Below, one piece after another: positions 1-59,105 of a DNA stretch of 59,105 nt. This DNA is from a virus. Each line of letters starts with the position of its first letter. The stretch's first letter is position 1. The notes beneath the pieces were generated by a model that was not told where the DNA came from, made no database searches, and was given only the letters and a program-made list of their open reading frames with translations. The position numbers and the translations under genes were made by a program. Location of the stretch: IMG/VR virus record IMGVR_UViG_3300009169_000025, positions 1-59,105 of that record; one strand, given 5' to 3'.

Positions 1-13
1 AGCATTAGGGCAC

Positions 14-919
14 ATGAAAATGGCTACTCTTTCAGAGGAAGCCATTGCTTTTTTAGAAGTAAAAAACTACCAAGCTGCTTTGCCAAATGGATTACACTAT
101 ATAATTCAAGTGGCAAAGAATAATGCTTGGACACCTACTGAAAAAGTTACCTGTACTCCTCAAGCTATTATTACAGAATTAGTTCCGGAAACAGCTCACA
201 CAAATTGTGGATGCTCTACTTGTTGTAGTACACCTGCAAATGATATGGTATTACTTGATTGTCAAGGAGATTTAATAGGTACTCCTGAAGTAGCTTACTA
301 CAGACCTTACTTTGATCTTCAATATGAATATCTTGGTTGGGTTCACTCTAAATCTTTTAGAACTAAATTTACTCCGGTAAGGTTAGCTAATCACACTTTT
401 TTTAATACCTTAGTGTGTCAAAATAAAGACAGTGAAAATCTATACAGCAGTAACAGAAATTCTACTGATGAGTATAGCATAGTTGAAGACCAACTTAGAT
501 TTAGTTTTAAAGAAGGACTTGTAGCTGTGGCATATCTTAGAACTAAGATAGATTTAGCAACAGGTTACCCTATGGTCCCTGATGATGAATCAGCTAAGGC
601 AGCTATTACTTACTACTTAGGTTGGAAAGTAAAAGAAAGAGAAGCTTGGAATCACAGAGAAGGTGCTATGCAAATTGCTCAAGTTGCTGAAGCAAGATGG
701 TTGAAGTACATCAAACAGTTTAGAAACAAAGCTAAGATGCCTTGGGGAACTGATGATTATGAAGACCTTATGGAACAATCAAATTACTTATTACCAAGAA
801 ACAAAAGATATTATGGGTTCTTTGGTAAATTAGGAAAAGCAGAAGATAGGATATTTAATGATCCTAACTTTACAAACAAATACAGATACACATCAGGTAA
901 CTCATCTTACATGAGATAA
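14..919 (+). CDS. putative tail ring/neck structural protein
   Basis: 301 aa, soluble, no signal peptide or membrane segment. It lies directly before the giant tail protein, with only TT between its TAA and the next ATG. In crAss-like phages that position is held by a ring or connector protein between portal and tail, so the role is inferred from position and size. A cysteine cluster at residues 65-71 (CGCSTCC, with C47 nearby) is unusual for a virion protein and could bind metal or form disulfides. The C-terminal third is basic and aromatic (RNKRYYGFFGKLG). A second in-frame ATG two codons in (MATLSEEA) is an equally good start. The upstream gene is outside the window. Confidence 0.55.
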   Translation: MKMATLSEEAIAFLEVKNYQAALPNGLHYIIQVAKNNAWTPTEKVTCTPQAIITELVPETAHTNCGCSTCCSTPANDMVLLDCQGDLIGTPEVAYYRPYFDLQYEYLGWVHSKSFRTKFTPVRLANHTFFNTLVCQNKDSENLYSSNRNSTDEYSIVEDQLRFSFKEGLVAVAYLRTKIDLATGYPMVPDDESAKAAITYYLGWKVKEREAWNHREGAMQIAQVAEARWLKYIKQFRNKAKMPWGTDDYEDLMEQSNYLLPRNKRYYGFFGKLGKAEDRIFNDPNFTNKYRYTSGNSSYMR

Positions 920-921
920 TT

Positions 922-3900
922 ATGGCTAAAAATAACAACTCAGAAGAAAAACAACAAGGAAACCCTCTAGGAAATATTATTATTACTGGAGGGTTAAATA
1001 CAGATGCATCCTTAGTAAGTCAACCTCCAGGCACCACCAGATTTGTGATGACAGGAGTAGATGAAACTAAAGAAGGAGATTTAGGTACTATAACTTCTGA
1101 AGAGTCTAATGGAGAATGTTATGACTTAGCATCTGCAGGACTTGACCTAGGATATGTTCCTATGGGTAAAGTTTATATTGGAAATGAAGATCAACTTATT
1201 TTCTTAGCAAATCCTAATGGAAATTCTGCTATTGTCATACTAGACAAAGAATGTAATCTAGAAGTAAAAGCAACAGATGAAAATCAATTTGAAAAATTTG
1301 GTTTTAAAATCACTCAGCAAATTGATGCAACCTTTAGATTAAGAAGAGGTTGTGAAAGAACTGCATATTGGCTTGACCCTAAACCTAGAATGTTTATTCT
1401 TGATAAAGAAGAAGAGTTTAAAAATGATGATCCTCTTGCTCCTACAAATAGTTCTACTGAACCTAATTTTGGGGATTGGGATATTTCTAAATTCAATTTA
1501 TTCAAAACATATAAAAAGATTCCTGAAGTTACTAATATTGAAGTTCTTGATGGGAGTGGAATACTTCCTCCTGGAAGTTATAATTTTTCTATAAGATACT
1601 TAGATGCTGACTTTAACCCTACAGAGTTTATATTTAGCACTGAGACTGTTATGATTTATAACACTCCTTTGACAGCTAACTATAGAAATCTTGAAGGAGC
1701 AACAAAAGAAGTACAAAACTATTACAACTTTCCAGATAGTAACAAAGCTATCAGAATTAGTATAGACCCGGCTACTCTTGATATTACTTACCCTTTCTAC
1801 CAAATAGCTATCACAGAAGCTAATGCAGGAGGAGGGTTAGTAAGTGATACTAAATTTACTCAAGAAATATCTACAAGACAATCTTTCTTTGTTTATACAG
1901 GAGCAAACTATGAATCTTCAGGAAGTCAAGCTGAAGTAACTATGTTCAATAATATTATTGAAAAAGCTCAAAGTATAGAACAAATTGAGAACAGACTTAT
2001 ATTAGGAGACATTGAAGGAAAGCAAATTAACTACTGTAACCTTCAAAAGTATGCTAGTAGAATTACTGCAGATGTAGTTACTAAAGATATATTTGTGTCT
2101 GTAAATGACTTAGGTAATTCTAAAGATCCTTCAGCACATTTTCATGGTATAGGTTACATGCCAGGAGAGATATACTCTTTTGGTATTGTATTTATATTTG
2201 AAGACAATTCTCTTTCTCCTACATTCCATATACCAGGTAAAAGTCCTATGTCAGGAGTACAGGATATGTACAGTACTGGCACCAATGTTTATCCTATGAC
2301 TAACATTGATAACAGTTGTCAAAGCACTAAGTATATTGACAATAATACTTGTGGAGAAGATACTTTTTGGGGAAAAGATTATAATGGAGACCCTTTAACT
2401 AATAAAGTTGTTAGACATCATAGATTCCCTTTAAGAACAGATTACAACATTCCTTTTGTAGAAAAAGTTGATGAAACTGAAATAAACTCTTTTGTAAAAG
2501 CAATAACTATTACAGCTCAAAAAATAGGAGCTGACATTCCTTTATTGTGTCCTGCTGATGACCCAGGTTGTCCTGGAGAACAAAATGCAGATTTTGGAGA
2601 CCCTGTAAATTTTGGACCTTTTGAAATAAAACTAGAGTACACAGAAGATGCTGCTACTAATTTCTATTCTGAAGTTATTGACCCTTTCTTATATCAAGGA
2701 GATGCAGGAGACCCTACAACTAGTACTGATGTAGAGTTTAATTTTAATACAGGAAATATCTATGCTACAGTAGTTACAATTCCTATTTTAACTGGGTTAA
2801 ATGAAGTTTTTGAATCTTCTACAAATATTGTAATTCTTGTTTTAGGAACTAATGCTATAACAGGTCTCCCTCAATACACAGGGACTTCAGGAATAACTGG
2901 GTTGACTTATACTATTGATGTAGGACAAAGTGCTGCAGGTGCTGGTGTAGATTTATACAAAGCTCCTGTTTTTGGTATTAGATTCTCTAATATTAATATA
3001 CCTAATGAAGTAGATACTGCTGGGCAAAAGATAATAGGATATTATATAGTTAGGAATGAGAGAAAAGAATCAGACAAAACTGTATTAGACAGTGCTGTAT
3101 TACTACCTACTACTAAAGAAAAAAACTTTGCAGCTCAAGGTTTAATTTTTCCTCAGTATGATTCTACAGCTACAGAAGATGCAAGAGTTAAAAAAGATGT
3201 ACTAGGATTTATTTCTCCGGAACATAAATTTAACAATACTCAATATGCAATCTTTAGTAAAATAGTTCAACAAGGAGACTTTAAAAAGATTGATGTTATT
3301 AAGAGTAGAGTTAAAATTAATGATACTGCAGATGGTTCTGGTTATGTTTCAGGTAAACATAAAAGTGGAGAATCTGATCCTGATGGATTTACAACTCACA
3401 TTAAAACTAGAGATAATATCACAGAGTTTAGACCAAAAAATACTTTCACTTATACTACTGTAGATATTAAAGAGGTATTCTATTTAAGTGCTTTAGAAGA
3501 CAGACTTATTGAAGATAGTTCTGATAATCCTTATGATGTATTTAACTTAGCTTGTGATAATAAAATTGGTCTTTTTAGTTTAGAGCAACAATACACTGAA
3601 TTTAATTGTCTTTCTGCTTTACCTTATGTGTATTTGTTTAGAGACAGTTTAGAACCTTACTCTAATTTTAGATTAGAACCTTATTATAAAGAAAGTAGAA
3701 ATCCTGAAAAGTTTGATCTTATTACAGGGATAAGTACTTGTGATATATTTAATGGGGATGTTTACATCAACTCTATGAGATATGTAAATAGTATTTATTA
3801 TGACACAAGAATCAAAAAAAGAAAAGGTAAAACTAATGCTTTTGGTTTTATACTTGGTGCCATACTTGTACTTGTAGCAGTAGCTTTAGTAATATTTAGT

Positions 3901-6900
3901 TTTGGAGCTGCTACTCCATTAGCTGCAGGACTCCTTGTAGCAGGAGCAGGATTAGCTGCAGGAGTAGCTACTACTTTAATTCTATCAGGTATTAAACAAG
4001 ATGCTTGGAATAAAGCATATAACATTCTTTACAAGCAAGGTCTTAGAACAACTATTACTGATGAATACTTGTTGAATGATATTGACCCTAATAACAATGT
4101 ACCTGTACTAAATCCTTTTACAGGTAACCTTTGGTTTAACAAAGGAGATAGAGGTAATAAAAAAAATCCTTCTGATGATGAACAACAATGGTTAGGAGAA
4201 TGTGTTAATCTTTGGTTTGAGTCTGCTATTAATATGGGATTAAGAAATAGTTTTAATGATGCCACTCCTGCTTATTTAAAAGCACCAGGACTTATTGAAC
4301 AAGGCACTACTTACCCAGAATGGAACAGAGAATACTTTGGTATTATGTCAGTAGGTTCAGGAGGTAAAGATATTGATGGAGGAGCTAGAGAAGAGGATGT
4401 GGCTCCTACTACTGCTTTAGATTTCCACATGACAGAGAAACTTACTTACTTAGATGCAGCTAGAAAAAGTGGAAGAAAAGGATATGGTATTGCTTTAGCT
4501 GAGGCCTACCTTTTAAACCCGGATTACAAAAGAAGAAACCAACAAAAGATATTCAATCATCTTGGATTAGAGTATGACTGTTGTACAGACTGTGTTGAAA
4601 CTTTTCCTCATAGATGGCACTGGTCAGAGCAAGCTTTTCAAGAAGAACTTACTGATAACTTTAGAATGTTTTTACCTAACAACTACAAAGATCTTGAAGC
4701 TGAGACAGGTAGAATAACTGATATTTATAGAGTTCAGAATAATCTTTATATCCATACTGAAGAAGGTCTTTGGCATTGTCCTCAAACTTTTCAAGAAAGA
4801 ATTACTAGTGATATAGTTTCTTTTATTGGAACAGGAGAATACTTCTCTGTACCTCCTAGAAAGATGGTAGATGATAATAACTCTTCTGCAGGAAATAGAC
4901 ATAAGTGGGCAAGAACTAAAACCAAATATGGAGTTCTTTTCCCTTCTTGGAAAGAGAAAAAATGGTACTTGTTTAATGGAGAGAGTTTACAAGCTATTAG
5001 TGATAATGGTAATTCTAACTATTTTAAAAACAATATGAATTTCTTGTTAGAACAACAGTATTATTCTGCTAATCAAGAGGCATATCCATATTCCAATAAC
5101 CCTTCTAATCCATTAGGAGTAGGGTTCTCATCTACCTATGATACTAATAAAGAGAGATTGATTATAACTAAAAAAGATAACCAAATCTATAATCTTCCTA
5201 GTCAGCCTTATCAGTTATGTTCAGAGGGGCCACAGACTATTATCTTTAATAACATGGCTCAAATCATAGCTGATAGAGAAGCAAATGGTTGGAGTTATGT
5301 AGGTATTGAAGATTGTCAAATGAAGTTTATAAAAGTAGTAGAAGAGACTTCTACTATTACTGTGAATCAATTTACAGAGATTCCTAATGACATAGACATT
5401 TATGTTTTCTATGATACATCAGGTTCTTTTGGCTACACTAAAGGAGGAACAGGAACTGCTACTGAAGAAGAAGTTCTTACTTGGGGAGATTACTTCCCTT
5501 TAATAGATGCTAGTTTAATGGATTGGATAACTAATGATTTACAACCTTCAGGATGGGTAGGTCAAGTTTATAGATACTATAACAATGATGAAAGATGGTT
5601 ACAGTTTCCTGATAAAATACCTTTGGCTAATAGAGGTAAAGTAATACTTATTTCATTAACTAATGAAAGTAATACAGTATATCATGGTGATGATATTAAT
5701 TTTACAGGACAACCTAGTGCAGCATATCAAAATGACTACATTGATTTTACTGAACCAGGAGGAGTTTACTCTACTTACAATCAGTTTATAGGGATAAACT
5801 ATCCTATCTGTACTAATTGGGGAGATGGGTCTGAACCTAAAACTTTTGTACTACATGCTTTAGCTGCTGTAAAAGGAACTAACTATTCTTTAGCAGATGT
5901 AAATGATTTACCTGTTAATCTATTCTTTTCTACTGCACAGTGGACTAGTTTAAAGTCTCAATTACAAACAAATCCTTATTCTACTTTACTAGACCCTAAT
6001 GGAGATCCAGGATTAGAACAATGGGGATGGTTTGTGAAAGCTGACAGAAGTGTATTAGGCAATCCTACTAATGGAGATTGTCCAGCAACTAATGTCCCTG
6101 GTTCAGAACAGATTATTTCTCCTTGTCAGTTTGCTTTAGACATGAATGAAATTCTTGCTTCTTTGATAGTAACAGAAGAAGTAGAAAGTACAGTAGTCAA
6201 TCCGGTAACTTATGTTGAGTATGAGCAAGGACAAGTTTTTGTTCCTCAATATATAAGAGCAGGGTGGACAATGAGTTATGGACTAAAAAGACAAGAGTGG
6301 AGAAGTTGGCATCCTTATATTCCTTCTTTCTACTTTCATGTTCAAGAGAAGTTCTACTCATGGCCACAAGGGTCTAGATACTTATGGAAACATAATAGAC
6401 AAGGACACTATAGAACTTTCTATGGAGTTACCTATCCATTTATTGTTGAGTATGTAGATAACCCTTCTCCTATAACAACTAAAGTGTGGGATTACTTAAT
6501 GTTTCAAACTGAAGCAAAACAATTTGATCCTACTACTCAAGATTATATGGACATTAAAGAAGTGACTTTTAACAAGGTTCTTTTTTATAACTCAGAACAA
6601 ATCAGTGGAGTTTTAAATATCAATCCTAAACAGGATTTATCTCAGACTTATTTATTGCAACAAACTCAGAACTTTAATAACTTTGGTAGTATTACTGCAG
6701 ATAGAAATGAAAGAGATTGGACCTTAAATCACATGAGAGATGTTAGGATGAATACTTCTGTTCCTATGTTTATAAAAGATGTAGCACAGTTACAATCTAA
6801 CTATTACATAGACAAAATAGTAAACCCGGCAGCAATTAGTTCTTTTAAGAGTTGGGATGAATTAGAAAGTTTCAGAGATAAGTTCTTGGTGGTCAGATTA

Positions 6901-6978
6901 ATTTTTGATACTTTTGATACCAGTAAAAGATTAACTTTCCATTATTCTTACTTACAGAAAGAAATGTCAGAAAGATAA
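922..6978 (+). CDS. giant tail (muzzle/stabilization-like) protein with a VWA/MIDAS-like domain
   Basis: 2018 aa, beta-rich and acidic. A single very large tail protein at this place, between a ring-like protein and the cargo/RNA polymerase genes, fits the muzzle or stabilization protein of crAss-like podoviruses; this is inferred from size and gene order. Two insertions stand out. Residues about 974-1025 form a long glycine/alanine-rich hydrophobic stretch, enough for two membrane-spanning helices, in an otherwise soluble protein. Residues about 1490-1690 begin with DIYVFYDTSGSF, a DxSxS MIDAS-type motif (D1498, S1500, S1502), followed by a second hydrophobic strand VILISLTNE, which resembles a von Willebrand factor A domain. 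A VWA domain could give metal-dependent adhesion at the tail tip. The C-terminal part is aromatic-rich. Translation is probably coupled to the preceding gene. Confidence 0.7.
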   Translation: MAKNNNSEEKQQGNPLGNIIITGGLNTDASLVSQPPGTTRFVMTGVDETKEGDLGTITSEESNGECYDLASAGLDLGYVPMGKVYIGNEDQLIFLANPNGNSAIVILDKECNLEVKATDENQFEKFGFKITQQIDATFRLRRGCERTAYWLDPKPRMFILDKEEEFKNDDPLAPTNSSTEPNFGDWDISKFNLFKTYKKIPEVTNIEVLDGSGILPPGSYNFSIRYLDADFNPTEFIFSTETVMIYNTPLTANYRNLEGATKEVQNYYNFPDSNKAIRISIDPATLDITYPFYQIAITEANAGGGLVSDTKFTQEISTRQSFFVYTGANYESSGSQAEVTMFNNIIEKAQSIEQIENRLILGDIEGKQINYCNLQKYASRITADVVTKDIFVSVNDLGNSKDPSAHFHGIGYMPGEIYSFGIVFIFEDNSLSPTFHIPGKSPMSGVQDMYSTGTNVYPMTNIDNSCQSTKYIDNNTCGEDTFWGKDYNGDPLTNKVVRHHRFPLRTDYNIPFVEKVDETEINSFVKAITITAQKIGADIPLLCPADDPGCPGEQNADFGDPVNFGPFEIKLEYTEDAATNFYSEVIDPFLYQGDAGDPTTSTDVEFNFNTGNIYATVVTIPILTGLNEVFESSTNIVILVLGTNAITGLPQYTGTSGITGLTYTIDVGQSAAGAGVDLYKAPVFGIRFSNINIPNEVDTAGQKIIGYYIVRNERKESDKTVLDSAVLLPTTKEKNFAAQGLIFPQYDSTATEDARVKKDVLGFISPEHKFNNTQYAIFSKIVQQGDFKKIDVIKSRVKINDTADGSGYVSGKHKSGESDPDGFTTHIKTRDNITEFRPKNTFTYTTVDIKEVFYLSALEDRLIEDSSDNPYDVFNLACDNKIGLFSLEQQYTEFNCLSALPYVYLFRDSLEPYSNFRLEPYYKESRNPEKFDLITGISTCDIFNGDVYINSMRYVNSIYYDTRIKKRKGKTNAFGFILGAILVLVAVALVIFSFGAATPLAAGLLVAGAGLAAGVATTLILSGIKQDAWNKAYNILYKQGLRTTITDEYLLNDIDPNNNVPVLNPFTGNLWFNKGDRGNKKNPSDDEQQWLGECVNLWFESAINMGLRNSFNDATPAYLKAPGLIEQGTTYPEWNREYFGIMSVGSGGKDIDGGAREEDVAPTTALDFHMTEKLTYLDAARKSGRKGYGIALAEAYLLNPDYKRRNQQKIFNHLGLEYDCCTDCVETFPHRWHWSEQAFQEELTDNFRMFLPNNYKDLEAETGRITDIYRVQNNLYIHTEEGLWHCPQTFQERITSDIVSFIGTGEYFSVPPRKMVDDNNSSAGNRHKWARTKTKYGVLFPSWKEKKWYLFNGESLQAISDNGNSNYFKNNMNFLLEQQYYSANQEAYPYSNNPSNPLGVGFSSTYDTNKERLIITKKDNQIYNLPSQPYQLCSEGPQTIIFNNMAQIIADREANGWSYVGIEDCQMKFIKVVEETSTITVNQFTEIPNDIDIYVFYDTSGSFGYTKGGTGTATEEEVLTWGDYFPLIDASLMDWITNDLQPSGWVGQVYRYYNNDERWLQFPDKIPLANRGKVILISLTNESNTVYHGDDINFTGQPSAAYQNDYIDFTEPGGVYSTYNQFIGINYPICTNWGDGSEPKTFVLHALAAVKGTNYSLADVNDLPVNLFFSTAQWTSLKSQLQTNPYSTLLDPNGDPGLEQWGWFVKADRSVLGNPTNGDCPATNVPGSEQIISPCQFALDMNEILASLIVTEEVESTVVNPVTYVEYEQGQVFVPQYIRAGWTMSYGLKRQEWRSWHPYIPSFYFHVQEKFYSWPQGSRYLWKHNRQGHYRTFYGVTYPFIVEYVDNPSPITTKVWDYLMFQTEAKQFDPTTQDYMDIKEVTFNKVLFYNSEQISGVLNINPKQDLSQTYLLQQTQNFNNFGSITADRNERDWTLNHMRDVRMNTSVPMFIKDVAQLQSNYYIDKIVNPAAISSFKSWDELESFRDKFLVVRLIFDTFDTSKRLTFHYSYLQKEMSER

Positions 6979-7005
6979 GCTTAACCTTTAATAATTTAAA
7001 GCAAG

Positions 7006-10000
7006 ATGTTACAACCTAAGAAATCTAATAAGAGACCTTCACCAAACAAGAAGTATAATACTTCTAAGCCAAAGACTCAAGATAGTCTGGCAGAAGATGT
7101 CTTTGAAATTTTTGATCCCACAGGCATATCTTCTTATGATGATGTGTACAGGAGTTATAAAAAGAATGGATTGTTTTCTTTAGAAACAGGGTTAGAAGTT
7201 TTAGGTGCTTTGCCTGTTATAGGAAAAGCAGGTAAAGGTCTTAAGGCAATAAGAACAGCAAACAAATATATTAAAGGTTTAAACAAAGTAAATAAAGTTG
7301 TAGCAAAAGCTGAGAAAGTAGTCCCTGCTGTATTAAAACAAGGTAAGAATGTAGGTAGAACAATTCAAAGAGCTAGTAGAGGAGGGAGAGCTAATCCTGT
7401 AGGGGTAGCAAGTATGGGAGTGGGAATGGGAGCAGAAGCTTTTCAAAAACTTAATAAAGTAATTGAAAAAGGGACTGGTAAAGTTCTTGACAAAGTTATA
7501 GCAAAAGCTCCAGGAAAGAAAGTTGCTATTACCACAGCAGCAGCCACTCTAAATACAACAAACACTTTAAGTGATGTAGCAGGAGCTGTGCAAGGTCAAC
7601 TACCAAAAAAACAAGAATCTACTAAGACAGGTAAACCTAAAATAGTTTACTATAACACTGATTCTAAAAGAGGAAAGGTAGAAAAACCTGGGGATGAAGA
7701 AGGAGTACAATATGTACCTGTATCTAATTCAGTTCAATTAGAAAAATGGAAAGCTCAAAACAATGTACCTGTTGCTTCAGATTTAAAAACTAAAGTAACT
7801 AGAGAAGTTTTAGGAACTCTAATGCCAGACCAGGCTGCTCAATTTCTTACTGCTATTGCAACTAAAGATAATAAGTTAGGTCTTGAAGACTTAACTCCAG
7901 ATATTCAAGAAGCTCTAATTAAGAGTGTAAAGAATGCTCAGAAAAGAACAGGTAAAGATTCAGGAGGAACACAATACATTGATTACAGTCCTGAAGTTGA
8001 ACAAGCTTTTCAAGGAATGTCAGCAGGTAAGAAACAAATGGTTTCTACTGACCCTGATGTACAAGCAGCTACTATGTTAGGTAGAGTTTCTTACAAGAAG
8101 AATGCATTAGGAGAAACAGAGATATATGACTCTTATGATTTTTCTAAAACAGATCCTAAAAAAGCAGATACTTTTTATAAAAAAGTCAGAGCTTATGCAG
8201 GAGCAGCATTACCTGATGATGGTAAGAAACCTAATTTAATTGGAAAAATACCTGCAGAAGAAGAACTTGCTTATGGCACTAACTTACAAGGAATTATGAA
8301 AAATAAAATGAACCCTAGAAAAAAATATGCTAATGGCTCTGATGCTAAAGGCATGGACCCTAACCATTATATCATTAGCCCTGCTGAGGCTTTGAATGAT
8401 TATAATATTATGTTAGCTAAAGTTGAAGCTGAAGCCAACAGTAATCCTTGGTTACCTATTGTTGCTATGGCAGGACAAGCTATGCAAACAGGTATTGGTA
8501 TTGCTGGTAAAGCTTCTGTAGCAAAAGCTGCTACTGGGGTTAATGATCCTAATAGTCCTAATTATGTACCTAAAGCAGCTATGGGTAATAATAATCTTCA
8601 GCAAGATGTAGAAGTTGAAGGAGGAGAAATGTATGAAACCCCTCAAGGACAAGTTGGAGAATTTCAAGGTCCTAGCCATGAACAAGGAGGTATTCCTTTA
8701 GAAGTAGGACAAGATGTAGAAGAAGGAACTAAAGTTTACTCTGATAGACTTAAGGTAGGTAAAAAGACTCTTGCTGAGAGAAAAGCTACAAGAGAAAAAC
8801 AAGTTGCTAACCTTGAGAAAATTGCTTCTAATAATTTAGCTGATCAAGCTGTAAAAAATGCAGCTAAGAGAAAGATGATGGCTATTGAAAGAGAAGAAGC
8901 TGCTGACTTAGACTTTCAAGATAAAGTAAACAATATGCAAGCTATGGCTGATACTATGGTAGAAGCTTTTGCTTGTGGTACAGGAATGGGAGGTATTCAG
9001 AAAATGGATGCTGGTGGAGTTGTAGGTAATCCTCCTGATTGGAGATTCTACAACTATGATGCTAATGGAAATTATACAGGACCTGCACTTCCTCAACCAG
9101 AAATAATTAATCCTACTGATAGACTTTCTAATGCTAACAAAGCTTTAGAAGATTACCTTAGTAGTGATGCCCATAAAAAAGCAGGGTCTGCTTTAGATAG
9201 TATTATTACTAAAACAGATGCTGATACTAAAGCTATGACTGAGACAGGGACTCTACCAAGTATGGTACCAGCCTCAACTCCAAGTCCTATAGTGAACACA
9301 GGTAAGACTGGTGCTCCAGGGTTTGTAGAAGGTTTTGGTATGGATGTAGACCAAACAGAACAAGGCATGCAAAGTCCACAAGCAGGGTCTAATTTTGAAT
9401 TTAATCCTATAGATATTCCTGCTTTAAACTTAAAAACACCTAATATTTTAGATAGTACTTTAGCAGCTTTTAAACCTAAAGATTCTTTTGCTATGACAGC
9501 AGGAGAAGATTGGGCAAAAGCTAACCCTCTTCCTGAAGGAGTACAAGCTCCTATACCTGATAGTATAGGTTTTACACCTGCAAGTGGAGTGGCTGCAACT
9601 GATGGCACTGAAAATAAAACTGAACCAAGTAAGTTTATGAAAGCTCTAGAAGGTAACATGCCTGCTGTAGGAGATATGACTAAACTGATTGGTAACTATT
9701 TAGGTATGACTTCAGGTATTAAAACTGCTGCAGAGCAAAGAAGTACTGATGTAACACACACTAATGTCTATGCTAATGCCGGAAAAGAATCTCAAAAACT
9801 TCTTGACAATGCTAAACAAGGTATTCAAGTAAGTAAAGCTCAAGCTGTAGTAAAAGCTACTGATGTAGCAAGAGGAGGTAAAAGAGGTGCTAGAGGTTCT
9901 GCTAGAGGAGTAAATCAAATGAGAGCTATGGATTGGCTTTATGATACTGCTCTTCAAGGACAGATAGCAGAAATTAGTGCTAAGGCTGCAGAACAAATGT

Positions 10001-10371
10001 CAGGCATTGATGTACAGAAATCAGGTGTAGCTATGAGTGCAGACCAACTTAAAGGTCAAGGAGAATATCAAGCTAACATGGCTAATGAAGCTGCTAAAGA
10101 TGCTTACTATACTGCTCTAGGTATGGGCAGAAAAGACTTTGCTACAGGGTTACAACAAACAGGTAAAGACCTAAATGATATGAAAGAAAATAAAATCATT
10201 GAAGGTTTAATGAAACAATATGGCACTTATTTTACTGGAGATAAATCTGGGGTTAAAGCTAAGACTTTTAAAGAGATTACAGGTGAAGAGCAGGTAGTGA
10301 CAGATGCAGAAGGTAATCAATACAAAGTAGGTAAAGATGGTAAATTAACTAAAATAACTAAAACTAAATAA
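7006..10371 (+). CDS. putative virion cargo (ejected) protein 1
   Basis: 1121 aa. The N-terminus is strongly basic (MLQPKKSNKRPSPNKK), followed by an amphipathic Lys/Gly/Ala-rich stretch around residues 65-170 (ALPVIGKAGKGLKAI and similar), the kind of segment that can disturb membranes. A conserved-looking acidic/glycine module lies at about 537-585 (VEGGEMYETPQGQ, then GPSHEQGGI and TKVYSDRL), which I recall from other Bacteroidota phage virion proteins without a known function. The C-terminal half is a repetitive Ala/Gln/Lys helix. Its place between tail protein and virion RNA polymerase matches the cargo proteins packed with RNA polymerase in crAss-like heads. The 27-nt gap before it holds a weak 6-bp AT-rich inverted repeat. 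No enzymatic motif seen; role inferred from context. Confidence 0.55.
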   Translation: MLQPKKSNKRPSPNKKYNTSKPKTQDSLAEDVFEIFDPTGISSYDDVYRSYKKNGLFSLETGLEVLGALPVIGKAGKGLKAIRTANKYIKGLNKVNKVVAKAEKVVPAVLKQGKNVGRTIQRASRGGRANPVGVASMGVGMGAEAFQKLNKVIEKGTGKVLDKVIAKAPGKKVAITTAAATLNTTNTLSDVAGAVQGQLPKKQESTKTGKPKIVYYNTDSKRGKVEKPGDEEGVQYVPVSNSVQLEKWKAQNNVPVASDLKTKVTREVLGTLMPDQAAQFLTAIATKDNKLGLEDLTPDIQEALIKSVKNAQKRTGKDSGGTQYIDYSPEVEQAFQGMSAGKKQMVSTDPDVQAATMLGRVSYKKNALGETEIYDSYDFSKTDPKKADTFYKKVRAYAGAALPDDGKKPNLIGKIPAEEELAYGTNLQGIMKNKMNPRKKYANGSDAKGMDPNHYIISPAEALNDYNIMLAKVEAEANSNPWLPIVAMAGQAMQTGIGIAGKASVAKAATGVNDPNSPNYVPKAAMGNNNLQQDVEVEGGEMYETPQGQVGEFQGPSHEQGGIPLEVGQDVEEGTKVYSDRLKVGKKTLAERKATREKQVANLEKIASNNLADQAVKNAAKRKMMAIEREEAADLDFQDKVNNMQAMADTMVEAFACGTGMGGIQKMDAGGVVGNPPDWRFYNYDANGNYTGPALPQPEIINPTDRLSNANKALEDYLSSDAHKKAGSALDSIITKTDADTKAMTETGTLPSMVPASTPSPIVNTGKTGAPGFVEGFGMDVDQTEQGMQSPQAGSNFEFNPIDIPALNLKTPNILDSTLAAFKPKDSFAMTAGEDWAKANPLPEGVQAPIPDSIGFTPASGVAATDGTENKTEPSKFMKALEGNMPAVGDMTKLIGNYLGMTSGIKTAAEQRSTDVTHTNVYANAGKESQKLLDNAKQGIQVSKAQAVVKATDVARGGKRGARGSARGVNQMRAMDWLYDTALQGQIAEISAKAAEQMSGIDVQKSGVAMSADQLKGQGEYQANMANEAAKDAYYTALGMGRKDFATGLQQTGKDLNDMKENKIIEGLMKQYGTYFTGDKSGVKAKTFKEITGEEQVVTDAEGNQYKVGKDGKLTKITKTK

Positions 10372-10373
10372 TT

Positions 10374-12611
10374 ATGGGACAGTTTTATAAAGGAACAGAA
10401 GCCACATTTATAGATGATGCAATGTTTCAACTCCCTTATGAATTAATGGGAAAAGTTATTGACAAGAAAGACAAAGAAGTTCAAGACACCATTGATACTA
10501 CTGTGGCTTTAAATTCTATGTTACAAGCAAAAGGATTAAAAGTAGATGACCCTAGACTTCAAGAAATCATGGGTGGCTACACAAATCAGATAGATGATCT
10601 TACTAAGAGTATCTATGGAGATGTGGGTAATGCCATGACCTACATGCCTAAAGTCAATAATCTTAAAAGACAAATTACTACTGATTGGAAAACAGGAGAA
10701 GTTTCTAAGATTGAAGGTAACCTTGCTTTGTACAATGCTTGGGAAGAAGAACAAAAGAAAAAATTAGAAAAAGCTGGGGAGAACTTAAGTCAAGACCAAT
10801 GGGATTTACTTAAAGCTAAAAAATTAAAAGACTTCACCGGCACAGGATATAAAAACCCTTTGACTTATAATACTTTTGAAGGAGAAGGTTTATTAGAAGC
10901 AACTCCTGAAATGAAATTCATTGATGACATCTTTGAAAAGAAAGTAGGTAAAGTAAAAAGTGTTTCTTGGGATAATGAAAGAGGTAATTGGAGAATTGAA
11001 GGAGAAAGAGGAACAGAAGGTTTTACAGACAAAGAATTGCAAGATGCTTATAAAGCAGGAGTGATGGCAGATCCTAATAGATTAAAAGCATTAATGCAAA
11101 GAAATGAACTAGGAGTACCTGGTTATGCTGCACCTTTATTTGATAGTAAAGGTCAAATTCTTATTGACTCTAATCAACCTAATATTTTCTATAATGGTTT
11201 GAATTTAGCTAAACAGAAATATGGTATAGTAGACACTAAAAAATCAGATGGTACTAGTTTAAGTTATACAGGGCAGAAAGAACTAGACTATGGTATTAAG
11301 CAAAGAGATGAAGAACCTGTAGTAGGATTTAATTTCCAAGATACTGAGAAGCATGATTTGACTTATGACTTTAAAACTTATGCTCAAACTAAAGCTGATA
11401 TTATATCTCAAAAAAATAACATCTTTACAACTGTTGCTAATAAATTAAATCTTAAAGGAGATGCAAGACAAAAACTTGCAGATCAAATGGCTAGAGGAGA
11501 TTACTCTGCTTTAAAAGGTATTTATGATTCAGAAACTTATATTGAACAATTTAAAGATCTAAGAGCTAAACAAACTCTTCAAACTGCTGTTGAATCTGAT
11601 TTTGCAACTTGGAAAGCTAAACAACCTAAAGATGCTAAAGGAAATGTTATTATTACAACTGTAGATAAAAATGGTAAAGTAACTAAACAAGCAGTAAACC
11701 CTAAGAATGCTCAAGGTCAAGAGATTATGTTTAATAAATACTCAGCTCAGCCAGGTTTTGTCAAAGAAAGAATTGATGCTTTTAGTGCAGATAATACTGA
11801 AGCAGGAATTGATGCTAAAACTACTAAAGCTATTGGAAAAACTCTTAACTCTTTAAAAGGTACTTTATCTATTAGTTTACATACTGCTAAAGATCAGGCC
11901 ACTGTATTTAAAAACCAAGATGGAGAAAATGTTAGAATAGTTACAGGAGTGGCTAATAAAGCTGGAGCTATAGTTCCTAAAGACACAGCAGGGTTAAAAG
12001 TAAGTACTCATAATAAAGTAAATGGTTATACTGTTTATGAAGATGCAGCAGGCAACTTTGTAATTCCTGCACTAAGTCCTGAAGGAAAAATTCAAGCTCA
12101 AAACTTGGTTAACTTAGGATTAGGACAAGGGTTAGAATATACTTCAGGTAGTGAAAGTGAAGATGAAGAAGATGGTAGTGGAGAACCAGCAAGTACTACC
12201 ATTACTGGTATGACAATAAATGGTAAAAAAGAAAACCTAACTTTCCACTCTGGAGAAGCTAGACTTGTAGATAAGAATGTAGGTGGTAAACCTGTATTTG
12301 CTATCCCTGTTAAAGGAGGTAGTTTTAGTGTTGTAGCTACTGTAGATGCTAATACTATTCAAGAACCTCATGTTCAAAATTGGATAAACAGTCCTTCTAG
12401 AATTGCTAATGCTAAATATGCAGATTGGAAAAAATCTGTTCCTCCTACTTTACCAACAGCTACTAATAAAAAAGAAGGTTACACTATTGGAAAAAGTCCA
12501 AAATTAGGTTGGTATGTAGTAACTAAATCAGGAGATACAATTAGTGCTGCAGATGCAAGAAAAACAGAAGCTGCTTTAGAAAAACTCTACTATGATGCAG
12601 TGAGGTATTAG
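10374..12611 (+). CDS. putative virion cargo protein 2
   Basis: 745 aa, no recognised domain. The first 200 residues are charged and helical with likely coiled coil (EEEQKKKLEKAGENL). A short acidic linker near residue 595 (SESEDEEDGSGEP) separates a C-terminal beta-type region ending in SPKLGWYVVTKSGDT. It starts two bases after the previous stop in the same TAA-TT-ATGG arrangement used at two other junctions here, so expression is probably coupled. Size and position immediately before the RNA polymerase gene suggest a second head-packed cargo protein. It ends with TAG, which argues against a recoded amber codon. Function not recognised from sequence. Confidence 0.5.
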   Translation: MGQFYKGTEATFIDDAMFQLPYELMGKVIDKKDKEVQDTIDTTVALNSMLQAKGLKVDDPRLQEIMGGYTNQIDDLTKSIYGDVGNAMTYMPKVNNLKRQITTDWKTGEVSKIEGNLALYNAWEEEQKKKLEKAGENLSQDQWDLLKAKKLKDFTGTGYKNPLTYNTFEGEGLLEATPEMKFIDDIFEKKVGKVKSVSWDNERGNWRIEGERGTEGFTDKELQDAYKAGVMADPNRLKALMQRNELGVPGYAAPLFDSKGQILIDSNQPNIFYNGLNLAKQKYGIVDTKKSDGTSLSYTGQKELDYGIKQRDEEPVVGFNFQDTEKHDLTYDFKTYAQTKADIISQKNNIFTTVANKLNLKGDARQKLADQMARGDYSALKGIYDSETYIEQFKDLRAKQTLQTAVESDFATWKAKQPKDAKGNVIITTVDKNGKVTKQAVNPKNAQGQEIMFNKYSAQPGFVKERIDAFSADNTEAGIDAKTTKAIGKTLNSLKGTLSISLHTAKDQATVFKNQDGENVRIVTGVANKAGAIVPKDTAGLKVSTHNKVNGYTVYEDAAGNFVIPALSPEGKIQAQNLVNLGLGQGLEYTSGSESEDEEDGSGEPASTTITGMTINGKKENLTFHSGEARLVDKNVGGKPVFAIPVKGGSFSVVATVDANTIQEPHVQNWINSPSRIANAKYADWKKSVPPTLPTATNKKEGYTIGKSPKLGWYVVTKSGDTISAADARKTEAALEKLYYDAVRY

Positions 12612-12653
12612 TTTTTTTCTTAAGTTTGTATATTAATTCTAATTTCATTTATA

Positions 12654-15600
12654 ATGGGACTGAATCCTAAAAACCCAACTAGAACAGTTAAGAAAAATAC
12701 TATTGACCCTTTTAGTGAAGCTGCTATACAAGCTGCTGCAGATAGAACAGCTATTGGACAATCTACAAAAGGTACTTCTTTAGAGTTTGAAGGAGATATT
12801 GCTACTCAAAGTATAGAGACTGATCAGTTACAAAAGGTAGGTGGAGAAGGTGCCCAATCTATAGAAGCTAGTTACCTATCTTCTGCAAATGCTATTACTT
12901 CAAATAGACAAAGTAATCAAACTGCAATAGCTAATTTTGAAGCTAAGCAAGCTGCTATTAAAGCTGCTAAGCTAGAAGCTATTGAAAAGAATGAGATTAC
13001 TAAAGGAATGAAAGAAGTTATTCAAACTAAAAAAGGTTTGAATGAACAACAAGCTAATGAAGAAGTTTTAAAGTTTGCTAATGCTCAAGAAGAATTAGAT
13101 AAACTTGAAAGTAAAACTTTGTGGGAAAGAACAAAAACTTTCTTAGGAAGTTTTGCTCCTATGGCTCCAGGTATAGGACCTAACCCAGGTCTAATTAAAA
13201 TGGCTACTGAAAATCTTTTCACTAATGGTATGACAGCCAAAGAGGAAAAGAAATACAATGAACTTCAAACATATAAAAGAAAAGAAATAGAGCCTGTCTT
13301 GGCTCCAGTTTCTGATAGAATAAATAAGCAAAGGGAAGCAGCTTTACTTAAAGCTAATGAACTTAGAGCAAAGAAATTAGAAGAAGATGCTCAACCTATG
13401 TTAGGTCCTGATGGTAGAGTAGGTCCTAAAGCAGGAGTAAAAGGAGCTTTAGGTTATATTGAAAATACTACAGAGAGCAACTACATGCCTTATGCAGAAG
13501 AAAACTATTGGAGAGTTGTAGCCAGTAAGTATGAAGATATGCAAGAAAAAATATCTGATTACAGAACAGGTAATACAGATTTCTTTGCAGGTATATCTAC
13601 TACTAGCAAAGATGTTTTTTCAGGAGGGTTAAAACCTTTATGGAATGACATGAGAGCTAAAGAAATAGTAGACAAAAAAGAAAGAATCTATGCTGCTGAA
13701 AAGAAAGGACAAGTACCTACTGAATCATTAAGTGATGCAGAAAATGCTGTATTAGAAGCTTATGGATTAGAAAATCAAGTACAACAACTAAAGTTACATG
13801 AAAATAACTTTGGCTACAATATGGGTGAAGGTGTAGGAGGATCTGTTGGTTTTATGGCTCAGATGCTTTTAACTAGAGGAGCTGGTAGTGTTGCAAAACA
13901 AGGTGTTAGTTCTTTTATCAGACAAGGTGTAAAACAAGATGTTAAACTAGGCCTTAGAAGTTTGCTAAAAGAAAATCTTAAAAAAGGAACTTTAAAATCT
14001 CTTGCTCAAACAGGAACAGAAATAGGGATAAGAAGCACAGCAGCTTCTGCAGGCATCTTAGCTCAAGCTCCTATTTCTCCTTTCTTTTACAAAGCTTATG
14101 CTTCAGACCAAGTAGGTCAAGTAGAAATAGTAAAAGATAAAAATGGAGTAGAAAAAATCCTTGTAGGTCAGGAGTTGTATGATGAAAAATCTGAACACTA
14201 CAAAGAACAAATTGGTGCTTTAGACCAACTTATTGAAAGAGAAAAAGACCCTACTAAAAAAGAAGAATTTGAATCTAAGAAAGTAGGTTTACAAGCAGAG
14301 TGGGACTCTATGATACCTAAGAGTGAAGCTAGTTCTTTGATGCATGCTACAGGAGAGTACTTTAAAGAAGCTTTCTCTGAAGCTTATGCAGGTAGAGGAT
14401 TGGGAGCTGTTGTAAAACAAGGAGGTAAAGGTCTTAGATATGTAGCTAGCAAGTCTCCTTTCTTAACAAAGGTTGCAGATAACATTGGAGTAGCAGGAGA
14501 AGTACTTAGTAAAGTAAACTCTCCTTTCAGAAAAATAAACAATGCTGTAAACAATTTAACTTTAGGTAGAGTAAGTGCTTCTCAAATAGGACAAAAAGCT
14601 GAGGGAGGATTAATTCAATCTATCCCAGAAGAAACTTTTGAAGAAATCTTTGTACAAGCTGTGCCTTCTTTAGGAAGAACTTCAGCAGAAAATAAAGTAC
14701 AAAGAGAAGAACTAGGTAAATTAAGTTTTTACAGAGATGTAATGGCTCAAACTGCTATCATGGGACTAGGTTTTGGTTTTGTAGGTAAAGTTGCTTCTGC
14801 CAAAGCTTATAATAGAGATAACAAAAACTACAAAAAATTACTAGAATCTTTAAGCTTAACAGATGATGAGCAAAAAGCTTTAGGTTATACTACAGGAAAC
14901 ATATTAGCTAGTCCTAAAGATTACAGAAGACTTAGTGCTAAATTTAGAGAAGCTGGCAATGATGCTGTGGCAGATCAATTAGAGCAAAGAATGTTTATCA
15001 ACATGGCTCAACAAGCAGCTAGGTTAGGTAAAATGGATTCTTATAAAGAATCTATAGCTAATCTTCAAACTAGAAAAGACATTCCAGCTAGCTTTATAAT
15101 GAATGCTGTAGCTGTTAGTAATCAAGTAGATGCTATTAATAAAACCTACCAAAATCATTCTGAAAAAGAAAACTTTAATGAAATATTAGAAGCTACTGTT
15201 TATCAAGGTCTTCATGAAGATAACCTTAAAAAACTTGAGACTGCTACTCCTCAATTACAGGAGCAAGCCAGAGCTGCTATTGAAGATTACAAAACTAGAA
15301 CAGGAAAATCTTTTGACTATTCTATTGAGACTCTTCTAACTAAAGAGTTTCAAACAGAAGAGGAACAAGCTCAATACAAAGAAATAATTGGAGAACTCTT
15401 AAATGAAGAAACAGGTAGTCTTGCTGTTCAGAATCTTGTTGGAAACATAGAGATGAAGAGAGCAGCTAGAGTTGCTATTTCAGAAAGTAAACAAAAACTA
15501 GATGAGTCTTTGTCTCCAAAAAGACAAGAGAGATTAGATGCTAAGAGAGTTCTAAGAGAAGAGTATGAGTTGTTAGAAAAAGATTTACAAAATGGGGAAA

Positions 15601-18600
15601 TAGTTTTACCTGGTGTAGACTTAGAATTCAATTACAATAATGAACTTCAGAAAGGAAGTTTAGCTTCAGTCAATGTAGCTGAAGCTATTATGAAACACAT
15701 TGAAGATACCTATGGAGATATGGTATCTAAAGAAGACTTGCAAGAATTAAAGATTCAAAAAATAGAGAGAGCTAAGGCATTGAGACAAAATGCAATGTCA
15801 GAATTGTTAGTGGCTCAAGCTCAAAAAATTCAAGACTCACAAGAAATAACTCCTGTTGATACTACACAACCTGCAGACCCTTTTGCTAGTTCTGAGGTAG
15901 TTGTAGACCCGGATAAGTATGAAGATGATACTGAAAATCCAGTGACTGCTGCTAATGAAGACCCTACTTTAGATGCTGTATTTGGTATGGCACAACAAGG
16001 TTTTCAAGCTGATCCTCCTGAAGTTACTACTCAAACTCCTTCTGTAAATGCTGCAGGAGCAATACAAATGGACCAAGATGGTTTTGTATTTGATGGAGAT
16101 CCTATGCTTGGTAAAAGTTATCCTCCTGAATTTATTGCAGAGATGGAAGCTTTGATGGAATCTAGTACTCAACTTTATGAAGAGTCTACTGGTAATAGAA
16201 TTACTTTCAAAGAAATCTTTGAGCATTATAAGAGCAAAGGTATTCAAGAAACTATGAAGAAAAACTTTGGGGCAATGTCATCTGCTTGGATTAATCTTAA
16301 TGCCAAGCATGGAGATAAGATGTACCCAATGGAAAACTTCCTAGAAACTTTTAATAGTATCTACACTCCTAAAGGAGTTTTTGATGTTTTTGATATTGAT
16401 CCACAACCTAGACAAGTTCCTGTTAACACAGGCCCTGTAATGCCTACAACTCACCCTGATGTTGAAGTAAGAGAAGAGAATGAAAAAGTTGCTCAGGCAG
16501 GTTTAATTTCTACAACACTTATAGGTCAAGATGAATCTAATAGAGAAGTAACTGTACAAGCAGCAGAGATTACTGTAGATGGTCAAAGAACTTCTAATGT
16601 ACAACCTAAGATAGGTTATTCTTCTTTGGAATACACAGAGCAAAATGTAGATGGCACTTACAGTAAAGTAAGTATTCCTATTTTAAATCCTTCAAAATCT
16701 AATGGAGTAGATATTACTCCTTTGCTAGACCCTGATGGTTTACAAACAGGAGATACTCTTTCTATGGAAGTAGCTGCAGAAAAAGAATGGCCTAGTATTA
16801 CTGTGTCTAATGGCAGAGATGCCAAAGGAATAAAACAACTTACCACTTTTGATAAATGGGTAAAAGAAAGACAAGATAAAGATCCTAACTTTAGAAATAC
16901 AGCAGAGTTTCAAAACAAGTTGCCAATCTACTATGTTTCTAAAGGTAGAAGAGTAGGGTCAGTAAATGACACTGATTGGTATGATGGCTACAATGTAGAA
17001 GATCCTACTGGGACCAATATTAATCCTCACAGACCAGGAGGAGAGTGGGCAGCTATTATTGCTGCAGGAAAACAAAGTACTCAAGCATTAAGAAGTAATA
17101 TTCTAAATGGAGGATTAAAACAAGTTACTATAAAAAGATCTCCAAGTTCTGTATATCAAACAGTTAATGATGGAAAATTAGTTACCATAGCAGATAACAA
17201 TCCTACTAGTATTCTAGCAGTACAAGTTGGAGAAAGTATCACTGTAGGTAACAGAGAACCTTTCACAGATGGTATCATTTTAAATGCAGAAGTATTTAAA
17301 GAAAGAACTGTAGAGAAAGGTAAAAATAAGTTGAGATATGAAGGTAACACTTGGGAAATAAGAAGAGAAGGCAGAAAAGAAATGCCTAATGGAGAATGGG
17401 TTAATACCTATAAAGCATACCATGTATCAAGAAGAGTTACTGAAGAACAATTAGAAACTGTTAAGTGGGCCCTGGGTGCCAATGCAGTATTGAGTAATTC
17501 TTATCTTTCTGGTTCTACTTCTTGGACTTCTATGACTAAAGGTCAAGCTGAAGATATGAAAGAGCAAATATTAAACAGCACCGGCTTAGATATTTCTTTG
17601 CCTAATGAGCTGTTAATGTTTGTAGAAAGCTACTTGCAACTTAAAGACAAACCTGTAAGAGGGGCTACTAAAGAAAATGGTAAGCCTTACACTACTTACA
17701 TGTACTACCAAGATCAGTTCTTAAAGAACAACTTAGGTATAGACTCTGAAGGAGTAGAGTTTGTTCAACACACTAAACAAGAACTTTTAAATAAAAGAAA
17801 TTACAATACTGCAGTTCACATTATTGATGGGCAAGTACAACCTTTGAATATGTCATATTCTGACTATTTGAAAAGCACTTTAAAAACTGATGTTCTTTCT
17901 TTTAATATTGGAACTGAAGAAAAACCTATCTATGTAACTAGTATTCAGCCAATTATAAATGTTTCTTATACTGCTGTTGAGGTGGCAACACCTGTTACAG
18001 AAGCTCAAACTATAATTGACAATGCTATTGAAAGTGCCCAAGAACAAGTACAGAATGTAGATTATGAAGACCAATACAAATTTGCTGCTACTCTAGGTCT
18101 TGACATAGATTCTTATATAGAATTTGAAGAGGGAGAAGCTATGATTTCTAATAACTTACAACCTATTCAAAGTTTAGTTACTTCTATTGCAGGATTAACT
18201 ACACCTCAAGAACATGATGTAAGACAGTATGTTACTCAAGCTATTGCTGAGTATAAACAATATGTTGATGAAGAAGGCAGAGTTTTAAAAAGAGGCAAAA
18301 GACAAATTCAACTAGAGGCTAAAGGCAAGGTGTTAGAAAAACTAGCCAAAGCAAAAGAAGCTCTAGAAGCCAATCTTGCTATCATTAAGAGTACTGGTGC
18401 AGATACTGCAGAGAGAAGAGCTTTTGAGAAAGCTTACACAGATGCTTTGACTAATATCAAGTCTATTGAAACTGAATTCAATACTGTATTTGATAGGGCC
18501 CTAGAAGATTTTGAAAAGAGTTCTAAGACAGAAATTGAAGAAGAAGAAGTAGAAGATGCTTTGAATGAAAAGAACTTCAACAAAGATTCTGTTGAAGAAA

Positions 18601-21600
18601 ACAGTAAATTAAGTGTAGGTACAATTCTTAAGAATTTCTTGCATGGTGTAGTTAAAAGAGACAGTAAAGGTGTTCCTCAGACTGGTTACTTAAGTTTAGA
18701 CAAGTACTATACTTTCAATGAAATCTTTAATGAGTTAACTAAAATCCTGTCTATTGGTTCTGACTTACCTTCAAGCTATGAAGCTTTGACTAACAAGCTT
18801 AGAATGGCTGCTGAAGAGGGAGTACCTTTTGCTACAGATGTACTTTTAAAATTAGAAGGAGCTGATAATCAAATTAGAAATCAGTTCTTGTATACTTTTG
18901 TGAAACACAGTATGAGTTCTTACTTTACTATGTATCAAGAGTCTGGCAATGTTACAGAGATGAAATCTTTTGAAGCTAATGCTAATGAAGCTACTAGAGT
19001 TATTGAAAACAAATGGAAAAATAATAATAGAACTTCTGAGCTTTACAATAGAAACTTGTCTTTAAATAAAGCAGTTGCTGAAGATTTAATAGCTACTTAC
19101 AATAACTGGATAGCTAGTGGAACTAGTACCCCTGAAGATCACAAAGCCTGGTTATCTAAATTAGGAATAAACTTTACAGATGCTGCTTGGGAAAAAATAG
19201 TAGCTGAAGGTATCAAGGACAAAGGTTATACCTATGACAACTTGCTTTATGATGACAGTAAAGGTATCTTTTTACCTATTGTTAAATTCTTAAATACAGC
19301 TATTGCTACACCTCAAAACTATTCTTATTCAGAAGATAAGAGTGTGTTTAAAGATTTGTCTGCTATGTTTAAATCTGTGGCTAAAATTGAAGCTACTTAC
19401 AACACTAACCTTATCTCTTTGACTTATAGAGATGGGGATAAAAATATATTTACACAGACTCCGGAAACCTTTATGTCTGATAAAGTAAATGATTTACTTA
19501 CTTCTCTAGCACAAGAGGACAATACTTTGGTTGATGATTTGAGATCTTTATCTTTTTCAGAAAGCTCTATTATTTTAGAGTTTTTGCAAGAAGTAAAATC
19601 ATTCAAAGACATTTTCAAAATGTCCCATGCTGCTATTGTTACTCTTAAAGAAAAAGGAGAAGAGTCTGCTGATAGAAGTAGTATCACAGATTTGGGAGAA
19701 ATTGACTATGACTTAAATGTTAATGGTCAATTTGGAGATAGAAAAATTAAGCAACTTACTACTACTGAGAAGATTAATGGAATTGCAGTGAGAGTAATGA
19801 GAATGCTTTGCCCTACTATGTCTGATAAATCTAAAGCTTACTACTTAGAAACTATAGGACTAGACCTTTTACAAGGTAATGAGTTAGTAGCTTCAGGTAA
19901 AGAAGATGTAGTAATGTCAGATAGATTAAAGGAAACTTTAGTTGACAAACTTGTAATGCCTGAAGTAAATAGAATTCTAAATTTCTATGCTAAAGTAAAG
20001 CAAACCAATATCAAAGACTATGATAAAGGAGCAACTATCTTTCATTTAATACCAGCTCTTAATACTTTGAAAAACAAGGATGGAGTTAGTCTTTTAACAG
20101 AGATGGCCACTTTACCTAATCTTACTTCTGAAATGATAAGACAGAATTATGGAGAGGTATTCAAAGACATAGTGACCAGAGTTGTAGACTCTGAAGCAAT
20201 GAAGAAAAAAGAACTTTGGAAAGAGCACTTTGTTGAAGGAGTAGGTTCTAAAATGTTTGGTGCAAATTACTTTACAGAAGTTAAGAAAAGTCCAGTAACT
20301 GACTACAATAAAGGAATTTATGATGTGGTTATTAATGGTATGCTACATAACTCTGAAATGTTTAAAGTGTTTGCAGGAGATATGGCTTTGTACTCTCAAG
20401 CTAAACTTTTCAATGTTGAGACTGAAGCTAGTAAATCTAATACTAGTGAGGATAAAGTTCCTGAATTTAAAGATGTAGAAGACTTTACTACTGAGGATTG
20501 GGTAAGCATTAACAGAGCTATTGGAGTTAATCTTGGTAAGAGGCTAGCAGCTTTGGCAGCTCCTGGAAATAAGATTGCAGGCTCTGCAGATCCTACTTTT
20601 AAAAACTACAATCAAATCTTATTACAAGATAGTGTTGATATAGCACCTAATGCCGGGTATCTAATTACTTTAGAGTATGGTAAAGATGCCCTTACTCCTG
20701 GAGTTAAAACTATGCTTTCTAACTATAGCAATCATGCTGATACTGTACATCAATATCAAGTTGGCAACACTATGGATATAGCTAAAGTAAGTGAGGCTCA
20801 AGTTGCTATGAAAGAAATTAGAAGTCAGTTACAAAGAATGTTTCCTGCTGTGGACAGCTATTTTGATATTGAATCTACTGATGCTCAAGAGTACACTACA
20901 GTAGGAGAGCATATCAATATCCTAAACAGACAAGGAAGACTTACTGACAAGAAAATGAAAGCTGTTCAAGAAAAGCTAGATGCTGGTAAAGATCTAACAA
21001 GAGAAGAGCTTAAAGTGATTATGCAACCTATTAAGCCTGTGCACACAGGAAGTTATGTTAATAAAGATATGGATGTAAACAGATATGTTTATGTGAAATC
21101 CTCTTCTTATCCTTTGCTTCCTCAGTTCACAAAAGGTACTAAACTTAATGGGTTGAGACTTAAAATGGAAGAGTTAGAGAAATCTACAAAAAGATTTACC
21201 AGAGCTTCTTTCCAGACAGCTAATAAAGTAGGTTCAGTTAATACTAAACTTGCCATCAATCCTTTTGATATGTACTCTTTAGCAACTATCAAAGAAAGCA
21301 ATACAGATGCTGTATTAGTTCTTGATAGAAACAACTTTAGAATACAGCAAGATGTGCCTATTAAATCTGAGAAAACCAAAGCAGATAAAATCTCTATGGG
21401 TACTCAGTTCTTTAAACTTTTGTTTGGAGATGGAGTTACTGAATTAGATGGGTTTAAAGTTGATGGTAAAGACTTCACAGGAAGAGAGTTACATCAGTAT
21501 TACACTGAAGCTTTTGCTGACTTAGCTAAGCAAAAAAGAACTGAGTTATTCCAAGAGTTAGGCTTGGCCCCTAATGGAGAAATAGAAGATAAAAAAGAAT

Positions 21601-24600
21601 TCATCTACAGTCTTCAAAAGCTTTTAGTTAAAGAAGCTAAGAGTAGAGGGTATAGCTTGAAATCTATTGCTGGTTTATCTATTGATGAATTGGCTATGGC
21701 TAATGGTTATTTCTATGAGTTTAAGACTCCTCTATGGTTATCTTCAGATAAAAATAGATATGAGTCTTTATTAAACTCTATCATTACTAACAGATTAATG
21801 CAATTCAAGATTCCTGGAAATGCTTATGTAGCAGGTTCTGAATCCGGAATTCAATTTAAGGAAGGTATTGATAGTATTAAAGATTTAGATGAAAGAACTC
21901 AATCAAGAGTAATTTACCTTAATAATTTTAATGGTAAAGAGCTTGGAGGAACTGAAGTGACTGAAGAAGATGGTTCTACTATTTTTAAGAAAGCTCAGGT
22001 TTTTGTTAGATCTTACTTTAAAAATCCTGCTACAGGAGAACTTATAGATTTATTTGAAGGGTTCAACAGTGAAACAGGAGATGTCTCTAAAGCTAAGTAT
22101 CTTATCAGAAGAGAGAATGGAACTCTAGGGTTAAAAGAAGATATGATAGACCCAAATCTTATGAACATGTTCTCTTTTAGAACTCCTACTTCTTCCCATG
22201 TATCTGGTTCAAGTGTTGAGATTGCTGGTATTTTACCTCCTGAAATGGGAGAGTTAATGATAGTCCCTAAAAACTTTACTAAACAGAAAGGTCTTGACTT
22301 TGATGTTGATAAAGAAAACACTTATCAATTAAACCACTACATAGATTCAGAAGGTAACATCAAAGAAGTTGATGAAGCTTACAGAACTAGAACTGAAGAT
22401 GCCATAAAAGAACTTAAGTTTTACAGAGGACAAGACTTTGAATCTATCCAAGAAGTAGAAGATGCTTTACTAGAATTAGAAAGCAGAATGGCTGTAGCCA
22501 CTTCTATACCTTATAGAAATGAATTGCAATCTGAAATTGAAGGTTTGTGGGCATCTCTTAAAGATTCAAAAACTAGCATCAAAGATATTAATCATGCTAT
22601 GAAAGGTATTCAAAGAGAATTGAATACTAAAATAGCTAGTCAACTATCTGAGAATAAGTTTATTAAAGCTCACTTAGCAGTTTTCAATAATCCTGACACT
22701 CAGGTTCAAAGAAAAATCAACAAGGTTTTATCTATGAGTTTTGCTCAAGACCAAGCTACTATGTTTGAAAAAGCAGTAGAAGATGGTAACAAAGCAAAAG
22801 AAATGGCTAGGTATGTAGACTTAGGTATGACTCCAGCTCAAGCTGAAAAAGAGTACTATAACAATCAAAGTTATAATACTGTTTTATCTTATAGCTATCA
22901 GAAAATGAAAATGGATCTAGGGTCTATAGGTAAGACTGCTATTGGAGTGTATGCAAATTACACTACAATGAATGGACTTATCCAACAGCAAACTGAAAAC
23001 ATTAGCTTAAGTGAGCCTATCACTATTGGAGGAGTTACTTCTAATGGTAAGCTTGGAGTATTACAATCTCTTAAGCCTTCTAATATTTCTCAAGCTGTTT
23101 GGGATAAAATGAAGTTGGGTAGAACTACTGCTGAAATCTTTGCTGAGAAAGAAAATACAGCTACTGATAATGAGAAAGAGCAAATCTTAGGTAGAGTTGG
23201 TGTTAATGACCAAACTATTAATGTAGATGCACTTCTTACACTGTTAGGATTTGATATTGACTTAGTTAAAGTACCAGGAGTAAAGGAGCTTCAGAAAATG
23301 TCTTTATCTTACTTGCTATTGTCTCAACCTAGTATTAGAGAGTACAACAAAAAAGTAAAAGATAGTCAGGGTCTTTTAGGAACCTTCTTGGATAGAAGTA
23401 AACTTAAAAAAGAAACTGTAGAAAGATTAAGTGATGGAGTAATTACTTTTGGTAGAAACCCTAACAAAGCTGCTTTTGCTCCAGGTAACATTCAAACTTT
23501 TAGATATGCTAAAACTGGAGAAGTATATCAATCCGGAGCCTTATTAAAAGGGCAAGCTTTGTATGATGGTATTGCCAAAGGAGGAAGTGGGATGGTCCAA
23601 GCTGATGCTTTGATTACTTACTTCAAGTTAGATACTCAAGCTAGAGAGGTTTCTAAGATTCAGAAAGTATTAAATACTAATGACTTAGGAAAATCTATGG
23701 TTGAATCTAGAGTTGCTTATGAAGCTTTAGCAGATATTCCTTCTACTTCTATACAAAATGCTACAAGTTTACTAGGTAAATTTGAAACAAATCCTTCTGT
23801 AATCACAGAAGATATGTATAAGATTGGAGTTTACTATGTGACTCCTACTACTCCTCAAGGGCATGTTGCTATTCATGGCTTACATGTAGGGAATACTTTG
23901 TTTAAAAGTTTCTTTCCTTATGATGATGCTGGAATAAAAGCTGTAGTAAATCAAATCTTTACTGCACAAGGAATGGATATAGACAACATTAGTGATAGTG
24001 TTTATGTGAAAGAGTTCCACAAGATCATGGAAGAAATCATTAAGTACATCAATTCAAACCCAGCTAACAATACTTATGTGGGTGAGACAAGAGCTAAGAG
24101 ATTAGAAACTTTTGTAGATTCTGATACCAATACTTCTTTATCTACTTACCTGAGAGACTTAGGAGCATCTACTACTAATAAAACAGGAGTAAACAATGTG
24201 CTAAAAAATGCCCTGTATACTAGATTCTCTTATACTACAGGAGTAGAGGGGGAGTTGTCTTTAATTAAGTACAACAACTCTGCTACAGATAACTTAGATG
24301 AGGAAATCTTATACAATGCTATTCCGGAATTAGTTTTAGCTAATTACCCATTACCTGCTAGAAATGGTAAACCTTATTCAACAAAGCAATTAGCTGAAGA
24401 TTTAGTAGCATACAGTTTCCTTGAAGGAGGTGTACAAGAAGCAACTCAATTCAGTAAGTTTATCCCAGTTCAATTAATGGAAGTAATGGGGCAAATGGAA
24501 ATGAATAATGGCAAAGAGATATTTGTTCCTATCAATAAAAAGCTTCAAAAGTTTAATAATAGAAATGAAACTTATGGCTTCTTTAATAGCATTTTAGGAT

Positions 24601-26528
24601 TACAAGAAAATGATATTGCTTCTTTCACAAGACAATACTTTCAAAACAACTCTAAAAAAGCTAAAAAAGCTTGGAGTAAAAATGTCAAGTTTACTGATGA
24701 TGGTTTCTTATTGTATGAAACTAACCAAGGTAAGTCTCCTAAATTTATTACTAATACTACTACTGAAGAAAGTAAAAAAGTAACTAAGCTGTATGAAAAC
24801 ATAGGAGGTAATGTCTACAGACAAATTGATGTTGTAGGGCAGTCAGGTATTAAAGAGTACTATTATAAACAAAACCAAGTTACTTCATTGTTTAATGAAG
24901 AGAACACAGTGGAAACTGTACCTACAGTTTTAGCTAAAACAACTATAATGGAAGCTCTAACAATAGATCCTTTAACTACACCTGAAATTTTACTTGAACA
25001 GATTCAAAGTATGAACTTCAGTGAAGATAAAAAATACTTGGCAGAGACAGCTAAATGGTTAATTCCTCTTTTAAAATCTGGTCTAGTTACAGTGAGACTG
25101 TCTGACACTCTTCCTCCAGGAATAGCAGGGCACACTTCAAGACCTAATTCTAAAGGACAAATTGTAATTTCTTTATCTACAATAGATATGGAAACTCTTT
25201 CTAAAGATAAAGGAGCTGAGTTAATCATACATGAAGTATTGCACTCAGTTGCAGTAAGCCATTTAACTGATTATTTTGATAATACAGGTACTGCTTTAAA
25301 ATCAGAAACTTTTATCCCTGGGCATGTTCAAGCATTGTTTGATGCCTACACTGTGGCCAGAGAAAGTTATGCTGATGAAGTACAAGAATTAGAAGAAAAG
25401 ATTGCTCACAATGCTGTAAAAGGAAACCCTCAACTTCCTTATACAGAGAGAGAACTTAATGTAATCTATGGTCTGACAAATGTATTTGAATTTGTATCTG
25501 TAGCTATGACTTCAGAGGATTTCCAAAAAGAATTTAAAGATGTACCTTTTAATTCTAGCAAGTCAGTATTTAGTAAAATCCAAGATTTTATCTTAGGTAT
25601 GTTAGATAGTGTGTTCCCGGATCTAAAACAAGATTCTGTAGCAAGACAATCTATCTTAGCTTCTATGAATTTTATTCAGGAAGAAAGAACTAAAGTTAAA
25701 GCTAAGACTGAAGTCCAACCTACAATGCCTAATGCTAGTGTAGGAATGGTTTATGGTAGAAGTATTGAAGTACCTTTAAATGAAAGAGTTAGTCAAAAAT
25801 TACCTGCAACTATTCAATTAGATGAAGAAACTTCTGTAGATACTAGAACCTTAATGGAATTGAGTAGATTAAAAGATGCTGGTTTATATGGAGAAAGTTT
25901 TGATTGGAATAAGTATGACAATGACAATGAAAAAGAGCTTACAAATGAAGAAGTAGAGCAAGCATTCTTAAAAGAATATGGTCCTGCTGCTCTTGAATAT
26001 GCTCAAGATAAATGGGGAGAAGATATAGCTATTGCAGAACTTGAGTTTTTAAGAGATAATGCTGTAGAAGGAGCAAAAATTGTAGAGGCTTGGTATAATT
26101 TCTCTGATTCTGATTATACAAATGATGATCTTATTTCTCATTTTGCAGATAGAATAGTTAAAGAAGTTCCTGAAGAGTTTGTTGACAAAAATCAAACTAA
26201 GTTATTTGAGAATGAAACTTTAGTTGAAAACCTAAGACAAGAAGAGCAACAAGAACTTAGACAAGAGTTCCCTGATGCTGTAGAAACTAATGGTAAGATT
26301 GAAAAATCTAGCTTGACTACTGAAGAAGACAAAGCTAAATTTGATGAAATCTACAATAGGTATGACAAACTAATTACACCTCTATTACAACAAATAGAGA
26401 AAGGAGAAAATATGATTTCAAATAATTTACTTACCTTTGATTCTTCTATAGAAAAACTAGGTCTTTCTCAGAAAGAGTGGAACAACTTAACTCAAGAAGA
26501 GCAAGACAGAATTAAAAAATGTAATTAA
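12654..26528 (+). CDS. giant virion RNA polymerase polyprotein with C-terminal zincin motif
   Basis: 4624 aa, encoded by 13.9 kb without interruption. Residues about 3185-3225 read RTPTSSHVSGSS, then IAGILPPEMGELMIVPKNF and KQKGLDFDVDKENTY. The DFDVD loop (D3215, D3217, D3219) is the Mg-binding motif of the double-psi beta-barrel RNA polymerases of crAss-like phages (Cellulophaga phage phi14:2 gp66 is the characterised example), which enter the cell with the DNA and transcribe early genes. The N-terminal 1000 residues are Lys/Glu/Ala-rich and helical with Gly-rich patches. Near the C-terminus HEVLH (H4193, E4194, H4197) is a zincin metalloprotease motif. The length is about twice that of phi14:2 gp66, so it probably fuses segments encoded separately elsewhere. 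A 28-nt near-repeat occurs within the gene at 18132 and 26403. Confidence 0.88.
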   Translation: MGLNPKNPTRTVKKNTIDPFSEAAIQAAADRTAIGQSTKGTSLEFEGDIATQSIETDQLQKVGGEGAQSIEASYLSSANAITSNRQSNQTAIANFEAKQAAIKAAKLEAIEKNEITKGMKEVIQTKKGLNEQQANEEVLKFANAQEELDKLESKTLWERTKTFLGSFAPMAPGIGPNPGLIKMATENLFTNGMTAKEEKKYNELQTYKRKEIEPVLAPVSDRINKQREAALLKANELRAKKLEEDAQPMLGPDGRVGPKAGVKGALGYIENTTESNYMPYAEENYWRVVASKYEDMQEKISDYRTGNTDFFAGISTTSKDVFSGGLKPLWNDMRAKEIVDKKERIYAAEKKGQVPTESLSDAENAVLEAYGLENQVQQLKLHENNFGYNMGEGVGGSVGFMAQMLLTRGAGSVAKQGVSSFIRQGVKQDVKLGLRSLLKENLKKGTLKSLAQTGTEIGIRSTAASAGILAQAPISPFFYKAYASDQVGQVEIVKDKNGVEKILVGQELYDEKSEHYKEQIGALDQLIEREKDPTKKEEFESKKVGLQAEWDSMIPKSEASSLMHATGEYFKEAFSEAYAGRGLGAVVKQGGKGLRYVASKSPFLTKVADNIGVAGEVLSKVNSPFRKINNAVNNLTLGRVSASQIGQKAEGGLIQSIPEETFEEIFVQAVPSLGRTSAENKVQREELGKLSFYRDVMAQTAIMGLGFGFVGKVASAKAYNRDNKNYKKLLESLSLTDDEQKALGYTTGNILASPKDYRRLSAKFREAGNDAVADQLEQRMFINMAQQAARLGKMDSYKESIANLQTRKDIPASFIMNAVAVSNQVDAINKTYQNHSEKENFNEILEATVYQGLHEDNLKKLETATPQLQEQARAAIEDYKTRTGKSFDYSIETLLTKEFQTEEEQAQYKEIIGELLNEETGSLAVQNLVGNIEMKRAARVAISESKQKLDESLSPKRQERLDAKRVLREEYELLEKDLQNGEIVLPGVDLEFNYNNELQKGSLASVNVAEAIMKHIEDTYGDMVSKEDLQELKIQKIERAKALRQNAMSELLVAQAQKIQDSQEITPVDTTQPADPFASSEVVVDPDKYEDDTENPVTAANEDPTLDAVFGMAQQGFQADPPEVTTQTPSVNAAGAIQMDQDGFVFDGDPMLGKSYPPEFIAEMEALMESSTQLYEESTGNRITFKEIFEHYKSKGIQETMKKNFGAMSSAWINLNAKHGDKMYPMENFLETFNSIYTPKGVFDVFDIDPQPRQVPVNTGPVMPTTHPDVEVREENEKVAQAGLISTTLIGQDESNREVTVQAAEITVDGQRTSNVQPKIGYSSLEYTEQNVDGTYSKVSIPILNPSKSNGVDITPLLDPDGLQTGDTLSMEVAAEKEWPSITVSNGRDAKGIKQLTTFDKWVKERQDKDPNFRNTAEFQNKLPIYYVSKGRRVGSVNDTDWYDGYNVEDPTGTNINPHRPGGEWAAIIAAGKQSTQALRSNILNGGLKQVTIKRSPSSVYQTVNDGKLVTIADNNPTSILAVQVGESITVGNREPFTDGIILNAEVFKERTVEKGKNKLRYEGNTWEIRREGRKEMPNGEWVNTYKAYHVSRRVTEEQLETVKWALGANAVLSNSYLSGSTSWTSMTKGQAEDMKEQILNSTGLDISLPNELLMFVESYLQLKDKPVRGATKENGKPYTTYMYYQDQFLKNNLGIDSEGVEFVQHTKQELLNKRNYNTAVHIIDGQVQPLNMSYSDYLKSTLKTDVLSFNIGTEEKPIYVTSIQPIINVSYTAVEVATPVTEAQTIIDNAIESAQEQVQNVDYEDQYKFAATLGLDIDSYIEFEEGEAMISNNLQPIQSLVTSIAGLTTPQEHDVRQYVTQAIAEYKQYVDEEGRVLKRGKRQIQLEAKGKVLEKLAKAKEALEANLAIIKSTGADTAERRAFEKAYTDALTNIKSIETEFNTVFDRALEDFEKSSKTEIEEEEVEDALNEKNFNKDSVEENSKLSVGTILKNFLHGVVKRDSKGVPQTGYLSLDKYYTFNEIFNELTKILSIGSDLPSSYEALTNKLRMAAEEGVPFATDVLLKLEGADNQIRNQFLYTFVKHSMSSYFTMYQESGNVTEMKSFEANANEATRVIENKWKNNNRTSELYNRNLSLNKAVAEDLIATYNNWIASGTSTPEDHKAWLSKLGINFTDAAWEKIVAEGIKDKGYTYDNLLYDDSKGIFLPIVKFLNTAIATPQNYSYSEDKSVFKDLSAMFKSVAKIEATYNTNLISLTYRDGDKNIFTQTPETFMSDKVNDLLTSLAQEDNTLVDDLRSLSFSESSIILEFLQEVKSFKDIFKMSHAAIVTLKEKGEESADRSSITDLGEIDYDLNVNGQFGDRKIKQLTTTEKINGIAVRVMRMLCPTMSDKSKAYYLETIGLDLLQGNELVASGKEDVVMSDRLKETLVDKLVMPEVNRILNFYAKVKQTNIKDYDKGATIFHLIPALNTLKNKDGVSLLTEMATLPNLTSEMIRQNYGEVFKDIVTRVVDSEAMKKKELWKEHFVEGVGSKMFGANYFTEVKKSPVTDYNKGIYDVVINGMLHNSEMFKVFAGDMALYSQAKLFNVETEASKSNTSEDKVPEFKDVEDFTTEDWVSINRAIGVNLGKRLAALAAPGNKIAGSADPTFKNYNQILLQDSVDIAPNAGYLITLEYGKDALTPGVKTMLSNYSNHADTVHQYQVGNTMDIAKVSEAQVAMKEIRSQLQRMFPAVDSYFDIESTDAQEYTTVGEHINILNRQGRLTDKKMKAVQEKLDAGKDLTREELKVIMQPIKPVHTGSYVNKDMDVNRYVYVKSSSYPLLPQFTKGTKLNGLRLKMEELEKSTKRFTRASFQTANKVGSVNTKLAINPFDMYSLATIKESNTDAVLVLDRNNFRIQQDVPIKSEKTKADKISMGTQFFKLLFGDGVTELDGFKVDGKDFTGRELHQYYTEAFADLAKQKRTELFQELGLAPNGEIEDKKEFIYSLQKLLVKEAKSRGYSLKSIAGLSIDELAMANGYFYEFKTPLWLSSDKNRYESLLNSIITNRLMQFKIPGNAYVAGSESGIQFKEGIDSIKDLDERTQSRVIYLNNFNGKELGGTEVTEEDGSTIFKKAQVFVRSYFKNPATGELIDLFEGFNSETGDVSKAKYLIRRENGTLGLKEDMIDPNLMNMFSFRTPTSSHVSGSSVEIAGILPPEMGELMIVPKNFTKQKGLDFDVDKENTYQLNHYIDSEGNIKEVDEAYRTRTEDAIKELKFYRGQDFESIQEVEDALLELESRMAVATSIPYRNELQSEIEGLWASLKDSKTSIKDINHAMKGIQRELNTKIASQLSENKFIKAHLAVFNNPDTQVQRKINKVLSMSFAQDQATMFEKAVEDGNKAKEMARYVDLGMTPAQAEKEYYNNQSYNTVLSYSYQKMKMDLGSIGKTAIGVYANYTTMNGLIQQQTENISLSEPITIGGVTSNGKLGVLQSLKPSNISQAVWDKMKLGRTTAEIFAEKENTATDNEKEQILGRVGVNDQTINVDALLTLLGFDIDLVKVPGVKELQKMSLSYLLLSQPSIREYNKKVKDSQGLLGTFLDRSKLKKETVERLSDGVITFGRNPNKAAFAPGNIQTFRYAKTGEVYQSGALLKGQALYDGIAKGGSGMVQADALITYFKLDTQAREVSKIQKVLNTNDLGKSMVESRVAYEALADIPSTSIQNATSLLGKFETNPSVITEDMYKIGVYYVTPTTPQGHVAIHGLHVGNTLFKSFFPYDDAGIKAVVNQIFTAQGMDIDNISDSVYVKEFHKIMEEIIKYINSNPANNTYVGETRAKRLETFVDSDTNTSLSTYLRDLGASTTNKTGVNNVLKNALYTRFSYTTGVEGELSLIKYNNSATDNLDEEILYNAIPELVLANYPLPARNGKPYSTKQLAEDLVAYSFLEGGVQEATQFSKFIPVQLMEVMGQMEMNNGKEIFVPINKKLQKFNNRNETYGFFNSILGLQENDIASFTRQYFQNNSKKAKKAWSKNVKFTDDGFLLYETNQGKSPKFITNTTTEESKKVTKLYENIGGNVYRQIDVVGQSGIKEYYYKQNQVTSLFNEENTVETVPTVLAKTTIMEALTIDPLTTPEILLEQIQSMNFSEDKKYLAETAKWLIPLLKSGLVTVRLSDTLPPGIAGHTSRPNSKGQIVISLSTIDMETLSKDKGAELIIHEVLHSVAVSHLTDYFDNTGTALKSETFIPGHVQALFDAYTVARESYADEVQELEEKIAHNAVKGNPQLPYTERELNVIYGLTNVFEFVSVAMTSEDFQKEFKDVPFNSSKSVFSKIQDFILGMLDSVFPDLKQDSVARQSILASMNFIQEERTKVKAKTEVQPTMPNASVGMVYGRSIEVPLNERVSQKLPATIQLDEETSVDTRTLMELSRLKDAGLYGESFDWNKYDNDNEKELTNEEVEQAFLKEYGPAALEYAQDKWGEDIAIAELEFLRDNAVEGAKIVEAWYNFSDSDYTNDDLISHFADRIVKEVPEEFVDKNQTKLFENETLVENLRQEEQQELRQEFPDAVETNGKIEKSSLTTEEDKAKFDEIYNRYDKLITPLLQQIEKGENMISNNLLTFDSSIEKLGLSQKEWNNLTQEEQDRIKKCN
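18132..18159 (+). repeat. internal near-repeat, copy 1 (encodes GE-A-MISNNL)
   Basis: 28 nt matching 26403-26430 at 24 of 28 positions. It encodes GEAMISNNL (M1830) inside the RNA polymerase polyprotein and contains GGAGAA a few bases before an in-frame ATG. It could be a conserved peptide (processing site or domain boundary) or an internal start; the sequence cannot decide. Confidence 0.5.
26403..26430 (+). repeat. internal near-repeat, copy 2 (encodes GE-N-MISNNL)
   Basis: Second copy of the 28-nt element, encoding GENMISNNL with M4587, 38 residues before the end of the polyprotein. The short tail after it (IEKLGLSQKEWNNLTQEEQ) looks like an independent helical module. Confidence 0.5.
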
Positions 26529-26530
26529 TT

Positions 26531-29500
26531 ATGGCAAACTGTGTAAATACTAACACTAAAGAATTTAAAGAATTAAGTGCTGAAGCCAAATTAAATCCTA
26601 TAGTTCTTGCTGCAAAGGTTTCTTTGTGGCAAGAATCTAATGGTTTAGATAACTTTCCTACTCTTAGAGAATTAAGAATTAATGAATTCAATAGTGTGAA
26701 AGGTTTCTTTGAGCCTAATCCTTTATCTACTTTATCTAAAGGGACTATTACAACTTCTGAGTTGCTTGAGTCTGTTAAAGACAGTGCACACCCTTTGTCT
26801 ATAGTGGCTACACACTTAACGCAGTATGAGGAATTATTAAAAAATTCAACATCAACTTTAGCTGATGATGAAACTATGGATAAAGAAAACTCTCTAGGGT
26901 ATTATGAGCCTGATACTCATAATATAATGATGAGAGACTCTATGTCTTTTAAAGAAGGAGGTACAGTAGCTGTGCATGAGATTTTGCATGCTATGTCTTA
27001 TAAAGAACTAAGAACTAACACTACTAGTGCTAAAGCTTTTGGAGAACTTTATGATTATGCAAAAGCATTGTTTCCAGAATACAATAAAGAAACTGGTCAA
27101 GGAACTTATGGTACTTATACTGTAGATGAATTCCTAGTTGCTTTGTACACAGATGCTAAATTTATAAAAGCATTACAAGAACTTCCAGCTTTAAGTGATA
27201 CTAAGTTTAAAAATGCCTATGAAGAAATCATGGACTACTTACTTTCTCTTTTAGGTATTGAGAAAGAAAGCAATCCTACATTATACTCTCAGGCTTTTTT
27301 TGCTGCAGAGACTATTCTTACTGATGCTACTGAAAGAATTGCAGCTAACAAAGAATATGCAGAAGCTATTGAGAGAGGAGATATTCCTTTTTCTAAAAAA
27401 GCAGGGCCTAAGATAGGAGCAATTAGTGCTAATGGAGTTTCTTCTTTATTGGACACAACTTTTCAAACTAAAAGATTTTCAAACACAGTATCTTTTAATC
27501 AAGGAAAAGCTATCAAAAAGTATAATGCTTTACAAACTGATCATCATATTGAGTATGTTTCTAAACTAGAAAATGCTAAAACTGGAGAACACAGTTTTAC
27601 TTACAAAGTTGTAAAAGGTAGAGTCACTAAAGAAAGAGCAATACAGCAAGAAACTGCTAACAGAAATGCTGATGCCGGCTATAAAAATAAACAAGTTATC
27701 CCTGAATTAAATTTGTTTTCTTCTATAGAAGAAGAGAATCAAGGTCTTACTGAAGAAACTAAAACAGAAGTAAACCTAGATTATTATAATGGAGATGAGG
27801 CTTTGTTTACTCAAGAAGAGATGGCTCCGGAACCTGTTGAAGAAACAGAATTAGTAGATGGCAAAACAACTGAAGAGTATTTAGCCAATGAGTTTACTGC
27901 TCAGGAAAATGCTGAAATAGAGGCAATGCAAGAAGAGATTGATGGCCTCAATACTGATGTTGATTTACTCTATGAGTACATGGCCCAGCTAGATGGTATT
28001 AGACAGCCTGGTGCTGTACTTTCCACTACTGAATTTGGTGGTGCTGTTACAGTTAGGTTTACTTCTGTAGAGCAAGCTGAGCAATACTTTGAAACTAAAA
28101 TACAAGAAATTGAACAAAAGCTTCTAGAAGAAGGAGATGCAGTTATTGTAAATAGCAACACTCCAACTACTGTTATTCAGCCTCATTATGATGCCTATTT
28201 AAAACAAAAAGAAGCTATGTTAGTCTATGTGACTAACTCTTTGAAAAATCTATACAATCAAAAAAGTAAATTCAAATCTAATAAGTTTGATGCTAAGATT
28301 CAAGAGTTTAGAATCTTACAAAGTAATTTAGAGTCTGATATTTTTGATTACAATGACCCTTCTCAAGACAAACTAGATTTGATAGAGAAGTTTTTTAGAC
28401 AAGATGTTGCTACTGTGACAGCTCTTTTATCTAATCCTACTATTGATAACTACTTCTTAGCTAAGGATTTACTAGGGTTTATGCAGAGAATATCTGATCC
28501 TACTAAAGAAGGAGATGTTGATGCAGATTCAGGTAATACTTTCACTCCTTACAAAGGGAATAAAACCAAGTACCCTGCTGAAGTTCTAAATATGCTAGAA
28601 AATATTAGAACTGAATTAGACAAAGCTCAGATGCTTGTAAAAGATGCAGGGGAGCAAGTTCTACTTGAGTTACTAGAAAGACATGAAACTAAACTAAATA
28701 GTATTTTTGATACTACTTCTGCAGAGGAAGCAAGAGAAAAATTAAGAGAACAGCTTGATGACATTACTCAAGTAGACAAATACTTATGGGCCACAGGAGA
28801 AAACTTGTACAAGAAAAACAATGTTTTAGATGCCTTAATGAGATTAGAATATGAGATTGAAGAAAGTAAGATGCTTGCTATCCAAACTCAACTTAAGATT
28901 CAAATAGCTGCAGCAGAGGCCAAAGGTGTAGCTGCTCTAAAAGCTATGGGTAAAACCTATGAATTATTTAAGAATCCTGGAAAGTTTAAAGATACTCTTG
29001 TAGAAAGATTTTCATCTAGCTATGGGGATTTCCTAAAAGCTGTAAAGAAAAGTATTGACTCTAAGATTTATCAGGCCATTAAAAATGGAGATTGGTTAGC
29101 TGAGGTAGACTTACTGAATAAAAAGTTTAATTTACTGAACAATGATGTTGAGTTTATTGATGTTTCTAGACTTCATGAAATGGAAGATGGAAGTGGAAGA
29201 TACTTGCAATATCAAATGGGAACTCCAGCAGAAGCTGCTGCTTACAAAGCTTTACTTATTTCTAAAATAGGTCAGATTGAATATGAAAATATTATTGAGA
29301 CTCAAAGAAACAACTTAGATGCTTATGAGCAAGATTTGGCAAGTTACATTCAATACAAAGTTGATCAAGAACAAGTTTCAAATAGAACTCAACTAAGTCC
29401 TCAAGCTCAAAAGAATATTACTATTTTTGAAGCTAGAACTAATCCTGTAAAATTCTCTGAAAACTTTAGAACTACAGGAACAAATCAAGTAGCTTATAGT

Positions 29501-32329
29501 ATTGGAACTCAAGCTAATGCTGCTACTGCTAAGTTGACTTACAACACTTTCATTCCTAGAAAAGAAGATTTATCAGGAAACTCAACTGGATATTTTGATC
29601 CTAAATATGATGAAATTCTTAGTAATGATGATGTATTTGCTTTGTATTCAGCTATTAGAAAAGGACTATACCAAGTAGAAGAAAACCTTAGAGGTTCAGG
29701 AGTATTTGTAAATGCCGGAGACATCCCTAGTTTTAAACAAACTATGTCAGATGTCATCTTAGATAAAGGTTGGTTAGGTGCTATGAAGCAAGGCCTACCT
29801 ACTTCTATGCCAGAGGTATTAAAAATACTTAAAGCTGGAATTACTTTAAAACCTGTCAGAAGCTTTTTAGGAAGACAACTATCAGGGACTAGTTCTGAGT
29901 ATGGTTCAGACCATAAAATAGAAGCTCCTACTGAAATAAGTTTTTCTAATGAAGGAGACAACAAATTAGACTTGGCTTCTGTAGTCAAAGCTTCTTTAGA
30001 GTTCTCTGCTGTTCATAAAGCAAGAGCTTTAGCCAAAGATAAAGTTAGACTTTATATGGAAGAGTCTTCCAATATTAAAGACAAGCAAGGCAATGATAGA
30101 AACAGAGAAATGGCAAGACAGAAGTTTTTCTATAATCAACTTCTATTGAATAAAAGAGGTAAAAAACAATATGTTAGTATAAGTGAAGGATTAATTTCTT
30201 TGGACAGAAAACTAACAGGAAATCCTTTTTCAAAAAGTAGAATGTTTTATAAATATTTTACTTCAGACCAAAAGAAAGTTTTTACTCAAGCTTTAAAACA
30301 ATGGCATGTTTTAAAAACTAAAGGTTTTGCTACCTTAACTGATAAAGAAAAAGAAGAAAGACTTGCCTTAGAAAATACTATGGAGATGATGGGACAAGAT
30401 TATTTCTTGTCAACTATCTACAAAGCTATAACTATGAAGTTGGCTATTAGTTTAAACTTAGCTTTAAACATACCGGCACAGATTCTTAACAAAACTGTAG
30501 GATTGGTTTCTGCAGTTAATAGAGATGGAAGATACTGGCCTGAAGGTAGTGTCTATGCTTGTGCTTCTTTCTTGCACAAAAAACCTATGATGAGGCATGT
30601 CAGTAAAGAGTGGGCAGAGACCTCTGATATACTTAGAAATTTTGTAGAAAGAACAGCTTTAGTAAGTGATGGTTCTACAGAATTAGAAAGATCTGAAGGA
30701 AAACTTAGAAAAAGACTTAGTGTATTCTATCCTATGGGATTAATGCAATGGGCAGAAGACTCTAACCAGACTTTGAGTATTCTTTGTAGAGCTACTGGGT
30801 ACAAAATAAAAGATAAAAATGGAGTTGAATACCCTTTATTTACAGGTAAAAAATTTAATGGGTATATTATGCAAGATGGAGTTCTTGCTTTAGATCCTGA
30901 GTTTGATACTCCTGAAAATAGAGAGGCCTTATTAAACATGTCCTCTGACTCTTTTATTGATTGGAGAGAAGAGACTAAAGAAACTCTTAATGAATTAAAT
31001 GGTGACTACTCTCACACAGGGGTTACCATGATTAAAGACAGTGTCTTAACTGCTCCTATGATGTTATACAAGACTTGGTTACCTAAGTATATCTCAAGTA
31101 GATGGAAAAGAAATCAAAGAAATGTAAAGACAGGCAAGAATGAAACTGGATTTATGATGGAAGCTATTACAGGAAATACCACAGGAGGAGCTGGCTTCTT
31201 ACTTGGAGGTACTGCTGCTTTAGGTGCTTTAACTGCTGCTGTTCCTGCTATCCCTTTGACTATAGGAATTGGGTTGGCTATTGGAGGAATTGGAGTAAAC
31301 ATAGCTAGAAGCAGAGCTTCCAAAAGAAGACTGGTCCCAGACACAGATGAAATCATAGTTAGTTGGCAAAAGCAAACAATGTTTGTTTTACAGACTTTAC
31401 TAAGAACTCCTGCAACTCCTATCAATATATTGGCAGGCAGAGAATTAATTAAAAGTAGTGAAAGTGCTTTAGGTTTAGATAAAACTAAACTAAATGAGCA
31501 GGCTTCTATAGCTGCTGCTAGAGATGTAGCAAGAAATCTTCAATACAGTTTAGCTATCATGGCCTTACACTTTGCAGTACAAGCTGCTTTTGGGCCTCCT
31601 GATGAAGAAAGAGAGAAGAAAGGTGAGAAAGGCACAAAGCAAAGAAAAAGATACCTAGATCAGCAAGAAAGACTAAGAGAGGAACATCCTTATTTTAACT
31701 ATGCTGCTAACACTTTGGCTAGATTGTTCCAAGAAACTAATAGTTGTTTAGACCCTAGTATCTTAGCTACTACTTTTGGTAGTAAAAATACTTTAGAAGG
31801 AGCTTTTGACAAGATGGCTAAATTCCTGATTGCCTGGAGCAAACCTGAAGAGAAAGATATTTACAAAACAGGACCTCATTCCGGATTAAGTAAAAGTGAC
31901 ATAGCTGCTAGAAAAGCTTTCTTACCTGCTACACTGAGATTCTTTGGTGCTAATAGTTGGGAAGACCCTTTTAATGGCTGGAGAGCTGGATTTGAAAGTG
32001 CCACTGAAGAAGAATGGAACACAGAAACCATGACTAATGAAATGCTAAGAGTAACTGACTTTAAAAATCAGACTCAAGAGTGGAAAGCTGAAGTTGCAAA
32101 ACAAACTCCAAAAGCCACTGAAAATATTTTAAGATCTTGGGGTTACACTACAGAAAAAGAGATACCTGTGGCTTCTTTAGACAAATTCAAGAAACTAGTA
32201 AAAGCAGAGACCATTGATTTAATAGTAGAAAATAACAGAAAAGAAGATAAAGAAGATAGAATACTAAAACCTAAAAGGTCTAAGTTTGACAAGGAACAAA
32301 TGAGGAAACCTAAAAAAGATACTAAATAA
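26531..32329 (+). CDS. giant virion/cargo protein with N-terminal zincin and C-terminal membrane segment
   Basis: 1932 aa. Residues 149-153 are HEILH (VAVHEILHAMSYKEL), a zincin metalloprotease motif, with FLVALYTDAKF further on as a likely helix of the same domain. The centre (about 420-800) is acidic and coiled-coil-like (EEIDGLNTDVDLLYEYM). Residues about 1550-1590 form a long Gly/Ala-rich hydrophobic stretch (GGAGFLLGGTAALGALTAAV), flanked by basic residues, suited to membrane insertion. The C-terminus is highly charged. It begins two bases after the RNA polymerase stop (TAA-TT-ATGG), so it is co-translated. Relatives of this protein in crAss-like phages are packaged with the virion RNA polymerase; protease action during maturation or entry is an inference. 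Confidence 0.68.
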   Translation: MANCVNTNTKEFKELSAEAKLNPIVLAAKVSLWQESNGLDNFPTLRELRINEFNSVKGFFEPNPLSTLSKGTITTSELLESVKDSAHPLSIVATHLTQYEELLKNSTSTLADDETMDKENSLGYYEPDTHNIMMRDSMSFKEGGTVAVHEILHAMSYKELRTNTTSAKAFGELYDYAKALFPEYNKETGQGTYGTYTVDEFLVALYTDAKFIKALQELPALSDTKFKNAYEEIMDYLLSLLGIEKESNPTLYSQAFFAAETILTDATERIAANKEYAEAIERGDIPFSKKAGPKIGAISANGVSSLLDTTFQTKRFSNTVSFNQGKAIKKYNALQTDHHIEYVSKLENAKTGEHSFTYKVVKGRVTKERAIQQETANRNADAGYKNKQVIPELNLFSSIEEENQGLTEETKTEVNLDYYNGDEALFTQEEMAPEPVEETELVDGKTTEEYLANEFTAQENAEIEAMQEEIDGLNTDVDLLYEYMAQLDGIRQPGAVLSTTEFGGAVTVRFTSVEQAEQYFETKIQEIEQKLLEEGDAVIVNSNTPTTVIQPHYDAYLKQKEAMLVYVTNSLKNLYNQKSKFKSNKFDAKIQEFRILQSNLESDIFDYNDPSQDKLDLIEKFFRQDVATVTALLSNPTIDNYFLAKDLLGFMQRISDPTKEGDVDADSGNTFTPYKGNKTKYPAEVLNMLENIRTELDKAQMLVKDAGEQVLLELLERHETKLNSIFDTTSAEEAREKLREQLDDITQVDKYLWATGENLYKKNNVLDALMRLEYEIEESKMLAIQTQLKIQIAAAEAKGVAALKAMGKTYELFKNPGKFKDTLVERFSSSYGDFLKAVKKSIDSKIYQAIKNGDWLAEVDLLNKKFNLLNNDVEFIDVSRLHEMEDGSGRYLQYQMGTPAEAAAYKALLISKIGQIEYENIIETQRNNLDAYEQDLASYIQYKVDQEQVSNRTQLSPQAQKNITIFEARTNPVKFSENFRTTGTNQVAYSIGTQANAATAKLTYNTFIPRKEDLSGNSTGYFDPKYDEILSNDDVFALYSAIRKGLYQVEENLRGSGVFVNAGDIPSFKQTMSDVILDKGWLGAMKQGLPTSMPEVLKILKAGITLKPVRSFLGRQLSGTSSEYGSDHKIEAPTEISFSNEGDNKLDLASVVKASLEFSAVHKARALAKDKVRLYMEESSNIKDKQGNDRNREMARQKFFYNQLLLNKRGKKQYVSISEGLISLDRKLTGNPFSKSRMFYKYFTSDQKKVFTQALKQWHVLKTKGFATLTDKEKEERLALENTMEMMGQDYFLSTIYKAITMKLAISLNLALNIPAQILNKTVGLVSAVNRDGRYWPEGSVYACASFLHKKPMMRHVSKEWAETSDILRNFVERTALVSDGSTELERSEGKLRKRLSVFYPMGLMQWAEDSNQTLSILCRATGYKIKDKNGVEYPLFTGKKFNGYIMQDGVLALDPEFDTPENREALLNMSSDSFIDWREETKETLNELNGDYSHTGVTMIKDSVLTAPMMLYKTWLPKYISSRWKRNQRNVKTGKNETGFMMEAITGNTTGGAGFLLGGTAALGALTAAVPAIPLTIGIGLAIGGIGVNIARSRASKRRLVPDTDEIIVSWQKQTMFVLQTLLRTPATPINILAGRELIKSSESALGLDKTKLNEQASIAAARDVARNLQYSLAIMALHFAVQAAFGPPDEEREKKGEKGTKQRKRYLDQQERLREEHPYFNYAANTLARLFQETNSCLDPSILATTFGSKNTLEGAFDKMAKFLIAWSKPEEKDIYKTGPHSGLSKSDIAARKAFLPATLRFFGANSWEDPFNGWRAGFESATEEEWNTETMTNEMLRVTDFKNQTQEWKAEVAKQTPKATENILRSWGYTTEKEIPVASLDKFKKLVKAETIDLIVENNRKEDKEDRILKPKRSKFDKEQMRKPKKDTK

Positions 32330-32339
32330 AATAAAAAAT

Positions 32340-32367
32340 AAAGTGAGGCTTTTAAGGGCCTCACTTT
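32340..32367. terminator. bidirectional intrinsic terminator between converging arms
   Basis: A perfect 10-bp stem (32340-32349 with 32358-32367, AAAGTGAGGC/GCCTCACTTT) closes an 8-nt loop. An A-rich run lies to its left and TTTT to its right, so both transcripts end in U-rich tails. The stop codon of the converging gene overlaps its right edge. Confidence 0.9.
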
Positions 32368-32699
32368 TAGGTATAATCAAAATGTAATTTCTGTAAAAAG
32401 TCTTCTTCTCTTTTATCTAAAGCTGTCACTAATGGTAGTGAAGTAGTGTCAAAAGTATCTGTATTAAAATACTTGGCTAACCTGAAGCACTCCTTAAGGT
32501 GAGCTTTTATCACCAGTGCTTTTTCTGACTTAGTCCTTGCTACATAACAACTCTCAATAGGAAAAAGATAGACTTTTAAAGTTTCCTCACTATCCTTGTG
32601 AATATGAATGGCACTCCTAAAGACATAAATGTTATCTTCTACAGTTTCTGTTTCATAATCAGGGAAGATTGGAAGACTTTCAATGTCCTCTTGTCTCAT
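32367..32699 (-). CDS. unknown 110-aa protein, last gene of the - strand arm
   Basis: 110 aa, acidic N-terminus (MRQEDIESLPIFPDYETE) and a mixed alpha/beta body with EESCYVARTKSEKALVI-like strands and helices; no family recognised. Its stop codon touches the bidirectional terminator and its start overlaps the preceding gene by 20 nt, which marks it as the last member of the long - strand operon. Soluble, no signal or membrane segment. Confidence 0.7.
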   Translation of the reverse strand: MRQEDIESLPIFPDYETETVEDNIYVFRSAIHIHKDSEETLKVYLFPIESCYVARTKSEKALVIKAHLKECFRLAKYFNTDTFDTTSLPLVTALDKREEDFLQKLHFDYT

Positions 32700-32895
32700 C
32701 TATGATTGATTCTTGTATAGGATTAGCAGTTCTTTCTTTCCAACCTGTTAACATTTTCCATTTAGCCAAAAGACTATTGGCTTTGTGAACTAAAAAAGTA
32801 GGGATATAATCTTTATTAAAAATAGTTTTAATTTCAGTTTCTACATTTTGTATTTCTCCTAGTTCATTTTCTGTGTAGCTTCTTCCTGGTTCCAT
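32680..32895 (-). CDS. unknown 71-aa protein
   Basis: 71 aa, charged and helical (ETEIKTIFNKDYIPTFLVHKAN, shown only in part), no recognised motif. It follows the spanin-like gene with no gap and overlaps the next gene by 20 nt. This placement at the end of the arm fits a small accessory or lysis-region gene, but nothing in the sequence gives a function. Confidence 0.65.
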   Translation of the reverse strand: MEPGRSYTENELGEIQNVETEIKTIFNKDYIPTFLVHKANSLLAKWKMLTGWKERTANPIQESIIDETRGH

Positions 32896-33672
32896 CTATA
32901 ATCTTAGTATTGAATAATTAACTCCTATACCAACAAAGACTTGAGGAACAAATCCGGAACCTACCCCATAAGATACTGTGGGCCCTATACCAAACCTTTT
33001 AGGTTTAGGTGGGGTAACATTAAAGGATCTTAAAGTTGAGACCTTATTGAAAGGATTATGCAATGTAACTTCAGCAAAAGGTCTAGGTTTTCCTAATCCT
33101 AAGAAACCTGTCTTTTCTTGACCAAGTACCACATCAATCTCTTCATGAAACCTCATACCTACTTGAGTACTGTCTTTAGTAGCAGTCACTTCTCCCCAAA
33201 CCCATTTAGTTTTCTCAAACTTACCTGTACCCATAATTTCAAAAGTTGTTTTATAGACTGGGTCACAAGGTTTGGCAGTATCTCTTTCTACTACTGTCAC
33301 TTCAGTAACATCAATTTCAGCATCAGTAGTAATAATTGTAGCACTACCTTTCTTGCCTAATTGTTTCTTGTACTTAGTAACCAAAGCTTGAAGTTCAATG
33401 ACAGTAGAGTCTGCTGTGTTCCACTTTGTAAAGTAATCAGCACTCTGATATTCTAGAAGAGTAATGTTAGCTTTAAAATTGCCTTCCTTATCTCTCCAAG
33501 TAACCAAACTGTCTCCTAAAGCTTTGTTCATAGTTTCAACTTCAGCTAACTTAGCTTTAGCTTCACAACCTGTCCACATTGCCAAAATTGCAACTATTAT
33601 AAGAATTACAATTAGTATTTTTTTGACTGTTTTCCAAGTTTCTTGGTACTCTATTTTATCTATTTGATTCAT
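32896..33672 (-). CDS. membrane-anchored coiled-coil protein, possible spanin
   Basis: 258 aa. Residues about 12-33 (VKKILIVILIIVAILAMWTGC) form one N-terminal membrane anchor. A coiled-coil-like segment follows (about 34-95, KLAEVETMNKALGDSL), then a beta-rich part whose last 40 residues (RFGIGPTVSYGVGSGF, VFVGIGVNYSIL) resemble strands of an outer-membrane barrel. An inner-membrane anchor, a periplasmic coil and an outer-membrane-like end form the arrangement expected of a protein that bridges the envelope, such as a unimolecular spanin in host lysis. I recall similar proteins in many Bacteroidota phages (DUF6808-like), but that is memory, not a search. A strong hairpin lies just upstream, so it may have its own expression control. 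Confidence 0.5.
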   Translation of the reverse strand: MNQIDKIEYQETWKTVKKILIVILIIVAILAMWTGCEAKAKLAEVETMNKALGDSLVTWRDKEGNFKANITLLEYQSADYFTKWNTADSTVIELQALVTKYKKQLGKKGSATIITTDAEIDVTEVTVVERDTAKPCDPVYKTTFEIMGTGKFEKTKWVWGEVTATKDSTQVGMRFHEEIDVVLGQEKTGFLGLGKPRPFAEVTLHNPFNKVSTLRSFNVTPPKPKRFGIGPTVSYGVGSGFVPQVFVGIGVNYSILRL

Positions 33673-33690
33673 AGTAATTTAGATTTAAAA

Positions 33691-33723
33691 TTGCAAGAAT
33701 TGCAAGTTTTGCAACTCTTGCAA
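33691..33723 (-). terminator. hairpin with U-run, terminator or attenuator
   Basis: Two 15-nt arms (33691-33705 and 33709-33723) pair with one mismatch around a 3-nt loop; both arms are built from repeated TTGCAA units. Read on the - strand the stem is followed by TTTTAAAT. It lies between the stop of the MazG-like gene and the start of the spanin-like gene and could reduce read-through into the last three genes. Confidence 0.65.
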
Positions 33724-33731
33724 GTTAGTAA

Positions 33732-34418
33732 TTATTTTTCTAATTCAACTCTTTCAGCATCTAGATCTCTATTTTGAGCAGCTTCTTCAGTGAATTTTTC
33801 CGGGTATCTTACTTTCAACTTGTTAATGTTGTTTGTAAGTAATTGGAAGAAATCCAATTCATACCATTCTGCAATATTGGCTAGCATAGCTAATTGTACA
33901 ATAGGGGCACTAAAGATGTTATTAGTTGGCCCACAATAAGCTTGTAATAAAGGATGCATCAAAGCTTCTGCTTTTAATCCTACAGACAAATCTTTTTGAG
34001 TAAACATCTCAGTGTCTAATAATTGCTTTATTTCAGCCTTAACTGTGTCAAAGTCATCATCTAAAGGTATTTGATGAAATCTGCATTTGTTTACAATGTA
34101 CCAAGCAATGTCTGCTAACTCTTCTCCAAGGTTAACTACATCAAAAGGCTTGTTGTAAGCTAGATTTTTCTTGTAGATGTCAAGGACTTCTCCAATTTCA
34201 GTAATAACACCAAGATTCATGTGTCTTTCATTTTCATGTTCTCCTGGTAAGCTTGGGCAAGTTCTGCTTGCCAGACCCTGATATTCAAGGATAGTTTGAA
34301 TTTTACTCATTTTAATAAGTTTTTTAAAATTAATATCATATTCATCAAATAAAGGCCAATGTATAAAAGATACTTTTGACCCATCTTCTAGAGTTTTAGT
34401 TATAAACTCTGCTTTCAT
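33732..34418 (-). CDS. MazG-like nucleotide pyrophosphohydrolase
   Basis: 228 aa. The all-alpha NTP pyrophosphohydrolase signature is visible: NLGVITEIGEVLDIYKKN (E74, E77) followed by LGEELADIAWYIVN (E99, E100, D103), that is ExxE...ExxD for Mg binding. A second helical repeat follows, and the C-terminus (RYPEKFTEEAAQNRDLDAE) is the usual ending of phage MazG-like proteins. Such enzymes hydrolyse dNTPs or (p)ppGpp-like nucleotides and adjust nucleotide pools during infection. Residues 1-36 precede the domain; the internal start M37 (MSKIQTILEYQGL, at 34310) would give a typical-length enzyme, but the upstream start overlaps the ligase stop as TAATG, which favours the longer form. Confidence 0.85.
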   Translation of the reverse strand: MKAEFITKTLEDGSKVSFIHWPLFDEYDINFKKLIKMSKIQTILEYQGLASRTCPSLPGEHENERHMNLGVITEIGEVLDIYKKNLAYNKPFDVVNLGEELADIAWYIVNKCRFHQIPLDDDFDTVKAEIKQLLDTEMFTQKDLSVGLKAEALMHPLLQAYCGPTNNIFSAPIVQLAMLANIAEWYELDFFQLLTNNINKLKVRYPEKFTEEAAQNRDLDAERVELEK

Positions 34419-35479
34419 TATTTATCTTCTCTAAATCCTACACATACAGGGAATCTTGGAAGACCTCCATCAGTGTATTCAAAGAATCTAATCTCTGCTT
34501 TTTTACCAATGTAGTTTTCCTTGTTGATAAGAATTTCTTCTCTATCAGCATGACTAAATTTCATACCACAAGTAAAAGTAACTCCTTGAGGAGTAACACA
34601 TTCAACTACACCTTGCTCAGGTCTAGACTCTGAAGGCCATACTTCATTAACTGTGTAAACTTCATCTAAGAAATCTTTGTATTTAAGTAATTGAGAACTT
34701 CTTTTGTTTACAGCATACCCTTCTTCAGAGTGTCTTATCATAGTGCCTTCATATCCTTGAGATACAAATGTCCCATGATAATAAGCTATATCTAACTCAG
34801 TATTAGCTATATAAGTAGGAACTAGTTCAATATTGTGATTAGGATTTTCTACTAAATATTCTTGAAGTTTTTGATATCTTAAACTAAAAGGAGCATCCAT
34901 AACCATATCATAAACATGATACTTAACTTGTTCTGTAAGATGAGGTCTGTACTTCTTGATAAGTTTCATATTCTCTTGAAATGAAATCCCATGGGCATAT
35001 AACTCTCCATCTAAAATGGCATCATCAAGGTCTGCTAACACTATATGACCAAGAGTATCTATAGATTTTCCTGTTCTTGACATAAAACCATCATCTTCAG
35101 TCCCTAAAGACCTCATACCATCTAGCTTAGGTTGTACATAACAAGGATATGTAACTTTCTTCATTTCCTTCTTAAAGTCTTTGGCTAACATAGGCAGTAA
35201 AAAATCCTTACCACCTTTTTCCTGAGCTTCTTCAATAGAGTTAAAATACCCTAATCTCATCTTCTCAGTAATCTTAGAATTGGCTTCTAAGACAGCTTGT
35301 TCTGCTGGAGTAGTACCATTAGCTTTTCCAACATTTTTGGCCTCACAAGCACTTCTGTTGTAGACAGGACTATTAGTCCCAACTACACCAGATTCTTGCA
35401 CTACCATATTACCTTCAGTAGAAATAGATAAATATCTTATCTTACCACTACTATCTTTTTTATAAATTCTTTGTTCCAA
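34418..35479 (-). CDS. ATP-dependent DNA ligase with N-terminal WGR-like domain
   Basis: 353 aa. The nucleotidyltransferase motif I is VQPKLDGMRS with K118 as the adenylated lysine; motif III-like DDAILDGELY, motif IV-like YEGTMIRH and motif V-like SQLLKYKDF follow in order, then a small OB-type C-terminal domain. The first about 75 residues (YKKDSSGKIRYLSISTEGN, then KNVGKANGTTPAEQA) resemble the WGR-like DNA-binding domain fused to some phage ligases. It seals nicks during phage replication and recombination. Its stop and the next ATG overlap as TAATG. Confidence 0.92.
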   Translation of the reverse strand: MEQRIYKKDSSGKIRYLSISTEGNMVVQESGVVGTNSPVYNRSACEAKNVGKANGTTPAEQAVLEANSKITEKMRLGYFNSIEEAQEKGGKDFLLPMLAKDFKKEMKKVTYPCYVQPKLDGMRSLGTEDDGFMSRTGKSIDTLGHIVLADLDDAILDGELYAHGISFQENMKLIKKYRPHLTEQVKYHVYDMVMDAPFSLRYQKLQEYLVENPNHNIELVPTYIANTELDIAYYHGTFVSQGYEGTMIRHSEEGYAVNKRSSQLLKYKDFLDEVYTVNEVWPSESRPEQGVVECVTPQGVTFTCGMKFSHADREEILINKENYIGKKAEIRFFEYTDGGLPRFPVCVGFREDK

Positions 35480-35713
35480 TTAATCTTTTTTTAATAAGTT
35501 ATACACTTGTTCAAATGTAATATTATCAAGACATCTGTCTATAAATTGCATTTGACCCTCTAAGGTAATTAGATACCAACCTCCTTGAGACTTTACTATG
35601 GCATCTCTAAGACAATTAAAGAAGCAGAAGGAAGTAAGTCTCCTTGTGCTTCTTATTGTGTCTGTGGGTCTAATATTATGAGGTTTGTCATAAACCCAAA
35701 TCTTAGTTTCCAC
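35480..35713 (-). CDS. unknown 77-aa protein with GTG start
   Basis: 77 aa, starting with GTG that overlaps the TAG stop of the GroES-like gene (TAGTG). Contains RSTRRLTSFCFFNCLRDAI and ends in a helix (EQVYNLLKKD). No family recognised. Gap-free placement between the GroES-like and ligase genes supports it as a real operon member. Confidence 0.65.
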   Translation of the reverse strand: METKIWVYDKPHNIRPTDTIRSTRRLTSFCFFNCLRDAIVKSQGGWYLITLEGQMQFIDRCLDNITFEQVYNLLKKD

Positions 35714-36000
35714 TACTCTACACCAATGATGTCAAGGTAGTGAACAATAGTCAAAGCAGTGATTGGGTCTTTTTGGTCTTTAGGAGAAGTTACATTCATC
35801 CCATTAAAAGTTACATGATTTTGAAAGATAGGTGCTTTACCCACTTCTATTCCATGTGCTTCAGGAACCATAGGCCCAATTTCTTTGATTTCAAAGGTAG
35901 TTATATACCCCTCTTTTTCACTCTTGCCTGGCAAGATTACAAAACTTTTCTTTTTAGTGTCTGTTTGTTGCACTAATACATATTCTCCTGCTACTTTCAT
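35713..36000 (-). CDS. GroES-like co-chaperonin (putative)
   Basis: 95 aa, the size of GroES. It opens with a strand typical of the family (VAGEYVLVQQTD), followed by a mobile-loop-like segment (KKKSFVILPGKSEKEG), the strand TTFEIKEIGPMVPE, the GIEVGKAPIF turn where GroES has VKVGDIVIF, and a C-terminal strand ALTIVHYLDIIGV matching the ILAIVE-type end of GroES. A phage co-chaperonin would work with host GroEL to fold virion proteins, as T4 gp31 does. Similarity is by pattern only. A TATATTTG promoter box lies 24 nt upstream, so the gene may head a sub-operon with ligase, MazG-like and late small genes. Confidence 0.6.
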   Translation of the reverse strand: MKVAGEYVLVQQTDTKKKSFVILPGKSEKEGYITTFEIKEIGPMVPEAHGIEVGKAPIFQNHVTFNGMNVTSPKDQKDPITALTIVHYLDIIGVE

Positions 36001-36023
36001 AGGATTTTAAATTTAATTGTTTA

Positions 36024-36031
36024 CAAATATA
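36024..36031 (-). promoter_or_regulatory. Bacteroidota-type -7 promoter box TATATTTG
   Basis: On the - strand TATATTTG matches TAnnTTTG, and with the following bases (TATATTTGTAA) it is identical to the box at 56514-56521. It lies 24 nt before the GroES-like start. I see no clear TTTG at the -33 position. Confidence 0.5.
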
Positions 36032-36042
36032 AAGAAAAAGAT

Positions 36043-36174
36043 TTAATTACTTTCTCTTTTATTAATACAAGATTCACATTGTAAAGGTAAACTTAACTCA
36101 ACTTTTAAAACATAAATAATATTTTTACAACTTGAGTTAATGCACTCTTTTGGTTTTAATCTAAACTTTCCCAT
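36043..36174 (-). CDS. 43-aa zinc-ribbon-like miniprotein
   Basis: A short reading frame starting MGKFRLKPKECI and ending CINKRESN with TAA. Four cysteines in two pairs (CINSSC and CESC, Cx4C...Cx2C) give a small zinc-ribbon or knuckle. It overlaps the end of the preceding gene by 14 nt, as neighbours here often do, and is followed at once by a promoter-containing gap, so it would be the last gene of its sub-operon. Too small to be certain, but the cysteine spacing and tight fit argue for a real gene. Confidence 0.5.
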   Translation of the reverse strand: MGKFRLKPKECINSSCKNIIYVLKVELSLPLQCESCINKRESN

Positions 36175-36394
36175 TTGGTAAATAGATTGCTAAAATTTCT
36201 TTACAAGCTTTACCATAATCAAAAGGTAAAAGTTTAGACTCTGCAACAAACTCTATTAAAATAGCAGGTTGTGCACTATTTTCAGACTCTTCTACAGTTA
36301 ATGTAAAAGGATACCCTACACTTTTGTGTGTATAAATCCCTTTATAAAAAATGTGTTTTGCAAAAGGATGTCTATCTAATTGTACTTGTGTCAT
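36161..36394 (-). CDS. unknown 77-aa protein
   Basis: 77 aa, beta-rich with several short strands (SVGYPFTLTVEES, AILIEFVAESK) and the C-terminal ILAIYLPNGKV. No family recognised. It overlaps the upstream gene by 4 nt (ATGA) and the zinc-ribbon-like gene by 14 nt. Soluble. Confidence 0.65.
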   Translation of the reverse strand: MTQVQLDRHPFAKHIFYKGIYTHKSVGYPFTLTVEESENSAQPAILIEFVAESKLLPFDYGKACKEILAIYLPNGKV

Positions 36395-36594
36395 AATGGT
36401 TTCTTTTCTTTAGGTACTAAGTTTAAACTTCTACTTCTATCATCCCATTTTAATAGGATTTCCTTAATCATTTCTCTAACCTGATTTAACTCCTGAATTT
36501 CTTCAGGAGTCAAACCTTGGCTAGGAAAGTTAGATCCCATTAGTCTATATTTAGACCAATTACGGACCTTAGCTAATCTGGCTAAGTCACTCAT
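36391..36594 (-). CDS. unknown 67-aa basic helical protein
   Basis: 67 aa, basic, helical, with LAKVRNWSKYRLMGSNF and a second helix LTPEEIQELNQVREMIKEI. The N-terminal RNWSKYRL element is one I associate loosely with small phage proteins near nucleotide-modification genes, without a known role. Overlaps both neighbours (4 and 8 nt). Confidence 0.65.
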   Translation of the reverse strand: MSDLARLAKVRNWSKYRLMGSNFPSQGLTPEEIQELNQVREMIKEILLKWDDRSRSLNLVPKEKKPL

Positions 36595-36772
36595 CTATAC
36601 CTACTAAATTACAAATATCATTGTAAGCTAGCTGAACTTCATGAGGTTCTGAGCCACTATCTGAGACTTCATCTTGACATAAGGATATAAATCCCCATAT
36701 CTCATCTCTGTGCTTAGGGTGATCTTTTGCAATACCCTTTGCCCATTGCACTAATTGATCTAAACTAGTCAT
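36587..36772 (-). CDS. unknown 61-aa acidic protein
   Basis: 61 aa, acidic and helical (DEIWGFISLCQDEV, AYNDICNLVGIDE). No recognised motif. Overlaps its neighbours by 8 nt on each side, consistent with translational coupling in the operon. Confidence 0.6.
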   Translation of the reverse strand: MTSLDQLVQWAKGIAKDHPKHRDEIWGFISLCQDEVSDSGSEPHEVQLAYNDICNLVGIDE

Positions 36773-37001
36773 TTTCTTGAGCTGAGTCTATAACATTAAA
36801 CATGCCTGTAATAATCTTGTCTTTGTCTTCAAATTTGTAAAACTCTCCAAAATCAGTATCATCTAACCCTCTATCAATAGCTGCTCTATCTCTAGAACTA
36901 ATTGGAGGGCATTGAATTTGCTTTTGGGTTTTATTAGTTTTATCATATTCATTCATAAAACAATCTACAGTAAGGCTTCCTATTTTAAGTTGCTGATTCA
37001 T
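36765..37001 (-). CDS. unknown 78-aa protein
   Basis: 78 aa. An N-terminal strand pair (LKIGSLTVDCFMNEYD) is followed by a polar linker and an acidic C-terminal part (FGEFYKFEDKDKIITGMFN). Not recognised. It starts 3 nt after the XRE-type gene stop and overlaps the next gene by 8 nt. Confidence 0.6.
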   Translation of the reverse strand: MNQQLKIGSLTVDCFMNEYDKTNKTQKQIQCPPISSRDRAAIDRGLDDTDFGEFYKFEDKDKIITGMFNVIDSAQEND

Positions 37002-37004
37002 ATC

Positions 37005-37631
37005 CTAGTTTTTAGGTGGAAATAAATCAGTGATGTGTAAGCCTAAAGCTTCAGAGATATGCTCTAAAGAACTAAGAATAGGATTAGTATCAGAAGTTTC
37101 TATCTGACTGATACTTGAAGCAGAAACTTTTCCATTAGTCAAATTAGAAAGAGCATTTTGAGTTAAACCTCTAGCTGTTCTAGTTTGAGAAATTACCATC
37201 CCCACATATTCAGAAAGACAAACTTCCTTCTCTTCAAAAGTAGTTACTACTACAGGAGTCTTAATAATGTACCCCCTACCTCTCTTTTCTACTGAAGGTT
37301 CTAAAGTCTCAGTTATTTGAACTTCACTTACAGTGACTTCCAAAACTTCTTCTTTAACTTCTTCAATAGGTTTTTCTTTCCAAGCATACATATATAAACT
37401 ATAAGTGTCTTCTCCAGGGCCAAATTTGTTCTGGTATGGACCTGCAGTAAACTTGGGTTTTAAAAGCTCTTCTACACTGTAGATTGAGACCTGACCAGGA
37501 TAGTCAGCACAAGTTACTCTGATTGGACAATTATGAATTTTGATAGCTGTTTCTACAAAAGTGTTGGATAATGCTATCACCCCTTCCTTAGAAGTGGTAC
37601 AATGTTTCTCTAAAAATTCTAATTTCTGCAT
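37005..37631 (-). CDS. XRE-family transcriptional regulator with N-terminal unknown domain
   Basis: 208 aa. The C-terminal 60 residues (about 146-205) form a helix-turn-helix of the XRE/Cro type: VISQTRTARGLTQNALS for helices 1-2, VSASSISQIETSDTNP for the recognition helix and turn, then LEHISEALGLHITDLF. The N-terminal 90 residues are a separate beta-rich domain, linked by an acidic Val/Glu segment (KEEVLEVTVSEVQI). It probably represses or activates phage or host promoters, and the N-terminal domain may sense a ligand or oligomerise. XRE regulators usually carry the HTH at the N-terminus, so the order here is reversed from the common one. Confidence 0.8.
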   Translation of the reverse strand: MQKLEFLEKHCTTSKEGVIALSNTFVETAIKIHNCPIRVTCADYPGQVSIYSVEELLKPKFTAGPYQNKFGPGEDTYSLYMYAWKEKPIEEVKEEVLEVTVSEVQITETLEPSVEKRGRGYIIKTPVVVTTFEEKEVCLSEYVGMVISQTRTARGLTQNALSNLTNGKVSASSISQIETSDTNPILSSLEHISEALGLHITDLFPPKN

Positions 37632-37643
37632 GTTATATTATGT

Positions 37644-38003
37644 TTATAAATTATTAATTCTCTCTTTGATACTTGCTTCACATAAGATTAGGTAGTTTAT
37701 CAGGTCACCTATCTTTTCATTTACTACTTCCTGTTCAGGAAGCCTCCCTTGTTCTATATCATTAATTATGTCTAAGAATGATACATAATGCTTAGCAGCA
37801 AAACCCCAAAGAGCTTTCTCTTCAGTAGTGTTTTGTACTCTAGCAGCAACTCTAAAATTGTGCAAAGGGTCATTGTTTCTTCTATATTCCTTACCTTTTT
37901 CTACAAGAGTCTCTTTAACTTTAATGCATCTCTGTAATACAAGAGCATCAAACTGAGTCTCAGTCATCTTAGTGTAAGTCACTGATTTAGGCTTTTCTTC
38001 CAT
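37644..38003 (-). CDS. Nmad1/DUF1599 nucleotide-modification-associated protein
   Basis: 119 aa from the start MEEKPKSVTYTKM. The core KGKEYRRNNDPLHNF, ALWGFAAKHYVSFLDII and EKIGDLINYLILCEA matches the all-alpha Nmad1 (DUF1599) family: conserved KGKEY, HNF, the KH in the central helix, and EKIGDxxNY. Iyer and Aravind linked this family to phage systems that modify nucleotides or DNA bases; its chemistry is not settled. An upstream ATG at 38027 exists but would create a 41-nt overlap with the preceding gene, whereas the chosen start leaves 17 nt, closer to the norm in this operon. Confidence 0.8.
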   Translation of the reverse strand: MEEKPKSVTYTKMTETQFDALVLQRCIKVKETLVEKGKEYRRNNDPLHNFRVAARVQNTTEEKALWGFAAKHYVSFLDIINDIEQGRLPEQEVVNEKIGDLINYLILCEASIKERINNL

Positions 38004-38301
38004 ACCAAATATCTTGAAGTTTAACAATTAACTTTTGCCACCATCTTAGAACAGTTTTTCCAGGAGCTTTATAAGAAGGTTTTTGAGGTCCTTCTGGGGT
38101 AAATTCTACACAAAGAGCTTCTCTAACCCATTTTTCAGGCTTAAATTGCTCACTTCCATAGTTTTCCCATCTAAGTAAAAGATAGATGTTTTTACCTCTC
38201 TTTTCAACAGCCATGACCCTAGCAGGGGCAGAGTTGTTTTTGTAGAGAACATAGACTTTTTCTTCAGTAAGGCTGTTCTTTCTTCTTTTAGAATTCAACA
38301 T
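37987..38301 (-). CDS. unknown 104-aa basic protein
   Basis: 104 aa, basic. The middle is a beta-barrel-like stretch (EKVYVLYKNNSAPARVMAV, NIYLLLRWENYG), followed by a proline-rich linker and an aromatic basic helix (LRWWQKLIVKLQDIWYGRK) that could be amphipathic. No family recognised. Overlaps both neighbours by 14-17 nt. Confidence 0.6.
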   Translation of the reverse strand: MLNSKRRKNSLTEEKVYVLYKNNSAPARVMAVEKRGKNIYLLLRWENYGSEQFKPEKWVREALCVEFTPEGPQKPSYKAPGKTVLRWWQKLIVKLQDIWYGRKA

Positions 38302-38509
38302 ACTCTACATTTTGTGATTGCAACTCTTTAATTAAAAGGTCATCATCTTCACTTCTTAAAGGGTCTTCTTCTAAAATGGCTTCTAAATTGTAAGCTCTCT
38401 CCTCATCTTGAGGATTGACCATAGAAGGGTTGATGTTTTTTCTTATCCAAGACTTAAGTGAAGCACTAAAGTCAGGGTGATAAGCTGTAATAATTAATGT
38501 GTGTGCCAT
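38288..38509 (-). CDS. unknown 73-aa acidic protein
   Basis: 73 aa. Begins with a hydrophobic strand (HTLIITAYH), then SLKSWIRKNINPSM and a strongly acidic helix (EEDPLRSEDDDLLIKEL). Not recognised. Overlaps the next gene by 14 nt. Confidence 0.6.
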   Translation of the reverse strand: MAHTLIITAYHPDFSASLKSWIRKNINPSMVNPQDEERAYNLEAILEEDPLRSEDDDLLIKELQSQNVEYVEF

Positions 38510-38539
38510 CTGATTAAAATTAATGAAAGCTAAGGGGGA

Positions 38540-39175
38540 CTAATCCCCCAAAGGCTTCCAAGTGTTAAAAAATTCTTCCTCCTCATTAGGGGGAAGGTCA
38601 TACTCCCAAGACCCTTGTAAAAAGTCTTGTTCTTCTAACTGGACATTAAATGTTTCTTTGACTAAGATCTTCAACTGATTTTTAGCATATAGTGTTTTAC
38701 ACAGTACATGCCTTGCAGCAGCTTTATTCTCATCTCCAAAGAAAGTATTAATCTCATTTTTGGTGTACATTAGACTATACTTACCTAGCAAAAACTTGTC
38801 ATAAGCATCAGCTAATTCAGGTGGGAATGCCAATACTATCATCTGTTTTCTGCTATTATTCTCAAGAATTGAGTCATAAGCATAATCTGTAACATAATAT
38901 TCTTGATGCTTTATCCAATCCATAAAGTTTTGGAATAAATCAGGTCTCACAAGCTTGTCTACAAGAATAAAAATATTCTTTTGACCTTCTAAATGAGTAC
39001 CTTCTAACAAAGAATCATGTATACCAAAGGCTAATTTAAAGACCAAGTTTAGCTTGGTCTTCAAAGTAGGCCCATAAAAATTTAGAGCAGGAACTAAGTA
39101 CTTAACGGTTCTGTTTACATACAACTTACCTAACTCAATTTCCATCCCTATTTTTACAACTCTAGACAATACCAT
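38540..39175 (-). CDS. unknown 211-aa protein upstream-coupled to the exonuclease gene
   Basis: 211 aa, mixed alpha/beta: LKTKLNLVFKLAFGIHDSLL and QKNIFILVDKLVRPDLFQNF in the first half, AFPPELADAYDKFLLGKYS in the middle, and an acidic tail ending NTWKPLGD. No enzyme motif found. It overlaps the exonuclease gene by 14 nt; M11 (MEIELGKLYVN) at 39145 is an alternative start without overlap. Adjacency to two nucleases hints at a recombination or repair accessory, no more than that. Confidence 0.65.
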   Translation of the reverse strand: MVLSRVVKIGMEIELGKLYVNRTVKYLVPALNFYGPTLKTKLNLVFKLAFGIHDSLLEGTHLEGQKNIFILVDKLVRPDLFQNFMDWIKHQEYYVTDYAYDSILENNSRKQMIVLAFPPELADAYDKFLLGKYSLMYTKNEINTFFGDENKAAARHVLCKTLYAKNQLKILVKETFNVQLEEQDFLQGSWEYDLPPNEEEEFFNTWKPLGD

Positions 39176-40331
39176 CCCATGATACTAATAATGGGGTTAA
39201 ACCTGCTTCTTGAATCTTTCTTTCTTCATTAAAACCATTCTCTGAATGATAAATATAAAGGTCTAAGAGTTGTTCAAAACCTAGAATCTGATGTTGAATG
39301 ATAGCACTTGCCATACCATCTCCATTAAACATATCTGTTTCATGTAAAGATATAGCTCTTCTACCAAATCTACCCATTTCAAGTAGACTCTTATCAACAA
39401 TATAGACTAAAGGCTTTCCTTGATATGAAGTAGATTCTACTACAAATTGGAAAGGTTTTACCACATCAGAACCATCAGGAACTGCAAAGTGTGAGTGTAA
39501 TGCTAGGGTGTACCAAGCAGCTTGAATATCATATCTTCTGGCTTTAATGCTACTAGGGAAATAAAAAGTATTTCCATTCATAGTCTTCAAGTCAATTCCT
39601 GTGATAGAAAGAATTTTTCCTTCAATATCTCTTTCTACAATAACCATGTCTAACAACCCTTTACATTGTACTCCTCTGTACTCAAAGTAAATAGGAAACT
39701 GGTAATAAATTGTTATGTGTGGTAATGCTTCAAAAAACACTCTATCAAAGAATGCTGAGGTTCTAGGATTACTGCATAAAGATATTACAATACTTGCAAT
39801 AGTTTCTGCTTGTGTTTTGCTGATAACCCTTTTCCCAAAGGCCTTGCATAAATCCATGAAATACTCAGTTCCAGGTTCAATGATGTTCTTTAACTTGGCA
39901 TCTGCTCCCCATCTAGGTTGCCACTCTGCTCTATCACAGGCATCTAGAATATATGAAGGGTGATCTTTCAAATCACCTACAAAATCTATAAAAGAAGTTA
40001 CAGGTAAAGGCTCATCTTGTCCCTGTATTACTTCTAAATGCTCTGCATAGTCCTGCAATAAATCTTGATGAACTGACTGCAAGATTCCTATCACAGTTTC
40101 AGAAGGAAGTTTCTCCACTCCTGAAATGTAATACTCTGCCTCAAAGGCTTCTCTTGAATTAGTTAATATACAATCTACTGCAGAACCTATAACAAAATGC
40201 TCTGCTGAGGAGTCTTCTACTTTATGAAAGGACCCTAAGTCCCCCAATAATCTTTTTAATTTTGACTGACCTAATGCACTAGATTCATAATACTCTAGTA
40301 CTTCTTCCTTTGTGGCTACTATTACTGACAT
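39162..40331 (-). CDS. PD-(D/E)XK exonuclease (RecE/Cas4-like, DUF3799 type)
   Basis: 389 aa. The nuclease core is readable: GSAVDCIL (about 49-56), CKGLLDMVIV with D228, TGIDLKTM with D247 and K249 (the D-x-K of the PD-(D/E)XK fold), and RRYDIQAAWY with Q270 and Y274, the conserved QxxxY helix of the RecB/RecE/Cas4 group. Phage enzymes of this class resect DNA ends and work with annealing or strand-exchange proteins; the Sak4-like ATPase encoded in the same operon could be such a partner. It overlaps the resolvase-like gene upstream by 10 nt. Confidence 0.85.
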   Translation of the reverse strand: MSVIVATKEEVLEYYESSALGQSKLKRLLGDLGSFHKVEDSSAEHFVIGSAVDCILTNSREAFEAEYYISGVEKLPSETVIGILQSVHQDLLQDYAEHLEVIQGQDEPLPVTSFIDFVGDLKDHPSYILDACDRAEWQPRWGADAKLKNIIEPGTEYFMDLCKAFGKRVISKTQAETIASIVISLCSNPRTSAFFDRVFFEALPHITIYYQFPIYFEYRGVQCKGLLDMVIVERDIEGKILSITGIDLKTMNGNTFYFPSSIKARRYDIQAAWYTLALHSHFAVPDGSDVVKPFQFVVESTSYQGKPLVYIVDKSLLEMGRFGRRAISLHETDMFNGDGMASAIIQHQILGFEQLLDLYIYHSENGFNEERKIQEAGLTPLLVSWDGIV

Positions 40332-40834
40332 GCTACATACTGTTTTAAGATTACTTCTTGTTTAAAGTGGTCAAGTGTCATGCCTACAACTGTTTTGAAA
40401 TCAGAGTTCAAGTCAAACTTGAAGTCCTTCATCATAGAATACTCTAGATCAGGACTTTTACTTCTGAATACATCAAACTGTATTAAGGACATATACACCA
40501 TTTCCATGTCCGGAGTCCTTTTAACTCCAGGCTTACCTTGTTTGTAATGAAACAATATACAAGGTCTTTTTGTAACTTCATCTTCAGGGGGAAACATAGC
40601 AGTAATGGATGTTGCCATCATAAATAATTCCTTACCAGGATTCATATTCTTTTGGACACCAGCCTTAATCTGCACATTGAAAGGTATATACAACAAATCA
40701 ATCTTTGCATTGTCATGTTTTTTACTTCCAAATCTAGCAGTTTCACAGAAAACAAAGCCTAATTCTCTAAAGAACTTGGCATAATGTCTCTCTGCAGAAC
40801 TACCCTTTCTTTTGTTTGTGGCTCCTAATCCCAT
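40322..40834 (-). CDS. Holliday junction resolvase-like PD-(D/E)XK endonuclease
   Basis: 170 aa. The N-terminal half carries the Hjc-type order: KGSSAERHYAKFFRELG (E15), a segment with R34 and K38-K39, KIDLLYI with D46, and VQIKAG with Q55-x-K57. That is E...D...(Q)xK of a compact PD-(D/E)XK nuclease. A likely role is resolution of recombination or replication intermediates before packaging. A 47-nt gap separates it from the ubiquitin-like cassette upstream, the largest gap in this part of the operon. Confidence 0.7.
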   Translation of the reverse strand: MGLGATNKRKGSSAERHYAKFFRELGFVFCETARFGSKKHDNAKIDLLYIPFNVQIKAGVQKNMNPGKELFMMATSITAMFPPEDEVTKRPCILFHYKQGKPGVKRTPDMEMVYMSLIQFDVFRSKSPDLEYSMMKDFKFDLNSDFKTVVGMTLDHFKQEVILKQYVACQ

Positions 40835-40881
40835 ATAAGATTTTTAAGGTTATAACTAAAAAACTTACATACCTTTGGGAA

Positions 40882-42024
40882 CTATTCTGTGTCATCTATA
40901 AGCTCTATAGGACTTGTATTATATCCTACTCTTCTTGCACTTCTCCAAGTAACCTCTCCTACTTGAACTGTAGTCTCATCAGCAGTATAACCTACAGCAT
41001 GATTAGCATGTGTAAGGCCTTCTGCTGTACTAACAAGATTCATATAAGATTGCATTTGCATATTGTACTCATTTTGGAGAGGTCTCATTCTTTCTACTAA
41101 AGAGTCTACAGGATGAGGTCTTCTTTCAGTGATAGTTACTTCACTAGAAACAGGGTCCATAGCTACAAGATAAGGTGATTCTGTATGGGCAAAATCACTC
41201 CAAGTTGCAGCTTCTCTTTCCATCTCTTCTCTTTCTGCCTGATCTTCATCATGGTAGTTAGTCTCAAAGATTGGTAAAAGTTCAACAGGTTCAGAGTCAA
41301 ATAGTAGAGCTTCTTCTTCTACAGATAGTTCATGGTCTTGAATAGATTCAGGTACTTCTAACTCCTCAAACACAAAAGAGTCCTCTTCTTCTATGTGTAG
41401 GAATGTGGGCAGTACCCTATTCATGTACTCCTCTAATTGGCTAACAGAGTTAGCTTTAGGGATTTCAAAAATGTTTGCAAAGGTATTCTTTTCAATTTCT
41501 GATGAGGTAATCACTCTTACCTCTATACCTTTTTGATAGCAAGACAATAATAATTCTTTTTGAAACCTTCTGTTTAAAGGAGCAAGATTGGGGTCAGTAA
41601 AGAAAGATGTGGAATAAAACAAAACAAAATTTTTATTGTCAACAGGGTTGACTTCTGACCCATATCTCAGCTCAGAGAACTTTCTGATGTCTGGGTCTTG
41701 ATAAGCTTGTCTAGACATGCCTAACACCATAAGAGGAATCCCTTCCTCAGTGTACATTGCACCTTTCAAGAAGTAATAGAACTTACCACCTATAGTAATT
41801 TTTCTTGGGGCAATAGCCATTTCTAAAGCATCCTTTATGTGCTTTAAAGTATTAGGTTTTCTAATAGAGCCCTTTTCAAAAGAAGGTCTCTGATAAAATT
41901 GAACCCCACCATCCTGATAATGAGTATGAAAAGCATAGATAGGAATGTAGGCATTAGCTGCTAATACAGTAATTTTAAAAGGATCATTGGTCAAGCTTCC
42001 TAGTGTGGAGACAATTATTCTCAC
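40882..42024 (-). CDS. unknown 380-aa protein at the end of the ubiquitin-like cassette
   Basis: 380 aa. Residues 1-200 are alpha/beta with several hydrophobic strands (RIIVSTLGSL, KNFVLFYSTSFF, GIEVRVITSSE). Residues about 215-290 are very acidic (EEEDSFVFEELEVPES, EREEMEREAATW). The rest is polar, ending TSPIELIDDTE. I recognise no family. It overlaps the E1-like gene by 4 nt (ATGA), so it is co-translated with it and is the best candidate for a cassette-specific partner or target. PRTRC-type systems also carry non-Ub-like partner proteins, but I cannot match it to one. Confidence 0.7.
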   Translation of the reverse strand: MRIIVSTLGSLTNDPFKITVLAANAYIPIYAFHTHYQDGGVQFYQRPSFEKGSIRKPNTLKHIKDALEMAIAPRKITIGGKFYYFLKGAMYTEEGIPLMVLGMSRQAYQDPDIRKFSELRYGSEVNPVDNKNFVLFYSTSFFTDPNLAPLNRRFQKELLLSCYQKGIEVRVITSSEIEKNTFANIFEIPKANSVSQLEEYMNRVLPTFLHIEEEDSFVFEELEVPESIQDHELSVEEEALLFDSEPVELLPIFETNYHDEDQAEREEMEREAATWSDFAHTESPYLVAMDPVSSEVTITERRPHPVDSLVERMRPLQNEYNMQMQSYMNLVSTAEGLTHANHAVGYTADETTVQVGEVTWRSARRVGYNTSPIELIDDTE

Positions 42025-42722
42025 AGTTCAGAAGCTGAATAGTTCATAGGAACTACAAATTCATAGTAGAAAGGGACTTCTCTGATAGTTTCTCCACTAT
42101 AAATGTTGGCAATATGGTTAGTAAAATAAGAAGTCATAAGAGTTCCTATCATTGCTGCAGTATGAGAGCTTTGTTTCATAGTACAAGGAGCTTCCTCCAC
42201 TACTGAATCATGAAACAAATGGTCTTTTTCATACCTGTCAGCATTCTCTGGAGTAACACAGAATATCTGTAGTTGCTCTATCTCTAGTCTACCATCTATA
42301 AAGATTGGAATTACCCCTGGTGGAGCTGTGCTCCAGGACTTCTTCCAGACATGAAACAATGCATTTCTTGCTTCCATATTGTCAAAAGCTGAAAACATAA
42401 AGTGATGTGTCATTGTATTCATATCAATTCTTTCATTGAATGTAGATAAAGGAATATTACAAAAAGCTGCTACAACTCTTGCTACTGCTGTTACTTTAGG
42501 TTGACCTAAGTCTTGTTGCATAAATAATTGACCACCTAGATTGTGATCCTCTACAGTATCAAAGTCATAGAGATTAACTCTAAAACCTATCTTGGTTAAG
42601 AAATAACATAACCAAGAACCAATACCACCTGCACCACCTACCATGCACACTTCATTGTTTCTAGGAAACCATGGTGCATCTTTAAATCTAGACTGCTGGG
42701 TTGTGTCTCTTGTCTGTCTCAT
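42021..42722 (-). CDS. E1-like (ThiF/MoeB fold) activating enzyme
   Basis: 233 aa. The Rossmann nucleotide loop is VGGAGGIGSWLCYFL (29-35), then VNLYDFDTVEDHNLGGQ with D53/D55 and N61, QPKV with K76, and SAFDNMEAR with D114: the ATP-binding order of ThiF/MoeB/E1 enzymes, which adenylate a C-terminal glycine of a ubiquitin-like protein. The usual N-x-x-R-Q is N-L-G-G-Q here, so the motif arginine is missing. No CxxC zinc pairs are present. C180 (EEAPCTMKQSSH) is the best candidate for a thioester cysteine. It overlaps the JAB gene by 35 nt and the following gene by 4 nt. Confidence 0.88.
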   Translation of the reverse strand: MRQTRDTTQQSRFKDAPWFPRNNEVCMVGGAGGIGSWLCYFLTKIGFRVNLYDFDTVEDHNLGGQLFMQQDLGQPKVTAVARVVAAFCNIPLSTFNERIDMNTMTHHFMFSAFDNMEARNALFHVWKKSWSTAPPGVIPIFIDGRLEIEQLQIFCVTPENADRYEKDHLFHDSVVEEAPCTMKQSSHTAAMIGTLMTSYFTNHIANIYSGETIREVPFYYEFVVPMNYSASEL

Positions 42723-43947
42723 TTTCCATAAATTTAAAAATCATTGCATCAATAGTTTTAACAGATAACCCTATCTCTGGATAAAGTAACTGCAAGTCTT
42801 TAAGCACATCAATGACCTCATAAGTCTTCTCAATAAAGTCTCTACTGTTTGAATTAGGGAAATGCTGATTAAAAGTTGTAGCATAATCATTAATCACAGA
42901 CTTAGCAAGTTCTGCAGGAGTCAAATTAAAGTCAGCTACTACATCTAAAACATCTTCTAAAGTCTCAAAATCATCTATTGGACCATTAGTAAAATCAAAT
43001 AAAGACTTACAAAAGTCATAGATTGCCTTTTCTTCTAGGTCCTCTTCTTCTAGGTCATCAATAAGATTAGAAGGAACATCCCAATCATCAAAGAGATTTT
43101 TTTGCTCTTTTTGATGATTCTGTTGAAAGCTTTTGTTCCAGCTTTCCATTTCCCTCTCTTCTTGGGATTTGTAGAATTGCCTGGGATTGCTTTTATTAGG
43201 ATTACTACTAGGAGTTCTCTGCCATCCTGAACTTTTTGCAGGCAAGTTAGAAGGGTACTCAACTTTCTTTACAGGTTTAGGCTCCATGATTTTTGCTACT
43301 TGAACTGAGAATTGGTCTGTAACTAGAATTGTGCTTTCAGGAGCATCAATATCACAGTCATAGATAAATAACTTCTTAGTGTTAACTTCAAAGTCTTGTT
43401 TCTCAATAACATAATTATGGCCTTCAGCATTTTTAGCTGTATAAGGAACCTGTTTAATATCCTTCTTAGCTTCTCCAATGAAAGCAACTTTGGCAATAAA
43501 GTCCATGTAGTTGTTTACAATAAAAGAAAGATAGAAGTTATGTGCCGGAGCATTGTCATTAAGCTCTGCCATATCTGTACCTGAGAAGAAAACACTCATT
43601 ACATTGTGGCTGTGAATATGACCTAATTTCCAAGTACATCTTTCTTCAAAATCTTCTTCAATGAAGTCAATAAATCTATCATCAAGATGGTATTCAGTAT
43701 AAGCTGAACTACCCATATCTAAAGGAAGTATTGTCTTTAAAGTGATTTTGAATGTGCCAGGTTTTTCAATACTACCCTCTGTAGTATAAAATAGAGCACC
43801 TGACCACTCTACTTTTGGTATGTTTTTACATAGATACTGAATCTGATGTAACACTTCTATTGGCATTACTAAGGGAATGGTAGATTTTAATTCCACTTTT
43901 GGTAACTGCCTTGCTATAGATTCTTGACTCAAGTTGGCTAAGGACAT
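42688..43947 (-). CDS. JAB/MPN metallopeptidase with long C-terminal extension
   Basis: 419 aa. The JAMM zinc site is complete: E47 (KVEWSGALFY) and HSH-x7-SxxD at 112-125 (HSHNVMSVFFSGTD: H112, H114, S122, D125). JAB peptidases remove or process ubiquitin-like proteins. Beyond about residue 200 come a Pro/Ser/Asn-rich linker and an acidic helical C-terminal region (about 285-410) that may bind a partner. The first 122 nt overlap the end of the E2-like gene in another frame; M28 (43866) would still overlap by 41 nt and would cut the first strand of the fold, so I keep the longer start. Confidence 0.88.
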   Translation of the reverse strand: MSLANLSQESIARQLPKVELKSTIPLVMPIEVLHQIQYLCKNIPKVEWSGALFYTTEGSIEKPGTFKITLKTILPLDMGSSAYTEYHLDDRFIDFIEEDFEERCTWKLGHIHSHNVMSVFFSGTDMAELNDNAPAHNFYLSFIVNNYMDFIAKVAFIGEAKKDIKQVPYTAKNAEGHNYVIEKQDFEVNTKKLFIYDCDIDAPESTILVTDQFSVQVAKIMEPKPVKKVEYPSNLPAKSSGWQRTPSSNPNKSNPRQFYKSQEEREMESWNKSFQQNHQKEQKNLFDDWDVPSNLIDDLEEEDLEEKAIYDFCKSLFDFTNGPIDDFETLEDVLDVVADFNLTPAELAKSVINDYATTFNQHFPNSNSRDFIEKTYEVIDVLKDLQLLYPEIGLSVKTIDAMIFKFMENETDKRHNPAV

Positions 43948-45019
43948 CTTTTAAAAAATTAGGATAAACAATAAGGTTTTCTAAAGGGACAATAGGTTGA
44001 TTTCTTGTGTCCTCTTTAATTAATTTGGCAAACACTTTCTTGCCTCTGAAAATAGTGTATTCTGTATGAGCAGTAACATCAAAATCTTTTTCAGATTGTT
44101 GATCAGCTTTCATTTGAAGAAATTCAGCAAAAGTATTAGGTACTTTAGAAACTAAAATAGTTTTGTATTTATCAAAAGTAAAACATTGTAGTACTAGAGT
44201 TTTTACAAACTCATCAGCTTTTTCATTAGGTCTAATCCTGTACAATCCTCTTTCAACATAGAAATCTAAGTTTAAGGGAATTTTATCAGTTTGGATTCTT
44301 TTGACAACAGTGTTGACATAGTTTTGGTTTGCAGAAGTAACTCTGTCATTAAGAGCATTTTTAATGTCTCTTATCTTTCTATAAGGAACACCCTCTAAAG
44401 ATTCCCAAGTAACCATAGAATCAACACAGAAAAGATACAATTCATATCTATCCCAGTCCATTTCTACTTCAAACTCAGCTATCATTCTACTTACATCAGT
44501 ATCTCCACCTACACAAAAAGTTGTAACATAGAAAGGTTGTGTTTGCCAGGAACTATGGCCAGGTAAATGACTTTGCTGATAAGAAGCAGCCACTTCTAGT
44601 TTAGTCTTACTAAATCTACCACCCATAGGATGTTTAGTGTAGATATGTCCTCCATTATTAGGGTTATAAGCTACTTGATGAACTATTACTAAATCTTTGA
44701 TTGTGTGTAAATCTCCATTACTATTTGTAATGGTAAACTGTGGATAAAGAACTTTAAAGTAAGGATAGAAACCAGATCCATCATAAATAAAACCTAAATC
44801 ATACAAGTTTTTGTACTTAGCATTAAACAAATCTAATAGCTTGTAAAACTCATTGATAGCTTTTTGATTAGGATTGTTTTGTCTTTCAAAATGTAGTCTG
44901 CCTTTGTCAAATAGAAACTGTAAAAAGTCTTTGTCTTTATGCGTGTTCATTAGCATAGCATTATGAACTATTTTACTAAGTCCATCATAAGTTGCTAGTG
45001 GATTATCAATTATATTCAT
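43826..45019 (-). CDS. prokaryotic E2-like (UBC-fold) protein
   Basis: 397 aa. The central region (about 85-185) follows the E2 layout: strand FTITNSNGDLHTIKDLVIVHQ, strand/turn HIYTKHPMGGRFSKTKLE, then SYQQSHLPG with H151 where E2 enzymes have the HPN/HPH element, and FYVTTFCVGGDTD with C169 as the likely catalytic cysteine. Prokaryotic E2-like families with SHLP...FCxG are known from phage and PRTRC-like operons. N-terminal helices (1-70) and a C-terminal domain (200-397) are unassigned. It is placed between the Ubl gene and the JAB gene, preceded by a hairpin that may set its expression below that of the Ubl gene. Confidence 0.72.
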   Translation of the reverse strand: MNIIDNPLATYDGLSKIVHNAMLMNTHKDKDFLQFLFDKGRLHFERQNNPNQKAINEFYKLLDLFNAKYKNLYDLGFIYDGSGFYPYFKVLYPQFTITNSNGDLHTIKDLVIVHQVAYNPNNGGHIYTKHPMGGRFSKTKLEVAASYQQSHLPGHSSWQTQPFYVTTFCVGGDTDVSRMIAEFEVEMDWDRYELYLFCVDSMVTWESLEGVPYRKIRDIKNALNDRVTSANQNYVNTVVKRIQTDKIPLNLDFYVERGLYRIRPNEKADEFVKTLVLQCFTFDKYKTILVSKVPNTFAEFLQMKADQQSEKDFDVTAHTEYTIFRGKKVFAKLIKEDTRNQPIVPLENLIVYPNFLKDVLSQLESRIYSKAVTKSGIKIYHSLSNANRSVTSDSVSM

Positions 45020-45031
45020 AACTTGAAAATT

Positions 45032-45058
45032 AAAGGGCTTATATTACCTAAGCCCTTT
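45032..45058 (-). terminator. hairpin between Ubl and E2-like genes, likely attenuator
   Basis: Perfect 10-bp stem (45032-45041 with 45049-45058, AAAGGGCTTA/TAAGCCCTTT) around a 7-nt loop. On the - strand it follows the Ubl stop by 7 nt and is followed by AATTTTC, a short U-rich tail. It probably lets only part of the transcription pass into the E2, JAB and E1 genes. Confidence 0.75.
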
Positions 45059-45065
45059 GTTAATA

Positions 45066-45809
45066 CTATCTGTAACCTGCAGACATTTCTCTAGCTTCTC
45101 TAGCTATAGCTTCTTCTTCAGTTTCTTCTCTTTCTGAAGTATCAGCAGAAACATTTGCAATAGCAATTTCATCAGAAAGTCTATGTAAATGTTTTACAAC
45201 TTTATCATAGGCATCATAGCCATGTAAAGGAGCTACTATTCTTAAAGCTTCTTCCACTCTTCCAGCATCTGAAACAGGTACATTACTAAAGGTAGTTTCA
45301 GCAACAGGAGTTTTCTCAGCTTTTGGAGTTACAGCACAAGCTTTTGGAGCTTTTTCTTTAACTGGAGTTGGAGCTGGAGCTGCAGTAGTAGATGCAGTAG
45401 CACCATTACAATACTTAGCTACCAAATCCTGTACTACAGGAGTTGATAACTGAGTCATGTTTTTACCATCAATAACAAACTTAGACTTGTCACCAGGGTG
45501 ATCAGCTAAGTGAGCCTTAATGATACCAAAACACTCTTTTCTATCAGGAGCACCTGACTTAGTTTGTTTTGGTCTCAAGAACAATCTGAAGTTTCCTTCA
45601 GGTAATACTGCTAAGTCATTAACAAGGTCTGTCTTGTTGATATTCTCAGCAGCTAATAATGAACTCAACTCAAAACCTTCTCTTTTAACCAAGGGTTGTA
45701 ATTCTCCCCAAGTTTTAGCAGCAGTTGTGATTTTCTTCATTTGGCCACCTCTAGTGGCATAAATTGTTACTTCTCTTTCAGTAGTAACCGGAGCTTGTAC
45801 TTCACTCAT
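45066..45809 (-). CDS. ubiquitin-like beta-grasp protein with C-terminal extension
   Basis: 247 aa. Residues 12-86 have the beta-grasp pattern: hairpin REVTIYATRGGQMKKIT, helix TWGELQPLVKREG, strand NINKTDLVNDLAVLPEG and last strand NFRLFLRPKQTKSG. Unlike free ubiquitin, the domain does not end the protein: after TKSGA (83-87) come a second small domain (KSKFVIDGKNMTQLSTPVV), an Ala/Pro/Thr linker, a helical segment, and an acidic end closing in EMSAGYR. It is the first gene of a Ubl, E2, JAB, E1 row, followed by a strong hairpin, so it may be made in excess. Conjugation would require exposing a glycine, perhaps G86, by the neighbouring JAB peptidase; this is inference. Confidence 0.7.
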   Translation of the reverse strand: MSEVQAPVTTEREVTIYATRGGQMKKITTAAKTWGELQPLVKREGFELSSLLAAENINKTDLVNDLAVLPEGNFRLFLRPKQTKSGAPDRKECFGIIKAHLADHPGDKSKFVIDGKNMTQLSTPVVQDLVAKYCNGATASTTAAPAPTPVKEKAPKACAVTPKAEKTPVAETTFSNVPVSDAGRVEEALRIVAPLHGYDAYDKVVKHLHRLSDEIAIANVSADTSEREETEEEAIAREAREMSAGYR

Positions 45810-45826
45810 AATTTTTCTAGATTAAA

Positions 45827-46366
45827 TTACCAATTAATTGTTTCCCTGCCTAATCTCTTTAGGAGGATGTTTACATGTTCAGTATTGACAAACTTGCCTT
45901 TGAACACATAATTGTAATCTACATTGATAGGAATTTGATGAATAGTGCTATCATCATATCTCAGCACATTAAATATAGATTTGACAGGTAGATTAGCTGC
46001 AAATTTTTGTGCTTCTGTGGTAGGTAATAGCCAGAGAGTAGGATTACTCCTGGCTATATAATACACTACCTTTTTAATGAAGGGTTCCCAATACTCTGTG
46101 TGGTCCACATCTACACCTGATGTTAAAGAAACAGGTAGCCAGAACAAGCCTTGCTTTTCTAGTTCCCTAACATTTGGGTGTTTCCATGAGCCAATAACTA
46201 CTATTTTAATAGCTGACATAGGCATAGAAAAAACCCTGAAAACTTTATCAGCTTCAGGGTAGTATTTTTCTTTTGGTAAAACTTCATTTTTAAAGTAAAG
46301 GAAAGCATCTGTATTGAATTCATTCAAGAGAGGTTTCCAAGAATAATGAATATGTTTAAAATTCAT
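45827..46366 (-). CDS. uracil-DNA glycosylase-fold protein lacking catalytic motifs
   Basis: 179 aa. The UDG layout is visible: YYPEADKVFRVFSMPMSAIKIVVIGSW corresponds to YPP...VF.AF...VKVVILGQDPYH, then GLFWLPVSLTSG, TEYWEPFIKKVVYYIARSN, LWLLPTTEAQKFA (the LWG-A segment) and a final KFVNTEHVNILLKRLGRETINW that parallels the FSKTNxYLxxxGxxPIDW end. The catalytic GQDPYH is GSWKHPN here (59-65), without the general-base Asp, and no HPSP motif is present. It probably keeps the fold without glycosylase activity. A DNA polymerase processivity role, as for poxvirus D4, is a possibility. It overlaps the primase gene by 4 nt. Confidence 0.65.
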   Translation of the reverse strand: MNFKHIHYSWKPLLNEFNTDAFLYFKNEVLPKEKYYPEADKVFRVFSMPMSAIKIVVIGSWKHPNVRELEKQGLFWLPVSLTSGVDVDHTEYWEPFIKKVVYYIARSNPTLWLLPTTEAQKFAANLPVKSIFNVLRYDDSTIHQIPINVDYNYVFKGKFVNTEHVNILLKRLGRETINW

Positions 46367-47391
46367 CCTGTAAATGTTTTAAGAAATTGCTTAAAATAGG
46401 CTGTATCTTTAGCTATACAGTCAGAAGGATCTTTAATTCCAAAGTCTAAACCCCTTTCAGATAACCATAGGTTTTTTGCTTTACCTGGAAACATAGTATT
46501 GATGTGATTTTTGACTTTTTCAGAGGCTATGATACCAGGTTGATCATTATCAAACCATACAATGACATTAACAAAATGTTTAACCAACTGATTTAAAATT
46601 AGGTCATTGGGTATCATACCCTCATTCTGAAACCAAACTACATTTTTACCATGATTCTTCAGTACTCTATAATCCTTATAACCTTTGGTAATTATAAGTT
46701 CACTACCATAACTCAGTAGAGAATTGATGCCACCTACATCATTCTGTGAGCAATTAGTAATAAACCTTCTCTTACCTTCTCTCATAGGGAAATAGATTTT
46801 CTTCTTTGAGTCAGGAAAATCAGTGTAACTGTATGCAATATCTCTGCATTCAATAGCATGACTCCCTGTCTTAGTATTCAAAGCATATAGTCTATGGATA
46901 GGAAATACTTTGTCCTCAATTAGATTCTTTTTGGATATACCATACTGTGACCAGAATTGCCCATCTTGGGCATTAAATGGTCTTGCTTCTATTAGGAGTT
47001 TGACTTTCTTTTTGGCTTCTTTTTGAACCTCTTTCTTAGCTTCTATTGGCCTTAACTCTTCTTTGCCTCTGATTAGAGAATTAAAGATAAATTCTAAAGT
47101 TAGATAGAAATTAGGAAATTTAAAGTAGTCTTGTACTATGTTAAAGCAATCACTGTGGGTTCTATTGTTACCAAAGTCCACAAAGTATAGCACTCCATTA
47201 TCATGTAAACTAAACCAACAGCCAGCAACATCATCATTCCTTAAAGGAGAAACAACATAATCAAATTCAACAGGTTTATACTTGAACACTAATTCAAAAA
47301 TATCTTCCTGAGTAACCAATGACAAGATGCTCTCTTTACTTATAAATCCTCTTCTATCAAGTTTATCTGAATTGTATTGAAATAAGCTCAT
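46363..47391 (-). CDS. DnaG-type TOPRIM primase
   Basis: 342 aa. The N-terminal 100 residues resemble the zinc-binding region of DnaG primases (YVVSPLRNDDVAGCWFSL, VYFVDFG-like strand) but the zinc ligands are reduced to scattered cysteines. The TOPRIM domain is clear: SELIITKGYKDYRVL and VIVWFDNDQPGI with the DxD at D281/D283. The first TOPRIM motif has K236 where the catalytic Glu normally sits (TKGYKD instead of VEGxxD), a variant I recall from other Bacteroidota phage primases. It makes RNA primers for the phage replisome with the DnaB-type helicase encoded upstream. Confidence 0.83.
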   Translation of the reverse strand: MSLFQYNSDKLDRRGFISKESILSLVTQEDIFELVFKYKPVEFDYVVSPLRNDDVAGCWFSLHDNGVLYFVDFGNNRTHSDCFNIVQDYFKFPNFYLTLEFIFNSLIRGKEELRPIEAKKEVQKEAKKKVKLLIEARPFNAQDGQFWSQYGISKKNLIEDKVFPIHRLYALNTKTGSHAIECRDIAYSYTDFPDSKKKIYFPMREGKRRFITNCSQNDVGGINSLLSYGSELIITKGYKDYRVLKNHGKNVVWFQNEGMIPNDLILNQLVKHFVNVIVWFDNDQPGIIASEKVKNHINTMFPGKAKNLWLSERGLDFGIKDPSDCIAKDTAYFKQFLKTFTG

Positions 47392-47416
47392 AAGAAGAGG
47401 ATTTAGTTAGATTAGA

Positions 47417-48184
47417 TTAAGACCAAGCACCAGCAGGAGCTGCACCCATAGCTCCCATAGGAGATGCTGCAGCAGGACCACCCATTACTTGTTGAGTGCC
47501 TTTGTGAGAAGACATGAAGTTAGCATCTCTTTCAAAAGGATGCTTTTGACCATTAGAATTAACATAAGTTAATTTGCCATCTTCTGCTCTTTGCTCAACA
47601 AATACTCCAGGTTGAGCAGGTACAATAAAGTAACCACCCTTCATGTTTTTTGGTAAAGTTGGATAAGTCTTATCTTGCAAAGACCCATCTTGTTTCTTAC
47701 CAAAATTCCATTGGAATTCAAGGAACAAATCTAGTGGTTTTTTGTCATACCCAATAGGCAACAAAGAACAAATTCTAGTTGCATAGTCAGCAAAGCTAAC
47801 TGGAGGGGTTGCAAATGCTGCTCTTAGAGCTTCTTCTGTAACTCCTACTGCTTTCAAGTAATGAGTTACTGTAGCATTTTGTTGAACAATAAGAGTATTA
47901 AACCCTGCAATGTATTCAGCAGATGCTTTGTCAGCAATCTCTACATTGTTTTTGTCAACTACTCTGTCTACAGGGTTGATCCACTCTTTATAAGCTCTCT
48001 CTCCCACTGTGATTTCTAACTCAATAGCTTCTCTTGCAGGTTGCCCTTCTTTAGCTACATTGCTGTTGTAAGCAAATTTAGTTAAAGTAGCAACACCAAA
48101 GTTACCACCAAATTTAGCACCACTCTTGGTTTTTAATGATTCATCTGAATCTGATACAAATCCGTACCCTTGTAATTGTGACAT
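47417..48184 (-). CDS. putative single-stranded DNA-binding protein
   Basis: 255 aa. The body has OB-like strands (FGVATLTKFAYNSN, REAIELEITVGERAYKEWI) and the FQWNFGKKQDG...TYPTLPKN segment; the last 35 residues are Gly/Ala/Met/Pro-rich (VMGGPAAASPMGAMG) ending GAWS, like the flexible tail of many SSBs but without an acidic tip. It sits between the HTH and primase genes of the replication operon, where abundant phage SSBs are found. No single motif proves the role. Confidence 0.55.
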   Translation of the reverse strand: MSQLQGYGFVSDSDESLKTKSGAKFGGNFGVATLTKFAYNSNVAKEGQPAREAIELEITVGERAYKEWINPVDRVVDKNNVEIADKASAEYIAGFNTLIVQQNATVTHYLKAVGVTEEALRAAFATPPVSFADYATRICSLLPIGYDKKPLDLFLEFQWNFGKKQDGSLQDKTYPTLPKNMKGGYFIVPAQPGVFVEQRAEDGKLTYVNSNGQKHPFERDANFMSSHKGTQQVMGGPAAASPMGAMGAAPAGAWS

Positions 48185-48213
48185 ATCAGTCTTTTTTAAT
48201 GATTAAACAATTC

Positions 48214-48588
48214 TTATCTCCAAGTTTCTTCTACTGCTTCAGTAGCTACAGGAGCTTCCTCTTCAGCTTGAGTTCCCATTTCTTCTTGGTTCTCAAAAGC
48301 TTGATTAGCTTCTGGTCCAGGAACATGAGCTACTTCTTCTACTGTTTCAGTAGTAGTTTCAGCTACAGGAGCATCTTCTTCATCATCTACAAGCTCAACA
48401 CCAGTGTATTGTTTCTTAGCTTTAAGATTTTTCAATTTTGGACTACTCCAAACCATTCTCTGCATTTCTGCTTGAGTTTTGCCATAGTGTTCAGCAATTT
48501 CTTTTCTGCTTTTCCCTTGGTCTAAAAGACTTTTCACTTCACTGATAGTGATTCTTAATGGAGCTTCTTGCTCAGTTGTATTTGACAT
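48214..48588 (-). CDS. small helix-turn-helix protein with acidic tail
   Basis: 124 aa. Residues 14-58 form a DNA-binding HTH (ISEVKSLLDQGKSRKEIA, EHYGKTQAEMQRMVWSS, LKNLKAKKQ). The second half is an extended Glu/Thr/Val/Ala tail (ETTTETVEEVAHVPG) ending EETWR. It lies between the membrane mini-gene and the SSB-like gene. Such HTH plus acidic tail proteins are common in Bacteroidota phage replication regions; role probably regulatory or replication-related. Confidence 0.75.
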   Translation of the reverse strand: MSNTTEQEAPLRITISEVKSLLDQGKSRKEIAEHYGKTQAEMQRMVWSSPKLKNLKAKKQYTGVELVDDEEDAPVAETTTETVEEVAHVPGPEANQAFENQEEMGTQAEEEAPVATEAVEETWR

Positions 48589-48606
48589 ATTATATCAATT
48601 TAGAAA

Positions 48607-48801
48607 TTAATTATTGTACCCTTTTTGTTGTTCTACCCAATCCTGTTTCAACTGTCTTTCTTCTTCAGTTTCATTAGAACATCTTGGGCAGAGACTCTCA
48701 GTAGGCTGACTGCTTCTTAACAAAGCAATAGCCATTATTCCTAATAAAGCACCAACAACAATGCCTATTAGAAGTACTATAAACCAAGGTAAACTAGCCA
48801 T
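48607..48801 (-). CDS. small membrane protein with CPRC motif
   Basis: 64 aa from MASLPWFIV. One membrane helix (ASLPWFIVLLIGIVVGALLG, continuing IMAIALL), then a cytoplasmic tail with CPRC and a charged end. An ATG four codons earlier (48813) would enlarge the overlap with the ATPase gene from 8 to 20 nt; the chosen start is more typical for this operon. No function recognised; such proteins sometimes serve as holin-like or membrane-tethering factors. Confidence 0.65.
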   Translation of the reverse strand: MASLPWFIVLLIGIVVGALLGIMAIALLRSSQPTESLCPRCSNETEEERQLKQDWVEQQKGYNN

Positions 48802-49504
48802 AGTACTCAGCAATTTTATTAACTACATAACCTAAGTCATTAGGAATAAACTGCTTATCAAACATTCCAATAGGAGATTTGGCTGATGAATACATTTCAT
48901 TCTCATTAGTCAAGAACTCTTTAACAGCTTTCTTGTCAGTAGCATCATATCTACTAATACCAATAAGAGTAACATCAACTTTACCCTCTACAGTTAAGTA
49001 CTCATCTACCATCTTACCTGTAGATTTGTACTTCATATAGATTCTACCATCAGGACCTGGAACACTGTCACCATGAGCTAAGATGATTACATTTTTACCT
49101 GCAGCATCTAGTTTTTCTATGGCATCAAATATTCTACCCATCATAAAACCAATTTGCTTAGGAGCATCCCAACCCTTAGCCAAAGCATTAGCCATGTACC
49201 AATTCTGCATTACATAGTTGCTATCATCCCACACAATATTCTTGTGAGGAGTAGACACTAATGCTAAAAAGATTTCAGCTATTGCTTTTGCATCATCAGT
49301 AATAACTCTTCTGCCTGATTTTATGTCTCCAGGTGCACATATTGGATATGCAGCACCACTTCCTTTGAATGGAAGAGGCTTAGAAGTTACTGAGATAAGG
49401 AAAGTCTCTTCAGGCTTTAATCCTATGATACCTAATTCAGGTATCTGTCCTATACTGGTGGACTTACCAAAGCCACTAGGGGCAAGCACTAAAATTTTAG
49501 CCAT
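48794..49504 (-). CDS. Sak4-like RecA-fold ATPase (single-strand annealing/recombination)
   Basis: 236 aa. Walker A is APSGFGKST (8-16), preceded directly by the first strand KILVLA; Walker B is NIVWDD (about 89-94), followed by NVIILAHGDS. The small size, immediate P-loop and KVDVTLIGI strand match the Sak4/AAA_24 group of phage RecA-like ATPases, which work with SSB and end-resecting nucleases in homologous recombination. Partner candidates are the SSB-like protein and the PD-(D/E)XK exonuclease of the same operon. Confidence 0.78.
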   Translation of the reverse strand: MAKILVLAPSGFGKSTSIGQIPELGIIGLKPEETFLISVTSKPLPFKGSGAAYPICAPGDIKSGRRVITDDAKAIAEIFLALVSTPHKNIVWDDSNYVMQNWYMANALAKGWDAPKQIGFMMGRIFDAIEKLDAAGKNVIILAHGDSVPGPDGRIYMKYKSTGKMVDEYLTVEGKVDVTLIGISRYDATDKKAVKEFLTNENEMYSSAKSPIGMFDKQFIPNDLGYVVNKIAEYYG

Positions 49505-49511
49505 TTTTGTT

Positions 49512-50774
49512 TTAAATTGTTAAAGGTTCAAATTTCTTCACATCACCATACATGTTGACTCTAAAGTGTTGAGGACAAACACAATGTCTAGATTCTACAA
49601 GATGGACAGTTCTCATAAAAGGGTATAAAAGTGACTTGTCAGGTCTCCTTATTGTCTTACCAAAATGCTTAGTCAAGTTAAACTTGTCATCATTAGGGTT
49701 AAACATAGTAAAGATGTAATTGCTATCCTCACTTAAATTCCCAGTTTCTTTGATGTCATCAGACTGTGGAAACAGTCTGTCATCATCAAATTGTCTTCTT
49801 CCAATATCACTAAGTGCCCTATTAAGGTGGATAATGTGCACAAAAGTGAAATTACAAGTGTTCCTAAATTCTACAGCATACTCTGAGAATTTATCTACAG
49901 TTTCTTTCATTTTGAAACCTCTCTCAGGAAGTAGCTTTCTCAAATGGTCAGTAATAATGATAACATACTTCTTAGGATTATGGGGTTTATACCCAATCAT
50001 CCTTGTAAAGGTCTGTTCATTTTTTACTGTTTGTTTATAGATAAACTCACCATTCTCCTTAGCATACTCTAAGAGATAGTTTCTAACTCCAGTTGGGTTG
50101 TCCTTGATTTCCAAGAACTTAATTAACCCTTTAGAAACTTTTTCTCCTTTCTCATTGTACTCACCAAAGAGAGGTATTATTCTAGTCTTGTAAACAGTCT
50201 TGATCTTCTCAATAATGTCTTCAGGTACTCTAATAATTTCTTTGGGAGCATCAGGAATTTCAGTATCAAATTCTAATTCTCCCTTGAGAAAAGCAGAAGA
50301 TAAATATACGAAATTATTTCCTTTGTAGAGCTTTCCAGAGGGTAAAAATATCTGATAAATTGCAAAATCTGTGTTCAGAAAATGAGCAACAAAATCAAAC
50401 TCTTTACTTACTCGATCAATCTCATAAGAGTTGTAGATAAACTCCAAATCTATTAGCTGACTATTAAGGTTTTCATACTCTTGATTTAGAGTATCTCTAA
50501 CACTAAGGTCAGTTGTAGCTTGTAGTTTAGTACTAAGTGCTTCCATAGAAGCTCTAGTTTTAGCATTATGGTTTAATACATAAAGGGCAGGTTCTATACA
50601 AAAACCTACATCTACTAAAGTTGACTTCCCTCCTTTTGGGGCAGCTCCAACAGTGTAAATTCTTCCTCTTTGGATTCCATTAATTGCCTGTGAGATAGTC
50701 TTCAAACCTTCCCCCATAGGAAGGCCTTTATTACTACCTTTTTGACCAGCTTTAAATGCAATTTCAAAATTCAT
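49512..50774 (-). CDS. DnaB-type replicative helicase
   Basis: 420 aa. Walker A is GAAPKGGKST (43-52) after QRGRIYTVG, the usual RecA-core opening of DnaB/gp4 helicases. Walker B is KKYVIIITDHLRKLLPERG, followed by the sensor strand FTFVHIIHLNR. The N-terminal primase-binding domain of DnaB is absent, as in many phage helicases; a long insertion (about 95-245) separates Walker A from Walker B. It overlaps the upstream gene by one base, which suggests coupling with a loader-type partner. Confidence 0.85.
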   Translation of the reverse strand: MNFEIAFKAGQKGSNKGLPMGEGLKTISQAINGIQRGRIYTVGAAPKGGKSTLVDVGFCIEPALYVLNHNAKTRASMEALSTKLQATTDLSVRDTLNQEYENLNSQLIDLEFIYNSYEIDRVSKEFDFVAHFLNTDFAIYQIFLPSGKLYKGNNFVYLSSAFLKGELEFDTEIPDAPKEIIRVPEDIIEKIKTVYKTRIIPLFGEYNEKGEKVSKGLIKFLEIKDNPTGVRNYLLEYAKENGEFIYKQTVKNEQTFTRMIGYKPHNPKKYVIIITDHLRKLLPERGFKMKETVDKFSEYAVEFRNTCNFTFVHIIHLNRALSDIGRRQFDDDRLFPQSDDIKETGNLSEDSNYIFTMFNPNDDKFNLTKHFGKTIRRPDKSLLYPFMRTVHLVESRHCVCPQHFRVNMYGDVKKFEPLTI

Positions 50775-51319
50775 TATTGCATTCTTGAAGTTATATCCTC
50801 AGTGTTGTTAGAAGAGGTATCAGAGATTGCTTCTCTGTACTTCTCTACCCAACCCAATAAGGATGAAGTTCTGTCTCTACCAACTCCTTTACTAATAAAG
50901 TAATGAGAGCTGATAAGGTATTCAGCACTACTTAAAGTTTTAAAATATAAACTAGTAGCTTCAATTACCTCCTCTTTTCTAACATCAGGATTGTCAGCAA
51001 AGAATGCTTTCATTCTTGTAATGACATCCTTATCCGGAGCTTTTCTTTTGTTGTTTATTCTCTTAAATTCAGCATTCCATTCTATAACCCAATGCCATTT
51101 ATCATGGATTTCTTCCTCAACAAATAAAGGAATGTGCCATACAACTTCTCTTGTATTACTAATACCCAAGATGTTAGTCACATTCATTCTTTGTACTAGG
51201 AGTGGTGGTGTATAAGAAGGTCTACAATTAAAGAATATAGACAAAAGATAAGCTACACCATCAGCTACAGGAATATTAAACTGCTGTAGAACTGATGTAA
51301 TTTGGGGATTTATCTTCAT
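50774..51319 (-). CDS. unknown 181-aa protein coupled to the helicase gene, possible loader
   Basis: 181 aa, helical. Contains VTRMKAFFADNPDVRKEEV-like and TLSSAEYLISSHYFISKGVG segments, then TSSLLGWVEKYREAI and a disordered Ser/Asn tail. It ends where the helicase begins (one shared base), the usual position of a helicase loader or replication organiser. No ATPase motif. Role inferred from position only. Confidence 0.6.
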   Translation of the reverse strand: MKINPQITSVLQQFNIPVADGVAYLLSIFFNCRPSYTPPLLVQRMNVTNILGISNTREVVWHIPLFVEEEIHDKWHWVIEWNAEFKRINNKRKAPDKDVITRMKAFFADNPDVRKEEVIEATSLYFKTLSSAEYLISSHYFISKGVGRDRTSSLLGWVEKYREAISDTSSNNTEDITSRMQ

Positions 51320-51522
51320 GTTTTTTCTTTTTTTAAAGATTGTACAAATTCAGTAATTTCTTTTACTTCTTCAAGTTTGAAACTCTGATTAAAGGTCTGC
51401 AAGATCATAACTCTATCCACAGTGCATATAGCACTGGGATTAGTTATATCTTTTACATCTTCCTTAGCAACTTGCTTGATTTTTCCTTTGCCAAGATACT
51501 TGTAGAAAGCTATTATACTCAT
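51316..51522 (-). CDS. unknown 68-aa protein
   Basis: 68 aa, with strand SIIAFYKYLGKGKIKQV and C-terminal helix LEEVKEITEFVQSLKKEK. No family recognised. Overlaps both neighbours by 4 nt (ATGA), which supports it as a real coupled gene. Confidence 0.65.
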   Translation of the reverse strand: MSIIAFYKYLGKGKIKQVAKEDVKDITNPSAICTVDRVMILQTFNQSFKLEEVKEITEFVQSLKKEKT

Positions 51523-51791
51523 AACACTTCAAAATAATGCCAAACATAAGGGCCTTGTTGAACAGAGCCTACATAAATATGTTCAGTTTTTGTTGAATCA
51601 AATTTTTGACCTGTTGCTATTTTTCTAATTACTCTTTGCTCTATCTCAACTTCTGAAGGATTTATCTGTATCCAAAAATAGATGATGTTGTTTTGAACTT
51701 GAGTAGTTAAGATTTTAGCTCCAATAGGTAATTGTAAAATAGTAGTATCTGAGCCTACCCTTTCTTCATATTTGTAAATTACATTTTTCAT
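51519..51791 (-). CDS. DUF7352-like small protein
   Basis: 90 aa, all-beta. Opens VIYKYE, continues TTILQLPIGAKILTTQVQNN and IYFWIQINPSE, and ends HIYVGSVQQGPYVWHYFEV. This layout (LP-GAKIL-VQ, IW-P, H-G-VQ-VWH-FE) is that of the DUF7352 family of phage proteins, whose function is unknown. Overlaps both neighbours by 4 nt. Confidence 0.7.
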   Translation of the reverse strand: MKNVIYKYEERVGSDTTILQLPIGAKILTTQVQNNIIYFWIQINPSEVEIEQRVIRKIATGQKFDSTKTEHIYVGSVQQGPYVWHYFEVL

Positions 51792-53086
51792 ACAAATCTT
51801 TTTTTAAAGTTAGGAAATCTTATATAGTTGATCTTAGATTGATTCAAGTTTTCAACAGCATTCTCAAGCCATTTTTCATCTTGAGTGCCTTCAGAAACTA
51901 TGATATACAAGTGAGCTTCATGCCCAGGTCTAAACCTGATAAGTCTACCAATTCTTTGAACCAAGTCTTTCTCTTTAGAGTTAAGCTGACCAATAACACC
52001 TGAATCAACTCCAGGAAAATTGTGGCCTTCATTGACTGCTTTCACACAAGATAATCTATTGATACTCTCATTTTTGAAAGCATCATAAGCTACACTACTA
52101 GACTTAGAGTGATAATAAGTGGGACAAACTTGTTCAGCTTGTTCTATATTACCACAAAAGATAATAGTTCTATCTTCTTTAGGAATTACTTTGTCAAGTA
52201 AAAACTTGATTACTTGAGTCTTAGAAGGAATCTTGTAGATAAACTGCATTCTACCTAAGATAGCAAACTTCATCTTAGCTTTACCTTGAGGAGTTGTGTC
52301 CCCAAAACATTGCTGAACTCTCTTATTCCAATAAGCATAACATGCTGCTTCAGTAGTCATAAAAGGTTTAATTTTAGTTCCACCTGGAATATTCTTAGTC
52401 ACAGCATCTAAAGGCACTGTAATAACAGTAATCTTGTATGGTGCCACAAAGCCAAGTCTTACAGCTTGGTCCAAAGTAAGTTCATAGACAAGCTTAATGT
52501 CTAAGTCAGAAAGGATTTGTTTCTTAACTATATCAGTAGGAGGAGTGGCAGTAAGTAATACTGTTCTCTCTACATTGTTATTCAGAAAGAATTCTGAAGA
52601 TAACTCTGTAATATTATGGCCTTCATCAAGAATAGCTAATGGGAAATCATAACCTTTGACTTTAGATGCAGAAGCATAACAAAGTCTTTCAGTGTGTTTC
52701 CACACATTACTAGCTTCCCATTTAGTAAATTCTTCTAGCCAATTCTCATCTCTCAACTTTTCAGTTGGTACAAGAAGAGCTGCATGATAGTCATTACTTG
52801 GATTAAAGTAGTATTTAGCTAGTTCTACTGCTACTCTAGACTTACCTGAACCTGTAGCCATAGCTATCATTCCACCATTGTTATTCACAACAGCTTGTAT
52901 GGCTTCATTCTGGACCTTCTCTCTGACTTTATTTACAAAAGTTTCTACAGCTAAGGATTCCATTGTTTCATCCTCTGCAGCCTCTGTAATCTTCTTTCTT
53001 AGAGCTTCTATTTTGTCAATATAAGTTAAAATTGACTTTGGTTGGTTTTGAAAGAGTTCCTCCAACTCTCTGAAATACTTTCTCAT
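51788..53086 (-). CDS. SF2 DNA/RNA helicase (DExH, RecG/UvsW-like)
   Basis: 432 aa. Motif I is MATGSGKSR (76-84), motif Ia ALLVPTEKL, motif II LDEGHN (DExH at 154-157), motif III LLTATPP, and motif VI LVQRIGRLIRFRPG. An N-terminal helical part precedes the core. Compact SF2 helicases of this type in phages (UvsW in T4) remodel recombination and replication intermediates. It overlaps the upstream gene by 4 nt. Confidence 0.87.
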   Translation of the reverse strand: MRKYFRELEELFQNQPKSILTYIDKIEALRKKITEAAEDETMESLAVETFVNKVREKVQNEAIQAVVNNNGGMIAMATGSGKSRVAVELAKYYFNPSNDYHAALLVPTEKLRDENWLEEFTKWEASNVWKHTERLCYASASKVKGYDFPLAILDEGHNITELSSEFFLNNNVERTVLLTATPPTDIVKKQILSDLDIKLVYELTLDQAVRLGFVAPYKITVITVPLDAVTKNIPGGTKIKPFMTTEAACYAYWNKRVQQCFGDTTPQGKAKMKFAILGRMQFIYKIPSKTQVIKFLLDKVIPKEDRTIIFCGNIEQAEQVCPTYYHSKSSSVAYDAFKNESINRLSCVKAVNEGHNFPGVDSGVIGQLNSKEKDLVQRIGRLIRFRPGHEAHLYIIVSEGTQDEKWLENAVENLNQSKINYIRFPNFKKRFV

Positions 53087-53328
53087 GATAAATACGGTGT
53101 GTTATATCCTATTGCAAGGATAATTGATTTAAGTTCTTGGGTTACTCCTTTTTCTCTAAACTCTTTTGCAAGTCTTATGAATAGTGGGTGTTTCTCATCT
53201 CTGATAACAACAATAGGATAAGCTGCCATTTCAAGACAATCTTCCAATATTATTTCATCACTGATTTCTTCAAATACTGCAACAGGGATATGTAAAAAGA
53301 ATTGGAAGAAATCTGTGTATCTTATCAT
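53083..53328 (-). CDS. unknown 81-aa protein
   Basis: 81 aa, mixed alpha/beta: FFQFFLHIPVAVFEEIS, LEMAAYPIVVIRDEKHPLF, LAKEFREKG, and a closing hydrophobic strand SIILAIGYN. The VVIRDEKHP strand-turn followed by a helix recalls a small nuclease or P-loop fold, but no motif is complete. Overlaps the helicase gene by 4 nt. Confidence 0.6.
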   Translation of the reverse strand: MIRYTDFFQFFLHIPVAVFEEISDEIILEDCLEMAAYPIVVIRDEKHPLFIRLAKEFREKGVTQELKSIILAIGYNTPYLS

Positions 53329-53329
53329 A

Positions 53330-53686
53330 TTACTCTATTTTTACCAGATTAATTTTCCAATAAACAGAAGGAGCAGAGTAGATTAGCATAAACTCTTTCT
53401 TGTTTTTATTCTTTCCTACTGTTAGAAATCTAACTTGTTTATTGTTTTTATCTGTACAGTAATAGACCATATAATCTTCTCCAAAAGGTTTTACTTTATA
53501 TACTGTAAAACCTATAATTACATTGTTTTCAGCAATAGCAATTTCATGGTTATTCAGTACTACAACTCCTCTAGTTGGAATTATTTCCCATGAGTCAGCT
53601 AATCTTATCTGTTTCTTATCAAAACTGTAGACTTGGCTAAAACAATGGGTACTGAAGACTAATAATAATAATATTATTTTTTTCAT
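53330..53686 (-). CDS. exported 118-aa protein with Bacteroidota signal peptide
   Basis: 118 aa. The first 18 residues (MKKIILLLLVFSTHCFSQ) are a signal peptide of the kind seen in Flavobacteriia and relatives, with likely cleavage after FS or FSQ. The mature part is beta-rich (EIAIAENNVIIGFTVYKV, YMVYYCTDKNN, EFMLIYSAPSVYW). No family recognised. An exported protein inside a replication operon, between polymerase and helicase genes, is odd; possible uses are superinfection exclusion or envelope modification early in infection. Confidence 0.72.
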   Translation of the reverse strand: MKKIILLLLVFSTHCFSQVYSFDKKQIRLADSWEIIPTRGVVVLNNHEIAIAENNVIIGFTVYKVKPFGEDYMVYYCTDKNNKQVRFLTVGKNKNKKEFMLIYSAPSVYWKINLVKIE

Positions 53687-53689
53687 AAT

Positions 53690-55585
53690 TTAATGTGCTT
53701 CTGCATAGTTTTTACCAATATCAATACTAATTCCTAATGGTACATTAAGACACAGTGTTTGATTAGTGAGTTCTATGGCTTTGTTAAGTTTTTCTTTTAT
53801 TGATTCTTGGTCTTCTTTTAAGAAACCAAATCCAATCTCATCATGATACTGCAAGCTTATCTTAATGCCTTGTTTTCTCACATTTCTAATGTGAGTATCA
53901 AAGCAGAAAACTCCTGTACCTTGATTGAGAGTACTGAATCTATCTTTTGGTTGTCTTAATGAATACCAAAATCCACTGACAGGGTTGTATAGCCACATTT
54001 GCCCTCTAACCTCTTTGTAAACAGTGTCATTGACAACTTGTTTTACAGACTTATTTCTTTCCCAGTAAATCTTATGTAGCAATGAAGCATCTTCTAATGA
54101 CATACCTGTAGTTAAGGCAATCTTAGGTGGGCCTGCTCCATAAATACCTGAAAAGTTTACCACTTTAGCCTTGCTTCTAACTTTCTTGTAAGATGTACCT
54201 TGTTCTCCTTTTGTGGCTTCAAAAAGCTTATGCTCATTGACCTGTTCAGGTGTAAGCATACCTGATAGTACAGCAATATCAAGATGAGGGTCAAACCCTG
54301 GCACTCTCATTTGTGTTACATAATCAGGATCATAAAAATACATGTAGTGTTGTTTAGTAGTATCTTCCAATGAAGACATATCACTACCACAAAAGAGATG
54401 GTTATCATCAGGTGCTATGATAGCTCCTCTGATTTCTTTACCATAAGGTTTATCTACACCAGGTAGATTAGCAACAGGCTTTTTATGTTTAAATCTAAGA
54501 GTATTGGTAAACCCAGCTATCTGAGCTTGCATTTTACCTTGCTCATTAGAGCATTCTAGAAATCCATTTAGAACACCAACTCTATGTTGAAGCATAAATA
54601 ATCCCTTTAGATTTTCAAGAACAGGGTGTGTTTCAGCTAGCACTATAATGTTAGGGCATAGCTTCTTATCCTTATCTTGTATCTGAGGTATTGCTCTAGT
54701 ACTATCCCTTTCTTTTACATAGTTGAATACTGTAGGTCTCCAGCCTAAGCTGAATAACCAAGACTTTAACTGTGTAGTTGAGGTAGGATTGGGTTCTTCT
54801 GTGGATTTAAGTATAGAAATTTCTCCTTCAAAGTCTGCTTCTAAATCATTATCAGCTAGAAGTTCTAACCAAGCTATGCCGGCCTTGGTCAATTCCTCTT
54901 TAACTGTGTACATTTTAGAAGGTTTCTTCTTAGAGGTATATTTCTCTACTTTGGGCATTGCAACTGCAAGATTAGCTTTCCTTTCATCTACAAGAGTATG
55001 AAGACTAGCCAATGTTTCTTTACAATATGCCCTGTCAATACTTAGTGGATTTGCTTCTTGTTCTGCAGCACAATCTAATTTCCAAGTTAGATAGGCCATA
55101 AGTCTATGATAATCCTCACTCTGATATATTTCTTTCAAATAATTGATGAAATTACCAAGAATGATACTATTAATCACAACATCTGTTCTACATCTATTGA
55201 TGTAATCTTCAGTGTCTAGGTTTTCCCAATCTGTGATTACTGGTTTAGATACTCCAACTCTCTCTCCCCATACTTCTAAGCCATGTTCTGCTTCATTTGG
55301 GTATAAATACCAAGACAAAGCTAAAGTGTCTATTACTTGGCCTGTATGTTTGTAACCTGTAAGCTTTTCAATAGCAGGGAAATCATATCTCTTGACATTA
55401 TGACCTACAAGTAAAGCTTGACCACTTAAGAAATTAGCCAATTCCCAAGGATTTGTAATAACAGTTTCCCCTAGTAATTGGTTGTCTTCATAAGTGTGAG
55501 CTACAAGGCAGTGAAGTCTAGTAAGTTGTTGAAGTAAACCATCAGTTTCTATATCAAATATGGTGTATCTCATTTCTTTTTCCAT
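53690..55585 (-). CDS. family A DNA polymerase with 3'-5' exonuclease domain
   Basis: 631 aa. The proofreading domain shows Exo I (FDIETDG, D11/E13), Exo II (GHNVKRYDFP, D68) and an Exo III-like YINRCRTDV (D135). The polymerase domain has motif A as FCGSDMSSLED (D402), motif B as KVVNFSGIYGAG (Y482, G483) and motif C as LQYHDEIGF (H581, D582, E583). It is about the size of T7-type phage polymerases. It is the main replicative polymerase candidate, with primase, helicase and SSB-like protein downstream in the operon. The start overlaps the preceding membrane-protein gene by 16 nt; M5 (MRYTIFDIE) would also serve. Confidence 0.93.
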   Translation of the reverse strand: MEKEMRYTIFDIETDGLLQQLTRLHCLVAHTYEDNQLLGETVITNPWELANFLSGQALLVGHNVKRYDFPAIEKLTGYKHTGQVIDTLALSWYLYPNEAEHGLEVWGERVGVSKPVITDWENLDTEDYINRCRTDVVINSIILGNFINYLKEIYQSEDYHRLMAYLTWKLDCAAEQEANPLSIDRAYCKETLASLHTLVDERKANLAVAMPKVEKYTSKKKPSKMYTVKEELTKAGIAWLELLADNDLEADFEGEISILKSTEEPNPTSTTQLKSWLFSLGWRPTVFNYVKERDSTRAIPQIQDKDKKLCPNIIVLAETHPVLENLKGLFMLQHRVGVLNGFLECSNEQGKMQAQIAGFTNTLRFKHKKPVANLPGVDKPYGKEIRGAIIAPDDNHLFCGSDMSSLEDTTKQHYMYFYDPDYVTQMRVPGFDPHLDIAVLSGMLTPEQVNEHKLFEATKGEQGTSYKKVRSKAKVVNFSGIYGAGPPKIALTTGMSLEDASLLHKIYWERNKSVKQVVNDTVYKEVRGQMWLYNPVSGFWYSLRQPKDRFSTLNQGTGVFCFDTHIRNVRKQGIKISLQYHDEIGFGFLKEDQESIKEKLNKAIELTNQTLCLNVPLGISIDIGKNYAEAH

Positions 55586-55788
55586 TTAAAGATTAGCAAT
55601 GTAGCTAATATGAGAATAATAAGAGGTTCTAAAATTACAAAGAGATAAATATTCAATTCTTCATAAGTACAACCTAATTTATCAGCATAGAATTGAATGC
55701 AGTCACAACACCAATTAAAGAAACCATTCATAGAATGTTGACTTATTAAATCAGAGTATAACTCTGATGAAGAATTAAAATGTTTCAT
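55570..55788 (-). CDS. 72-aa protein with C-terminal membrane helix
   Basis: 72 aa. A soluble N-terminal part with CCDCIQFYADKLGC, then one C-terminal membrane helix (LFVILEPLIILILATLLIF) ending in KWKKK, so a tail-anchored layout. The four cysteines may bind metal. It starts 2 nt after the preceding gene. No family recognised. Confidence 0.62.
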   Translation of the reverse strand: MKHFNSSSELYSDLISQHSMNGFFNWCCDCIQFYADKLGCTYEELNIYLFVILEPLIILILATLLIFKWKKK

Positions 55789-55790
55789 AA

Positions 55791-56192
55791 TTAAAAATTA
55801 AATAGATTTCTTTCTTCCATTTCTTTTAAGGCTTTCTCTGCCATAGGCTTAATTAAATAAGCACCTAGCACTTCTAAAGCTCTTTCTCTTCTCTCATCTA
55901 CAGTGAGTATGTATTCATTAACTAAAGCTCTTTCTACTCTCTCTTGCATAACAAATAATTTGTTAGTGGCATCTTTAGCAGATTGACCATCAACAGCATC
56001 CTGAACTTGAAAAACTTTTACAATAAATTCTTCAAATTTAGTTTTGCCATTTTTTAAGAAAGATTTGATAGAGCCATAAAGATACCCTTGTGTTTCTAAG
56101 AACTCAATTTTCTCAATAATAAGCTGTAATAGCACTACAAATTGAAGGTTGTGATCTTGCTCTTTCTTTTTAAGTTCTTCTTTAGTTAACAT
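55791..56192 (-). CDS. unknown 133-aa helical protein
   Basis: 133 aa, almost entirely helical and charged (LTKEELKKKEQDHNLQFV, FVMQERVERALVNEYI, AEKALKEMEERNLF); probably a coiled-coil or four-helix bundle. Overlaps the first gene of the operon by 11 nt. No function recognised. Confidence 0.65.
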   Translation of the reverse strand: MLTKEELKKKEQDHNLQFVVLLQLIIEKIEFLETQGYLYGSIKSFLKNGKTKFEEFIVKVFQVQDAVDGQSAKDATNKLFVMQERVERALVNEYILTVDERRERALEVLGAYLIKPMAEKALKEMEERNLFNF

Positions 56193-56475
56193 AGTCTATT
56201 TGATTGATAAACAGGTTATTGTAAGTTCTCCCATGTTTCTCAGAACCAATGAAAACAAAACCAATATTGATTTCATCTCCTTTTCTAATTCCTATCTTTT
56301 CAATTCTAGCTATTACAGCATCTCTAACTTCAAAGAAAGCTTTTTGTTCATCTTCAGTAGTTACTGTGACAATAGCTCTTTTTTTAGTTGGTTTACCTTC
56401 TACTATAATAAGCTCAGGTTTTGACATTCCTTCAAAATACCCTACAAAAGGGGTTAAATTCTTCTTTGCACTCAT
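56182..56475 (-). CDS. DUF3127/OB-fold-like protein, first gene of the replication operon
   Basis: 97 aa from MSAKKNLTPF. The pattern KKRAIVTVTTEDEQKAFFEV, RIEKIGIRKGDEINIGFVF and a final YNNLFINQIDYV matches the DUF3127 type of small OB-fold proteins of Bacteroidota, probably binding single-stranded DNA. A longer frame reaches an ATG at 56526, but a TATATTTG promoter box lies inside that extension and the extra residues (MPIFVTLNFLLTLIYL) look like an untranslated AT-rich leader, so I take the downstream ATG. Confidence 0.65.
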   Translation of the reverse strand: MSAKKNLTPFVGYFEGMSKPELIIVEGKPTKKRAIVTVTTEDEQKAFFEVRDAVIARIEKIGIRKGDEINIGFVFIGSEKHGRTYNNLFINQIDYVN

Positions 56476-56513
56476 GGCTAAATAAATAAGGGTTAATAAA
56501 AAATTAAGGGTTA

Positions 56514-56521
56514 CAAATATA
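56514..56521 (-). promoter_or_regulatory. promoter box TATATTTG of the replication operon
   Basis: TATATTTGTAA on the - strand matches the Bacteroidota -7 consensus TAnnTTTG and repeats the box at 36024-36031. It lies 39 nt before the chosen start of the first replication gene and right after the terminator of the preceding gene, which is where an operon promoter is expected. A TTTG at 56535-56538 is closer than the usual -33 spacing. Confidence 0.65.
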
Positions 56522-56540
56522 GGCATACCCTAAGCAAATA

Positions 56541-56573
56541 AAAAAAGAGAGTGAGGAAAAATCCGCACTCTCT
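56541..56573 (-). terminator. intrinsic terminator after the 213-aa gene
   Basis: On the - strand GAGAGTG(C)GG, loop ATTTTT, CC(T)CACTCTC, then TTTTTTT: a 9-pair stem with one internal mismatch and a seven-T run. It starts 11 nt after the stop of the 213-aa gene. One of the few CG dinucleotides of the window is in the stem. Confidence 0.9.
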
Positions 56574-56583
56574 CAACTTTTAA

Positions 56584-57225
56584 TTACATGGCATCTTGGC
56601 CTGCAGGAATACTTCCAGCAACACCTACCATTTCTACTTTAATAGCAGCAGAAGCATAATAATCAGCATGATCTGAAGTTCTTAAATCAGAATCTTCAGT
56701 AGCAGTATTCTTAAAGAATGTTGCTTTGTACTGAACTTTCCCATTAGGGTCTAAAATCAAGCTACCTGCTTGTGGATGACCTACTGGGTATCTTACTACT
56801 TGTTTGTCTGCAATAGCATCCATTGTAGTCAAACCTGCAGTAATTGCATAGTTTTGACTATCAGTAGTGATTGGTCTGTTTGCTAATACCTTACAGATAG
56901 TAGCAGTTGGAACCAAGGCTAACTTAGCAGCAACAGTTTCTGAGGTAGAACCTACAGGAACATCAACCCAAGCTACTCTTTTCTCTTCAGAAGTAAATTC
57001 TTGTTCTGAAAATCCAAATTCAGCATTACTGAAAGGGTTGTCTTGCATGTTGTTGCTTACAGACTTTGATGGGTAATAACTCTTAGTAGTTACAGTCTGT
57101 TTGATTTCTGCTGTAAGAGTTCCCTCTTTTTGATAAGCAGTTGCATGTACTCTAGAAATTTCTAAAGAACCTTTGCTCATTTCTTTTCTTACTCTGTTTT
57201 CTGTGTTTGAAACTTGTGTATTCAT
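56584..57225 (-). CDS. unknown 213-aa protein with own leader and terminator
   Basis: 213 aa from MNTQVSNTENRV. Beta-rich: SLEISRVHATAYQKEGTLTAEIKQTVTTKS in the first part (quoted here as two pieces SLEISRVHATAYQKEG and TLTAEIKQTV), SEEKRVAWVDVPVGS, ATICKVLANRPITT, and an Ala-rich C-terminus with ASAAIKVEMVGVAGS. No family recognised. It has a structured leader and a strong terminator, so it is a single-gene transcript and may be abundant. The frame continues upstream to a GTG at 57408, but that part runs through the structured leader and reads as non-protein sequence, so I take the ATG at 57225. Confidence 0.72.
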   Translation of the reverse strand: MNTQVSNTENRVRKEMSKGSLEISRVHATAYQKEGTLTAEIKQTVTTKSYYPSKSVSNNMQDNPFSNAEFGFSEQEFTSEEKRVAWVDVPVGSTSETVAAKLALVPTATICKVLANRPITTDSQNYAITAGLTTMDAIADKQVVRYPVGHPQAGSLILDPNGKVQYKATFFKNTATEDSDLRTSDHADYYASAAIKVEMVGVAGSIPAGQDAM

Positions 57226-57337
57226 AATGTGTTTTATTGTTCTACATACTTTATAGGAAGGCAATAACCTATTCCATACATAGAGATTTGATTTAATTTT
57301 TAGTTTTGCCTTTTTAGTTAAAAAACTATTCAACTTG

Positions 57338-57432
57338 TACCTCAGATTCCCCGCAGGGCTTTGAACCTCTGAATAGCCCAAACTACAAATACTACAATCT
57401 ATCCGCACTAGATCATACTATGTTCAGAGGTA
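57338..57432 (-). promoter_or_regulatory. structured leader with two competing stems
   Basis: On the - strand a perfect 9-bp stem ACCTCTGAA (57431-57423) with TTCAGAGGT (57373-57365) encloses 49 nt. The same 5' strand can instead pair as TACCTC with GAGGTA (57343-57338), and GGGCT can pair with AGCCC inside. The two outer stems exclude each other, as in riboswitches or attenuators. It lies between the tmRNA and the 213-aa gene. It does not fold as a tRNA. No known ligand class recognised. Confidence 0.45.
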
Positions 57433-57493
57433 TAAATACCACACATAGTTTTGATACAATAGATATAAGAAACCATGTTGATTAGGTTTGTAG

Positions 57494-57926
57494 TGGAGAT
57501 GGTGGGAGTTGAACCCACGTTACCTGGACATCTCAAAATAAAGATTTATTACAGCTTTTGTGAATTCTTTTTCTGATTTTAATTTAGGGAGTAGTCAAAA
57601 ACAACCCTGAATACTTTTGTTTTAATTCTTTAAGTTAGAATAGGGCCAACTGTAAACAGCAAGCCTCCACCATTCAGTTTTATCCCAAACTGACAAAAGG
57701 GAGTATTAACTTCAACCTAAGTTATGGTCCTAATCTTTGGCTTAGGCAGCCACAGCTAACTCTACCTCTTCTGAAGTAGAAATCAAGTTGTGAACAACTT
57801 GCATATTAGCTTGTATTTGAGCATTCTCTGAAATGTTGCCATTTATTGAAATTTCACCTTAGTTTACAGTTATCTCTCTGGCTGAATCTTTAAATCTACT
57901 ATGGCAGGTCAAAACCCGGCATCCCC
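57494..57926 (-). ncRNA. ssrA: tmRNA (transfer-messenger RNA) with 32-codon tag
   Basis: Acceptor 5' strand GGGGATG (from 57926) pairs with CATCTCC near 57495-57501 (one G-U), then discriminator A; CCA is not encoded (CTA follows). After the acceptor comes the tmRNA-type GGGTTTTGACC. The T arm is GTGGG-TTCAACT-CCCAC, adjacent to the acceptor. Helix P2 forms from TAAAGATT and AATCTTTA. The tag frame can be read from GGC at 57840 to TAA at 57742: it begins GNISENAQIQ and ends EEVELAVAA, a hydrophobic C-terminus like the ALAA degradation signal. CCTAAG/CTTAGG and CAGTTT/AAACTG stems after the stop fit the pseudoknots. tmRNA with SmpB (host-encoded) rescues stalled ribosomes and tags the peptide for proteolysis. 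Confidence 0.92.
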
Positions 57927-57939
57927 TTATATGCTTGTC

Positions 57940-58555
57940 TTTCCAAGCTGTCAACTTTCTTATAAACCCTTAATGTGCACACCACAAGAAACTGGGAAAG
58001 TGTTGTTTCTACATTACAAAGCTTCTCTGCTAGCTTGACTTACAGTCTGCAGCGGTCCACTTATATCAAAAAGTCTTAATCTTGTTTATACTCTACTCAG
58101 GACATCAGTTTAGAAGGCTGAGCCAATTCAGAGACCAGGAATAGTTACTAACCGGATAAAATTTATAACTAATGGATAGCTTCCTGAAGCTTCTCTATCC
58201 TGATTAAGACTTAAAAGGTAAAACAATTCATATCCGGCTTTATAGCTAAGAATGGTAGAACTTAGCATCACATAGTCGGTTTTATTGGCTATTGGCTTCA
58301 ATGAATTGTCTGTGGGAATAATGAACAGGGTCCTATCAAGCTAGTGTTGGCTAACAAGAAGAAAAGTTAAAAGCTTACCCTACTAAACTCTAGGTTTTTT
58401 TTCATAGGCTACCAACACTCTATAGATACTTTAAGAAGACTTTTCTTGTAAGGCTTATTCATTATATATTATTGTTGGATAATAAGAGAAGGAAAAGGAT
58501 GCTCAATAAGAGTCTAACTCCTTTCCTAATCTCATTGTCAAATTTAATCCAACCT
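57940..58555 (-). ncRNA. candidate large structured noncoding RNA next to the tmRNA
   Basis: About 600 nt with no reading frame of about 60 codons or more and many compatible perfect stems on the - strand: 58412-58419 with 58343-58350 (8 bp); 58301-58309 with 58223-58231 (9 bp), enclosing 58261-58266 with 58245-58250 (6 bp); 58203-58212 with 58071-58080 (10 bp, 11 with the next C-G), enclosing a three-hairpin multiloop (58195-58200 with 58174-58179; 58166-58171 with 58142-58147; 58118-58122 with 58096-58100). The 5' end is a long imperfect hairpin (about 58480-58555) and the 3' end carries GCTTG-GAAAGA-CAAGC near the tmRNA. A TAAATTTG box lies at 58539-58546. RNase P and group I intron signatures are absent. 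Large ornate RNAs (ROOL, GOLLD) are known from phages beside tRNA/tmRNA genes. Confidence 0.65.
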
Positions 58556-58559
58556 AAAT

Positions 58560-58820
58560 TTAATTTATAGCCATTCTAGATTTAAGAGTATTGGTGTTCT
58601 CTTGTAATATGGCATATTCTTTTTCTATCTTTCTCATGTCTTGTTCTCTCATTCTAGAAAGACTTTGACCTATAGAAAGAATGATCTGATTTTGTTGTTC
58701 AGTAGTAAAATCTCTTCTTAAAAGATATACTACTTTATCTACATAGTCTTCCTGTATTTCAGGTTCAGGAGACATAACTGCAGATATTCTTGATCTTAAT
58801 GATTGTAAAAACTTCTTCAT
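58560..58820 (-). CDS. unknown 86-aa helical protein
   Basis: 86 aa, basic N-terminus (MKKFLQSLRSRISAV), acidic linker (PEPEIQEDYVDKVVY) and a long charged helix (LSRMREQDMRKIEKEYAIL) likely to form a coiled coil. Its stop lies just before the candidate structured RNA. No family recognised. Confidence 0.6.
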   Translation of the reverse strand: MKKFLQSLRSRISAVMSPEPEIQEDYVDKVVYLLRRDFTTEQQNQIILSIGQSLSRMREQDMRKIEKEYAILQENTNTLKSRMAIN

Positions 58821-58856
58821 GATAAATTCTTTTGATTAGGGATTAGTGATTAAAAA

Positions 58857-58880
58857 ATTAAGGGTATTTCTACCCTTAAT
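58857..58880 (-). terminator. intrinsic terminator after the 64-aa gene
   Basis: Perfect 10-bp stem (58857-58866 with 58871-58880, ATTAAGGGTA/TACCCTTAAT) with a 4-nt loop; on the - strand it includes the TAA stop of the 64-aa gene and is followed by TTTTTTAATC. Confidence 0.88.
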
Positions 58881-59070
58881 ATTCTTTCTTTTTAAAACCT
58901 ACAGCTTCTATGCTTAAAACTCTAGGATTAATACCAGCTACATATTTTACAGCCATAACTAATCTCTTAGCAAGGATGTTTCTATGAGGGTTTGATGAAG
59001 CCTCTAATGTAGCCATTTTAAAGTGTGTTCTTTTCTGTGCCATTGTAGTAATTGGATTAAAAATAGACAT
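58876..59070 (-). CDS. unknown 64-aa basic protein
   Basis: 64 aa, basic (MAQKRTHFKMATLEASSN, AKRLVMAVKYVAGI, AVGFKKKEY). It may start at MSIFNP (59070) or at MAQKRT (59043); both lie downstream of a promoter-like box. It has its own terminator. The composition suits a small DNA- or RNA-binding protein, but no family is recognised. Confidence 0.6.
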   Translation of the reverse strand: MSIFNPITTMAQKRTHFKMATLEASSNPHRNILAKRLVMAVKYVAGINPRVLSIEAVGFKKKEY

Positions 59071-59083
59071 ATAACTTACTTGT

Positions 59084-59091
59084 CAAAATTA
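59084..59091 (-). promoter_or_regulatory. promoter-like box TAATTTTG
   Basis: TAATTTTG on the - strand fits TAnnTTTG and lies 14 nt before the first possible start of the 64-aa gene. The -33 element would fall at or beyond the window edge. AT-rich DNA gives such boxes by chance, so confidence is low. Confidence 0.35.
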
Positions 59092-59105
59092 GTGAGGGTT
59101 TTCCT

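Follow-up and report, generated by a model that had tools for sequence, protein, structure and literature searches.

A modular array of structured RNA elements upstream of the tmRNA gene in a crAss-like phage, with two putative new RNA classes

The window analysed here is a 59-kb virus record (59,105 nucleotides in full) of the crAss-like kind. It contains a tmRNA gene on which ARAGORN and Rfam agree, with tRNA-like ends, a tag reading frame and an Rfam match, and which matches the tmRNA of Cellulophaga phage phi14:2 (Crassvirales, Steigviridae); relatives of the protein encoded downstream of it, at 56% identity, occur in Flavobacterium phages Fpv1/FpV4. Directly upstream of the tmRNA and on the same strand, behind an 86-aa gene that falls in no Pfam or PHROG family, lies the region studied here (57930-58580; Table 1). 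In phi14:2 itself (L063), three short hypothetical coding sequences (gp012, gp013 and gp014) overlap the ARAGORN tmRNA at 3668-4137 and are probably not genes. Elsewhere in the window, positions 12654-26528 of the plus strand hold a single ORF of 4624 aa, followed by one of 1932 aa, both very long genes.

Table 1. Coordinates in the window of the tmRNA, the upstream gene and the blocks between them.
Feature	Position	Strand	Basis and remarks
86-aa ORF, upstream of the array	58560..58820	-	conserved in relatives
Module A, ~90 nt	58473..58562	-	12 aligned sequences; compensatory changes; fold z -3.3
Block B, ~150 nt	58313..58470	-	one imperfect 9+3-bp hairpin; window phage only
Module C, ~90 nt	58220..58312	-	33 distinct phage sequences; covariation; model R1 75.3 bits on the window
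Module D, ~146 nt	58069..58214	-	8 sequences including Flavobacterium phage Fpv1; compensatory changes
Block E1 (AAGUGGACCGCUGC...GCAGAGAAGCUU)	58019..58062	-	pattern comparison; shared with one relative, L080 (two sequences)
Block F, 20-nt hairpin GACAGCUUGGAAAGACAAGC	57933..57952	-	just 5' of the tmRNA
tmRNA	57493..57926	-	tag ANMQVVHNLISTSEEVELAVAA; ARAGORN; Rfam RF00023, 60.2 bits, E 4.3e-21

An earlier note on this DNA had described the region as free of long reading frames, rich in compatible stems and a candidate for one ornate RNA of about 600 nt beside the tmRNA. The first two points hold, as the largest reading frame inside the region encodes 57 aa and the stems that it named are present, on the minus strand. 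Its 11-bp helix closing three hairpins (AAGTCTTAATC/GATTAAGACTT, 58212-58202 with 58081-58071) is module D, and its 9-bp helix enclosing a hairpin (ACAATTCAT/ATGAATTGT, 58309-58301 with 58231-58223) is module C. Counting perfect Watson-Crick stems of 9 bp or more with a span of up to 200, we found three (9, 9 and 11 bp) against a mean of 0.52 in 200 dinucleotide shuffles; three such stems were reached by 1.5% of the shuffles, and a length of 11 bp likewise by 1.5%. The expectation that the whole stretch would fold better than chance failed: the minus strand gave z = -0.5, with 5 shuffles out of 20 folding as well, and the plus strand z = +0.7. Of the single blocks, A (z -3.3), C (-2.7) and D (-1.9) beat their shuffles, and block B, between A and C (-0.46), and E/F, next to the tmRNA (+0.3), folded no better than theirs. 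An RNA on the plus strand was rejected, its fold being no better than that of shuffled sequence.

Relatives were gathered through the DNA polymerase and through the protein downstream of the tmRNA, and their intergenic regions were aligned. The alignment breaks up into sharp blocks, each of which has been kept, lost or swapped independently. Before the tmRNA, one relative has A alone (L015), another A, C and H (L002), another A, D and H (L014) and another A, C, G, D, E1 and H (L080), while L003 carries a tRNA-Leu and F; in L017 the arrangement differs from that of the window, with A, C, an unrelated block, D, I and F. The region is thus a modular array of several units on the minus strand upstream of the tmRNA and not one RNA, and a single large RNA was rejected on the grounds of these modular relatives and of the chance-level global fold. 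Hairpin F is identical in L003, L017 and L272, each copy standing right before the tmRNA. The position that F holds in the window is occupied in five other relatives (L002, L008, L014, L025 and L080) by module H (UUCUUUAGAGGUAUAUGGUGUAGUGGAUUAAGUUUCCAAGCAUACUAAAGAA), nearly identical in all five. A further module, G (CAUUCAGAAUUAGUGAG...CUACCUG..GGCAGGUCA), was seen at 786-842 of L080 and at 2769-2824 of Fpv1 (L114), its closing helix differing in sequence between the two with the pairing kept.

Module C is the principal finding. Its copies were found with a 16-base pattern of the core and then with a looser one, which gave 33 distinct sequences, and covariation was counted on 30 of these 33. 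The structure comprises an 11-bp terminal helix (P1), a 4-bp helix (P2), a putative 3-bp pseudoknot (CCG:CGG) and a nearly invariant core, GAAGCC-A[RYAG]-UAAUAAAACCGA-[CURY]-GUG-(variable hairpin)-AAAGCCGG, in which the variable hairpin is absent from some copies. In P1, all 11 pairs show double-sided changes and 88.5% of the cells pair; P2 pairs in 100% of cases, with two compensated positions (AUAG/CUAU, ACAG/CUGU and GUAG/CUAC variants). The covariation score of 0.665 compares with 0.164 in shuffles and at most 0.17 in slid controls. About 32 positions are invariant, an invariance of the core that is partly imposed by the search because the patterns fix parts of it; the covariation of P1 and P2 is not imposed. 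The pseudoknot would join the P2 loop (CCG) to the 3' core (CGG) and fits all sequences, though covariation cannot prove it because both sides are invariant. Two copies, at 862-945 of the crAss-like L080 and at 9173-9256 of the large, GOLLD-bearing phage L100, have a nearly identical variable hairpin and a different P1, which suggests that the RNA has passed between crAss-like and large phages.

All 33 copies of C come from metagenomic contigs of unrelated uncultured phages, namely crAss-like ones, large ones of up to 289 kb and marine ones, and C is single copy in 26 of 26 phage records. Searches of 50,697 sequenced phage records gave chance matches of 18-23 nt only, plasmids gave no match, and 780 sampled bacterial genomes (two classes) gave none with the exact pattern, which a diverged copy could escape. 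A bacterial or plasmid origin of C was rejected on these results and because P2 and P1 are missing among the genome-contig pattern matches listed. In seven large phage contigs (L065, L071, L082, L083, L095, L097 and L100), C lies between tmRNA/tRNA genes and a GOLLD gene 0.6-1.3 kb downstream, with tRNA arrays beyond, so that the GOLLD-like setting proposed in the earlier note is borne out; L069 has a tmRNA and tRNAs near C, with GOLLD absent from the stretch examined. C behaves like a gene in its own right: a Bacteroidetes-type promoter immediately precedes P1 of C in L082, L083, L095 and L100, C starts about 5 nt or less from a tRNA gene in L065, L069, L071 and L097, and several contigs have a further promoter directly after C. 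In the window itself, the promoter search turned up no convincing candidate immediately ahead of C or D. Directly after C, most crAss-like and large phages have RNA genes or promoters and no ORF. Among the marine phages, L092, L099, L121 and L146 share the order gp32-C-uvsX, with C 26-34 nt before the start codon, and in L118, L125 and L136 C follows a gene for a DnaB-like replicative helicase (Pfam/PHROG matches of these flanking genes were obtained for one representative per context). Downstream of C in large phages (L083 3655-3700, L071, L095 and L097), and in about 100 further viral contigs, we also noticed a second, very small RNA-like motif, 'J', with the core AUAGGYRAUGAAAGAUACUCG and a short flanking helix of changing sequence; it is represented by at least 68 distinct sequences and had no Rfam match at gathering score at the loci scanned.

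Modules D and A likewise combine a conserved structure with covariation beyond chance, the general marks of a structured noncoding RNA, so that the earlier note's expectation of covarying stems in relatives was confirmed for A, C and D. Module D consists of a P1 of 11-13 bp, a P2 hairpin, an inner P3 of 4 bp and variable hairpins, and its P2 loop CAGGAA pairs with a downstream UUCCUG in a pseudoknot. Compensatory changes occur in P1, P2, the pseudoknot and P3, including the double change from CAGGAA:UUCCUG to CUGGAA:UUCCAG; the pairs were counted on blocks aligned by hand, because MAFFT misplaces one nucleotide in P2. The copy in Fpv1 lies, at the position corresponding to the array, in a 2.3-kb interval without annotated genes (1645-3977) that also contains G and a tmRNA, the latter scoring 58 bits with Rfam and missed by ARAGORN; as far as it lies upstream of the tmRNA, this interval hardly differs among 29 Flavobacterium phage records. 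Module A is a long hairpin that encloses a second one and has a GUNARA-type internal loop, and its three stacked helices (Pa, Pb and Pc) all show compensatory changes, again on a hand-made block alignment. Support for D comes from 8 sequences and for A from 12, drawn in each case from few lineages. A extends over the stop codon of the 86-aa gene, which it directly follows in all 12 aligned sequences, and the reading that fits best is a 3'-UTR element of this gene. Block B, for which blastn gave no relative, is unsupported as a conserved RNA.

Comparison with Rfam 15, including ROOL and GOLLD, gave no match for any of the blocks at E values up to 5 in positions 57200-58900 of the window, and the same holds for the models of OLE, RNase P RNA and group I and II introns, in line with the earlier note, which had seen no signature of RNase P or of a group I intron. 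Neither the ROOL model nor the conserved 3' domain model of GOLLD (RF02032, also at gathering score) matched, whereas the same library detects GOLLD at 260-296 bits in the seven C-bearing contigs mentioned above. GOLLD is a single RNA, in many cases longer than 800 nt, that assembles into a 14-mer cage (PMC12286853); the stretch described here measures about 630 nt and splits into modules. GOLLD resembles C in being a phage noncoding RNA near tRNA/tmRNA islands, but C and D are far shorter, neither matches RF02032, and C, where a promoter is visible, has one of its own. ROOL is also phage-encoded near tRNA islands and its function is unknown (PMC12286853), but the present modules are far smaller. 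The idea of one large ornate RNA, a divergent ROOL or a GOLLD-like cage, does draw on the adjacent tmRNA and on the nested long stems; given the absence of Rfam matches, the chance-level fold of the whole region, the modules recombined or missing in relatives, and the true GOLLD genes that adjoin separate C genes, we regard it as extremely unlikely. What remains of the earlier proposal is a structured noncoding region beside a phage tmRNA, and its suggestion of an undescribed class. A copy of C (L073) had no credible match in Rfam 15 even at E up to 10, and a full-text literature search for the C core, with bioRxiv and most subscription journals outside its reach, returned no paper. Judged by Rfam 15 and, for C, by this text search, C and D qualify as new RNA classes. 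The tmRNA (RF00023) is the immediate neighbour and probable co-transcript of the array, and is complete without modules C, D and A, which are not parts of it.

Could these blocks be small mobile elements or repeat debris rather than functional RNAs? Every block has terminal inverted repeats, modules have been swapped between phages, and the shared variable stem of L080 and L100 beside different P1 helices would fit such an origin. Nevertheless, C is present once per genome, its terminal helices have fully diverged yet still pair around an invariant internal core, and neither target-site duplications nor a transposase were noticed in an unsystematic look; we therefore find this explanation very unlikely. 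A core that has stayed almost unchanged across crAss-like, large Bacteroidetes-type and marine phages while the helix sequences changed completely points to a specific molecular function, and C probably does a specific job during infection.

One candidate for this job is cleavage. Small size, a fixed core, a variable optional stem and varied contexts are typical of nucleolytic ribozymes, and C has all of these (its core being nearly invariant); moreover, it often lies directly 3' of a tRNA, a tmRNA or a stop codon. As a self-cleaving ribozyme or processing signal, C (and perhaps D) would separate neighbouring transcripts, parting tRNA or tmRNA from the downstream RNA, gp32 from uvsX and module from module. 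However, no Rfam ribozyme model matches (hammerhead, twister, pistol, hatchet and HDV-like models were searched at E up to 5 for the window and up to 10 for the C copy of L073), no conserved nucleotide outside P1 points to a cleavage site, and the C of L082, L083, L095 and L100, flanked by its own promoter and the following one, has nothing to separate, so that we hold this reading to be doubtful. It is also unlikely that C is a cis-regulatory leader, that is, a riboswitch or protein-binding operator for the downstream phage genes. The copies in L092, L099, L121 and L146 do end just before the ribosome-binding site of the UvsX recombinase, and those in L073 and L081 precede other genes; but a leader would be expected at a consistent 5' position to functionally related genes, and the contexts of C are mixed, with downstream genes that differ, mostly no ORF directly behind it in crAss-like and large phages, and, in L118, L125 and L136, a 3' element after the helicase gene with no close downstream start. 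The manA and wcaG motifs (RF01745 and RF01761) are structured RNAs of marine T4-like phages and 5'-UTR riboswitch candidates for carbohydrate, nucleotide, chaperone, photosynthesis or high-light genes (PMC2864571). Unlike them, C has replication genes or RNA genes as neighbours, and it matches neither model.

Against this background of separate modules, conserved and covarying structure, phage-only range, single copy and characteristic neighbourhood, we infer that the locus is probably a cassette array of separate small RNAs, of which C and D would be cut from the tmRNA precursor and act in trans. The array would be transcribed leftwards ahead of the tmRNA; C and D, each a self-contained unit closed at its ends by a long terminal helix, would most likely be excised from the precursor in a tRNA-like manner, and the freed molecules (~90 and ~146 nt) would be stable RNAs of tRNA size. 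Processing and action in trans are favoured by these closed ends, by the single copy of C, by its company of tRNA, tmRNA and GOLLD genes and by its own promoter with no ORF behind it; the position of the marine C inside operons (gp32-C-uvsX) counts against action in trans and also fits a cis element. The best functional analogy would be the stable RNAs C and D of phage T4, which are small, of unknown function and processed from the phage tRNA transcript, an analogy by description with no homology claimed. The nearly invariant core of module C (P2 with its A-rich loop, and the pseudoknot from loop to 3' side) is probably the binding site of a single conserved partner in very different hosts. 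This partner would most likely belong to the machinery of translation or RNA handling, because C, like GOLLD, accompanies tRNA and tmRNA genes.

In conclusion, our results bear on a poorly charted part of phage genomes. To our knowledge, apart from tRNA, tmRNA and the giant ROOL and GOLLD RNAs, few RNA classes encoded by phages have been described, and most of these have no settled function. Only metagenomic phages show module C, which is absent from the sequenced isolates of the phage collection, and in 29 Flavobacterium phage records D and a tmRNA sit in an interval that annotation has left mostly empty. Lying beside GOLLD, whose function is also unknown and to which a functional link is possible, C offers a small, tractable handle on phage RNA islands. 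More tentatively, the zone next to the tmRNA of crAss-like and large phages might be an RNA island of interchangeable undescribed classes (A, C, D, G, H and I, with J in large phages), in which C would be a phage-wide, tRNA-sized RNA targeting a conserved host component, for example the ribosome or an RNA-targeting defence nuclease. If this is true, such an island would be the RNA counterpart of the protein anti-defence islands.
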